Source: Candidatus Roizmanbacteria bacterium RIFCSPLOWO2_01_FULL_41_22
Lineage (GTDB): Bacteria; Patescibacteriota; Microgenomatia; UBA1406; GWC2-37-13
Length of the DNA stretch: 42,353 bases
Direction: 5' to 3'
Assembly (NCBI GenBank): GCA_001789805.1
Contig: MGAR01000027.1
Location: 1 to 42,353 of the forward strand
Positions 1 through 42,353 of this stretch are shown in pieces. The notes under the pieces were generated by a model that saw only the letters and a program-made list of their open reading frames with translations, made no database searches and was not told where the DNA came from. Numbering within the stretch: position 1 is the first letter of the stretch; the number at the start of each line of letters is the position of its first letter. The position numbers and the translations under genes are program-made.

Positions 1-48
1 GTATTTAATAAACGCAATATTGGCGTATTTAATAAACGCAATATTGGC
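1..48. repeat. 24-bp direct tandem repeat, two copies
   Basis: Positions 1-24 and 25-48 are identical. Each unit begins GTATTTAATAAACG and ends CAATATTGGC, and the inner part is partly palindromic around AATATT. The first copy touches the window edge, so the true copy number cannot be seen. It lies downstream of the aldehyde dehydrogenase gene, which ends at 95. Confidence 0.85.
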
Positions 49-94
49 GGGAGCGATGGTGGTGACTTTCATAAAGTAATTCGAGCTTACTTTT

Positions 95-1495
95 TTATTG
101 CTGGATTTTAACTGTTCTAGTTGCTAAAAGCTTGATTTGGGCAAATTCCTGAAAGCCGATCTTGCCATATTCCCGCCCCATGCCGCTTTTTTTCATTCCG
201 CCAATTGGGCAGAAAGGATAATAAAAACTGTCGGTATTGATCCCTACTACCCCACTTTGGATTGCTGAGGCTATTTTTTCTGCTTTTTTCAGATCTGAGG
301 TATATATTTCCGCCGATAATCCATAAGGAGTATTGTTTGCCATCTCAATCACTTCTCCCTCTGTTTTAAAGGGAATGACCGGCAGAACCGGACCAAATGT
401 TTCCTCGGTTAATACTCGCATCTGCCAGTTGACGTTGGTAAGAATAGTTGGCAGATAATAATTGCCCTTGGCAAATTTTTTTCCAGTTGGTCTTTTCGCG
501 CCAATTTCTACCTTGGCTCCTTTTTTAATCGCATCATTAACTTGAGACTCCAATAACAATAACTGCTTTTGGGAAACCAGCGGCCCAAAATCAGTGTCTT
601 TTTGCAATGGGTCGCCGACTTTTTTTGTCTGCAGTTCTTTGACCAGTCGGTCGACTACTTGACGAAAAATTGGTCTCTCGACAAACAACCGCTTGACCGA
701 ACTGCAGACCTGGCCGCAGTTTAAAAACCGCGCCCAGTATAGCTGTTTTATGGTGTCCTCAAAATCAGCATCGGCAAATACAATACCCGGTGAACTACCA
801 CCCAACTCCATTATTCCTTTGATAAATTTTTTCCCGCATTTGGCAAAAATCTCCTGCCCCACCTTGGTGCTGCCGGTAAACCAGACGAGATTAATATCCG
901 GATGATCGATGAGCATCTTTCCCACGTCTCCGGCGCCAATTGCCAGCTGAAAAATTCCGGTTGGCAGCCCGGTCTGCTGTAATAACTCGCCGAATCTTTT
1001 TTGTGACAGTGTCGTGTACTCGGAAGGCTTGAAAATGACGGTATTGCCGGCCATAAGCGCCGGAAGTACGCCGGAATTAAACATGCTCAAAGGAAAATTC
1101 CACGGCGCAATGCAAACACAGACGCCATAGGGTTCAAAGCGAATAGTAAACTCGGTATTATTTTCCTTTTTTAGAAATTCATCAGCCAGCGCTTTTGGCC
1201 CTTCCTGAATGTAATAATCAATAAAGTCTTTTTCATACTTTATATCATCCCGCGACTGGGAAATGGGTTTACCCATCTCCTGCGAAACCAATCTGGCCAG
1301 CTCTTCTTTATGTTTTTCCAGAAGTTGCCGATACTTTTTCAGATAGCCCGCTCTTTGATTAAGAGGAGTTTTTTTCCACCCAGCAAACGCTTTCTGCGCT
1401 TTTGCCACAGCGCGGTCAATATCTCGTTTAGTTGAAGTTCGCGTCTCCCCGATCAGCCGGCCGTTGGCGGGATTATATGATTTAAGAAAGGACAT
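95..1495 (-). CDS. NAD(P)-dependent aldehyde dehydrogenase (succinate-semialdehyde dehydrogenase type)
   Basis: This is a 466-residue protein of the aldehyde dehydrogenase superfamily, which oxidises aldehydes to acids with NAD(P)+. Visible motifs are PWNFP (131-135), KPSE (156-159), FTGST (206-210, nucleotide binding), the general base Glu230 in MELGG, and the catalytic Cys264 in GQVC. The length is normal for the family and the closest style is GabD-like; the substrate cannot be read from the sequence. The frame is open to 1570, but homology starts at MSFLKSYNPANG. An ATG at 1495 sits 6 nt after a TATACT -10 hexamer (1502-1507), so I chose that start and predict a leaderless mRNA. No partner gene nearby indicates a specific pathway. 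Confidence 0.9.
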   Translation of the reverse strand: MSFLKSYNPANGRLIGETRTSTKRDIDRAVAKAQKAFAGWKKTPLNQRAGYLKKYRQLLEKHKEELARLVSQEMGKPISQSRDDIKYEKDFIDYYIQEGPKALADEFLKKENNTEFTIRFEPYGVCVCIAPWNFPLSMFNSGVLPALMAGNTVIFKPSEYTTLSQKRFGELLQQTGLPTGIFQLAIGAGDVGKMLIDHPDINLVWFTGSTKVGQEIFAKCGKKFIKGIMELGGSSPGIVFADADFEDTIKQLYWARFLNCGQVCSSVKRLFVERPIFRQVVDRLVKELQTKKVGDPLQKDTDFGPLVSQKQLLLLESQVNDAIKKGAKVEIGAKRPTGKKFAKGNYYLPTILTNVNWQMRVLTEETFGPVLPVIPFKTEGEVIEMANNTPYGLSAEIYTSDLKKAEKIASAIQSGVVGINTDSFYYPFCPIGGMKKSGMGREYGKIGFQEFAQIKLLATRTVKIQQ

Positions 1496-1622
1496 AATAA
1501 AAGTATACGAGTAATTGAGGGTATTATACTTCATTTCCCCAGAGTGCCATATGTTTCGTAACTTATTCAAACGTTCTAATAAAAGCTCCCTGTTTGAATG
1601 CCTAAATACTGGATACTAAATA

Positions 1623-1823
1623 CTATACCCATCGTAGTTCATTTTGCAATAAAAAATGAACGTACGGAGGGTTATGCCGCTGAAAGATGAAGTGTTTTTT
1701 TGCAATTTCATCTGCAAGCGGTATATCTTCTATTTTTTCCCGCAGATTCTCCGCATAATTACCGAAATCGTAGCTTTGCTCCAGCAAACGAAGCGCCAGC
1801 GCCAAAAGTAAAAAATAAAACAT
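1623..1823 (-). CDS. possible small protein overlapping the FabH-like gene
   Basis: This is a 66-codon frame that overlaps the last 65 nt of the upstream FabH-like gene in another reading frame. It has a hydrophobic N-terminus followed by a mixed, charged, protein-like tail containing NYAENLREKIEDIPLADE. It matches no family I recognise. It could be a real small gene, or a leftover of a longer C-terminus made out of frame. The FabH-like protein already ends with a normal C-terminal strand, so a frameshift is not required. Confidence 0.3.
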   Translation of the reverse strand: MFYFLLLALALRLLEQSYDFGNYAENLREKIEDIPLADEIAKKHFIFQRHNPPYVHFLLQNELRWV

Positions 1824-3132
1824 CCTTGCCTGCTAACTTATCAATATTCTGCAGCATGGCAATGAGAGTGTTGGCGGCTGGGGCGTTACCATAACGTCCG
1901 TCTTGAGGATATGTCGCCAACTCTCCCTGAAGATCGACAAAGCCATTTTCTTTAATGTGTTTTGCTAGACTATCCACTTCTTCATCGGAGTAACTGTCTC
2001 TGCCAAAATAACGTTTAAGAATTCCTTTAGGGATTAGTCCTTGTTTTATTGCATCAGCCACTAAATGTTGCATGATAAAATCGCTAGGATAGTGGCTAAC
2101 CATTGCTTCCATCTTGTCCCACTCTTTTTCTCCATACATCGCTTTCATTTCTTGTAAAGCACACAAGCCTTCTTTTCTAAAAAAAACCGCCACTCGAGCA
2201 TTCATGTCAACTAACCGCCCGTTATTGGGGATATTTATCCCCACTGACAAAGTCTCGTCATCTTCATAAGTTCTGGTAAATCCCTTGTTTGGATTGGACA
2301 CTGTATAATTCACTCTGACTGAAAGATAACCTTGAGCGTCTGGTACTTCTTTAAAAAATACATGCCCACCTAGGGTAATCGCCCCTTCCTCAATACCAAA
2401 TATTGCCGCTGCTTGTGTGAACACTCTGGCTGAAGCTGGATCGCAGACTTGAGGGTCGTATTCCAATTCAACAGCTTCTCTGACATAGTTTTCTTGGCTA
2501 ATCACTAGAAGTCTTTTTTTAGGCTGCTTTTTTGCTGAACTACTCGTTTCTGTCACCAGTTTTCCGTTTAGCGCCTTTAAAAAAGCTATCCCTCCGCTAG
2601 CGCATGCCCCTTTGACATCGATTATTTCTACACCGGGACAATTTAGTTGTTCAGCATATAACTGGCTATATCTTGCTTCCGTTCCGTCTTCATTTTGCTT
2701 TAATGGACCTACTGAACTACCAACAACAATCATATCTGGTCCTTCATCCCAGCCAAGTTCTTCTAACACTTTCCGCGCATTTTCCAAAATTATTCTGTGA
2801 GTTTCTATTTCTGCTTCTTCTCTTGGTAAGCCATTGTGAAAAACTAAATCTACGCCCAAACTGCCACCGTTTGGCACGTTTGGATGAGCAGCTTGAATAC
2901 GCTTTACCAAATCGCTATCGCGTATAGGCACTCCCCAACGAGTGACTAAGCCATAACCACCCGGTCTCACTTCCACTGTTTCCGGATCAATTCGATCACC
3001 GCCAAAGCGACAAGAAGTGTCTAATCTGAATAATCCTAGTTTATATTGTATGATTTCCGGAGGAAGAGTATTTAAGTCTACCCAACTGGCGACTTCGTTT
3101 TGTGTTGTTCCAACTCGAACCGCATCAACCAT
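1759..3132 (-). CDS. beta-ketoacyl-ACP synthase III (FabH)-like condensing enzyme
   Basis: This is a 457-residue thiolase-fold protein. The Cys-His-Asn triad of KAS III / HMG-CoA-synthase-type enzymes is recognisable: Cys177 in KGACASG, His347 in SHYPSD, and Asn416 in YGNAPAA. The C-terminal GAGASFAGAKLRF matches the closing strand of FabH. It is over 100 residues longer than E. coli FabH, with extra segments around 190-210 and 365-405. No other fatty-acid or polyketide gene is in the window, so the acyl substrate is unknown. The frame is open to 3162. The ATG at 3132 is preferred because it lies 10 nt after a good promoter (TTGAAA-N17-TATTAT). An alternative is a family member acting in isoprenoid or lipid modification. 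Confidence 0.75.
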   Translation of the reverse strand: MVDAVRVGTTQNEVASWVDLNTLPPEIIQYKLGLFRLDTSCRFGGDRIDPETVEVRPGGYGLVTRWGVPIRDSDLVKRIQAAHPNVPNGGSLGVDLVFHNGLPREEAEIETHRIILENARKVLEELGWDEGPDMIVVGSSVGPLKQNEDGTEARYSQLYAEQLNCPGVEIIDVKGACASGGIAFLKALNGKLVTETSSSAKKQPKKRLLVISQENYVREAVELEYDPQVCDPASARVFTQAAAIFGIEEGAITLGGHVFFKEVPDAQGYLSVRVNYTVSNPNKGFTRTYEDDETLSVGINIPNNGRLVDMNARVAVFFRKEGLCALQEMKAMYGEKEWDKMEAMVSHYPSDFIMQHLVADAIKQGLIPKGILKRYFGRDSYSDEEVDSLAKHIKENGFVDLQGELATYPQDGRYGNAPAANTLIAMLQNIDKLAGKDVLFFTFGAGASFAGAKLRFR

Positions 3133-3142
3133 AAGAATTAGA

Positions 3143-3171
3143 ATAATAGCACCAGAAGGCAACTATTTCAA
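3143..3171 (-). promoter_or_regulatory. promoter of the FabH-like gene
   Basis: On the minus strand, TTGAAA (3166-3171), a 17-nt spacer and TATTAT (3143-3148) stand 10 nt before the ATG at 3132. This leaves a 5' leader of only a few nucleotides. Confidence 0.55.
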
Positions 3172-3303
3172 ACCGATTTTCCCCGCAGATTTAACGCATA
3201 TTTACCGAAAACCTTACTAGCGCAGTTAATTCCTACATATTTTTGGGGTAAGAATCGTGATATTTTTTACCAAACAAGAACCTAAATGTTTATAATCTTT
3301 CAT

Positions 3304-3630
3304 ATGGTTGAAGGAAACCCATATACAAATAAAGATAGCTGGCTTAATGGAGGGGTCGTAACGGCTTTGGCAGCGCGTTCTGGTTTGAGGCCAGACGACC
3401 CAATATTTCAAGCTGCTTATAGGAATCTTCTAGCTGACGTAGTTGATTCAAGATTTACCGACCATTTTCTTAACTTATTTGACCGTGAATTAGCGCTTCT
3501 AAGAATACCCGCACATCAACCTCCAAGTGGTAACGGAGATCTTCCTAAGGATCCTGAACAACCAAAAGCCATCTCATTTTTACAGTCCATAGCTCCCGCT
3601 TTTCTATCGAGATTTTTTAAACTTCATTAG
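3304..3630 (+). CDS. hypothetical protein, 108 aa
   Basis: No family is recognised. The protein is soluble-looking, with a Pro/Gly-rich stretch (PPSGNGDLPKDPEQP) in its second half and a hydrophobic C-terminal segment (SFLQSIAPAFLSRFF). The frame is open to 3286, but a perfect TATAAT at 3291-3296 followed by 7 nt and ATG at 3304 supports the shorter start and a leaderless transcript. It faces purM tail to tail, with three bases between the two genes. Confidence 0.5.
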   Translation: MVEGNPYTNKDSWLNGGVVTALAARSGLRPDDPIFQAAYRNLLADVVDSRFTDHFLNLFDRELALLRIPAHQPPSGNGDLPKDPEQPKAISFLQSIAPAFLSRFFKLH

Positions 3631-3633
3631 ATT

Positions 3634-4806
3634 TCATCTTAAATCCAGTGAGCTGCCATCATAAACCAGATTTTTGGGTTTGATCACCACCTGCTTTTTG
3701 CCCTTTTCCACATAGCCGGCGTTCAGGCTGTCAAAACCATGTTTCTTGATAATAATTTGCGCTTTTTTAACCTCGCGCTCGGGCAAAAATAACGCATAGT
3801 CCATTCCCATGTTAAAGGTCTGATACATCTCAAAATCGGCAAGGCTGGCTTTTTCTTGAATAAAATCAAACAAAGATGGCGGTTTGACGATTCTCTCAAC
3901 CACATAACTAAAATTTGGTCGCGCCCGCATCAGCTTTCTTAAGCCATGGCCGGTGATGTTGGAGATATAGTGAAGATCGATCTTTTTAGTCAGTAAATCT
4001 TGTATTAGTTTGGCGTAAATATGGGTTTTGTGCAATATTTCCTCGCCGTACATCTTGCCGTTTGCCAGTTTAGTCGCATAACCTTTAGGTAATTTTTTGG
4101 CAATTACCCTGGCCAAAGACAGACCATTAGCATTGATGCCGGCGCTTTTTAATAGTAAAATCCTGTCACCTGCCCGCAGTTTTTTATCGGTAATCAGATT
4201 GGTTTTTGGTCTGATGATACCGGTAGCTGAACCGCCCAGATCAACGGTGTCGGGGACAACGATTCCCTTGAGAGTCGGCGTTTCTCCGCCACCCCAGGAC
4301 ACACCGGCCAGATCGCAGGCGCTCTTCCAGCCGCCGATTAAATCCCGCATCCGCACCCGATCCTGCAGCCAGTCGTTGTTTTCAATCGCCCAGTAGGCGT
4401 GAATAACTAAAGGAATAGCTCCAACTGTGACCAAATCGTTAATAATTGTCGCTACAGTATCATGACCAATGACATCATAGTAAGTTTTGCCGGTAATCTT
4501 GAGCATGGCATCGGCCACCAGATTTTTTGTCCCCAGCCCCTCGATAACCGAAGCCAGACAAAAATCTTGCTTGTCCTGAGTAGAATCAAAGGATTTATCC
4601 TGAGCGGAGCCAGAAACAATCCTGTTCCTGGCGGAGTCGAAGGACCAGACATAGGCCGACTCGCCCCGACTATCAGTAATTTCACGGAAGCCATATTTCT
4701 TCAAATTAACAGCAGTAGACTTAGCGGCATTTTGCGCCAGTTTTTTTATCGGGTCTTTGGTGTCGTAATCATCTCCCACCTGGGCATAGCTGATTTTCTG
4801 TTTCAT
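3634..4806 (-). CDS. purM: phosphoribosylformylglycinamidine cyclo-ligase (AIR synthetase)
   Basis: PurM closes the imidazole ring, converting FGAM plus ATP to AIR. The protein has 390 residues; typical bacterial PurM has about 345. Recognisable parts are the N-terminal YAQVGDDYD, the ATP/phosphate loop region GLGTKN near 90-95, the NDLVTVGAIPL segment, the glycine-rich GVSWGGGETP, and NITGHGLRK. It is the last gene of the purine cluster, 23 nt behind purC. Residues 55-80 (SFDSARN...STQDKQ) are extra and are encoded by a palindromic repeat element (4571-4644) inserted in frame at a surface position before the active-site loop. The rest of the protein looks intact, so it is probably functional. 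Confidence 0.9.
   Translation of the reverse strand: MKQKISYAQVGDDYDTKDPIKKLAQNAAKSTAVNLKKYGFREITDSRGESAYVWSFDSARNRIVSGSAQDKSFDSTQDKQDFCLASVIEGLGTKNLVADAMLKITGKTYYDVIGHDTVATIINDLVTVGAIPLVIHAYWAIENNDWLQDRVRMRDLIGGWKSACDLAGVSWGGGETPTLKGIVVPDTVDLGGSATGIIRPKTNLITDKKLRAGDRILLLKSAGINANGLSLARVIAKKLPKGYATKLANGKMYGEEILHKTHIYAKLIQDLLTKKIDLHYISNITGHGLRKLMRARPNFSYVVERIVKPPSLFDFIQEKASLADFEMYQTFNMGMDYALFLPEREVKKAQIIIKKHGFDSLNAGYVEKGKKQVVIKPKNLVYDGSSLDLR
4571..4644. repeat. palindromic repeat element inserted inside purM
   Basis: The segment carries TTGTCCTGAG, then TTTATCCTGAG (4594-4604), then GCGGAGTCGAAGGA (4631-4644). These are parts of the CCTGAGCGGAGTCGAAGG type of repeat found scattered in many CPR-like genomes. 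TTTATCCTGAG and TCGAAGG recur in the intergenic repeat at 31034-31057. Here the element is translated without a stop or frameshift and adds about 26 residues to PurM. Confidence 0.8.
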
Positions 4807-4829
4807 AATAATGTTATAAATTACGTGTT

Positions 4830-5798
4830 TCAGGTTACATGTTTCACGCTTTCAATAATCCTCTTCTCAATTGGATATTTATAAGCCTGAAATTTTTTTC
4901 CGGTGATTTTTTCATAGACGCCGATATATCTTTGTGCTAGATCAACAATCAGTTGTTTGGCCATCGGCGGCGGCTTACCGTCACCGCGATAACCGCGCTT
5001 GGCATACCATAAGCGCAAAAATTCCTTGTCAAAATTTTCCGGTTCTTGGCCTTTGCTGACTCGTTCTTGATAAGTATCAGCTTTCCAAAAACGGGAAGAG
5101 TCGGGGGTATGAATCTCATCCATCAGAGTCAGGTTGCCTTTTTCATCAAGACCAAATTCATATTTAGTATCGACCAGAATCAATCCCCTTTTTACGCACA
5201 ATTTACTCCCGAATTTAAACAATTCCAAGGCCACTTTTTCCATCTGCAGATAGATTTTTTTAGGAATTAATTTTTTAACCATAATTTGTTCTCGAGTCAA
5301 TCTTTCATCATGACCGCCCTTTCCGCCGCCGTGAGTTGTGGGGGTGATAACTGGCGTCGGTAGTTTATCATTTTTTTTCATTCCATCAGGAAATTTTATA
5401 CCATAGATTACTCGTTCCCCTTGTTGATAGGAATACCAGATTGAGGTCTTAGTAACCCCCGACATATAACCACGCACCACCATCTCAATTGGTATACCGG
5501 TTAAATTTTTAGCAAGAAGTACGTTTGGATGTGGTACCGATAGCATATGGTTGGAAACAATTTTTTCTGTTTTTTTAAACCAGAAAGCCGCTAGCAGATT
5601 TAACACCGCCCCTTTATAGGGAATGTTACCTAAAATCACATCAAATGCCGACTGCCGGTCGGTAGTGATAATAACCCGTTTGACTTTTAAAACATAAAAA
5701 TCGCGCACCTTACCCTGGCGTTTTTTTCCCAAGCCCGGGATATCGACGGTTTTTAACACATGGGGAAGAACGTTGAGAATGGTTTTGGATTGGATCAT
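4830..5798 (-). CDS. purC: phosphoribosylaminoimidazole-succinocarboxamide synthase (SAICAR synthetase)
   Basis: PurC joins aspartate to CAIR with ATP. The 322-residue protein shows the family motifs: KRQGKVRDFY near the N-terminus (ATP-binding loop), DRQSAFD, the TPTTHGGGKGGHDE region (substrate-binding stretch, here rich in glycine), LVDTKYEFG, and DEIHTPDSSRFW. The size matches the longer, yeast-like form (about 300 aa) rather than the short E. coli form (237 aa). The frame is open to 5840, which would run into purE. The ATG at 5798, 4 nt after the purE stop, matches where homology begins. It lies in the purine operon between purE and purM. Confidence 0.93.
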   Translation of the reverse strand: MIQSKTILNVLPHVLKTVDIPGLGKKRQGKVRDFYVLKVKRVIITTDRQSAFDVILGNIPYKGAVLNLLAAFWFKKTEKIVSNHMLSVPHPNVLLAKNLTGIPIEMVVRGYMSGVTKTSIWYSYQQGERVIYGIKFPDGMKKNDKLPTPVITPTTHGGGKGGHDERLTREQIMVKKLIPKKIYLQMEKVALELFKFGSKLCVKRGLILVDTKYEFGLDEKGNLTLMDEIHTPDSSRFWKADTYQERVSKGQEPENFDKEFLRLWYAKRGYRGDGKPPPMAKQLIVDLAQRYIGVYEKITGKKFQAYKYPIEKRIIESVKHVT

Positions 5799-5802
5799 AA
5801 GA

Positions 5803-6333
5803 TTATTTACCCATTGCTGCCAGATAATTTTTAACGCCAACCTTGGTTAGTTGATCATTCTTTTTGGCAACTGATTCTGCTAAATTTTTTTTATAATCAA
5901 CTATTTTTTTTGTTAATAATTTGTCATTTATGGCTAAAATCTGAATCGCCAATAACGCGGCATTTTTGGCACTGTTTATACCCACTGTAGCCACCGGTAC
6001 CCCGGGAGGCATCTGGACAATTGAGTAAAGGGAATCCACGCCGTTAAGGGCCGAGGATTTGATGGGAACGCCAATCACCGGTAGAGGAAAATGGGAGGCA
6101 ATCACCCCGGCCAAATGGGCAGCTCCACCGGCGGCGGCTATTATTACTCGTATTCCCCGTTTGTCGGCGTTCTTGGCAAACGCCGCGGTTTCTTCTGGAG
6201 AGCGATGAGCAGAAAGTATCCGTAGTTCATGTGCAATTTTAAATTCATTTAATATATCAATCGCCTCTTTCATCACCGGAAGATCGGAGTCCGAACCCAT
6301 GATAACGGCAACTAGTGGTTTGGACATAGTCAT
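5803..6333 (-). CDS. purE: 5-(carboxyamino)imidazole ribonucleotide mutase
   Basis: This 176-residue protein has the two PurE signatures, MGSDSDLPVM (12-21) and SAHRSPE (41-47), and the AAAGGAAHLAGVIASH segment. In most bacteria PurE isomerises N5-CAIR to CAIR after PurK. No purK is present in the window, so either purK lies elsewhere or this PurE carboxylates AIR directly (class II behaviour). The sequence alone does not settle this. The ATG overlaps the purB stop by one base (6333), which implies translational coupling. A second ATG two codons in is also possible. Confidence 0.93.
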   Translation of the reverse strand: MTMSKPLVAVIMGSDSDLPVMKEAIDILNEFKIAHELRILSAHRSPEETAAFAKNADKRGIRVIIAAAGGAAHLAGVIASHFPLPVIGVPIKSSALNGVDSLYSIVQMPPGVPVATVGINSAKNAALLAIQILAINDKLLTKKIVDYKKNLAESVAKKNDQLTKVGVKNYLAAMGK

Positions 6334-7718
6334 TAAGACAACTTATTAATAATCTCAACTAATTTTAACGCCCTCTCAGGCGCCGTACCCACGTATTTTT
6401 GCACATCAAGTAGCGTGCTGATTTTCTGTTTAGTCAGATATTTTTTAAGATGGCTATTTTCTGTAAGCGATGTTGCCATTGGATTGGACTTTCCTTCCTG
6501 GATCACAGCCCATGCCCGCATTGATATTTCCCGAAGCACCTCGTGGGTTTTCTGGCGATCGGCACCATTCTTCACTGCTGCCACTAAAATCAGTTCTGTA
6601 GCGGCAAACGGGGCGTATTGGGCGAGATTATAGCTGATTTTTTTTTCATTAATCACCAGGCCGCTGATAATTTTTTCCGCGGTAATTAAAATTTGATCAG
6701 TGGCTAAAAAGGCCTCGGGAATAAACAGCCGCTTATTGGCCGAATCATCAAGAGTGCGCTCAAGATATGACAGACTGGCGTTTCCTGAGGCGATAATTGG
6801 TAACGCCGCCACATAGCGGGCGAGTGAGCAGATATTTTCTGCGTTAATGGGATTTTTCTTAAAAGGCATCGCTGAGGAACCAACCTGTTTTTTGCCAAAT
6901 GGTTCCGACCACTCGCCGAAAAGCGGCGACTGAAGAATCCGCAAGTCACCGGCAAATTTTGCCAAAGCCGTCGTGACGCCAACTAAGGCATTTAACACCA
7001 TAAAATGAAACTGCCTGGGAAAAACCTGATTGCTGATTAAGACCGCTTCAATCCCTAGATCTTTCATCACTTGTTTTTCTAACTCATCGGCTGTTAGTTT
7101 GGTACCGGCAAGAAGCATCTGATAACTGGCGGCTGTTCCTGCCGCCCCTTTAAAACCCTTGCCTTTTAACATCATCCTGGCAAACCGTAAAGACTCCAGA
7201 GCGATCAGCAAATCCTGGGCGTAAAAAGCCAGACGGTAGCCGACAGTAGTGGGTTCAGCCGGCTGCAGATGGGTATAGCCAATACAGGGAAAATCGGCAT
7301 ATTGTCTGGTTTTTTCCGCCAGTAGCCTCAAAATCGTTTTTATCCGATTTTCAACTAACGATAACCCATCTTTTATTAGTAACGCATCGGCGTTATCAAC
7401 GATATCATAACTGGTGGCGCCTAGATGGATTTTCCCGCCGCCCACCTCGGCTTTTTCTGCAAACTCGCGGATCGCCGCCACCACATCATGCTTCACCTCT
7501 TTTTCGATCTCCAAAATCCGTTCAATGTTAATATTATTCTGATTCTTTTCCAGATCCTCCAATTCTTTAGCCGACACTAATCCCGCCTGCTGTTGCGCCT
7601 GAGCCAGCGCCACCCAGATCTTTCGCCACAATTTAAATTTATTTTCTTCACTAAAAAGCTGGCGCATCTCCGGCGACCCATAACGCCAGGAAAATGGAGA
7701 AAGATAATTAGCAAACAT
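6333..7718 (-). CDS. purB: adenylosuccinate lyase
   Basis: This 461-residue member of the fumarase/aspartase superfamily cleaves SAICAR to AICAR and adenylosuccinate to AMP. Conserved pieces are KHDVVA (76-81), HLGATSYD (98-105), THLQPAEPTT (149-158, catalytic His) and the superfamily signature GSSAMPFKKNP (280-290, flexible catalytic loop). The frame is open to 7787, but that extension overlaps the end of purQ. Homology begins at MFANYLSPFSWRYG, so I use the ATG at 7718, 16 nt after the purQ stop. It is a complete gene in the middle of the purine operon. Confidence 0.94.
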   Translation of the reverse strand: MFANYLSPFSWRYGSPEMRQLFSEENKFKLWRKIWVALAQAQQQAGLVSAKELEDLEKNQNNINIERILEIEKEVKHDVVAAIREFAEKAEVGGGKIHLGATSYDIVDNADALLIKDGLSLVENRIKTILRLLAEKTRQYADFPCIGYTHLQPAEPTTVGYRLAFYAQDLLIALESLRFARMMLKGKGFKGAAGTAASYQMLLAGTKLTADELEKQVMKDLGIEAVLISNQVFPRQFHFMVLNALVGVTTALAKFAGDLRILQSPLFGEWSEPFGKKQVGSSAMPFKKNPINAENICSLARYVAALPIIASGNASLSYLERTLDDSANKRLFIPEAFLATDQILITAEKIISGLVINEKKISYNLAQYAPFAATELILVAAVKNGADRQKTHEVLREISMRAWAVIQEGKSNPMATSLTENSHLKKYLTKQKISTLLDVQKYVGTAPERALKLVEIINKLS

Positions 7719-7734
7719 AATTAATATTGTAAAT

Positions 7735-8538
7735 TTATTTTTGAAAATAATTAACCGCGTTTTGGAAAATCTGCAACCCCGGACCATTGGTGGGTAAATT
7801 TTTTCCTTCTCGCAAATAAGTCTCCTTTAGAAGTGTCCAATGTGGCAGATGGGTAAAAAAGATCGCCCGCTCCGGATGTGGCATCAGCCCGAAGATTCTC
7901 CCGCTTTCATCGGTAATTCCGGCAATATCTTGTAAAGCGCCATTGGGATTAGATGGTAGTTGTTGCGCTTTATAGATCTCTCCTTTTACGTATTTTAAGG
8001 CAATGAGTTTTTTCTCATTCAGTTTTTGCATGACCTGATTATCGGCATAAAATCTGCCCTCGCCATGGGCAATCGGTAAGGAAAGCGTTGTCATATTCAT
8101 AAGCCAAGGGGACTGATTGATTACTTTCAGATCAACCCAACGGACGGTGTAGCGGGCTGAATCATTGTGAACAAGTGCCACTTCCCGCTTCCCGTATCGT
8201 TTATTCAAAGCCGGCAGTAAGCCCAAGTTTACTAAAATCTGAAAGCCGTTGCAGATACCAATTACCAGTTTGTCGTTTTTCACAAAAGAAGTCAGTTTTA
8301 ACCACAAATGATTTCTCAGACGATTAGCATAGGCATTACCGGAACCGGTATCATCACCATAGGAAAAACCACCAGGGAAAGCCATGATTTGATAATTCTT
8401 TAATTTCGCCAAACCAGCGATCAAATCGTTAATATGAATAATATCCGCCTTGGCGCCGGCTGTTTCAAAAGCAAACTTCGTTTCACTTTCACAGTTTAAG
8501 CCGTAACCGGCCATTATTAGAACTCTGGGTTTAACCAT
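7735..8538 (-). CDS. purQ: phosphoribosylformylglycinamidine synthase, glutaminase subunit
   Basis: PurQ supplies ammonia from glutamine to PurL. The 267-residue class I amidotransferase has the nucleophile Cys96 in GICNGFQIL and the His221/Glu223 pair in MPHPERAIFF. FPGGFSYGDD (54-63) is the oxyanion-side motif. It lies 6 nt downstream of purL, as expected for a two-subunit enzyme made in fixed ratio. It is longer than B. subtilis PurQ (about 227 aa), mostly through loops near 170-205. Confidence 0.95.
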   Translation of the reverse strand: MVKPRVLIMAGYGLNCESETKFAFETAGAKADIIHINDLIAGLAKLKNYQIMAFPGGFSYGDDTGSGNAYANRLRNHLWLKLTSFVKNDKLVIGICNGFQILVNLGLLPALNKRYGKREVALVHNDSARYTVRWVDLKVINQSPWLMNMTTLSLPIAHGEGRFYADNQVMQKLNEKKLIALKYVKGEIYKAQQLPSNPNGALQDIAGITDESGRIFGLMPHPERAIFFTHLPHWTLLKETYLREGKNLPTNGPGLQIFQNAVNYFQK

Positions 8539-8544
8539 GATTGT

Positions 8545-11517
8545 TTAATAATCTCTAAAAGTTTTCTTATATTCTTTTAACATCCTCTTCACATTGGTTT
8601 TGACAATGACGCGACCATTCTTGCTTTTAATGACAAACTGCCCATCTGCTCTCACTTTACCAATTTGGGTAAATATAGTTCCCTGCATGACTTTTTCAAA
8701 AACAAATTTATTTTTCGGATTAATGCTGACTACCATCCTCCCCTGACTCTCGGAAAACAAACCATAATCGTCACGGCTAAATTTACCAAGTGCTTTTTTT
8801 AAAGATACCTCAATCCCTAATTGGCCAGCCATGGCCGTCTTAGCCAAAGCCGCTGCCAGACCACCACGGTTGACGCTGATTGCTGAAACAACTAGTCCTT
8901 TTTCTACCGCTTTATGAAAAGCTTTGTACCGTTTTATGTTTTTCTGGGCATTCACTTGAGGAACGGAATTACCGACGTACTGATTTTTGCCATCACTCAT
9001 CTGCTGGTAGTACTCAGAGGCGCCGAGTTCATCATTAGTTTCACCAAGAACATACAATAAATCACCCGGAAACTTGAGATCTAAGGAGACAACTTGTGCA
9101 CTGTCATCAATTACTCCTATGGTAGAAATGAGTAGAGTAGGCGGAACCGAAATTTTTACCGGTTTACCTGTGTGATCGTAGCCTTTGAAATCGTTAAACA
9201 TGCTGTCTTTACCCGATATAAATGGCGTCTCATAGACTAAAGCGTAATCATAACAGGCTTTTGCTGCCCGTTTTAACTGACCAAGACGTTCGGCTTCTGT
9301 TGAGGAACACCAGCAAAAATTGTCCAAAAGAGCCAGTTTCTCGATATCGGCTCCCGCAGCCACTGACTGGCGAATCGCCGCATCGATACTGCAGGCAGCC
9401 ATGTGATAGGTATCAATAGCCGAATACCACGGATGAAGCGCTTGGGAAATTACCACGCCTTTTTGGGAGTTTAACACCGGTCTCATGATTGAAGCGTCGG
9501 CATTAACTCTCCCTTTTCCCTGTAATGGTTTCAACACTGCCCCGCCTTGCACTTCATGATCGTACTGTTGCGAAATAAACTCAAAGCTGGCAATATTTTG
9601 CCGGGATAACATGTCTAATAATATTTTGGTTAAATTTTTTGGTGGGGAAAACTGTGGTTCCGGATAATGGGGTGGGGCATAGGTCGTAATCATCGGCCGT
9701 TTAGGTAGACCATCATGAAGAAATTTCATATCAACATCCATAATCTTTTTCCCTTGGTATTTGACAACGCAGTCGCCGGAATCATTAAATTGGCCGATAA
9801 TTGTTGCTTCGACTCCACGACGTTCCATTAGTTCAGCGAATTTTTTCCATTTCTTTTTTGGAACGGCCAAGGTCATCCGCTCCTGTGATTCAGATACCCA
9901 GATCTGCCAGGGGGACAGACCAGGATATTTAAGCGGAACATCGTCTAACTTCACAAAACAACCGCCGCTTTCTTTGGCCATCTCGGCCACCGAACAGGAA
10001 AGGCCACCGGCACCATTGTCGGTAACGCTGTTATACAGATCTAAATCACGCGCTTCCTTAACTAAGGCGTCGGAGAGTTTTTTTTGAGTGATGGGATCGC
10101 CGATCTGGACAGCGGTGGCTGGACTACCCGAGTCCATCGATTCCGAGGAGAAAGTGGCGCCGTGAATACCATCTTGTCCAACCCGTCCACCGATCATCAC
10201 CACATAATCTCCAGGTCGGGCTTTTTTTTCATAAGTTTTATGGCCGCTGATTTTCTTGGGGATAAGACCTAATGTCCCCACAAACACCAATGGTTTGCCT
10301 TTATAGCCGTCATTAAACACCACAAATCCCTGTGGCGTGGGAATACCCGAACAGTTACCGCCGGAGTTGACCCCGTCAATTACCCCATTCATAATTCTTC
10401 GGGGAGAAAGCATTTTTTGGGTTAAATTGGCACCCTTATATAATGGCTTTGTATCGAGTGGATCGGCAAAACAGAAACCATAACGGTTGACTATCGGCTT
10501 GGCGCCGAGGCCAAAACCAATGGCGTCGCGGTTGACCCCGACAATACCGGTAATCGAACCACCGAAAGGATCTAAAGCTGAGGGACTGTTGTGAGTCTCA
10601 ACTTTATCAGTGACTAAATATTGTTCATCAAAAACAATTGCTCCGGAGTTATCTTGAAACACGGAAACGCAGATATCCTTTTTTCCCTTTTTCTTTCTAA
10701 TCTTTTCCGTCGCCGCTTGAATATAGATTTTAAATAAACCTTGTTTTATCTCATCAATCGGGTCAGCAAAAATCGTGTGTTTGCAATGTTCCGACCAGGT
10801 CTGGGCTATCGATTCCAACTCCATATCTGTCGGGTGGCGCTTCTTTTTCTTGAAATAATCACGAATAGCCTTCATAAAGGTTAAGTCTAAAGCTAGGGGT
10901 CCGCGCCTTGTCCCATCGCTGCTTTTTATTCCAGCCTTGCCAATTACCGCCAGTTCTTCATCAGAAACTTCGAGATTAACTTCGTCAACTTTTTTGGAAA
11001 GATCGATCTTGACCCGCGGCACCTCCACCCCCATACCTTTATTTTTTTGAAACTGTGAGCTGCTGAGAATTTTTGCCCGTTGGATGAGTGGATTGTACAG
11101 AGTGTCTGTAATTTTTTTAACTTCTTCTCCTCTGATTTTGCCATCAATAAAAGTAATCTGTGAAGTATAAACCTGTTCATGACCAATAAACTTTCTTTTT
11201 AACAGATCTTCAATCATCTCTTTAGCCGTTGTGGCGACATTATCGGTGACTCCCGGCAAATAACCGATCTCGATGGCATAGGTGAACTTTCTCGGAGAAA
11301 GAAAATGAATAAAAGAATAGTGTTGAGTGACGGGATTGGTGAGTATTTCTGCTACCTGCGAGAGTTCTTTTTTTGAAAGCTTTTTATCTATGGTGTAGAC
11401 GTCAACTAAAGTTACTTCTTGGATTTTGCTGTCAAACCCCAACGCTTGTAGTTTTTTTTTACGAACCGTTGCGCGTGAGTCAGACTGTTTGGAAGCAATT
11501 TCAATTCTGATTGCCAT
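8545..11517 (-). CDS. purL: phosphoribosylformylglycinamidine synthase, large subunit with fused PurS-like N-terminus
   Basis: PurL makes FGAM from FGAR, ATP and ammonia. At 990 residues it lies between the stand-alone B. subtilis PurL (about 740) and the fused E. coli enzyme (about 1295). The first 160 or so residues look like two PurS-type halves (about 1-75 and 78-160), joined to the linker and two PurM-like catalytic halves. The SEHCKH motif at 242-247 marks the start of the catalytic part, and the HNSPSALDPFGG region binds substrate and ATP. The glutaminase domain is absent and is supplied by the adjacent purQ. No separate purS gene is visible, consistent with a PurS-PurS-PurL fusion. 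It is the first gene of the second half of the purine cluster. Confidence 0.93.
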   Translation of the reverse strand: MAIRIEIASKQSDSRATVRKKKLQALGFDSKIQEVTLVDVYTIDKKLSKKELSQVAEILTNPVTQHYSFIHFLSPRKFTYAIEIGYLPGVTDNVATTAKEMIEDLLKRKFIGHEQVYTSQITFIDGKIRGEEVKKITDTLYNPLIQRAKILSSSQFQKNKGMGVEVPRVKIDLSKKVDEVNLEVSDEELAVIGKAGIKSSDGTRRGPLALDLTFMKAIRDYFKKKKRHPTDMELESIAQTWSEHCKHTIFADPIDEIKQGLFKIYIQAATEKIRKKKGKKDICVSVFQDNSGAIVFDEQYLVTDKVETHNSPSALDPFGGSITGIVGVNRDAIGFGLGAKPIVNRYGFCFADPLDTKPLYKGANLTQKMLSPRRIMNGVIDGVNSGGNCSGIPTPQGFVVFNDGYKGKPLVFVGTLGLIPKKISGHKTYEKKARPGDYVVMIGGRVGQDGIHGATFSSESMDSGSPATAVQIGDPITQKKLSDALVKEARDLDLYNSVTDNGAGGLSCSVAEMAKESGGCFVKLDDVPLKYPGLSPWQIWVSESQERMTLAVPKKKWKKFAELMERRGVEATIIGQFNDSGDCVVKYQGKKIMDVDMKFLHDGLPKRPMITTYAPPHYPEPQFSPPKNLTKILLDMLSRQNIASFEFISQQYDHEVQGGAVLKPLQGKGRVNADASIMRPVLNSQKGVVISQALHPWYSAIDTYHMAACSIDAAIRQSVAAGADIEKLALLDNFCWCSSTEAERLGQLKRAAKACYDYALVYETPFISGKDSMFNDFKGYDHTGKPVKISVPPTLLISTIGVIDDSAQVVSLDLKFPGDLLYVLGETNDELGASEYYQQMSDGKNQYVGNSVPQVNAQKNIKRYKAFHKAVEKGLVVSAISVNRGGLAAALAKTAMAGQLGIEVSLKKALGKFSRDDYGLFSESQGRMVVSINPKNKFVFEKVMQGTIFTQIGKVRADGQFVIKSKNGRVIVKTNVKRMLKEYKKTFRDY

Positions 11518-11543
11518 ATTGTTTCAGATTGACAATACCGCTA

Positions 11544-11572
11544 ACTTTATCAAGCCGACTCATTAAAATCAA
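11544..11572 (-). promoter_or_regulatory. weak candidate promoter for purL
   Basis: On the minus strand, TTGATT (11567-11572), 17 nt and TAAAGT (11544-11549) stand 26 nt before the purL ATG. The hexamers are imperfect. A promoter is expected here because the divergent vapBC pair separates purL from purD. Confidence 0.3.
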
Positions 11573-11609
11573 TAGTTTTTAAATGGGTTTAATATGCGAT
11601 ATATAGAAG

Positions 11610-11638
11610 TTGACAAAATCAGAATGATATGATATTCT
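11610..11638 (+). promoter_or_regulatory. vapB promoter, leaderless
   Basis: TTGACA (11610-11615), a 17-nt spacer and TATTCT (11633-11638) are followed by only 7 nt before the vapB ATG at 11646. Transcription should start at or next to the start codon. Confidence 0.75.
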
Positions 11639-11645
11639 TACTAGT

Positions 11646-11942
11646 ATGAATTACATTCAAACAATTAGTAAAATCAGAGGCAGAGGCCAGTTGACCATAC
11701 CTCAGGAAATCCGCCAGGCTTTAAAATGGCAGGGTGATGAAGTCTTGGTTAAAATCGAGACTACCTTTTCCGGATTTAAAGTTGAACGTTTACCTGTCTC
11801 TCATCCTCAAAATCCGGTTAAAAAATTAACACCAGCTCAATGGCAAAGTATTAATAAAACGATGGAAAATATCAGCCGTTCCGGCAAACAAAAAATCAGT
11901 TTAACCAACGTCTTAAGAAAAGACCGCGCTGCCCACTTATGA
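11646..11942 (+). CDS. vapB: AbrB-type antitoxin of a VapBC pair
   Basis: The 98-residue protein begins with a SpoVT/AbrB swapped-hairpin DNA-binding domain; GRGQLTIPQEIRQ (12-24) is the recognisable core. The C-terminal half (about 55-98) is probably the part that wraps the toxin. Antitoxins of this type repress their own promoter and block the partner nuclease. The stop overlaps the vapC start as ATGA at 11939-11942. The pair is on the plus strand, opposite to the purine genes on both sides, and looks inserted between purL and purD. Confidence 0.85.
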   Translation: MNYIQTISKIRGRGQLTIPQEIRQALKWQGDEVLVKIETTFSGFKVERLPVSHPQNPVKKLTPAQWQSINKTMENISRSGKQKISLTNVLRKDRAAHL

Positions 11943-12358
11943 AAGTCTATGTGTTGGATACTAGTGTTGTTATCAAATGGTATAACCGAAAAGCTGAGAA
12001 ACATGTAAACCAAGCGTTATCCATACTGAACGACCTGAAAGAGAATAAAATTAATATTGTTATCCCCAGTTTACTGATAGTTGAACTGGTAAATGTTTTT
12101 ATTAAAGGTAAACAATTAAAAGCCTCCGTTATCCAAGATTTAACCACTTCTTTTTTTTCTCTTCCTTTGATCATGAAAGAGCCAACCAGCGAATTGATTT
12201 CTCAAATACCAGCTATTAGTCATCAATATAAGTTAACCGCTTACGATTCTTTATATATCGCTCAAGCGCTAAACGAGAACTGCCAATTAATTAGCGGCGA
12301 CGCTCAGGGACATGGGAAAGTAACTGATGGCACTGTCCTTATGCTTAAAGATTATTAA
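11939..12358 (+). CDS. vapC: PIN-domain ribonuclease toxin of a VapBC pair
   Basis: This 139-residue protein is a single PIN domain. The acidic metal-binding set is complete: Asp7 in VLDTSVV, Glu49 in LLIVEL, Asp103 in AYDSLYIA, and Asp121 in LISGDAQ. VapC toxins cut RNA, often tRNA or rRNA, when the antitoxin is lost; the target here is unknown. It is coupled to vapB by a 4-bp overlap. Its 3' end overlaps the convergent remnant of a HAD gene. Confidence 0.88.
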   Translation: MKVYVLDTSVVIKWYNRKAEKHVNQALSILNDLKENKINIVIPSLLIVELVNVFIKGKQLKASVIQDLTTSFFSLPLIMKEPTSELISQIPAISHQYKLTAYDSLYIAQALNENCQLISGDAQGHGKVTDGTVLMLKDY

Positions 12359-12574
12359 TTTCAAACCTTCCCATAAGCTCTCCGGTTATCTTTTCCAGCG
12401 AATTAACTACTTTATCTGCTTGGGAAAAATCCTGGTGTTTTGACCAGTCATGAGGTGTACGTACTGATATTTTTGACCGCCGTACTTGGCCACTATTTCG
12501 CTAAACGACTGCCACTGCAAGGGCTCGCTATCCACAATCACCCCGTCTTTGTCAAAAATGATTGCTTTGGTCAT
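12345..12574 (-). pseudogene. internally deleted HAD-family hydrolase remnant
   Basis: The start codon at 12574 overlaps the purD stop as ATGA, so this was once a coupled gene of the operon. The first 31 or so codons read as a clear HAD N-terminus with the nucleophile motif FDKDGVIVDSEP, then the frame stops at 12407 after 55 codons. In a second frame over 12345-12483 the translation runs into HDWSKHQDFSQADKVV and NSLEKITGEL. That is the typical C-terminal end of phosphoglucomutase-like HAD proteins (aspartate/alanine followed by a hydrophobic pair and SLEE). About 150 middle residues are therefore missing and the two ends are joined out of frame. The vapBC insertion next door may have accompanied the deletion. 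Confidence 0.7.
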
Positions 12575-13848
12575 ATTAGCGCTTTTTGACCAATGTCGCG
12601 GCGGTACTGCATCTGGGAAAAATAGACTCCTTGTTTACCGATTGCTGCATAAGTGGTTTTTAAAGCTTGTTTTATGTTGGTGCCGTAGCCGGTCACACCC
12701 AACACCCGGCCACCTGAAGAAGTGATTCTTCCTTTGTCTACGGTGGTGCAGGCATGAAATATTTGAATATTTTTATTTTGTTTTGTATCTAAACCGTGGA
12801 TAATTTCACCCTTTTTGTAGCTTCCAGGATAACCTTCAGCGGCTAAAACCACACAGGCTGCCGCTCCTTTTTTAAACTGTACATGGTTGTTTCGAAGTTT
12901 ACCGCGAATACAGGCGTTGACGATCTCAAACAAATCAGACTGAAGTAGCATCATCTGTGGTTGGGTTTCCGGATCACCAAAGCGCACATTAAACTCTAAT
13001 ACTTTGGGGCCATCTTTAGTGATCATCAAACCCGGGTAAATCACTCCACGATAATCGAGTTTATCCTTGATGATTCCTTGCAAAAACGGTTGTAAAATAT
13101 TTTTCTGGATTAACGTCGTTAGCTTCTTATCAACGGTGGGTACCGGCGCATATGCTCCCATGCCGCCTGTGTTGGGGCCGCGATCACCGTCAAAAATCCG
13201 CTTATGATCTTGTGCCGGCAACAGCGGCACAATGATTTTTCCATCGGTAAAAGCAACTACCGACACCTCATAGCCCTGCAGTTTTTCTTGAATAATAAAA
13301 GTTTTTCCCGCCTCGCCAAACCCCGTCATTTCTTCAATTGCCTGCAGTGCTTCCTTCTTAGAGTTGGCAATCAACACCCCCTTGCCCAAAGCCAGCCCGT
13401 CGGCTTTAATCACAAACTCCGACCATTGAGAGTCTTGGATAAATTTCTTGGCTAATTTAGTATCACCAAACACCTTAAACTCCGGATGGGGGAGGTGGTG
13501 CCTTTTCATAAATTGAAGCGCCCAAGATTTGCTGCTTTCCAGTTTGGCGGCTTTTTTGGTAGGGCCAAAAATCGCCAGATTTTTTTGGCGAAAATAGTCA
13601 ACGATTCCGGCAACCAATGGCGCCTCCGGACCAACTATCGTCAGCCTAATTTTTTGTTTAATGGCAAATTTTGTCAAAGCCAAAACGTCGTTGGCTTTTA
13701 TTGGTAGGTTAGTGCCAATATTAGCGGTACCGCCGTTACCTGGAGCAAAATAGATTGTGCCAACTTTGGGGGATTGTTTTAATTTCCAACCCAAAGCGTG
13801 CTCCCGACCTCCAGAACCGACGATTAAAATTGGTTCCTTTTTTATCAT
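12571..13848 (-). CDS. purD: phosphoribosylamine-glycine ligase (GAR synthetase)
   Basis: PurD joins glycine to phosphoribosylamine with ATP. The 425-residue ATP-grasp protein starts with ILIVGSGGREHALG (N-terminal Rossmann-like domain). It carries the glycine-rich ATP-grasp loop KADGLALGKGV, and the signature LEFNVRFGDPETQ binds Mg-ATP. The frame is open to 13872, but the ATG at 13848 matches the family start and leaves a 14-nt gap after purN. It is the third gene of the purF-purN-purD unit. Confidence 0.95.
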   Translation of the reverse strand: MIKKEPILIVGSGGREHALGWKLKQSPKVGTIYFAPGNGGTANIGTNLPIKANDVLALTKFAIKQKIRLTIVGPEAPLVAGIVDYFRQKNLAIFGPTKKAAKLESSKSWALQFMKRHHLPHPEFKVFGDTKLAKKFIQDSQWSEFVIKADGLALGKGVLIANSKKEALQAIEEMTGFGEAGKTFIIQEKLQGYEVSVVAFTDGKIIVPLLPAQDHKRIFDGDRGPNTGGMGAYAPVPTVDKKLTTLIQKNILQPFLQGIIKDKLDYRGVIYPGLMITKDGPKVLEFNVRFGDPETQPQMMLLQSDLFEIVNACIRGKLRNNHVQFKKGAAACVVLAAEGYPGSYKKGEIIHGLDTKQNKNIQIFHACTTVDKGRITSSGGRVLGVTGYGTNIKQALKTTYAAIGKQGVYFSQMQYRRDIGQKALI

Positions 13849-13862
13849 ATCTCTGCCAATTT

Positions 13863-14483
13863 TTAATTGCATATTCTTTTCAATGCCTCAATATAGATTT
13901 GATGTTCTCCTTTTTTTAAACGGGTATACAAAGACTCAACTGTATCTTGGGGTAGAATTTTAACAAAACAGCGCTCCAAGACCGGACCAAAATCAAACTC
14001 TTTAGATAAAAAATGCACCGTTGAGCCGGCGTAAGTGGCTTTCTGATCCAAAAAATTTTGAATGGCTTTTTCGGTAAACTTGCCCCGATTCCATAAGGCT
14101 TTGGTATCGTCTGGATTTTTTACCACGCCGTCTAATTTGTCAGGAATCAAGCCGGGATGGATGTTTAAAATTTTATTGGGGAAAGCGTCGATAAAATCAT
14201 CAGAAATTATTTTCTTCCAGCCCCCAAGCGCTACATAATCAACGCGGTATTGATGTTGTAATAGAGCTTGCAAATTTTCTTCCGGTTTATAGATATGGGT
14301 GGTTAGATGGTGCTTCTTAGCTCTTACCAAGCCGTAGGCGTCTTTGGTGTCGCTGACCACTGCTGTAATTTCCGCTTTAATTTTCCCCGCCTCAATTGCA
14401 TCAATCACTGCCTGTAGGTTGCTGCCGGTTCCGGCGTTTGATATGAGAAAGGTAATTTTTTTATGACCCGCTTTATTTATCAT
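13863..14483 (-). CDS. purN: phosphoribosylglycinamide formyltransferase (GAR transformylase)
   Basis: PurN transfers a formyl group from 10-formyl-THF to GAR. In the 206-residue protein the catalytic trio is visible: Asn107 and His109 in NIHPGL, and Asp164 in KEFDFGPVL. AGSTVHF (152-158) and the N-terminal ISNAGTGSNLQA (phosphate binding) are also present. A segment after the catalytic His (about 115-148) is longer than in E. coli PurN. It overlaps the end of purF by 11 nt, implying coupled translation. Confidence 0.93.
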   Translation of the reverse strand: MINKAGHKKITFLISNAGTGSNLQAVIDAIEAGKIKAEITAVVSDTKDAYGLVRAKKHHLTTHIYKPEENLQALLQHQYRVDYVALGGWKKIISDDFIDAFPNKILNIHPGLIPDKLDGVVKNPDDTKALWNRGKFTEKAIQNFLDQKATYAGSTVHFLSKEFDFGPVLERCFVKILPQDTVESLYTRLKKGEHQIYIEALKRICN

Positions 14484-15975
14484 AGAAATATTTACCCTCG
14501 CGGCTTACTGGATAAATTCCGGTGATACAGCCGCCACAACCGCCGTTATTTAAGAATATCTCTTGTGGGTTTTTGGGCGTCTTTACTTTTGTGTACATAA
14601 ATCGCGCTTGAATAAACCCACGATGACTGATGTAGTTTACGCTGGTGGCGCCAATTTTTCTAGTGATTCTTTTGATGTTCCCGGCCAGTTTGTTGGCCAA
14701 AAGTTCTTCGCCGGTTCTGATACTTACTCCCAAAAAACAACGGTGCGCAACCGGAGGAAAGCCGATAATCCAGTGAACTTCTTTGGCACCAAGAGAAAAA
14801 ATCGCTTTTGTAATCTTGCTTGTCACGTTACCACGAACAATCGAGTCATCACCAATCACCACTACCGCATCTTTCCAAATCTCCCGATCTGGTACCAGAG
14901 ATAATTTTCCTAGTATTTTTCGTTTAATTCTTTTTATCTGATCGTCTCGCATAAAAAGCCGTTGGTTGCCGTTTGGATCAAAATGGTCACGGATTATCAC
15001 CTGTCGGTAAGGCAGATCGGCCTCATTGGCATAACCCATGGCCAGAGCAATGCCGGAATCCGGTGCACCAACCACAAAGCTAGCTTTTTTGATGGGTTTT
15101 TCGCGGGCCAATATTGCTCCACAGCGCTCGCGAAAACGGGCAACAGACAACCAATTTTGAGGTTGACGCTCCACACCGGTGGTTTCATAGGTGGGAATAA
15201 GCGAATCTGGCCGACTGAAATATGCCCACTCAAAATCACAAAAATTCCCCATTCCACCCGCACCTTGTTTTATAACTTTTAGACCGCTTTTGCTTATCTT
15301 GACTAGTTCGCCGCGCTTTAACTGCCTGATAACTTTAGCGCCTATCTTGTCTAAAGCGTGCGTTTCTGAAGTTGCTACCCATTTATCCTTAACGCGGCCA
15401 ATAATTAACGGCCTGATGCCAAGATTGTCTCGAGCAAGATAAAGAGTGTCGTCTATTCCAACAATTAAACTATATGCCCCTTTAACCTGAGAGAGAGCGG
15501 TGGTAATTTTTTCGTCCCAATTCTTACCTTTAAGGCGCGATAAAAATTGTGAAAAAAGGTAGGTGTCGCTTGCCCCGGGTGGCAAACGGCCGCCAATCTT
15601 TTTTTTTAGATCGTCAATTGCTACAAATTCGCCATTATGGGCCACGGCTACTTTGTCGCCGTTTGGTGACTGGACCAAACAGGGTTGAAGATTGTTTTTA
15701 TGATAACCGCCATGCGTTCCATAGCGGCAGTGAACAATGGTCCAAAGGGCGGGTTTATTAAATTGGTCAACGATTTTAGGTGTAAATATTTCTTTTAAAA
15801 GGCCGTCTCCGGTGTGTTTTACCAATTTTTTTTCGGTTCGGGTCACTAAACCCGCCCCTTGCGCTCCGCGATGTTGCACACCACCCGCTGCTAAAAGGGC
15901 TAGTCGGGTTTGGTGGCTATACTTAGTGCTAAAAACACCAACGATTCCGCACTTTTCTTGCAATGGTTTATCCAT
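14473..15975 (-). CDS. purF: amidophosphoribosyltransferase
   Basis: PurF starts the pathway by making phosphoribosylamine from PRPP and glutamine. The 500-residue protein has an N-terminal glutaminase domain: Cys9 in KCGIVGVFS would be the nucleophile after removal of an 8-residue propeptide, followed by QHRGAQGAG. The C-terminal phosphoribosyltransferase domain has the PRPP loop VIGDDSIVRGN. A cysteine-rich end (GGCGGC) and other cysteines resemble the Fe-S-containing, Bacillus-type enzyme. The frame is open to 15990, but GGAGGAG lies just before the second ATG at 15975, so I use that start. An intrinsic terminator lies directly upstream of the RBS, which may control entry into the operon. 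Confidence 0.94.
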   Translation of the reverse strand: MDKPLQEKCGIVGVFSTKYSHQTRLALLAAGGVQHRGAQGAGLVTRTEKKLVKHTGDGLLKEIFTPKIVDQFNKPALWTIVHCRYGTHGGYHKNNLQPCLVQSPNGDKVAVAHNGEFVAIDDLKKKIGGRLPPGASDTYLFSQFLSRLKGKNWDEKITTALSQVKGAYSLIVGIDDTLYLARDNLGIRPLIIGRVKDKWVATSETHALDKIGAKVIRQLKRGELVKISKSGLKVIKQGAGGMGNFCDFEWAYFSRPDSLIPTYETTGVERQPQNWLSVARFRERCGAILAREKPIKKASFVVGAPDSGIALAMGYANEADLPYRQVIIRDHFDPNGNQRLFMRDDQIKRIKRKILGKLSLVPDREIWKDAVVVIGDDSIVRGNVTSKITKAIFSLGAKEVHWIIGFPPVAHRCFLGVSIRTGEELLANKLAGNIKRITRKIGATSVNYISHRGFIQARFMYTKVKTPKNPQEIFLNNGGCGGCITGIYPVSREGKYFYDK

Positions 15976-15990
15976 TTCCGGCTCCTCCAT

Positions 15991-16019
15991 AAAAAAACAA
16001 AAAACCCGCTTTGGGCGGG
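15991..16019 (-). terminator. intrinsic terminator or attenuator just upstream of purF
   Basis: On the minus strand a CCCGC/GCGGG stem with a 5-nt loop (16005-16019) is followed by TTTTTTG and a second T-run (15991-16004). It ends next to the purF RBS. It may simply end the upstream membrane-protein transcript. However, no room remains for a separate purF promoter downstream of it, so readthrough or attenuation is suggested. Confidence 0.75.
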
Positions 16020-16065
16020 TATAAACTGGTGAGCAAATTAGCGCGATTTTTCCGCAAAATGAGGA

Positions 16066-17058
16066 TCATTTTGAGGTTTCTTTGTTAAAAAACTCTATGA
16101 TAAACGCCTCAAAAAAAAGAAATAGAGGAATAGCCAGAAGAACTCCCAAAACTCCACCGGTTCGACCGCCGATGATTAATACCATCAGGGCAACTAGGGG
16201 ATTGATCCCAACGGCGCGCTTCATAACAAAGGGTACGATTAGGTTGTTTTCAAGTTGTTGAACAATAAAAAACAAGGCTCCAGCAGAAAAAGCGGAGAAA
16301 TAAGAATGGGTTAATCCGATTAATATGGCGGGAACGGCTGATATGATCGGACCAATGGTCGGCACTACCTCTAAAAACCCAGCTAGAACCGCAAGTGGAA
16401 GGGCGTATTTTATTCCAATAACATTTAGCCCAATATAGGTCAGCGCGCCAACCACAGTCATTAAAACGATTTCTCCCCAAAACCAAGACGACATCCTTTT
16501 TTCCGCCCCGGATATCAAATTGCTAATCTTTACCGCCCTCTCTTTGCTCACGTATTTTGATAGGTAGCGGGCAATGATGCCCTCTTGTGAAAGAAAATAA
16601 AAACCGAAAAATAGAGTAGAGATCACAAATAAGGTGTTGGAGAAAAGACTTGAGATAATATCAAACAACTGATTGGTGACGTTGGGAACATAACGGGAAA
16701 CATTGTCGAAGTTGAGAAACCGAGAAATGTTAGGATTAAGCTCTTTGATAATAACGGGCAAATTTTTAAGAAAATTGGCGGTCTCAATGATGATGGGGGG
16801 AATAATTAGAGAGATGATATAAACAAATATTAAAATAAAACCCAGATAAACCGCAATAACAGCAATGTTTCGTGGTATTTTTTTTCCAACTAGAAAAGAA
16901 ACAGCTGGTCTAAGAGCGCTCATCAGAATAAATCCAATAAGTAGGGAAAAAATTAGGTCGCGGATGATCCAGAGAAAATAGATACCTAAAGGAAAGAGGG
17001 TGAAAAGTAAAATAGAGTAAGGATTTATATTAATGGAGATTTTTTTGGACAAGTCCAT
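16066..17058 (-). CDS. AI-2E family transporter (PerM-like membrane protein)
   Basis: The 330-residue protein has about eight hydrophobic segments. The family pattern is clear: a paired N-terminal helix block, a long middle soluble loop (about 110-190), and then the conserved GFLEVVPTIGPIISAVPA block followed by NPLVALMVLIIGGRTGG VLG near the C-terminus. Members have been linked to export of small molecules or to ion antiport; the substrate here cannot be told. It lies 43 nt after dnaN on the same strand and before purF. Confidence 0.85.
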   Translation of the reverse strand: MDLSKKISININPYSILLFTLFPLGIYFLWIIRDLIFSLLIGFILMSALRPAVSFLVGKKIPRNIAVIAVYLGFILIFVYIISLIIPPIIIETANFLKNLPVIIKELNPNISRFLNFDNVSRYVPNVTNQLFDIISSLFSNTLFVISTLFFGFYFLSQEGIIARYLSKYVSKERAVKISNLISGAEKRMSSWFWGEIVLMTVVGALTYIGLNVIGIKYALPLAVLAGFLEVVPTIGPIISAVPAILIGLTHSYFSAFSAGALFFIVQQLENNLIVPFVMKRAVGINPLVALMVLIIGGRTGGVLGVLLAIPLFLFFEAFIIEFFNKETSK

Positions 17059-17101
17059 AGAGATAATTAATTTTTGTCTTATATATTATACACCACTTCT
17101 T

Positions 17102-18199
17102 TTACTCTTGAATCCTTACTGGCATGATGATGTGAAGAAAATCATTGTTTTTCTCGTTTCTGAAGACGACCGGCGCGTCGGGACGAAGCATCTCAATTGT
17201 AATACTCTTGCTGTCTGTGTGATTTAGAAAGTCCAGAAGATATCGAAAATTAAAGGCGACCCGCATCTCCTCCCCCTTAATTTGCGCTTCTTGTACGGTT
17301 GTATTTTCCTCGTTGCCTTCTTTTTTAGGCCGCATTGCAAGTTCGTTCTTTCTAAAATCACAGACGACTACGTTTGAGAAATCACGGGCAAAAACAGAGA
17401 TTAGTTTAATATTTCGCATTAGGTCGTCTTTTTCTAGGATAGCCGTGGTCTTTATTTCGGCCGGAAGAACTCTCTCGTAAGGGGGGAACTCGCCTTCTAT
17501 AAGGCGCGAATAAAAAGAATGCTCCCTGACATAGAAACAAATAGTCTTTTCCTCCTGAGAATAGGAGAATCCCACCTCCTTCTCTTTATTAATATTTCTT
17601 AATACCTCTTGCAGGAATTCTGCAGGCACGATCATCGAAGGAATTATCCCCTTACTTCTCTCCTTCACAAGGGATAAACGAAACCCGTCGGTAGCCACCA
17701 TTACCAGGTTGTCCTCGTCGGTTGAGAAACTAATTCCTGTCAAAACAGGGCGAGCGTCGTCGTTTGAGGCAGTAAAAAGTATCAAGGGTAGGTTCTGGGT
17801 TAAAAAAGAAGTTGCGATCTTCTGCTCTTTGCCTGGCATCTTTGGTGGTGGGGGGAAGTCTTCAACTACCATTGTCGGGAAATTGCCTTTAGTTTTACCC
17901 TGAAGGATTGTTGTTTGCTTGTCTTTTATGTCTAGAGTGATCTTTCCTGGTTGCAAGAACTGCATAAACTCTATCAACCTTTTAGGTTCGATTACAAACT
18001 CCGCTTCTCCTTTACCGGATATCGCTAGTCTGGTTTGATAGTAGACGTTAAGGTTGGTTGTGTAGAGCGAGATGCTGTCTTCTTTTATACCCACGCTCAC
18101 TCCTTGAAGAGCAATTGAGGTCGTTAGCTTATCTGAAGTAAAATGAGAAGCTAAAATAAGCCTCTCAAGAAACTGATCTTTATCTATCTCTATAATCAT
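17102..18199 (-). CDS. dnaN: DNA polymerase III sliding clamp, beta subunit
   Basis: DnaN forms the ring that holds the replicative polymerase on DNA. The 365-residue protein has the normal three-domain length. Typical pieces are the first-domain strand LIEFMQFLQPGKITLDI, the segment DDARPVLTGISF (start of domain 2), VATDGFRLS, and the C-terminal LHIIMPVRIQ. That terminus resembles the HYVVMPMRL end that forms the binding pocket for polymerase peptides. It follows dnaA, as in most bacteria, with a 114-nt gap that looks like the replication origin. Confidence 0.94.
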   Translation of the reverse strand: MIIEIDKDQFLERLILASHFTSDKLTTSIALQGVSVGIKEDSISLYTTNLNVYYQTRLAISGKGEAEFVIEPKRLIEFMQFLQPGKITLDIKDKQTTILQGKTKGNFPTMVVEDFPPPPKMPGKEQKIATSFLTQNLPLILFTASNDDARPVLTGISFSTDEDNLVMVATDGFRLSLVKERSKGIIPSMIVPAEFLQEVLRNINKEKEVGFSYSQEEKTICFYVREHSFYSRLIEGEFPPYERVLPAEIKTTAILEKDDLMRNIKLISVFARDFSNVVVCDFRKNELAMRPKKEGNEENTTVQEAQIKGEEMRVAFNFRYLLDFLNHTDSKSITIEMLRPDAPVVFRNEKNNDFLHIIMPVRIQE

Positions 18200-18313
18200 A
18201 GTTTGGTTATTTAATTTAGTAGTAGTAGAGACCGTGCATAAGTGTATAAGATAAAGGCTAGATTTTCAAGACAAAGAGAACCAGAAAAAACCAATGTTGA
18301 CAGTCGGTGGATA
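18200..18313. other. candidate replication origin (oriC) unwinding region between dnaA and dnaN
   Basis: Read on the minus strand, the order is a box-like TTATACACT (18241-18249), an overlapping box-like TTATGCACG (18233-18241), a 4-nt spacer, four CTA repeats (18217-18228), and then an AT-rich stretch (18200-18216). The DnaA box consensus is TTATNCACA, so both boxes match at 8 of 9. The order box, short spacer, trinucleotide repeats, AT-rich DNA is that of the DnaA-trio unwinding element described in Bacillus subtilis. A further weak box is at 18306-18314. Confidence 0.65.
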
Positions 18314-19642
18314 CTATGTCGATGAGCGTAATGTCCGGACTATCGTGTCGACCCCTTCCCTAAAAGATGCGTCTTTCATGATCAGTCTCTTTATCTTGTC
18401 TGCGCCATGCATGACGGTTGTGTGGTCCTTTCGTTTTAAGATATAGGCAATCTCCTCAAGCTTAAGCTGGAGCTCTGTTCGAAGTAAGAACATAATAATC
18501 TGTCTGGTAAGAGCAATCGCGCTTGACCTAGAAGCGCTTTTTATATGGGATTGTCTAATGTTATAATAAGAACAGGTGGTTTTAATAACGTCGTTTGGAG
18601 AGATTTTTTTTTGAGATGGCTGTTTTCTCCTCTCGGCGAAGAAGTCCTCTACGGCCTCAAGGTCAATTTTTTCACTCTTGCCAACAACCCGAGCACACAA
18701 CGAAAGAAGCGCCCCCTCAAGCGCCCGAGTGTCTGATACCGATTCAGAGATGATCTTAGCCGCTTCCATATCTATCATAACGCCCTTTTCCCGCGCTTTG
18801 ATAAGAAGAATAGCTGTCCTTAATTCAAAATCCGGGGCCTGAATGTCAACAATAAGTCCGCCCGAGAAGCGTGATCGGAGCCGATCTTCCAAACCCTTGA
18901 TGTGCGACAGAGGACGATCTGATGTCAGAATAATCTGTCCACCAGCAGAAACAATAGTGTTGAACGTATGAAAAAATTCTTCTTGAACCGTTTGCTTACC
19001 GCCGATAAATTGAACGTCGTCCAGAACGAGCAGGTTTAGGGGGCGGAATTTACGGCGGAATTTGGCAGTGCCTTTTTCTTGAATAGCCTCAATTAGCTCG
19101 TTAGTGAACTGATCGCTTGGACAGAAAAGAATTTTTGCTTTATGGTTGTTGTCCAAAATCTGCCGGGCAATAGCTTGGGCAAGGTGCGTCTTTCCTACAC
19201 CCACGCCGCCATGAAAGAATAATGGATTATATGATTTTCCAGGAGAGCTGGCGACAGCTTTGGAGGCGGCAAAAGCCACCTGGTTACTTGTTGAAACGGC
19301 GAAATTATCAAACTTGTATTTTATATTCAGTCCCGCCCTGGTAAATCCATCTTCAGTTGACGGTTGAAACTGGAAAAGCGGCGTCTCTTTTTTAATTTTT
19401 TTTTCCTCAAGAACAAACTCAACTCCCAAGCCCTTTTTAAAATGGGCGCCGATGAGCTCTTCTACCACGCCCTTACGTCTTTCAAGATATAGACGAGAAC
19501 CAATATTTTCACAAACAATAAGTATTTTTTTTTCGGTTAGCTCTTTTAACCGTACCTGTTTAAGCAACGAGTGAAGTATCGGATTTTTTTGATTCTTGTC
19601 CTGAAGGTTGGTTAAAAAATCGCTCCATAAAGAGGTTAACAT
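18314..19642 (-). CDS. dnaA: chromosomal replication initiator protein
   Basis: DnaA binds DnaA boxes and opens the origin. The 442-residue protein has a short N-terminal domain (1-80), little linker, an AAA+ domain with Walker A GGVGVGKT (145-152), Walker B LLVLDDV (204-210) and the DRLRSRF arginine-finger region (253-259). The C-terminal helix-turn-helix signature is RKDHTTVMHGADKI (404-417). The start at 19642 is preceded by a promoter in which an inverted pair of DnaA boxes covers the -35 region, so it is probably self-regulated. The -10 lies 5 nt from the ATG, suggesting a leaderless mRNA. Confidence 0.95.
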   Translation of the reverse strand: MLTSLWSDFLTNLQDKNQKNPILHSLLKQVRLKELTEKKILIVCENIGSRLYLERRKGVVEELIGAHFKKGLGVEFVLEEKKIKKETPLFQFQPSTEDGFTRAGLNIKYKFDNFAVSTSNQVAFAASKAVASSPGKSYNPLFFHGGVGVGKTHLAQAIARQILDNNHKAKILFCPSDQFTNELIEAIQEKGTAKFRRKFRPLNLLVLDDVQFIGGKQTVQEEFFHTFNTIVSAGGQIILTSDRPLSHIKGLEDRLRSRFSGGLIVDIQAPDFELRTAILLIKAREKGVMIDMEAAKIISESVSDTRALEGALLSLCARVVGKSEKIDLEAVEDFFAERRKQPSQKKISPNDVIKTTCSYYNIRQSHIKSASRSSAIALTRQIIMFLLRTELQLKLEEIAYILKRKDHTTVMHGADKIKRLIMKDASFREGVDTIVRTLRSST

Positions 19643-19647
19643 CGATA

Positions 19648-19676
19648 TGTATAAAATGTGGATAACTTATCCACAA
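19648..19676 (-). promoter_or_regulatory. dnaA promoter covered by an inverted pair of DnaA boxes
   Basis: On the minus strand, TTGTGG (19671-19676), 17 nt and TATACA (19648-19653) form a plausible promoter. TGTGGATAA (19657-19665) and TTATCCACA (19667-19675) are perfect consensus DnaA boxes in inverted orientation around one central base. Bound DnaA would block RNA polymerase. The pair may also be part of a two-part origin. Confidence 0.8.
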
Positions 19677-19778
19677 ATAATAAACATATTCACATAAAAA
19701 ATCAAGACGTCATAATATAACAGAGTTTTAATACCCTTGTACTAGAAATGCAAATCGCAACCTGCTAGAATCAAAAAA

Positions 19779-20459
19779 ATGCTTTTAGATTTTTTATTTC
19801 CCAAAACTTGTTTATCGTGCGGTAGGGTTGGAAATTACCTTTGTTTAAAATGTCAAAAGCAAATAATTTCAATCGACAAAGACAGGTGTTTTTATTGTAA
19901 TCGCCCTAGTTTTTTGGGCTACACACATACCCAATGTGCGCCGCATGAGATTGACGGGATTTTAAGTGTGTTTTATTACTCTTTAATTATCCGTAGAATT
20001 ATCAAAGGACTAAAGTACAAATTGATTACCGACGCTTTTGAAGAGTTTTTTTGCAACGTAAACCCTTTATATTTATCTAAGTTTATTGAATTTAGAAGAC
20101 TTCATCCTTTTTGTTTTTTTCAACCCATTCCGCTTTACACCAACAAGGAAAAAATAAGAGGCTTTAATCAATCTGAAATCATCACTTGTTTTTTCCAGAG
20201 GTTTACCTGCTATCCGATCGTTCACAACTTAAAACGCATTAAAGAAACCATTCCTCAGGCGCAAATAAGGAATATAAAAGAACGGCGCCGCAACATCAGG
20301 GGCGCTTTCAAACCAATAAATAAAAATTATTATAGGGATAAAACCATTATATTAGTTGATGACGTTGTTACAACAGGAAGCACAGCAATAGAGGCAGCAA
20401 AAGAAATAAAAAAATCCGGCGCGGAAAAAGTTTTTGTTTTTACACTCTCGCAAGGCTAA
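19779..20459 (+). CDS. ComF family phosphoribosyltransferase-like protein
   Basis: The 226-residue protein has an N-terminal zinc-ribbon-like cysteine set (Cys11, 14, 22, 25, 37, 40, 53). Its C-terminal phosphoribosyltransferase fold carries the PRPP loop VDDVVTTGST (193-202) and the family stretch IRGFNQSE. In naturally competent bacteria ComFC helps bring in single-stranded DNA; its exact reaction is not settled. It diverges from dnaA. TAGAAT (19766-19771), preceded by an extended TG, is 7 nt before the ATG, again a leaderless layout. Confidence 0.88.
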   Translation: MLLDFLFPKTCLSCGRVGNYLCLKCQKQIISIDKDRCFYCNRPSFLGYTHTQCAPHEIDGILSVFYYSLIIRRIIKGLKYKLITDAFEEFFCNVNPLYLSKFIEFRRLHPFCFFQPIPLYTNKEKIRGFNQSEIITCFFQRFTCYPIVHNLKRIKETIPQAQIRNIKERRRNIRGAFKPINKNYYRDKTIILVDDVVTTGSTAIEAAKEIKKSGAEKVFVFTLSQG

Positions 20460-20505
20460 TAATAATTATCGACCCATCCTTAGTTTGTTTGTTGGGTTTT
20501 TGGGC

Positions 20506-20534
20506 TTGAAATATATATCCTATAGGATTATAAT
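20506..20534 (+). promoter_or_regulatory. promoter of the IPSTG surface protein, leaderless
   Basis: TTGAAA (20506-20511), 17 nt and a perfect TATAAT (20529-20534) are followed by 6 nt and the ATG at 20541. Confidence 0.75.
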
Positions 20535-20540
20535 GCCCAC

Positions 20541-20978
20541 ATGGAATTTAACAAAATAGTCTCTCTTGTATTAGGTGTGGTAGTGGTGATTCTTATTCTG
20601 GTTTGGATAGGTAACAGGCTTCGCGCGAGAAGTGGGAGCGCTTTATTTACTACTGTCCAAATTACTCCATCTCCAGCTCAAACAATGACTATCGCCAGCC
20701 CAACCCCAAATAACGGTTGGAGTTTTTTTTCTTGGTTGCAAAGTAAACCCTCACCCACCCCAACTACTAAGGTTGTTCAAGGCGGCTCAACGATAATTTC
20801 CCCTACCACCACGCCCCCAACAATCAGAGCGACAGAAAGATATAACAACGACTATCGTCGTTATTCAACCGACGGCACACCATTAAAAGAGATTCCAAGC
20901 ACCGGAGCCTCTACATTTTTAATCCCGCTAGCGGCCGCGACTCTTTTTGGTGGGATATTTATTAAAAGGAAAAAATAA
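20541..20978 (+). CDS. predicted surface protein with LPXTG-like (IPSTG) sorting tail
   Basis: The 145-residue protein has an N-terminal membrane segment (about 5-23) and a low-complexity Pro/Thr/Ser-rich middle (about 40-95). It ends with IPSTG (118-122), a hydrophobic stretch and the basic end KRKK. This is the layout of a sortase substrate anchored to the cell surface. There is no catalytic domain and no sortase in the window. It could also simply be a two-pass membrane protein with an exposed loop. Confidence 0.7.
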   Translation: MEFNKIVSLVLGVVVVILILVWIGNRLRARSGSALFTTVQITPSPAQTMTIASPTPNNGWSFFSWLQSKPSPTPTTKVVQGGSTIISPTTTPPTIRATERYNNDYRRYSTDGTPLKEIPSTGASTFLIPLAAATLFGGIFIKRKK

Positions 20979-20993
20979 ACATTTTTCCCTCCC

Positions 20994-21022
20994 TTGTTTT
21001 TTGATTTTTCTTCTGTGATAAT
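20994..21022 (+). promoter_or_regulatory. recA promoter
   Basis: TTGTTT (20994-20999), 17 nt and GATAAT (21017-21022) with an upstream TG (extended -10) stand 41 nt before the recA ATG. No clear LexA-type box is seen. Confidence 0.55.
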
Positions 21023-21063
21023 GTCCCTGAATTAATAAGGTTACCAATTATTTTTTTATTCCT

Positions 21064-22074
21064 ATGTCAACATCAACAAATCCCAAGCATCAAGCTGTGT
21101 CTTTGGCAATTGAACAGATTCAAAAACAATTTGGCCGAGGCGCAATTATGAAGTTAGGGGAAAATCCAATTGTGCCGGTGGACGCAATCTCTACTGGCAT
21201 TATGACGCTTGATGTTGCTTTGGGGGTTGGCGGTATTCCACGGGGACGAATCATTGAGCTTTACGGTCCGGAAGCGTCTGGCAAGACCACCGTCAGTCTG
21301 TCACTCATTGCCGAGGCGCAAAAAGCAGGTGGAACAGCGGCTTTTATCGATGCTGAGCACGCCCTTGATCCTACTTGGGCCAAGATTCTCGGCGTTAAAC
21401 TAGAAGACCTGCTCATCTCTCAACCTGATACAGGCGAGCAAGCCTTAGAAATAGTCGAGACTCTTGTCCGTTCGGGCGGTATTGATTTATTAATTGTTGA
21501 TTCAGTAGCCGCTCTTGTGCCAAGGGCCGAGATTGAGGGCGAGATGGGAGATGCGCAAATGGGGCTACAGGCTCGACTGATGTCTCAAGCCTTAAGAAAG
21601 CTGACCGGTGTGGTTTCCAAGTCCAAGACCACCATTGTCTTCACCAATCAGCTTCGTCTCAAGATCGGCATTATGTTTGGAAACCCAGAGACCACCCCCG
21701 GGGGACTGGCGCTAAAATTCTACTCCTCGATCCGAATGGATGTGCGCAAGATTGAGACGTTAAAGAAAAATAATGAGGTGTACGGCGCGCGAGTAAGAGT
21801 TAAGGTGGTTAAAAATAAAATCGCCCCGCCCTTTAAAGAAGCAGCGTTCACCATCACTAGTGAAGGAATAGATCATCTAGACGCCTTAATTGATGCGGCA
21901 ATTATGAAGGGGATTTTGACAAAGAGCGGCGCTTTTATTAAATATGGCGACAAGATGATTGGACAAGGTAAAGAGCAGGTTAAAGTTACCCTAAAAAGTG
22001 ATGAAAAGTTAACCGAAGAGCTAAAAAAAGCTGTCAAAAACAACAAGAAGAAAGAAGAAAAGAAAAATGGGTAA
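21064..22074 (+). CDS. recA: recombinase RecA
   Basis: RecA forms filaments on single-stranded DNA for strand exchange. The 336-residue protein has Walker A GPEASGKT (68-75), the catalytic Glu98 in DAEHAL, and Walker B LLIVD (142-146). It also has loop L1/L2 material ([14 protein letters not shown] and [14 protein letters not shown]). The C-terminal tail is rich in lysine (about 320-336) instead of the acidic tail of E. coli RecA. The 3' end overlaps recX by 8 nt. Confidence 0.97.
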
Positions 22075-22573
22075 AAATAACTTTATATGGGAGTTTGAGG
22101 AAAAAATTCAAAGAGCCTTAAATTATGCCTATTTCTTTTTAAAGTTTCGCCCCCGGACAAAAAAAGAGATGCTGACCTATTTTACCAATAAGGCAAAAAA
22201 AACACAGTTATTAGACAACGAAGTAATAGAAGCAACCATTGCTCAGCTGGAAGAAGAGGGGTTGATTGACGATAGGGCATTTATTGCTTGGCTCGTTGAA
22301 CAAATGGCCAAGCACAAACATAAGAGCGAACGAGCCATCTATTACGAGCTTCTAAGATTTGGTCTTTCCAAAGAACTAATTAATGATTATTTTGAAACTC
22401 ATCCTGTTGACCAAGAGAGTCAGGCGCGACTGGCCTTGAAAAAAAAATGGCGGACATATCAACTGTTAGATCAAAGGCGGCGCTTTGAAAAGGCGGCTAA
22501 TTTTTTACTGAGACGTGGGTTCCCGTTTGTTATTGCCAAAAAAACGATTGCGGAAATGGAAGAGAGAGAGTAA
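22067..22573 (+). CDS. recX: RecX family regulator of RecA
   Basis: The 168-residue helical protein matches the RecX three-helix-repeat pattern: [12 protein letters not shown] early, then [19 protein letters not shown] (the conserved L.e.G.iDD..fa), then the [14 protein letters not shown] segment. RecX proteins bind RecA filaments and limit their growth. The 8-nt overlap with recA supports co-translation and this function. Confidence 0.9.
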
Positions 22574-22784
22574 AATAGAGATCATTAGCATTTATAGAAG
22601 AAGAATAAAGAAGGCTTTTATATTAGTTAATCCCAAATTAATGGTTGTATTATCGATTTTGAGACATTTAAAAAATCCTAAATGCTGGTTAGATTACGCG
22701 ATAAATCCCACCAACAAAAGACGGGACGATTAATAATAGAGGGCTTACTTTAAATTTTTCCTTCTTCTTTTTTCAATATTGTCT

Positions 22785-24239
22785 ATGTTACCGACATTCA
22801 TTAAAAAGTTGCTTTTTGGGCAAAAAGAAGCGGAAGAAAAAGCCAAATTAGAGCAACAAAAAAAAGAAATACTATTTAAAGCCAACGAAGAAGCGCTAAA
22901 GATAAAACAAGAGGCTGAGCAGGATGCAAGAAAGACCATTAACGAGAGCATGGAGATAGAAAAAAGATTAGCCCGTAAGGAGCAACAGTTGGAAAATCAG
23001 ACAGCGCAGATTCTGCAAGAAAAGAAATTAATTGAGCAAGAAAGGCTCCAGATACAAACAGTGAAAGGGGATTATGAGGAAAAAAGAGAGGCAATTTTGG
23101 TTAAGCTGGAGAAAGTAGCTCAACTGACTAAAGACCAGGCCAGAAATCTCCTTTTACAAGGTTGGGAAGAAAAACTGAAAGCAGACATAGCAAAAAAGAT
23201 CAAAGAAGCCGAAGAGGAAACTAAAAGAAAATCTGAGGATAAAGCCAAGGCAATCTTGGTTGATGCGATGAGATATGGGGCGACTGATTATGTGGCAGAG
23301 TATACACTGTCAGTTATTCATTTACCAAATGAGGAATATAAAGGAAGGATTATCGGTAAAGACGGCCGTAATGTGCGCGCCTTTGAGCTGGCGACAGGCG
23401 TTGATGTTGATCTTGAGGAGGAGGGGATTATTCGTTTATCTTCCTTTGACGCGGTGAGGCGAGAGATAGCCCGTATTTCTTTGGAGCGACTAATTAAAGA
23501 CGGCCGGATTCAACCGCAAAGAATCGAGGAGATAGTGTCTAAGGTAAAAGAGGAGATAAACCAGATGATCTATCGCGCAGGCGAGGATCTGACCCATCGA
23601 GTGGGTTTGTTTAACTTACCCACCCAAATTACCCAGATGTTGGGGAGGTTTAAATATCGTTATTCTTATGGTCAAAATATGATCTTGCACACCCTCGAGG
23701 AAACTCGGATTGGTGTGGCGCTGGCCCATGAGTTAAAAGCTGACGTGAACACAGTCAAACTTGGGTGTTTGCTTCACGATATTGGTAAAGTGGTTACTGA
23801 CAAGGAAGGTTCGCACGTTGAGCTTGGAGTGGAGCTGCTTCAAAAACTCCGTTTTCCACAAAAGGTGGTTGACTGTGTCGCCTCCCACCACGAAGACGTT
23901 CCCTTTCCCTCAATAGAAGCAGTAATTGTTTATATCGCAGACGCAGTATCCGGCGGTAGACCAGGCGCCAGACATGAAGATTTACAGGAATATATTAAAC
24001 GGATAAAAACCATTGAAGACGCCGCTAAGTTAAAAAAAGGGGTGAAGGAGGCGTATGCTTTACAAGCTGGCAGGGAGCTTCGAGTAGCAGTGATTCCTAG
24101 CGAAATTTCCGACGATGAGGCAGTTATCCTGGCTGAAAAGATAAAAAAGGAACTAGAAACCAAATTTGAGGTTTTCCCCGGGCAGATAAAAATTACTATT
24201 ATTCGAGAATTTAGAGCAGAAACATCAACAAAAATATAA
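22785..24239 (+). CDS. rny: ribonuclease Y, without the usual transmembrane anchor
   Basis: RNase Y is an endonuclease for mRNA decay. The 484-residue protein starts with an amphipathic stretch (LPTFIKKLLFG), then a long charged coiled coil (about 15-155), a KH domain (GRIIGKDG, 187-194), and an HD domain with His331-Asp332 in LLHDIGKV. The C-terminal region ends in IKITIIREF. Family members normally begin with a true transmembrane helix, which I do not see. The protein may be soluble or attached by the amphipathic segment. A TTG six nt upstream (22779) is an alternative start. Confidence 0.93.
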   Translation: MLPTFIKKLLFGQKEAEEKAKLEQQKKEILFKANEEALKIKQEAEQDARKTINESMEIEKRLARKEQQLENQTAQILQEKKLIEQERLQIQTVKGDYEEKREAILVKLEKVAQLTKDQARNLLLQGWEEKLKADIAKKIKEAEEETKRKSEDKAKAILVDAMRYGATDYVAEYTLSVIHLPNEEYKGRIIGKDGRNVRAFELATGVDVDLEEEGIIRLSSFDAVRREIARISLERLIKDGRIQPQRIEEIVSKVKEEINQMIYRAGEDLTHRVGLFNLPTQITQMLGRFKYRYSYGQNMILHTLEETRIGVALAHELKADVNTVKLGCLLHDIGKVVTDKEGSHVELGVELLQKLRFPQKVVDCVASHHEDVPFPSIEAVIVYIADAVSGGRPGARHEDLQEYIKRIKTIEDAAKLKKGVKEAYALQAGRELRVAVIPSEISDDEAVILAEKIKKELETKFEVFPGQIKITIIREFRAETSTKI

Positions 24240-24442
24240 CAAGCTTACTAAAATGGTTAAAACAATCTGATTTAATATTTTAACGGATAGCCCCAGTGAT
24301 CTTAAAAGATTATTACAATCTTTTAAGGTTGATATTTAAACATCTGCTATTGCATAGAACATTTGATAAATAATTCTTCTTTAAATCGTTGCAGAGCCTT
24401 TATTTGATATAGATTGTAGCAAAACGATATTTTAAATATAGA
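24240..24442. other. noncoding spacer between rny and the HU promoter, with a perfect inverted repeat
   Basis: The AT-rich spacer carries a perfect 11-bp inverted repeat, CTTAAAAGATT (24301-24311), loop ATTAC, AATCTTTTAAG (24317-24327). There is no good T-run after it, so it is either a weak end signal for rny or a protein-binding site. Nothing else is recognised. Confidence 0.5.
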
Positions 24443-24471
24443 TTGACAAGAAGCCAAGAAGTTACTATTCT
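24443..24471 (+). promoter_or_regulatory. HU gene promoter
   Basis: TTGACA (24443-24448), 17 nt and TATTCT (24466-24471). Unlike many genes here, it is followed by a leader of about 48 nt with a strong AGGAGGTG ribosome-binding site (24508-24515 region). Confidence 0.75.
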
Positions 24472-24525
24472 GTGGGTGTATTATTAATCCAACAGTCTAA
24501 ACAGATAGGAGGTGAAAAAAACAAC

Positions 24526-24798
24526 ATGACAAAAGCAGATTTAGTAGCTCAAGTAGCAAAAAAAGCCGGACTTACCTCAAAAGCCGCCAAAGACGCTGTA
24601 AATACAGTGTTTAATACGGTTTCTGATGCGATGAAAAGAGGGGAAAAAGTAGTAGTTACCGGATTTGGTACTTTTTTGGTTAGAAAAAGAGCAGCCAGAA
24701 AAGGTCGCAATCCACAAACTGGGGCCGAGATCAAAATCGCCGCCACCAAAACACCAGGCTTTACCGCAGGTAAAAGCCTTAAAAGAATGGTTAAATAA
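24526..24798 (+). CDS. HU family DNA-binding protein
   Basis: This 90-residue histone-like protein bends and packages DNA as a dimer. The sequence is a complete HU: N-terminal helices (MTKADLVAQVAKKAG), TGFGTFLVRKRAAR before the DNA-binding arm, RNPQTGAEIKI in the arm (Pro intercalation tip), and the C-terminal helix GKSLKRMVK. The frame is open to 24472, but AGGAGGTG 11 nt before this ATG and the family length fix the start. A strong terminator follows. Confidence 0.96.
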   Translation: MTKADLVAQVAKKAGLTSKAAKDAVNTVFNTVSDAMKRGEKVVVTGFGTFLVRKRAARKGRNPQTGAEIKIAATKTPGFTAGKSLKRMVK

Positions 24799-24810
24799 CT
24801 CAACTTTTTC

Positions 24811-24839
24811 AACCCCGCCAAGGGCGGGGTTGTTTTTTT
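24811..24839 (+). terminator. intrinsic terminator after the HU gene
   Basis: A perfect 9-bp stem AACCCCGCC/GGCGGGGTT with a 4-nt AAG-type loop is followed by GTTTTTTT. The T-rich tail also supplies the -35 hexamer TTGTTT of the next gene. Confidence 0.93.
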
Positions 24840-24858
24840 GCCTTAAAGAGGATATAAT
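24830..24858 (+). promoter_or_regulatory. promoter of the DUF5667 gene, overlapping the HU terminator
   Basis: TTGTTT (24830-24835) lies within the terminator tail. After 17 nt comes a perfect TATAAT (24853-24858), and 6 nt later the ATG at 24865. Terminator and next promoter are thus merged, and the mRNA should be leaderless. Confidence 0.7.
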
Positions 24859-24864
24859 TACAAA

Positions 24865-25404
24865 ATGAAAAAGCCAATTTTAGTTGTGCTTCTTTTTTTT
24901 GTCTTTATATTTTTGGGTAATTTTTTGAAGGTAAACTCAGCTTCTACCATATCCCTAGGGAACCAGAAGGTGATTTATACATTGCCTTATCCGGGCATGT
25001 TGCCAGATCATCCTTTGTTTTTTATTAAGACAATCCGCGACAATGTTCAGGAATTTTTGACAAGGGATTTGTTGAAAAAAGCCGATTTTTACCTACTTTT
25101 GTCGGATAAATATATATCTATGGCCGATCAGTTGACCAGAAAAGGCAAGCATCAGCTAGCTGTTTCCACTGCGGAAAAAGCAGAAAAATACGCTCAAAAT
25201 ATTACGCCGATAATTACATCATCAAAAAAACAGGGCTCATTGGCCACGGACGATTTTATACGCAAGATTCAAAATAGCAATATCAAACACCGAGAGATGA
25301 TTGAGGGCATGATGAAGGAACTGCCCCAGGGTTCTTTGGAGTCGATCACTCAGGTTTTGGAAATCAACAAAGAAGTGGGCCAAAAGGTTGGTTTGACAGA
25401 GTAA
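24865..25404 (+). CDS. secreted DUF5667-domain protein
   Basis: The 179-residue protein has an N-terminal signal or anchor (hydrophobic 4-22). The DUF5667 hallmark follows: PYPGMLPDHPLFFIKTIRD, then a helical bundle (FYLLLSDKYISMADQLTRKGKHQLA). Proteins with this domain are common in CPR bacteria and are predicted to be extracellular; no function is known. It stands alone between the HU terminator and rpsA. Confidence 0.8.
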   Translation: MKKPILVVLLFFVFIFLGNFLKVNSASTISLGNQKVIYTLPYPGMLPDHPLFFIKTIRDNVQEFLTRDLLKKADFYLLLSDKYISMADQLTRKGKHQLAVSTAEKAEKYAQNITPIITSSKKQGSLATDDFIRKIQNSNIKHREMIEGMMKELPQGSLESITQVLEINKEVGQKVGLTE

Positions 25405-25472
25405 ACAATATTTCTTTGTTGCGTTTTGACAAAAGTTTGATATAGTAGAATCTTGCAGGTCTTGACTAATAA

Positions 25473-25478
25473 AGGAGG
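25473..25478 (+). promoter_or_regulatory. strong ribosome-binding site of rpsA
   Basis: AGGAGG lies 12 nt before the ATG at 25491. A TTGACA at 25426-25431 and TAGAAT at 25446-25451 are nearby, but their spacing (14 nt) is too short for a confident promoter call. Confidence 0.7.
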
Positions 25479-25490
25479 TAACTTATAAGG

Positions 25491-26582
25491 ATGGCGAGTA
25501 AAAAAACTACAAAAAAAGCAATCAATTCACAATCTACGCACCCAATGGAGGCGCTACTTAAATCAAAAAAGCTTGCCACCGTAAAAAAAGGACAGGAAGT
25601 GGAGGCAAAAATACTGACTCTTTCTAAAAAAGGTATCCTTTTTGACATCGGCGCCAAAGCGCATGCGGTACTTGGAGAGCGGGAAGTAAAAGAGATCTCC
25701 ACCTATCTGCCTTATCTTACATTGGGAGAGGTTGTGCCGGTACGTATAGTTGCTGAGGAGTCAAAAGAAGGTTTTCCAGTAGTATCCATGCAGAAATTTT
25801 TTGACCGCGGAAAATGGAATATTTTGATTGATAAAAAAGAAAAGGAGGAACAGATCGAGGTGGTCTGCGGAGAATATGGCAAAGGCGGAGTGTTTATCGA
25901 TTTTATGGGCATTCGCGGTGTTATCCCCAAGATCCAACTAGCGGCTGAACACATTGACAGCCCAACCAAGCTTTATAATCAAAAAATTAAAGTTAAGGTG
26001 TTGGAGGTGGATGAGGCCAAAAATCGCTTAGTAGTGTCTCAAAAAGCTGCGGTCTTAAATATCTCTCAAAAAGAACTAAAAGAACGTTTCAATAAAATAA
26101 AGGTTAACAAAGAGTATAAAGCCAAGGTGCTGGGAGTGTCGGAGTTTGGAATATTTTGCGAGGTTGACGATGTTGAGGGTTTAGTCCACATCTCGGAGAT
26201 TTCTTGGGAAAAGGTAACTGACGCTTCGACATTTGTTCGTCCCAATGAGGCGATCAAAGTATTGGTGGTTGAGAAAAACGAGGCCGATTTAAAACTGAAT
26301 CTTTCAATCAAAAGACTTCTACACGACCCATGGCAGGAAGTTGAAAAAAAGTATCCCAAGGACAAAGAAATTGATGGCGAGATTGTCAGAAAAGAACGTT
26401 ATGGCTTTTTTGTCAGGTTGGAGCCAGGGGTGGAGGGGCTTATTCATGTCAGTAAATTAACTGGTGAAGAGAAGCTTGAGATTGGCCAAAAAGTTAAGGT
26501 TTTCTTGGAAAGAGTAAATCAAAACGATCGGCGCATGAGTCTGATTCTTCCTCAAAAAGCCAAACCTGTAACTTATCGGTAA
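25491..26582 (+). CDS. rpsA: 30S ribosomal protein S1, four S1 domains
   Basis: S1 helps the 30S subunit bind and unfold mRNA. The 363-residue protein has four S1 RNA-binding repeats: about 30-105 (GQEVEAKILTLSKKGILFDIG), 118-190 (EEQIEVVCGEYGKGGVFIDF), 205-280 (NKEYKAKVLGVSEFGIFCEV) and 290-360 (DKEIDGEIVRKERYGFFVRL). E. coli S1 has six; four is normal for Gram-positive-like and CPR forms. A basic Lys/Thr-rich N-terminus precedes the first repeat. Confidence 0.92.
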   Translation: MASKKTTKKAINSQSTHPMEALLKSKKLATVKKGQEVEAKILTLSKKGILFDIGAKAHAVLGEREVKEISTYLPYLTLGEVVPVRIVAEESKEGFPVVSMQKFFDRGKWNILIDKKEKEEQIEVVCGEYGKGGVFIDFMGIRGVIPKIQLAAEHIDSPTKLYNQKIKVKVLEVDEAKNRLVVSQKAAVLNISQKELKERFNKIKVNKEYKAKVLGVSEFGIFCEVDDVEGLVHISEISWEKVTDASTFVRPNEAIKVLVVEKNEADLKLNLSIKRLLHDPWQEVEKKYPKDKEIDGEIVRKERYGFFVRLEPGVEGLIHVSKLTGEEKLEIGQKVKVFLERVNQNDRRMSLILPQKAKPVTYR

Positions 26583-26596
26583 AAATCACCAACGCT

Positions 26597-27595
26597 TCAA
26601 ACTACAGTGATATCCTTAAGACGTTTAACAATAAAATTTTGCATGTTTTTAATTGAGGTGTTGGCGATCCGGTGCAGAGCCTCGACGCTGTTGAAGGCGT
26701 TGTGGGGGGTAATGAGAACTTTCGGGTGATTGATGAGAATGTGGTTATAAACCAGCGTTTTTAAATCTACCGCCCGCTTATATTCAGACGAGAGAATGGC
26801 AATTTCTTCATTGAGCTCTTTTTCCTCTTCCAAGACATCCAAACCAACCCCCTCAAGTATTTGTTGTTCCAAGCCATCAATGATCGCCTCAGTCTCGATC
26901 AATCCACCACGGGCGGTATTGACGAGGTAGGCGCCTTTCTTAAACTGCCCAATGCGTTTTTTGTTGACAATATGTTTGGTGTGTTCATTTAGGGCCAGGT
27001 GTAAAGAGACGATGTCGGATCTAGCAAGTAACACTTCAAGCTCAACATATTGAAAGTCCAGTTTTTGAGCCAGCTTACTGTCTTTTGTGCGGTTGTAGAC
27101 TAAGACATTCATCTGGAAGCCCTTGGCAATGCGCAGCACCTGCTGGCCAATTTTACCCAAGCCGACAATGCCCAAAGTTTTACCATAAAGATCAATACCG
27201 CGGATAGTTGTCTGGTCGAAGTTGAGATTTTTTGATTGGTTAATTGACTGGTAAATCTTTCGGGTGAGACTCAAAATCAATGCAAATGTGTGTTCGGCGA
27301 CGGTATTAGTGCCGTATTCCGGTACATTGGTAACCAGAATATGGTTCTTTTTACAATAATCAACATCAATATGATCGTAGCCGGTTGAACGGGTACCGAT
27401 ATAAACAAGATGGGGCAGGAGTTTTAACACTTCAGCATTCAAGGCGCTGTAAATAAAACAGGAGATTATTTTGGCCTCTTGGTAGCGGGAAGCGTTATCG
27501 ATAGTCAGTTTTTCATGGGTCAAAATAGCCTTGGGAAAGGCGCTTAGCAAGAGCTTTTTTTCCCAGTTTTGCACTTCAAAAAAGACAATTTTCAT
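26597..27595 (-). CDS. D-isomer-specific 2-hydroxyacid dehydrogenase (D-lactate dehydrogenase-like)
   Basis: This 332-residue NAD-dependent enzyme reduces 2-keto acids to D-2-hydroxy acids. The Rossmann motif is GLGKIG (145-150). The catalytic triad is Arg229 in NTARGG, Glu258 in the LDVLEEEKE stretch, and His298 in ITPHNAF. The long insertion between Glu and His (about 258-290) is typical of the D-lactate dehydrogenase branch. The frame is open to 27685, but homology starts at MKIVFFEVQ (27595). It may regenerate NAD+ in a fermentative cell; this is inference. Confidence 0.9.
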   Translation of the reverse strand: MKIVFFEVQNWEKKLLLSAFPKAILTHEKLTIDNASRYQEAKIISCFIYSALNAEVLKLLPHLVYIGTRSTGYDHIDVDYCKKNHILVTNVPEYGTNTVAEHTFALILSLTRKIYQSINQSKNLNFDQTTIRGIDLYGKTLGIVGLGKIGQQVLRIAKGFQMNVLVYNRTKDSKLAQKLDFQYVELEVLLARSDIVSLHLALNEHTKHIVNKKRIGQFKKGAYLVNTARGGLIETEAIIDGLEQQILEGVGLDVLEEEKELNEEIAILSSEYKRAVDLKTLVYNHILINHPKVLITPHNAFNSVEALHRIANTSIKNMQNFIVKRLKDITVV

Positions 27596-27787
27596 ACGTT
27601 TAATAACACTATCAACAGATTTAATATGGCCGCATTCAGCGCTAAAATTTTTCTCATCATTAATCACTATAACAAAAATCAACACATTTAGTATGAGTTA
27701 TCTACCAATGATCTATTTTAATATGTTGACAAATAAATTATTTTTCTATAATTTTAGACTATTTATTAATAATTTTAATATAAAAAT

Positions 27788-29224
27788 ATGGATGAAAAAC
27801 CACTTAAGACATTTTTAGAGATTCCTTATGACGAACTGCAGACGATGAATATTGAAGCCAAAAAAAGAAGAGAGGCCAAAACCCCGGAAGACGATCTACA
27901 ACAATATTATTTAATTTACTTGAAAAAAGAAAAGCGCCTCAAGGCTGTCACGATCGGTTTTTCCGATCTAGAAGGCAGGTTTCACATGTTGGATTATGAT
28001 AAGAATTTTTTTCTGCACTCTTATGATAACTTAACTTTTGACGGCTCATCAATCCGCGGTTTTTCCCGCCAGGCAGAGTCGGATCTGCGTTTACGGGTTG
28101 ACTGGGGAGCATTCTGGTGGATGCCAAGTGATGTCTTTGGCCCGGGTAAGGTGCTGATGATGGGAAAAATAATTGATCAGGACGGTTCACCCTATATAAT
28201 GGACACAAGGGGACTTTTAGCCTCATATTTACAGCAGTTATGGAAGAAGCGTCAATACACAGTCAAAGCGGCTAACGAAATTGAAGGATTTGTGGTTTGC
28301 GGCAAAGACGCCGAGACCAATTATGATGAAAAGCAGGGGTTTGAGCTGGTGTCGGTGAGTGGATATTATCATTCGTTACCAAATGATACCCTGCGCAACT
28401 TTATTGACCGGTCGGCCGAGGCGCAGCGAGCAATGGGTTTTGCCAATGAAAAAGATCACCCAGAAGTGGCTCCCTCGCAGTTTGAGTTAAACTATTCTTA
28501 CTCTGACGCTTTAAATGCCGCAGATCAAATCCAGATTTATAAATTAGTTTGTCGCCAGGTGGCTCATAATATGGGTATGACTGCCACTTTTCTTCCCAAG
28601 CCAATCATGGGAATAAACGGCAGCGGTATGCACACCAACTTGTCAATCAGCGCCAAAGGCAGAAATCTTTTTCATGATAAAAAAGGGCGAGGAGGGCTTT
28701 CGACAATAGCTTGGGACTTTATTTACCGGATTTTAGCCTCGGCTAGCGATATGTCACTTATCTTAAACTCAAGTGTCAACGCTTATCGGCGGTTGGATCC
28801 TCACTTTGAGGCGCCAAATGAGATTAAGGTTTCCGAGATTGATCGGGGAGCAATGATTAGAATTCCTTTGCATAACGAGCGCTCAGCCAGGATTGAAGTG
28901 CGAAGTGTTGGTCCGGACGCTAATCCGTATTTAGCGATGTACGCGTTAATTAAAACCGGCCTTGAGGGATTGCAGGAAAAAAAAACCGAGAACAAGCGGC
29001 CGCGCGTGCGCTTTCTTCCTGGCAATATCCAAACGGCAATTACCCTATTTAGGCAGAGCGACTTTATGACGCAGTTACTAGGTGTCGAGTTAAAAAAACA
29101 TTACCTGGATCTTAAACAAACCGTAGCTAACCGTTCTGCCTCAGACCTGGGGACAAAGGTAAAAAATTCGGAAGTCATTTATCATCACGAGGTCTATAAC
29201 CAGATGCTGTGGAATGAGTTTTAG
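27788..29224 (+). CDS. glnA: glutamine synthetase type I
   Basis: The 478-residue enzyme makes glutamine from glutamate, ammonia and ATP. Conserved parts are TFDGSSIRGF (near 83-92), EIEGFV (metal-binding Glu), the HPEVAPSQFELNY segment, GSGMHTNLSI (metal and glutamate binding), and RIEVRSVGPDANPYLA near the C-terminus. The usual Asn-Arg substrate motif before IRIP reads SEIDRGAMIRIP, so the Asn is not obvious. No clear adenylylation-site motif is seen. TTGACA (27726) and TATAAT (27747) upstream have a short 15-nt spacing. It can supply the glutamine used by PurF and PurQ. Confidence 0.9.
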   Translation: MDEKPLKTFLEIPYDELQTMNIEAKKRREAKTPEDDLQQYYLIYLKKEKRLKAVTIGFSDLEGRFHMLDYDKNFFLHSYDNLTFDGSSIRGFSRQAESDLRLRVDWGAFWWMPSDVFGPGKVLMMGKIIDQDGSPYIMDTRGLLASYLQQLWKKRQYTVKAANEIEGFVVCGKDAETNYDEKQGFELVSVSGYYHSLPNDTLRNFIDRSAEAQRAMGFANEKDHPEVAPSQFELNYSYSDALNAADQIQIYKLVCRQVAHNMGMTATFLPKPIMGINGSGMHTNLSISAKGRNLFHDKKGRGGLSTIAWDFIYRILASASDMSLILNSSVNAYRRLDPHFEAPNEIKVSEIDRGAMIRIPLHNERSARIEVRSVGPDANPYLAMYALIKTGLEGLQEKKTENKRPRVRFLPGNIQTAITLFRQSDFMTQLLGVELKKHYLDLKQTVANRSASDLGTKVKNSEVIYHHEVYNQMLWNEF

Positions 29225-29266
29225 CGCCATTAGGAAAAACCAAGACGCCGATGTAAAATATACAAA

Positions 29267-30169
29267 ATGACCTCTCAGTCCTTGACTAAGTACGCCAAGC
29301 TGTCAATTGCGGCAGCAATCGTGACAATCAGCCTCAAATTGCTGGCCTATTTTCTCACCGGTTCTATCGGTTTGCTGTCTGATGCCTTAGAGTCGTTTGT
29401 TAACTTAGCTGCTGCTTCTTTTGCCCTTTTTGCCCTAAAAATTGCCGAAAAACCACCCGATGAGGAACATATGTATGGACACAGCAAGGCTGAATATTTT
29501 TCCAGTGTATTTGAGGGTGCTTTGATTGTGCTGGCGGCTGTCTCGATCACCTACGCTGCTATTGAACGGATTATCAATCCGCAAGTAGTTCAGCAGGCAT
29601 TTTTGGGAATCACTATTTCACTAATTGCTGCGGTTGTTAATTTGTGTGTGGCTTTGTATTTATTGCAGATGGGAAAAAAACACCGCTCTATCACCTTAGT
29701 AGCCGACGGACAGCATTTATTGACCGATGTCTGGACGTCGGTTGGTGTAATAGTAGGAATTGGCTTGGTGGCGTTTACTCATATTCAGCTACTTGACCCG
29801 GTAATTGCGATTTTAGTGGCAATAAATATAATATTTACCGGTTTTCAGTTGATAAAAGAATCAGCACTGGGTTTTATGGACAGGGCGATTTCTCAACCAG
29901 AGAAAAAAATAATAGAGGATATCTTAAATTCTTATCAATCAATCGGCCTACAGTATCATGGTTTACTAACCCGTCAAGCCGGCACTAGGCGGTTTGTCTC
30001 CGTCCACATTCTGGTGCCTGGTAGCTGGACAGTGCAAAAAGGTCATGATATGTTAGAAAAGATTGAAGGCGCATTAAGAGAAGCGATTTCGCAACTGACC
30101 GTCACAACTCACCTTGAACCCCTTGAGGACCCAAAGTCAATGGAAGATGTAGGGATTGATCGAGCGTAA
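29267..30169 (+). CDS. cation diffusion facilitator family metal transporter
   Basis: The 300-residue membrane protein exports divalent metals (Zn, Fe, Mn, Co) in exchange for protons. There are six hydrophobic segments in the first 200 residues. The metal-site motifs are SDALESFVN (helix 2) and [12 protein letters not shown] (helix 5), followed by a C-terminal cytoplasmic ferredoxin-like domain with [25 protein letters not shown] (29254-29259) lies 7 nt before the ATG. The metal cannot be named from sequence. Confidence 0.92.
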
Positions 30170-30207
30170 AGAGTAATTATTTATGTTTTTTTCAATTCTT
30201 ACTGACT

Positions 30208-30232
30208 GCGGGAACTGGAACAGGTTAGAAAT
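30208..30232 (+). repeat. left copy of a 25-bp direct repeat flanking an accessory island
   Basis: GCGGGAACTGGAA (30208-30220) followed by CAGGTTAGAAAT. The right copy is at 33370-33394 and differs at 3 of 25 positions. Both copies are preceded by a T-run and a TTCTT/TTGCTTA-like stretch. Confidence 0.75.
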
Positions 30233-30238
30233 AACTTA

Positions 30239-30559
30239 TTACAATTTAATAGAGTAAACTCCTGTTACGTAGTCTCTTATTAGAGCATTAAGAAGTGTTT
30301 GGTAAGGAATATTTTTTTTATTAGCTTTTGCCTTCAACCTAATTAAATCACCCTGATTTATACGAAGGGTAATTTTCTGTGATTGTTGTAGTTGTGTATA
30401 TCTCTTAGCCGCTTCCTGAAACATTTTTTTCATTTCTTCAGAATTCTCAACAGGTTGCCACTCTCCCCGTGCTATAGATGTTTCTATTTCCTTTTCATAA
30501 TCATCAAGGATAAGATTTTCAAATGGATTTATTTGGTTTTTTTGTTTTTGATAAGCCAT
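30239..30559 (-). CDS. antitoxin-like ribbon-helix-helix protein (second gene of a toxin-antitoxin pair)
   Basis: The 106-residue protein has a C-terminal DNA-binding pattern of the CopG/BrnA type (KITLRINQGDLIRLKAKA, then IPYQTLLNALIRDYVTG). Its N-terminal part (EKEIETSIARGEWQPVEN) is typical of antitoxins paired with BrnT/DUF4258-like toxins. It starts 3 nt after the upstream gene, so the order is toxin then antitoxin. It probably represses the shared promoter. Confidence 0.8.
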   Translation of the reverse strand: MAYQKQKNQINPFENLILDDYEKEIETSIARGEWQPVENSEEMKKMFQEAAKRYTQLQQSQKITLRINQGDLIRLKAKANKKNIPYQTLLNALIRDYVTGVYSIKL

Positions 30560-30562
30560 AGT

Positions 30563-30844
30563 TTATTTTTTAAGATAAATTTTAGTTAATTTACGATCTG
30601 GATATACCGTTTTTAAGAATGCAACATTTTTCTTTTTGTCCCAAACAAAAGGAACTGCATAAATATAGTCATTTATATTCACTATTAGTATCTGCTGGTG
30701 TTTATATTTTTTCCTATTTTTATGCTCGATAACAGTTATATATCCACCATGCTCTAAGGTATCTTTGACATGTTCAAAACAGACACCACGAGTTTTTTTG
30801 AGTAACTCATTCTTTTCTTCACTATACTCAATATCAAAATCCAT
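30563..30844 (-). CDS. BrnT/DUF4258-like toxin
   Basis: The 93-residue basic protein has the layout of small RelE-fold toxins: an N-terminal helix (YSEEKNELLKKTRGVCFEHV), then beta strands (QQILIVNINDYIYAVPFVWD) and a C-terminal strand with FLKTVYPDRKLTKIYLKK. The combination with the downstream antitoxin-like gene supports a type II pair. Activity (RNA cleavage) is inferred from the family. Its promoter sits next to the start codon. Confidence 0.78.
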   Translation of the reverse strand: MDFDIEYSEEKNELLKKTRGVCFEHVKDTLEHGGYITVIEHKNRKKYKHQQILIVNINDYIYAVPFVWDKKKNVAFLKTVYPDRKLTKIYLKK

Positions 30845-30852
30845 TATAGTAA

Positions 30853-30881
30853 ATATAAACCATATGTATGGCTTTTGTCAA
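30853..30881 (-). promoter_or_regulatory. promoter of the toxin-antitoxin pair, leaderless
   Basis: On the minus strand, TTGACA (30876-30881), 17 nt and TTATAT (30853-30858) stand 8 nt before the ATG ending at 30844. The spacer holds the palindrome CATATG within CCATACATATGG, a possible operator. Confidence 0.65.
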
Positions 30882-30929
30882 TACTTTTTGCTGGCCGTTT
30901 ATCGAAAATGTCGAACTTCATTTGATTAG

Positions 30930-31060
30930 CTCGGCCTTCGGCCTCGCTATGCTTCCCTCGACTGCGCTCGGGACAGGCCGGCGCGGCACCTTTACACTGA
31001 GCTTGCCGAATGTGCCCACCCGCTGCGCCGGAGTTTATCCTGAGTATAGTCGAAGGGCTA
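30930..31060. repeat. intergenic palindromic repeat cluster
   Basis: CCCTCGACTGCGCTCGGGACA (one end, 30955-30975) and TTTATCCTGAG with TCGAAGGG (other end, 31034-31057) are inverted members of the same repeat type that is embedded in purM. CGGCCTTCGGCC-like short palindromes lie beside them. The stretch is GC-rich compared with its neighbours. It separates the toxin pair from the four-gene operon. Confidence 0.75.
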
Positions 31061-31104
31061 TTTTTTGCGCGCGCGATTTTTGCTCGGCTACCGCCGAGCA
31101 TATA

Positions 31105-31605
31105 TTAAGGGTGATGTAAGATTTTAAGTATAGTAGCTAATAATCTTAGGTTAGGCTCGTCTGGAAGCTCGCTGACATCACGATAGTTGTGTTGCCATTT
31201 TTTACCATCGTGATAGAACGCTCCATTTTCTCCGTACTCCTTGAAGAAATTATCGATGAGAAAGATAGTTTTATTGTCAACATATTTCCTAACTGCGTAA
31301 GCTTTGAAAGCTTTGTTTTCTGTATCGACGTTAATAATAAAATCTTGTTTAAACACCGACCCTCTGCCGCTTTTGAGGTTAATCTTATCCAGATACCACA
31401 ATCCAATAATTTCGTCGCTGGCGTTTTTGTGCCAATGGGGTGTATGGGAAATAAAAATAAGTGGTACGAATTCAAATCTTGCTGAGTTAGCAAGTTTTAA
31501 TGAATTATAGAAAGATGAATTTTTGTCCATGAAATCGCGCAAAGAGTCAGAAAAAGGATAATAACTAGGAGGAAATCTCTTTCTATATTTAGGTATTTGC
31601 TTCAT
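31105..31605 (-). CDS. hypothetical protein, 166 aa, last gene of the XRE-led operon
   Basis: No family is recognised. It is a soluble-looking protein rich in aromatic and basic residues, with an Lys/Arg/Tyr-rich N-terminus (KQIPKYRKRFPPSYYPF). A central part, KQDFIINVDTENKAFKAY, looks like a beta-rich domain. The frame is open to 31629, which would overlap the upstream membrane-protein gene. The ATG at 31605 avoids most of that and is my choice, but the longer form is possible and would mean a coupled start. Confidence 0.55.
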   Translation of the reverse strand: MKQIPKYRKRFPPSYYPFSDSLRDFMDKNSSFYNSLKLANSARFEFVPLIFISHTPHWHKNASDEIIGLWYLDKINLKSGRGSVFKQDFIINVDTENKAFKAYAVRKYVDNKTIFLIDNFFKEYGENGAFYHDGKKWQHNYRDVSELPDEPNLRLLATILKILHHP

Positions 31606-31618
31606 GGAAGACACTTTG

Positions 31619-32041
31619 TTATGGCGCACCGTATTTCTTCGCCATCCTGTCTAAAAATTCTGAGGTGATTTCATTTCCTTGTTTATCTTGAATAATTGCT
31701 CCTTTGTGCAGTAATACATAATCCCAAAAATCTTCACTCTCCAGCATATTTTGTAGAACAAACTGTGACGCACTCTTTTTTGCCGCACTGTTTATCATCA
31801 ACCCGATAATAAAAGAACTCACAGCGTGAATCCATCCATAAAATATCAAAAGAATAATTGGCAACGGAACTATCAGAATAATACCCAACCAAGTAAAGAA
31901 AAGATGTGCCGGTTTATTATATTTGTCGCCAAATTTAGACATTACAAAGTCGCCAGCCTTTGATTTATTTACTAAAACTGCAAACTCATTAGTTTTGTAG
32001 CCTTCTAAAAATTGCTGATAGTTAATAAGTTTTCTATCCAT
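31619..32041 (-). CDS. hypothetical membrane protein, 140 aa
   Basis: Two or three hydrophobic segments occupy about 48-88 (LFFTWLGIILIVPLPIILLI and onward). They lie between a charged N-terminal region and a C-terminal soluble tail with DKQGNEITSEFLDRM. No family is recognised. It starts 1 nt after the upstream 184-residue gene, so it is translated from the same mRNA. Confidence 0.6.
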   Translation of the reverse strand: MDRKLINYQQFLEGYKTNEFAVLVNKSKAGDFVMSKFGDKYNKPAHLFFTWLGIILIVPLPIILLIFYGWIHAVSSFIIGLMINSAAKKSASQFVLQNMLESEDFWDYVLLHKGAIIQDKQGNEITSEFLDRMAKKYGAP

Positions 32042-32042
32042 T

Positions 32043-32597
32043 TTATTCTTTTAATTTATTTAGCCCTTCACTAATTTCCTGAAGCTTTTCTTTGGGTAAT
32101 GACCAACCTTTCATTAGGGAATCATAAAACCCATGTAACAAGAAAGAGGAGTAGACAGTACTTATTTCAAGCATTAAAAAGGCGTCTTTTTTGTCTAATT
32201 GTTTACAAATAGCACTTCCTATATACTGCACTTCACGAGAAGGTTCATTCCCTACATAATCAACGATCTCTTTGATTAACGAAGTTGGATTAAAGTTCAC
32301 AGCTTTTTCAAAAAATAGATAAAGAAAATGTTCAAATACTTTTGCTTCTTCCTCATTCTTTATAACTCTTTCCCAGAAATTTTTTTGAGCATTAAACAAA
32401 GTAAAGTAGGATATTACAAACGATAATTTGTTTTTACTTGAAGAATCAAGTTTCTCAAAATATTTTATTCTTTTCAGCATTTCTTTTGTTATCTCTTCAG
32501 AAAGAATCATAATAGAGAAACACACACCACCAGCTTTTAGTTTTAACTCTTCATCGGTAAGCCCCTGCGATTTGTTTTTCGAAAAAAAATTAAACAT
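32043..32597 (-). CDS. hypothetical helical protein, 184 aa
   Basis: The protein is predicted all-helical and soluble, with repeated Phe/Lys/Glu-rich helices (KVFEHFLYLFFEKAVNF, QYIGSAICKQLDKKDAF). No family is recognised. It starts 4 nt after the XRE regulator stop and is followed at once by the membrane-protein gene. The constant spacing implies the three unknown proteins act together. Confidence 0.6.
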   Translation of the reverse strand: MFNFFSKNKSQGLTDEELKLKAGGVCFSIMILSEEITKEMLKRIKYFEKLDSSSKNKLSFVISYFTLFNAQKNFWERVIKNEEEAKVFEHFLYLFFEKAVNFNPTSLIKEIVDYVGNEPSREVQYIGSAICKQLDKKDAFLMLEISTVYSSFLLHGFYDSLMKGWSLPKEKLQEISEGLNKLKE

Positions 32598-32601
32598 ATT
32601 A

Positions 32602-32811
32602 TTATCTGATTAAGTCATCAACACTAACCCCAAGAGCTTTCGCCACTTTCTTTAGTGTATCAAGCGTTGGGTTTATATTTTCGCCTTGCTCAATTTTAAT
32701 AATCGTGTTGTTGGCGACATCGGCAAGTTTTGCAAGCCTATCTTGCGAAAGGCCATTTTTCTCTCTTAATTGCTTTAGGTTTTTTGCTAGTGGATAATCT
32801 TGTTTTGACAT
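32602..32811 (-). CDS. XRE-family helix-turn-helix regulator
   Basis: The 69-residue protein is a single Cro/C1-type DNA-binding domain: LKQLREKNGLSQDRLAKLA, then the recognition helix region DVANNTIIKIEQGE, then PTLDTLKKVAKALGVS. It heads the four-gene operon. TATAAA (32818-32823) is 6 nt before its ATG, and TAGTACTA palindromes lie next to it, so it probably represses itself and perhaps the divergent gene. Confidence 0.88.
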   Translation of the reverse strand: MSKQDYPLAKNLKQLREKNGLSQDRLAKLADVANNTIIKIEQGENINPTLDTLKKVAKALGVSVDDLIR

Positions 32812-32820
32812 AAATTATTT

Positions 32821-32880
32821 ATAGTAGTACTATTATATTGCAGTACAATAAATAATTTAGTACTATCAGAATAGTGCTAC
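32821..32880. promoter_or_regulatory. operator-like TAGTACTA palindromes between divergent genes
   Basis: Perfect palindromes TAGTACTA occur at 32825-32832 and 32858-32865 (33 bp apart, three helical turns), with a near copy TAGTGCTA at 32872-32879 and a half match CAGTACAA at 32841-32848. They surround the start region of the XRE gene and face the gene at 32903. Confidence 0.65.
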
Positions 32881-32902
32881 AAAAGACCGCGCTATTCAAG
32901 CT

Positions 32903-33238
32903 ATGATAGACAATTCTTATAAAGAATTAAAGGCAATAACAGACTCTGTTTATGCTGGGATTAAAGATAAATGGGCAAAAGATGTTATTGGAATATTGCA
33001 AAAATACAACGTCAAGCTCCGTCAAAAAGATGGTCAACTTTATTCTGTCAATATCTCAATACCAAAATCCAAAAGCAATTGTATCCTTGTTGGATTGAGA
33101 TACATAAAAAATGATAAGACTTACACTGAAGATCACTTTCTTTTTGAAGAGAATAAGTCAATAGTGGCATTTTATAAAGGGAAGCTAGAAAGTGTTCTAG
33201 GAGAATATAAAGGCACACATAAACAACAAACAGTGTAA
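32903..33238 (+). CDS. hypothetical protein, 111 aa, divergent from the XRE operon
   Basis: No family is recognised. The N-terminal half is helical (KELKAITDSVYAGIKDKWAKD); the second half is beta-rich, with ISIPKSKSNCILVGLRYI. It shares the intergenic control region with the XRE operon and may be part of the same system. TATTCA (32893-32898) lies only 4 nt before the ATG, so the promoter is unsure. Confidence 0.55.
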   Translation: MIDNSYKELKAITDSVYAGIKDKWAKDVIGILQKYNVKLRQKDGQLYSVNISIPKSKSNCILVGLRYIKNDKTYTEDHFLFEENKSIVAFYKGKLESVLGEYKGTHKQQTV

Positions 33239-33271
33239 AAGTTCTTTAAAATTTTTCGCGTTTTTCTTTTT

Positions 33272-33345
33272 AGTCCGCCTCTGGCGGACTGTTCGAGCCG
33301 ACCCTCCAGAGGCGGGCAGGCAGTTTCGGAGGCGCGGTAGTGGTT
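33272..33345. repeat. GC-rich palindromic repeat
   Basis: A perfect hairpin AGTCCGCC-TCT-GGCGGACT (33272-33290) is followed by a region with CCTCCAGAGGCGGGC that repeats part of it. This is a repeat type scattered in CPR-like genomes. It lies between the 111-residue gene and the right flanking repeat of the island. An overlapping minus-strand frame here is not a gene. Confidence 0.75.
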
Positions 33346-33369
33346 TTTATAGTTTTTTTCTTGCTTATA

Positions 33370-33394
33370 GCGGGAACTGGAATAAATTAGAAAT
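33370..33394 (+). repeat. right copy of the 25-bp direct repeat flanking the island
   Basis: GCGGGAACTGGAA (33370-33382) followed by TAAATTAGAAAT. It matches the left copy at 30208-30232 in 22 of 25 positions, in the same orientation, 3.16 kb away. Confidence 0.75.
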
Positions 33395-33404
33395 TTTGAT
33401 ATAT

Positions 33405-33920
33405 TTACCAACTTTTTGGTTTTGTGAATGTTAAATCTGTTAAAACGATCTCGACAATTCTGTCAAAGCGAAATTTACGGACTTCTTTTTTCAAATGGCA
33501 GTAACCTTGGCCGTATGGAGACCGCGTTTGGTAAGGGTCAACCAGTCTCTTAGTCAAGCCTGAGGTAGTAGAGTCGTAAGTCATTTCAATCGTCGTTCTT
33601 TCTTTGACGCCTTTGACCCAGATATCATGAATTTTTTCGTCATATTCAACTGCAGGATAATAATATTCATCATCATCTCCATAGCGATCACCATATAGAC
33701 TTTTCGCTTCTTCATAAATGTTAGTTCTGTATTCATGCTTTATTTTACGCAGACGGTGATTAGCATAATTTATTTGATGTAAATCCAGTTTGGCTTTAAT
33801 TTCTTCTATTAACTCGTTAATTACTTTTTCTGAATTTTTATTCCGATCGGCAGTATTATTAAAAACCTCTTTTAATGTTTTTAAAGATAAATATTGGTAC
33901 ATTTCTTTTGTCCAAAGCAT
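33405..33920 (-). CDS. WYL-domain-containing protein
   Basis: In this 171-residue protein the C-terminal half (about 105-165) fits a WYL-type ligand-sensing domain: ERTTIEMTYDS, then RLVDPYQTRSPYGQGYCHL, then VRKFRFDRIVEIVLTD. The N-terminal half is helical and charged, with an acidic DDDEYYYP loop. No helix-turn-helix is obvious. WYL proteins are often regulators that sense nucleotides, including in defence loci. It sits just outside the right island repeat. Confidence 0.65.
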   Translation of the reverse strand: MLWTKEMYQYLSLKTLKEVFNNTADRNKNSEKVINELIEEIKAKLDLHQINYANHRLRKIKHEYRTNIYEEAKSLYGDRYGDDDEYYYPAVEYDEKIHDIWVKGVKERTTIEMTYDSTTSGLTKRLVDPYQTRSPYGQGYCHLKKEVRKFRFDRIVEIVLTDLTFTKPKSW

Positions 33921-33994
33921 AAAGTTATTGATTAAATACTCTTCTCATTTTATTTCATAAGTGGCAAGAGCTTCTTTTAGCAAATTGTTTCTTG

Positions 33995-34065
33995 TTGCCC
34001 AGCAGGGATTCGAACCCCGATTAGATGGTTCAGAGCCATCTGGCCTACCGTTAGCCGACCGGGCA
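33995..34065 (-). tRNA. tRNA-Gln (anticodon CUG)
   Basis: The cloverleaf folds on the minus strand: acceptor TGCCCGG/CTGGGCA, D arm GGCT/GGCC, anticodon stem AGATGG/CCATCT with loop CTCTGAA (anticodon CUG), and T arm with loop TTCGAAT. The U1-A72 pair is typical of tRNA-Gln. The 3' CCA is not encoded. Confidence 0.9.
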
Positions 34066-34132
34066 TGATTAGTTATCAGTTAGTTGGTTACTTGGTTAAT
34101 TAGTTAGTCGCAAATTAGATGTCGCGACGTCT

Positions 34133-35338
34133 TTATTTTACCACACGCGCGTCTTGTTGAAGGAGGCCGAAGACAACCGGCAGAAGGAGCAGATTTTGCT
34201 GTAGGGTAAGCCAGTAATGGTCAAACAGGCCGGTAATGACCACTGCCAAGATAACCAACAGATGCTTTTTAATAAACTTTATACCCCATTTTTTCCAAGA
34301 AAGATAAATCAGATAACCCATTAACATCACTCCTCCCTCAACTAATAATAGCAGAAAAATATTATGCACCGGTTGCAGGAAGAAATACGGGTAGCGGCTG
34401 GGGAAGGAATTTTGGCCTAGTAGATAATTTCCCAAACCAACGCCAAATAGTGGGTGTTGCTGGAATATTACCAGAGCGTTTTTAGTCAAGGTAATTCTTT
34501 TTTCCAGGCTTAGTGGATCGCCCTTTGCCGTGAGAAAAATCAGCGCCAATGCTAAAAAAATAGCAAACCGCGACAAAATGCACAAAACACAACGCGACCC
34601 GTCTTTTTTATAAATATAATAGACTAGATTAAGAAGCAAGAAAACAATGATTGCGATTTTGGAAAAGGAAAAAAAAATTAGCAGTGCGCACGCTGTAAGC
34701 AAAGCTTTTTTAAGCCAATAATGACGGTTAAATTTAGAAAAATTAAGAACGAAAAAATACATTAAAAGATAAAAGCCGGCCTGCGAGTTGGGGTGAGAAA
34801 AAGTGCCATAGGGGCGAAGAATCTCCACCCCATTTAAAGAAGTCTTAGCAATATCCGGCGTGCCTAAAGTGAAGTATCGTTCGCCAAAAAAATAAAAGAT
34901 GCCCTGAAGTGAATGGCGGCCAATAAGTTGAGACATGGAGAGCGTGACCTCTCCTAATGCTCCGATTAACAAAGCCACGAGCAGTAATTTATAAGACAGT
35001 TTTTCTTTGCTAATCACCCAAAAAATTCCCACCGCTTCCAGTAATTTTACCGTTTTATACAAAGCAAGCGGTTTGGACAGGGAAAAGATGATGTTTACCA
35101 TTATCAAGCCCAAAAAGATCAAAAAATAGCGATTTTTCAGTAGTACAATTAGGGTCTTCCAATTAAAAATTAAGATCAGGAGTGCTAAAACATCAGTCAC
35201 ATACAATGTCAAAGCCAGATAGTCGATACGCACGCCCGAAAGGTAAGAAAAAGGGAGAAAAAAATGCTTGCCAAACTGAGTGGGCAGGAGCAGAATAAAA
35301 GACAAAATCAGCAGTCGGTTGAGGAAAATTTTATTCAT
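34133..35338 (-). CDS. O-antigen ligase / polymerase-like membrane protein
   Basis: The 401-residue protein has about eleven hydrophobic segments. The Wzy_C-type pattern is visible: a large periplasmic loop with LRPYGTFSHPNSQAGF (about 174-189), and the later loop with GVGLGNYL and PVHNIFLLLLVEGG (about 320-338), the conserved His-containing motif. Such proteins move or polymerise glycans outside the membrane; the glycan is unknown. TAGAAT lies 9 nt before the ATG on the minus strand. Confidence 0.78.
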   Translation of the reverse strand: MNKIFLNRLLILSFILLLPTQFGKHFFLPFSYLSGVRIDYLALTLYVTDVLALLILIFNWKTLIVLLKNRYFLIFLGLIMVNIIFSLSKPLALYKTVKLLEAVGIFWVISKEKLSYKLLLVALLIGALGEVTLSMSQLIGRHSLQGIFYFFGERYFTLGTPDIAKTSLNGVEILRPYGTFSHPNSQAGFYLLMYFFVLNFSKFNRHYWLKKALLTACALLIFFSFSKIAIIVFLLLNLVYYIYKKDGSRCVLCILSRFAIFLALALIFLTAKGDPLSLEKRITLTKNALVIFQQHPLFGVGLGNYLLGQNSFPSRYPYFFLQPVHNIFLLLLVEGGVMLMGYLIYLSWKKWGIKFIKKHLLVILAVVITGLFDHYWLTLQQNLLLLPVVFGLLQQDARVVK

Positions 35339-35370
35339 TTTTATCTTATTCTAGCGGAAAAATCCGTAAA

Positions 35371-35399
35371 TTTACATTCGCACCAGGACATGATATAAT
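35371..35399 (+). promoter_or_regulatory. promoter of the NfeD-stomatin pair
   Basis: TTTACA (35371-35376), 17 nt and TATAAT (35394-35399) stand 14 nt before the ATG at 35414. Confidence 0.7.
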
Positions 35400-35413
35400 C
35401 GACTTAACACAAT

Positions 35414-35845
35414 ATGGATCTTTCTGACAGGAATATTTTACTTATCATCATTGGAATAGTTTTTATCACCGCCGAGATTATAATTGGAGCAGCGACCGGT
35501 TTTGATCTGCTCTTAACCGGTGTTATTTTAATTATATCGGCAATTATTGGCATGATTTTGGGCTCATTTACTATTAGTCTGGTTTTAATTACGATTTTAG
35601 CATTGCTTTATATTTTTATTGGCCGGAAATTTATCAAATCCAAGCTCACCATTGCCACTAAATCTACCAACGTTGACAGTCTGATTGGAAAAAAAGGAAT
35701 GGTTGTTAAAGGAATTCAGCCTCATCATCCCGGCCAGGTGAAGGTGGAAGGGGAGCTTTGGAGAGCCGAAAGTGAAAAAAATATTATTGAGGGCAGTGAA
35801 GTGAAGATCGAGTCGGTGAGCGGAGTGACATTAAAAGTTTATTAA
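35414..35845 (+). CDS. NfeD-like membrane protein
   Basis: The 143-residue protein has three hydrophobic helices (about 8-75) and a C-terminal OB-fold domain (about 85-143; SLIGKKGMVVKGIQP and EGSEVKIESVSGVTLKV). NfeD proteins pair with stomatin/SPFH proteins and influence membrane microdomains or their proteolysis. It ends 6 nt before the stomatin gene, confirming the usual pairing. The protease domain of long NfeD proteins is absent. Confidence 0.88.
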   Translation: MDLSDRNILLIIIGIVFITAEIIIGAATGFDLLLTGVILIISAIIGMILGSFTISLVLITILALLYIFIGRKFIKSKLTIATKSTNVDSLIGKKGMVVKGIQPHHPGQVKVEGELWRAESEKNIIEGSEVKIESVSGVTLKVY

Positions 35846-35851
35846 TATTTT

Positions 35852-36715
35852 ATGAGCATTTTTATGCTTATTCTGGCAATCTTTGCCTTAATTACCCTGT
35901 TTGCTTCAGTCAAAATCGTTGAGCAGTATGAAAAGGGGATCGTATTGAGGCTGGGGAAGTTTAAGGCGGTAGTTGAGCCGGGACTTAATCTGGTGATTCC
36001 TTATCTGGAGACAATCATGAAGACTGACATGCGGGAAAAGGTGATCAATGTCGAGCCACAAAAAGTCATTACCAAAGACAACGTGACCGTGACGGTGGAT
36101 GCGGTGATTTATTACAAAGTAGTGGATCCGGTCAAAGCCGAGTTTGAGGTGGAAGATTTTGATACCGCCGCCACTACTTTAGCACAGACTAATCTGCGAA
36201 ACGTGGTTGGCGATAAAACATTAGACGAGACTTTAACTGCCCGCGATATTATCAACTCCAGTCTGCGAAATGTACTTGATGAGGCCACCAACGGCTGGGG
36301 CGTGAAGGTAACGAGGGTGGAGGTGCAAAAAATCGACCCGCCGCCGGAGATTACTCAGTCAATGAGTCTGCAGATGCGGGCCGAGCGGGAAAAGCGAGCA
36401 GCGATTCTCCAGTCGGAAGGTGTAAAACAGAGTCAGGTGCTTGAGGCTGACGGCAAGAAAAGCGCCGAGATTCTCAAAGCCGAGGGAGACGCTCAGGCGA
36501 AGATTCTTCGCGCTCAAGCCGACGCGGCAGCAATAAAATTAGTGGCCGAGGCGGCGAGTAAGCATTTTGACGAACGGGCGCAGATCTGGAGAAGACTGGA
36601 AGTGTCCAATAATGTCCTGGAAAAAGGCACCAAGTATGTGATTCCCACTTCAAGCGACATCGTCAATGTGTTAAATCTGGAAGGCGAGGGGAAAATTACA
36701 CCGATAAAAAAGTAA
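35852..36715 (+). CDS. SPFH/stomatin-family protein (slipin type)
   Basis: The 287-residue protein has an N-terminal membrane anchor (about 2-20). The SPFH domain follows (VEQYEKGIVLRLGKFK, then PGLNLVIPYLE, then VTVTVDAVIYYKVVDP), then a long coiled-coil region rich in Ala/Glu (about 175-240), with GWGVKVTRVEVQKIDPP before it. Stomatins assemble into rings in membrane domains. It is an operon partner of the NfeD gene. Confidence 0.93.
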   Translation: MSIFMLILAIFALITLFASVKIVEQYEKGIVLRLGKFKAVVEPGLNLVIPYLETIMKTDMREKVINVEPQKVITKDNVTVTVDAVIYYKVVDPVKAEFEVEDFDTAATTLAQTNLRNVVGDKTLDETLTARDIINSSLRNVLDEATNGWGVKVTRVEVQKIDPPPEITQSMSLQMRAEREKRAAILQSEGVKQSQVLEADGKKSAEILKAEGDAQAKILRAQADAAAIKLVAEAASKHFDERAQIWRRLEVSNNVLEKGTKYVIPTSSDIVNVLNLEGEGKITPIKK

Positions 36716-36798
36716 TCACCTGAAGACGCCCCCAGTGTAAAAAAATCGAGCTTCAATCTGAATAACTTACCCCCTCTTTCTGGTAAAATGCTTTCTAT

Positions 36799-37248
36799 AT
36801 GAAAGTAGTTAATCGGGAGTTTCACCGCAACTATCAGACCCTTGAGGAGTATGAGGCAGGCATTGCTCTTTCTGGGGGTGAGGTCAAATCAGTCAAAGCC
36901 GGGCATATCCGTCTGGAGGAGGCGTTTGTACGTTTAATGGACAACGAAGCTTATCTGGTTAACGCCGAGATCCCAATCTACATATTTGCCAGGCCCACCG
37001 GCTATGATCCGCGTCAGCGGCGAAAGCTCCTTTTGCACAAAGACGAGCTTTTGCGGCTGCAAACCAAGCTCAAATCCGCCTCCGGCTTGACGATAGCGCC
37101 TTATTCCTGCTATAATAAGGGCCGTTATATTAAGCTCAAGATTGCCTTGGTTAAAGGTCGACGCGATCTGGAAAAGAGGAAACTGGAGAAGGGAAGAGAT
37201 ATTGAAAGGGAAGGGAAAAGAGAAATGAAAGAGTATATGAAAGTATAG
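36799..37248 (+). CDS. smpB: SsrA-binding protein
   Basis: SmpB delivers tmRNA to stalled ribosomes. The 149-residue protein has NREFHRNYQTLEEYEAGI at the start, GGEVKSVKAG, and the conserved RRKLLLHKDEL stretch. A basic C-terminal tail (about 115-149) is disordered until it enters the mRNA channel. Its RNA partner ssrA follows 134 nt downstream, an unusually direct linkage. TAAAAT (36784-36789) lies 9 nt before the ATG. Confidence 0.95.
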   Translation: MKVVNREFHRNYQTLEEYEAGIALSGGEVKSVKAGHIRLEEAFVRLMDNEAYLVNAEIPIYIFARPTGYDPRQRRKLLLHKDELLRLQTKLKSASGLTIAPYSCYNKGRYIKLKIALVKGRRDLEKRKLEKGRDIEREGKREMKEYMKV

Positions 37249-37263
37249 TTTGAAAAGTAGTTT

Positions 37264-37337
37264 GTCCACCTTAACTTTCTTCGAGACTTAACTCAACGTT
37301 ATTCACTCGACGTCTCGAAGGGCGTTGGTCGGTGGAC
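37264..37337 (+). other. nested stem-loop in the smpB-ssrA spacer (first)
   Basis: An outer stem GTCCACC (37264-37270) pairs with GGTGGAC (37331-37337). An inner stem CTTCGAGAC (37279-37287) pairs with GTCTCGAAG (37312-37320). The two-level pairing over 74 nt is too good for chance and suggests a structured RNA leader. Confidence 0.7.
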
Positions 37338-37340
37338 GCA

Positions 37341-37379
37341 AGAAACAGTAATCTCGAAAACGTTCGAGAAACTGTTTCT
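37341..37379 (+). other. nested stem-loop immediately before tmRNA (second)
   Basis: AGAAACAGT (37341-37349) pairs with ACTGTTTCT (37371-37379), and TCTCGAA (37352-37358) pairs with TTCGAGA (37363-37369) around an AACG loop. The hairpin ends 3 nt before the mature tmRNA 5' end and could set its processing. Confidence 0.75.
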
Positions 37380-37382
37380 AGC

Positions 37383-37794
37383 GGGGATGAAAGGCCTCGA
37401 CGTTTAGTTGTACTTTTACAAATGGCTAGGGCGGACTTATCCGATAAATAGGAAAAAACTTAACTGTCAAAACTGAATTTTCAGAAACAATGACAGACCT
37501 GAGAGATTTTGTAGCTTCTAGAGTCTATGCTCAACCAGCATATCTCCAGTTAGCTGCCTAAACTTTCAGGCTCCTCTTCTACGGTTTCCTTTAGTTCAAC
37601 TGTAGTTGAGAAAACCAACTGAAGTGAGGCTGGTAAACGTTCCCGATCGTTTACTGGTCAAACAACCCAAAATCGGCTTCTTGAATCAGGTTTGTTTATT
37701 CACCTATTCAGGAAAGAGTAAAAAATAGATTATCTCTAGCTAAACATTTATAAGGGTACCTTTACGGACCCGGGTTCAAATCCCGGCATCTCCA
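37383..37794 (+). ncRNA. ssrA: transfer-messenger RNA (tmRNA)
   Basis: The acceptor stem pairs GGGGATG (37383-37389) with CATCTCC (37787-37793). The T arm is CCGGG-TTCAAAT-CCCGG. The discriminator is A, and CCA is not fully encoded (ACCG follows). An internal frame ends with CAG TTA GCT GCC TAA (stop at 37559-37561), giving a tag that ends in LQLAA. The resume codon is less clear: GCT at 37514 gives ASRVYAQPAYLQLAA, while AGTC just before TAT at 37526 matches the E. coli context and would give YAQPAYLQLAA. It acts with SmpB to rescue stalled ribosomes. About 412 nt is a normal length. Confidence 0.9.
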
Positions 37795-37795
37795 C

Positions 37796-37930
37796 CGAGT
37801 CAAACTCGGCTGCGCCAAGCTAAATTGGCAAAGTCGAGTTTGCGAAGGTAGCCGAGTTAGACTCGGCACCATAATTATATTTTTTCTTCATTGTTGCGTC
37901 TGACGCAACCGGTCAAGTTAAACTTGACCG
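37796..37930. repeat. series of perfect short inverted repeats after ssrA
   Basis: Hairpins follow one another: CCGAGT-CAA-ACTCGG (about 37795-37809), GCCAA-GCTAAA-TTGGC, GCCGAGT-TAG-ACTCGGC (37851-37867), TTGCGTC-T-GACGCAA (37894-37908), and CGGTCAAGTT-A-AACTTGACCG (37910-37930). The ACTCGGC/GCCGAGT ends also pair at long range. The series stops 6 nt before a GIY-YIG gene. Confidence 0.75.
37851..37885 (+). terminator. likely ssrA terminator
   Basis: The 7-bp stem GCCGAGT/ACTCGGC (37851-37867) is followed by an AT-rich stretch and a T-run (to about 37885). The T-run is 12 nt from the stem, so termination may be weaker than usual. Confidence 0.55.
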
Positions 37931-37936
37931 ATACTT

Positions 37937-38221
37937 ATGAAAAGTTCTTCATTATTAAAAGATAAGTATTACGTCTATGTTCTTTTTAGTCTAAAAGATA
38001 ATAAATTTTATGTGGGTTATATTACTGACCTGAAAAAACGATTAGCTGAGCATTTTGCAAGTAAGGTTACTGCTACCAAGCATCGTCTTCCCCTTAAACT
38101 TCTTCATTATGAATTTTTTATCAATAAAGGAGACGCAGAGGCAAGAGAAAGATTTTATAAAAGTGGTTTTGGAAGAGAGCAGTTAAGGAAAGCATTAAAA
38201 AGGACTTTGAAAAATATCTAA
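37937..38221 (+). CDS. GIY-YIG nuclease-like protein (UPF0213 type)
   Basis: The 94-residue single domain has YYVYVLFSLKDNKFYVGYI (the GIY...YIG strands; here YVY and YVG), then the helix DLKKRLAEH, and ending REQLRKALKRTL. The usual catalytic Arg (in KKRL) and Glu (in HYEFF or AEARERF) are present. The cellular role of these small proteins is unknown; many are common in CPR genomes. It stands directly after the ssrA hairpin series. Confidence 0.88.
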   Translation: MKSSSLLKDKYYVYVLFSLKDNKFYVGYITDLKKRLAEHFASKVTATKHRLPLKLLHYEFFINKGDAEARERFYKSGFGREQLRKALKRTLKNI

Positions 38222-38287
38222 AATCCTCATCCTGTTTCGCTTTTAGTAATAAAAGGTTGGTATAAGAAGGCGCCCTATAATAGCATC

Positions 38288-38316
38288 TTGTTTAGTTAGT
38301 CGCAATAAGCTATAAT
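38288..38316 (+). promoter_or_regulatory. promoter of the 246-residue hypothetical gene, leaderless
   Basis: TTGTTT (38288-38293), 17 nt and TATAAT (38311-38316) are followed by 7 nt and ATG at 38324. Confidence 0.75.
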
Positions 38317-38323
38317 AGCTTTT

Positions 38324-39064
38324 ATGAGTCTACCACCCCTTACTAAACCCAGTGTTATATCAGTTACTCGAGGAGAAAGAGTTGGTGGTTTAACCAGTCA
38401 TGAAAATTCTTCATTACCAACAATCGAGCAGGCAGAAAGGACACTGCTTAATCTTTTTGGTGATCCACAAGTAAATGAACTGGTCCCACCAATAACAACA
38501 AGCTTGTTAAGTGAAAATGTCGTTTATTCTCAAGCTGGAGGTAACGAATTATTGGCCAATTTAAATAGTAAACGCACTCTTGCCCACTGGCAGATCGTAA
38601 ATAATGGCGGGTGGCAGCAAATTACCAAAACTAACAAAGAAAGTCCAGATTCTCCAATTATTCCTGTTTCGGATATTAGTGGTGCTCAAATAGTCTATAC
38701 CGCTACTATTGAACACTTCTGGCTAGGATTCGGTCCACAACTCAATTTAGTATTTGCTCGGGAAGGAGCTATAAGTCAACCAACCTTTAGAGTGTATCGT
38801 TGCCCGAAAGGCCATGGTGTTGTTGGCAAAACCGACCCAGCAAAACGATTTGTCGAAATTGTCTCTTTTGCTGATCCCGAAGTAGCGCAATTAGTTACTC
38901 ATAGTCCTTCCGAGGGTGGAAAACCGCTGATCGCCTTATGGAAACAGGCACCAAATGCAGATTATTATCTTGCAAAAGCAGCATTTGTTTCAACGGTTAG
39001 CTTAGCCAATTTAATACAGATTTATCAGGAAGTGTTGACACCGTCTGGTACAGGGCGACGTTAG
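38324..39064 (+). CDS. hypothetical protein, 246 aa
   Basis: No family is recognised. The protein is soluble, without signal peptide or membrane segment. The middle part (about 90-170) is beta-rich, with aromatic residues (AHWQIVNNGGWQQITK, IEHFWLGFGPQLNL) and one CPKGHG motif; a single such Cys is not a zinc site. The promoter next to the start and codon use like its neighbours support a real gene. An inverted repeat TTAGGTA/TACCTAA (39061-39083) overlaps its stop. Confidence 0.6.
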   Translation: MSLPPLTKPSVISVTRGERVGGLTSHENSSLPTIEQAERTLLNLFGDPQVNELVPPITTSLLSENVVYSQAGGNELLANLNSKRTLAHWQIVNNGGWQQITKTNKESPDSPIIPVSDISGAQIVYTATIEHFWLGFGPQLNLVFAREGAISQPTFRVYRCPKGHGVVGKTDPAKRFVEIVSFADPEVAQLVTHSPSEGGKPLIALWKQAPNADYYLAKAAFVSTVSLANLIQIYQEVLTPSGTGRR

Positions 39065-39129
39065 GTAGAAGCAGTGTACCTAACGAAGCCCGAAGGGGGA
39101 GGTTTTGTATTCAGGAATAAAAAATTTAT

Positions 39130-40248
39130 TTAGTTTTTCAGATTTTTTTCGATTTCGTTGATCAGCTTGTTGATTCCGTAATCCGTCGTTACTGATATAA
39201 ATTGCGGCGAGAAATGGGAATATTTATTATTTATTTCCTTTAATATCTTCTTACCGTCTCCCTCATAAGCGTCTATCTTATTGAAAACATAGATGATTTT
39301 TTTGCTCTGCGCCCGAATTTCATAAAGAATTTGTTCCACGATTTCGATTTTTTCGTTCATCTTGGGGTCGCTGATATCGATGACATGAAGGAGGATGTCG
39401 GCATGGATGGATTCCATCAGTGTTGACTTGAAGGAATTTATAAGCGAAGACGGCAGATTTCTGATGAAGCCGATCGTATCGGAAACGGTAACTTCTTTTT
39501 TTAAAGCCGGCAGATAGAGCCTCCCAGAGACGCTATCCAAGGTGATAAACAGGGCGTTCTCGACGATTTTCTTTTTTTTGGTCAAAAGGTTAAAAAGAGA
39601 CGTCTTGCCCACATTGGTATAACCGACGATCGAAATTAAGGCAACATTGTTATTTTTTCTTCGCTCAAGCTGGGTTAGATGCTGGCGGGAAATTTTTTCC
39701 AGTTCGTCCCTTTTCTTTTTGATCTGGTCGCGCCAGTGGCGTTTCATCAGTTCAATATTGGTTTCACCGATTCCTTTTGTACCGATACCGCCGCCCTGGC
39801 GGGAGAAATATGTTCCTCCGAGGCCATATATCCTCGGACCCATATGCTGCATCCTGGCAATTTCTATCTGTAGTTTGGCCTCGGTCGTATGGGCGTGTAG
39901 ATCAAAGATGTTTAATATCAAATCGATTCTGTCCCAGACCTGGATATTTGGGTTTTTAGTCCAAAGGATCAGGGTCAAGTTAAAGAGCACGCTCGGGTTG
40001 ACGATGGCGTTGACAACAACGATATTAATTTTTTTATTGGCAACGATGTCTGCCAATTCCGTCGTTTTCCCCGATCCGATAAAAGTGGTTTTGTCCGGAC
40101 GGGTCCGGTGCTGGATTATATCAATAACGTCGATGCCTTTATAGGTTGCCACCAATGATTTCAGCTCCTCTAGGTTTTTTATGGCTTCTTCTTTGTGCTG
40201 GTAAGGGTCAGCGACATCAACAAGGACGATACGATGGACTTTTTGCAT
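39130..40248 (-). CDS. hflX: ribosome-splitting GTPase HflX
   Basis: HflX splits stalled ribosomes under stress. The 372-residue protein has the N-terminal nucleotide-binding-like domain with PDKTTFIGSGK and the Gly-rich linker QGGGIGTKGIGET. The G domain has G1 GYTNVGKTS, G2 region FITLDSVSG, G3 DTIGF, and G4 NKID. The G2 segment differs from the usual FATLDPTTR, with Ser replacing the expected Thr region. TATAAT lies 10 nt before the ATG. With ssrA-smpB nearby, the area is rich in ribosome rescue genes. Confidence 0.92.
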   Translation of the reverse strand: MQKVHRIVLVDVADPYQHKEEAIKNLEELKSLVATYKGIDVIDIIQHRTRPDKTTFIGSGKTTELADIVANKKINIVVVNAIVNPSVLFNLTLILWTKNPNIQVWDRIDLILNIFDLHAHTTEAKLQIEIARMQHMGPRIYGLGGTYFSRQGGGIGTKGIGETNIELMKRHWRDQIKKKRDELEKISRQHLTQLERRKNNNVALISIVGYTNVGKTSLFNLLTKKKKIVENALFITLDSVSGRLYLPALKKEVTVSDTIGFIRNLPSSLINSFKSTLMESIHADILLHVIDISDPKMNEKIEIVEQILYEIRAQSKKIIYVFNKIDAYEGDGKKILKEINNKYSHFSPQFISVTTDYGINKLINEIEKNLKN

Positions 40249-40367
40249 AAGCTATTTGATTATACCGGAAAATCCTTTCAAAGCAGGATTTGTTCGTACA
40301 GATGATCGATGAGCTATCCCCCAATCCAAGAACCACTTAACAAATACACTGATATAATAAGTTCAAA

Positions 40368-40730
40368 ATTAAAGATTCAGCCTCTTTCCGTTTTTCTGCC
40401 GATAGACAAAAATTTTACGTCTATACTCTGTTGTCTTTGAAAGACCTGCATCTGTATACCGGATTTACCACTGATCTTTACCGCCGGCTGCAGGAACATG
40501 TGCGCGGCTTGGTGGCGGCAACTGAGCTGAGGATACCATTTAAGCTCGTTCATTATGAGTATTTTGTTAACGAGACCGATGCTAGAGCCAGAGAGATGTA
40601 TCTGAAAAGCGCGGCCGGCCGTAAGGAGCTTCAGGAGAAGCTGAATAAGACTTTAAGGAGTTATCATAACCTGCCCTACAACCTCCAGTTTTCCTCTCAT
40701 CTGAGCCGGAAATCGACGAGAGGGTTGTAA
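40368..40730 (+). pseudogene. second GIY-YIG domain gene lacking an ATG start
   Basis: The frame is open from 40353 to 40730 and encodes a GIY-YIG domain: FYVYTLLSLKDLHLYTGF, then DLYRRLQEHVRG, then HYEYFVNETDARAREMYLKS. The only in-frame start codons are TTG and CTG inside the domain. Those, such as the TTG at 40431, would remove the first strand. A perfect TATAAT at 40353-40358 is followed 9 nt later by ATT (40368), exactly where a leaderless ATG would be expected. So either ATT is used as start or an ATG was lost. The domain itself looks intact. It resembles the gene at 37937 but is not a recent copy. Confidence 0.65.
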
Positions 40731-40734
40731 TTAT

Positions 40735-40762
40735 TTGACAACTAATAAATAAGTAATATAAT
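40735..40762 (+). promoter_or_regulatory. promoter of the 86-residue gene, leaderless
   Basis: TTGACA (40735-40740), 16 nt and TATAAT (40757-40762) are followed by 8 nt and the ATG at 40771. Confidence 0.75.
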
Positions 40763-40770
40763 TATAGGAT

Positions 40771-41031
40771 ATGGAGAAACTAAAATATCACACAGCATCT
40801 CTTCAAAAACAATGGCAACAATTAATGACAGTTAGAAATAAACATCTAGTTATTGCAGTTTTAGCTTTAATGCCTGTAATATCTCCTATAGGGAGTACTC
40901 TTTTGATTAATCCTATAAGAAGGGTTTTTGGTCAAGACGTGGTACATGATATGTGTGGGGATTTAGGTACGGGGCTGTTGGGAAATAGTAAGTATTATCT
41001 TGATAATCGAACTCAACCAATCAGCCCATGA
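40771..41031 (+). CDS. hypothetical small membrane protein, 86 aa
   Basis: One hydrophobic segment (about 26-46, LVIAVLALMPVISPIGSTLL) follows a basic N-terminal part. The C-terminal part has GDLGTGLLGNSKYYLDN. No family is recognised. A consensus promoter directly before the ATG is the best support for it being real. Confidence 0.5.
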   Translation: MEKLKYHTASLQKQWQQLMTVRNKHLVIAVLALMPVISPIGSTLLINPIRRVFGQDVVHDMCGDLGTGLLGNSKYYLDNRTQPISP

Positions 41032-41066
41032 AGGCTCAACGCTCATCTTCGTAGTAAAATATAGCT

Positions 41067-41585
41067 ATGTTTTGGAAAATAATCTCTTTTTCAGTGGTAG
41101 GACTAATCGTCATTTTTATGATTTTTTTCCGCGGTAAAACTTCTAATATTAAAGGCGTATTTTCGATTTTTGCTTCACCGACACCCACGCCAACGTCAAC
41201 ACCAACGCCAACTCTTACCCCCATCCCCACTAATACTCCTACTCCGACATTTACTCCAACTCCAACCTTCACTCCTTCACCAACACCCACACCGATGCCA
41301 ATAACTAGTTTTGAATCATATTTTGATCAATATAGCAGCCAGTACGATGTTGATAAAGACCTTCTAAAAAAAATCGCCTACTGCGAGTCGGGGATGAGTA
41401 CTGGTGCGGCTAATGGCGAATACGGCGGGATGTATCAGTTTACCGTGGAAACCTGGCAGGTCACTAGGCAGGAGATGGGCGCTGATCCTAATCCGGACCT
41501 GCGGTTTGGGGCAAAAGAGGCAATTGAAACTGCTGCCTATAAACTCGCCCGTCAGGGTGAAAAAGCCTGGAAAAACTGTTTGTAG
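41067..41585 (+). CDS. membrane-anchored lysozyme-like / lytic transglycosylase-like protein on a Pro/Thr stalk
   Basis: The 172-residue protein has an N-terminal membrane anchor (about 4-20) and a stalk of PT repeats (about 37-78). The C-terminal domain carries [19 protein letters not shown] and [13 protein letters not shown], the start of an SLT or resuscitation-type lysozyme fold; the Glu in YCESG would be catalytic. Such enzymes cut peptidoglycan. The catalytic domain is short (about 90 residues), like Rpf-type domains. TAAAAT (41055-41060) lies 6 nt before the ATG. Confidence 0.78.
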
Positions 41586-41617
41586 TATGGCTATCAGCTA
41601 CTTACTTTTTATTTTAA

Positions 41618-41800
41618 TCAACCCGTCTTGTTTAGTATGCGAATATTTAAATAGACAATTAAAGCAAAAATTAGCAAAAAACTCGTTACATAAGGCTTGC
41701 CAAAGATCATCATGTCCAACAAGACGATAATCGTGAATGTGTTCATGATAAAGTAGCCATAGGCAAAATAGTCATACCACGATCGGGGAATGCTGCCCAT
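41618..41800 (-). CDS. possible small membrane protein, 60 aa
   Basis: Two hydrophobic segments (FIMNTFTIIVLLDMMIF and TSFLLIFALIVYLNIRIL) are separated by a short loop with KPYV. No family is recognised and no clear promoter or RBS is seen. It overlaps the start of a plus-strand small frame by 11 nt, and one of the two may be false. Confidence 0.35.
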   Translation of the reverse strand: MGSIPRSWYDYFAYGYFIMNTFTIIVLLDMMIFGKPYVTSFLLIFALIVYLNIRILNKTG

Positions 41801-41951
41801 AGTAAATAACTGGACTGGAGGGTATGTAGATGGCCAACTGGCAGAAATGCAGCCTGCAGACTACCTACTAAATGGTAATAATGAAGGTGTAGCGTGTAAT
41901 GAGTTCCTTCCCGCCCAAGGCGGGGTTGAACTATTTCCACAGTCTACCTAA
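41790..41951 (+). CDS. possible small protein or gene fragment, 53 aa
   Basis: This short frame has strongly protein-like content (NNWTGGYVDGQLAEMQPADY, then NEFLPAQGGVELFP). It contains a CCCGCC-CAA-GGCGGG hairpin within its end. No family is recognised. It may be the tail of a lost larger gene. It converges on the DUF2294 gene, overlapping it by 8 nt. Confidence 0.3.
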   Translation: MLPIVNNWTGGYVDGQLAEMQPADYLLNGNNEGVACNEFLPAQGGVELFPQST

Positions 41952-42339
41952 GGTTTGGCGGATTATTGGTTGTCAGTTCATGTTCGTAATCGATATCGAC
42001 AATGTAAGCTTGAAATATTTCACCGGTCTTGGTGCTGACATCGCTATGCGAGCTAACGACCGTCTGACCAGTGATATTTTTAATGATTTTGTTGGTTCCT
42101 TTTACCGTCAGTTCATAAAGAAGGTGGCGGATGTCTTTTACCAGAGAGATGCCTTGAGCGCTTTCCAGCAGTTTTTGTTCAAGAGGTAGTAGTTTGCCTT
42201 TTAGGCGAATAATGATGATATCCGAAAGTATATAGACCCGGGTTTCCCGCGGCCCGACACCAAAAGTCTTAAGATAAAATTGGGTTGCGGCCTTGGCGAT
42301 CTTGTCTTCGATCTGTCCTTTTGTTGGGTTGGTAGGCAT
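41944..42339 (-). CDS. DUF2294 domain protein
   Basis: The 131-residue protein fits DUF2294: KAATQFYLKTFGVGPRETRV, then IIIIRLKGKLLPLEQKLL, then the C-terminal ITGQTVVSSHSDVSTKTGE. The family is widespread and its function unknown, though some members are annotated as related to Na+-translocating decarboxylases. The start lies 15 nt from the window end, so its upstream region cannot be judged. Confidence 0.75.
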   Translation of the reverse strand: MPTNPTKGQIEDKIAKAATQFYLKTFGVGPRETRVYILSDIIIIRLKGKLLPLEQKLLESAQGISLVKDIRHLLYELTVKGTNKIIKNITGQTVVSSHSDVSTKTGEIFQAYIVDIDYEHELTTNNPPNLR

Positions 42340-42353
42340 GATGTTGACTCGTA

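Follow-up and report, generated by a model that had tools for sequence, protein, structure and literature searches.

The gap between dnaA and dnaN in the 42,353-nt stretch of DNA analysed here (referred to as the window) is almost certainly the start of chromosome replication in this Roizmanbacteria-type patescibacterium. Its best explanation, in which we have high confidence, is an oriC with a BUS-type unwinding module that also appears to hold the dnaN promoter. Pfam domains confirmed both flanking genes as named in the original prediction, and the two overlapping boxes, the 4-nt gap, the four CTA repeats and the AT-rich DNA that it had described were all found at their place on the minus strand. 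The genes and the elements read from the sequence between them are:

18314–19642, minus strand: dnaA, replication initiator (PF00308, PF08299)
18249–18241, minus strand: predicted DnaA box 1, TTATACACT, the upstream box of the BUS
18241–18233, minus strand: predicted DnaA box 2, TTATGCACG, the downstream box of the BUS
18232–18229, minus strand: 4-nt spacer GTCT between boxes and trios, the GC-rich region of the BUS
18228–18217, minus strand: four DnaA-trios, CTACTACTACTA, equal to 3'-GAT-5' x4 on the plus strand
18216–18200, minus strand: AT-rich stretch, AATTAAATAACCAAACT, reaching the dnaN start
17102–18199, minus strand: dnaN, DNA polymerase III sliding clamp (PF00712, PF02767, PF02768)

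On the minus strand, from the dnaA stop codon on, the gap reads TAG TATCCACCGACTGTCAACATTGGTTTTTTCTGGTTCTCTTTGTC TTGAAA ATCTAGCCTTTATCTTA TACACT TATGCACG GTCT CTACTACTACTA AATTAAATAACCAAACT ATG, with the ATG of dnaN at 18199 and with boxes 1 and 2 overlapping by one T (position 18241, minus strand).

The published search rule for a BUS requires one box that deviates from TTATCCACA at no more than two positions; a second box is optional, and three or more trios must follow after a spacer (PMC8287927). According to the same survey, 3'-GAT-5' is the commonest and preferred trio, with its middle A on the captured strand, and the distance from the better box to the trios peaks at 10–13 bp (PMC8287927). 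The rule allows the second box up to four mismatches and the trios a distance of up to 16 bp from the nearest box. Boxes 1 and 2 fall within the rule with two mismatches each to TTATCCACA, and because of these mismatches the affinity of the predicted boxes for DnaA is uncertain. The four 3'-GAT-5' trios compare with a minimum of three, and they start 12 nt from box 1 and 4 nt from box 2, in agreement with the spacing rule. Order, strand and spacing all agree with the Bacillus subtilis BUS, bearing out the likeness that had been proposed. A single-strand hairpin was searched for in the dnaA-dnaN gap and was not found.

When we scored 97 distinct dnaA-dnaN gaps (from Roizmanbacteria, other Microgenomates, other candidate phyla and a few Firmicutes, with relatedness ignored in the locus statistics), 90% reached a BUS score of at least 5, versus 2.8% of first-order Markov shuffles. 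In the alignment of 36 relatives the information content is 1–2 bits in most columns of the boxes and trios: box 1 is near 2 bits per column, box 2 is kept except at its position 5, and the trio columns are conserved. The spacer between boxes and trios is mostly 3–5 nt long in this lineage and variable in sequence. The proposed alignment of related gaps found boxes, 3–5 nt spacer and CTA repeats kept in nearly all relatives. The 36-sequence profile omits L020 and L124, which are truncated or mis-anchored, and the real exceptions L005 and L006; L023 ends at a contig edge. Locus L005 is without the –35 hexamer described below and has degenerate boxes. Locus L006 (genome G012) has kept TTGAAA, box 2 and the trios and has lost box 1 (TTATTTTT), and is a natural single-box BUS.

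Short AT-rich motifs are common, and the BUS likeness might have arisen by chance in an AT-rich intergenic stretch, a reading to which we give practically no credence. The 30-nt composite, with up to three mismatches allowed, occurs once in the window and in 0 of 100 shuffles of it, and chance is refuted by conservation, the element standing at the same place in tens of genera. CTACTACTA has no second copy in the window. The tandem-box-plus-trio pattern has a single match in the window's own 1.0-Mb assembly, namely the dnaA-dnaN gap, and was found in 19 of the 37 genomes searched, with one copy in each, while a reversed control pattern gave 0 matches in the same 37-genome search; the tandem boxes also occur only once in the entire genome of a one-contig relative (G006). 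Single TTATNCAC octamers are mildly enriched in the window (11 versus 5.5 expected), and the significance is in the arrangement of boxes and trios, not in single octamers. A generic pattern, TTATNMAC-N3-7-CTAYTACTA, was tried on 287 genomes of the phylum and rejected as uninformative (13 genomes matched versus 8 for the control), so that the element must be sought within the dnaA-dnaN gap. A search anchored at this gap in 30 genomes from remote families of the phylum gave 24 syntenic gaps, of which 9 reached a BUS score of 5, versus 1.25% of shuffles; the scores are clear in some of these genomes and weak in others, and several distant genomes or families have no dnaN after dnaA. The Roizmanbacteria form of the BUS should not stand for all candidate-phyla bacteria.

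Because the window's own genome consists of 37 contigs, the whole-genome skew test rests on relatives. In G006, whose 1.217-Mb genome was covered whole, cumulative GC skew bottoms out at 1,038,342 and peaks at 537,905; its amplitude is 11,364, whereas the largest value in 2,000 block shuffles is 8,061. The BUS, at 1,038,565–1,038,591, lies about 0.25 kb from the minimum. Within the first 180 kb of another relative, G019, about 0.6 kb separates the minimum (74,551) from the BUS (73,932–73,958). In the window itself, where only a local turn is visible, cumulative GC skew falls to a flat minimum at about 15–21 kb, with the element inside, and then rises; the lowest point, at 16,551, is 1.7 kb from the element, an offset for which, in our judgement, noise over 42 kb can account. 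The keto-skew minimum of the window, at 26,125, points elsewhere and was set aside as noisy over 42 kb. The GC-skew check thus puts the minimum at the BUS in G006, with G019 and the turn in the window in agreement, and skew together with conservation supports the origin between dnaA and dnaN of the original prediction.

Other genes of the window were noted in passing. A purine-synthesis cluster lies near the origin on the minus strand (3634–15990), with an AIR-synthase-like protein, SAICAR synthetase, adenylosuccinate lyase, FGAM synthase subunits, GAR synthetase, a formyltransferase and an amidotransferase-domain protein. Candidate-phyla bacteria do not usually make purines de novo. At 20541–20978 a 145-aa protein with no Pfam family sits between a phosphoribosyltransferase-domain protein and recA. 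At 30239–30844, in a low-GC stretch, a CopG/BrnA-type antitoxin-like protein adjoins a small family-less protein, and this pair is a possible toxin-antitoxin system.

The window DnaA shares about 62% identity with a Candidatus Roizmanbacteria DnaA, and most of the close loci that bear a name are likewise assigned to Roizmanbacteria. It aligns along its length to the B. subtilis protein in the DnaA-BUS structure 8btg. In the cryo-EM structure of the B. subtilis complex N187, R202 and E228 hold the bases of the trios and K222 lies at the fork (PMC10721633), and R264 of B. subtilis DnaA is the arginine finger (PMC8287927). N187, R202, K222, E228 and R264 align with N181, R196, K216, E222 and R258 of the window DnaA, and in an alignment of 16 sequences each of these is either invariant or conserved to at least 90%; the equivalents of B. 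subtilis N196 and E223 differ (K190 and Q217).

The gap also contains a promoter-like pair of hexamers, the second of them inside box 1:

18269–18264, minus strand: TTGAAA, the –35-like hexamer of a proposed promoter for dnaN
18246–18241, minus strand: –10-like hexamer TACACT, inside box 1 (its positions 4–9)

The two are exactly 17 bp apart, which fits the sigma70 rule of 17 ± 1 bp with a variable spacer, and of the 17 positions before the –10 hexamer most of those outside the box carry less than 0.7 bits among the 36 relatives. In the same 36 sequences, TTG stands at –20 from box 1 in 34 (TTGAAA in 30, TTGCAA in 2, TTGACA in 1), and the –10 hexamer is TACACT in 31, TAAACT in 4 and TACACA in 1. 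The DnaA-box consensus TTATNCACA is loose at position 5. In box 1 this position is A in 42 of 43 loci with TTG versus 11 of 45 loci without it (Fisher p ~1e-13, relatedness ignored), while in box 2 it varies, so that the A fixed in the presence of TTG is the constraint expected from a –10 element. A promoter-like pair lies between trios and dnaN in 9 of 45 loci without TTG versus 0 of 43 loci with it, and the median distance from trios to dnaN is 60 nt without TTG versus 27 nt with it; in L005, which lacks TTG, dnaN lies 153 nt past the trio start. TTGAAA-N17-TACACT therefore appears to be a putative sigma70-type dnaN promoter with its –10 within the DnaA boxes. Transcription starts 6–8 nt after a –10, which would place the start of the dnaN transcript beside the trios, either in the last bases of box 2 or within the spacer.

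TTGAAA could instead be the site of another origin-binding protein, given that up to three more columns past it are conserved and a –35 needs fewer. We consider this improbable, since more distant lineages (Gottesmanbacteria-like loci) have TTGACA or TTGACT at the same 17-bp spacing with unrelated spacers, and since 17 bp is the spacing used genome-wide in G006, where TTGA[AC]A/TA[CT]A[AC]T pairs number 26 at 17 bp, 15 at 18 bp and 2–9 at the other spacings from 11 to 23; the longer stretch from trios to dnaN in loci without the motif also speaks against it. A second alternative takes the whole element as only a DnaA-regulated dnaN promoter, with the boxes as repressor sites, the CTA repeats as leader and the opening of the DNA elsewhere. 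A well-spaced promoter does overlap the boxes, but in Woesebacteria, Amesbacteria, Shapirobacteria and others boxes and trios remain without the promoter and have therefore been kept for another reason, and the skew minimum of G006 sits at the element, all of which makes this alternative very unlikely. The combination of BUS and dnaN promoter in one element seems to be a variant specific to this lineage.

Upstream of the BUS, at the dnaA end of the gap, lie three further predicted sites:

18317–18325, minus strand: distal DnaA-box-like site TCATCGACA, over the last dnaA codons, 76 bp upstream of box 1
18306–18314, minus strand: distal DnaA-box-like site GTATCCACC, its first base shared with the end of the dnaA stop codon, 65 bp upstream of box 1
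18295–18303, minus strand: distal DnaA-box-like site CTGTCAACA, 54 bp upstream of box 1

In 30 members of the family we scored TTATNCACA at every position going upstream from box 1 (overall mean 5.7 mismatches, sd 0.83) and obtained mean mismatches of 2.8 at 76 bp, 3.27 at 65 bp and 3.2 at 54 bp, with three mismatches or fewer in 70% of loci at 65 bp and 73% at 54 bp. The scan also showed a box-like peak at 165 bp from box 1, inside the dnaA coding sequence, which probably reflects codon conservation. The steps of 11 bp between the distal sites put them on one helical face. The distal box of B. subtilis is essential; it has to lie 44 bp or more from box 6, in helical phase with it, and probably acts through a loop (PMC6669920); the distances of 54 and 65 bp are in phase with the B. 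subtilis 44 bp and lie beyond that minimum, and by analogy the weak predicted distal boxes may act in the same way.

On its other side, dnaA is preceded by a pair of boxes and by a promoter-like sequence, the latter read from the letters with its conservation judged by eye:

19675–19657, minus strand: head-to-head DnaA-box pair TGTGGATAAGTTATCCACA, just upstream of dnaA
19677–19705, minus strand: proposed dnaA promoter TTGATT-N17-TATTAT

Two intact boxes in the same arrangement are present in most of 30 relatives. The embedded dnaN promoter, the three phased distal boxes and this palindromic pair all go beyond the original prediction. The oriC of B. subtilis and that of Helicobacter pylori are bipartite, with DnaA boxes on both sides of dnaA, and boxes flank dnaA on both sides here too, the upstream part being, in contrast to those origins, a single head-to-head pair at a predicted dnaA promoter. 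It is possible that the pair is a second origin part; if it were required, as in B. subtilis and Helicobacter, the BUS alone would be insufficient. Conservation of the palindromic pair roughly equals that of the BUS, but the pair directly follows TTGATT-N17-TATTAT, which fits simple dnaA autoregulation, and no trios come after it in the sequence read, so that we think a required second part rather unlikely. The simplest reading of the pair is a putative DnaA autoregulatory site.

For the BUS-type origin with the embedded promoter, we infer the following course of events. The C-terminal domain of DnaA would bind boxes 1 and 2, and a filament of ATP-DnaA would grow from the boxes across the 4-nt spacer onto the plus strand, where it would capture the 3'-GAT-5' trios and open the AT-rich DNA toward dnaN, allowing the helicase to load. 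The three weak boxes at the dnaA end, on one helical face, would probably deliver more DnaA through a loop. With the –10 within box 1, RNA polymerase and DnaA would be mutually exclusive there, and dnaN transcription would begin beside the trios. A further step, which we put forward tentatively and which may well prove wrong, is that in Roizmanbacteria and some related Microgenomates DnaA on the BUS silences dnaN while –10 opening by RNA polymerase melts the trio-side DNA, coupling clamp transcription to origin firing.

The BUS, its location between dnaA and dnaN and its wide distribution were already known from a survey of 2,070 species (PMC8287927). The module described here shares with the B. 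subtilis BUS (PMC6669920, PMC8287927, PMC10721633) the dnaA-dnaN location, tandem same-facing boxes, a short spacer, 3'-GAT-5' trios with AT-rich DNA beyond them, distal boxes upstream and the main trio-contact residues of DnaA. It differs in that the boxes overlap by one base, that four regular trios take the place of six, that distal boxes lie at 54, 65 and 76 bp instead of one native box at 44 bp, and that a dnaN promoter is predicted with its –10 in box 1. Skew-based origins are known from CPR genomes (PMC4736985, PMC7143001, PMC7111523). For Peribacteria, which also belong to the CPR, the available part of the report describes DnaA-box-like repeats near an origin placed by GC skew, similar to what we see, states that gene predictions did not reveal origin or terminus, and, in contrast to the present case, does not mention trios (PMC4736985). 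In the open-access literature we found no report of DnaA-trios in candidate-phyla bacteria and no description of a BUS containing the dnaN promoter, and the literature yielded no experiment on any patescibacterial origin. The core finding is a BUS in a further lineage, of which the promoter overlap, if confirmed, makes a variant.

The origins of candidate-phyla bacteria have mostly been placed through GC skew alone, and a conserved element of some tens of bases lets the origin be located precisely throughout a family of uncultured bacteria. A BUS in Roizmanbacteria lends support to the view of this module as ancient, and origin sequences this short are testable in vitro with purified DnaA and no culturing. 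The overlapping promoter, if real, would be a compact way of tying clamp production to the state of the origin in a reduced genome.
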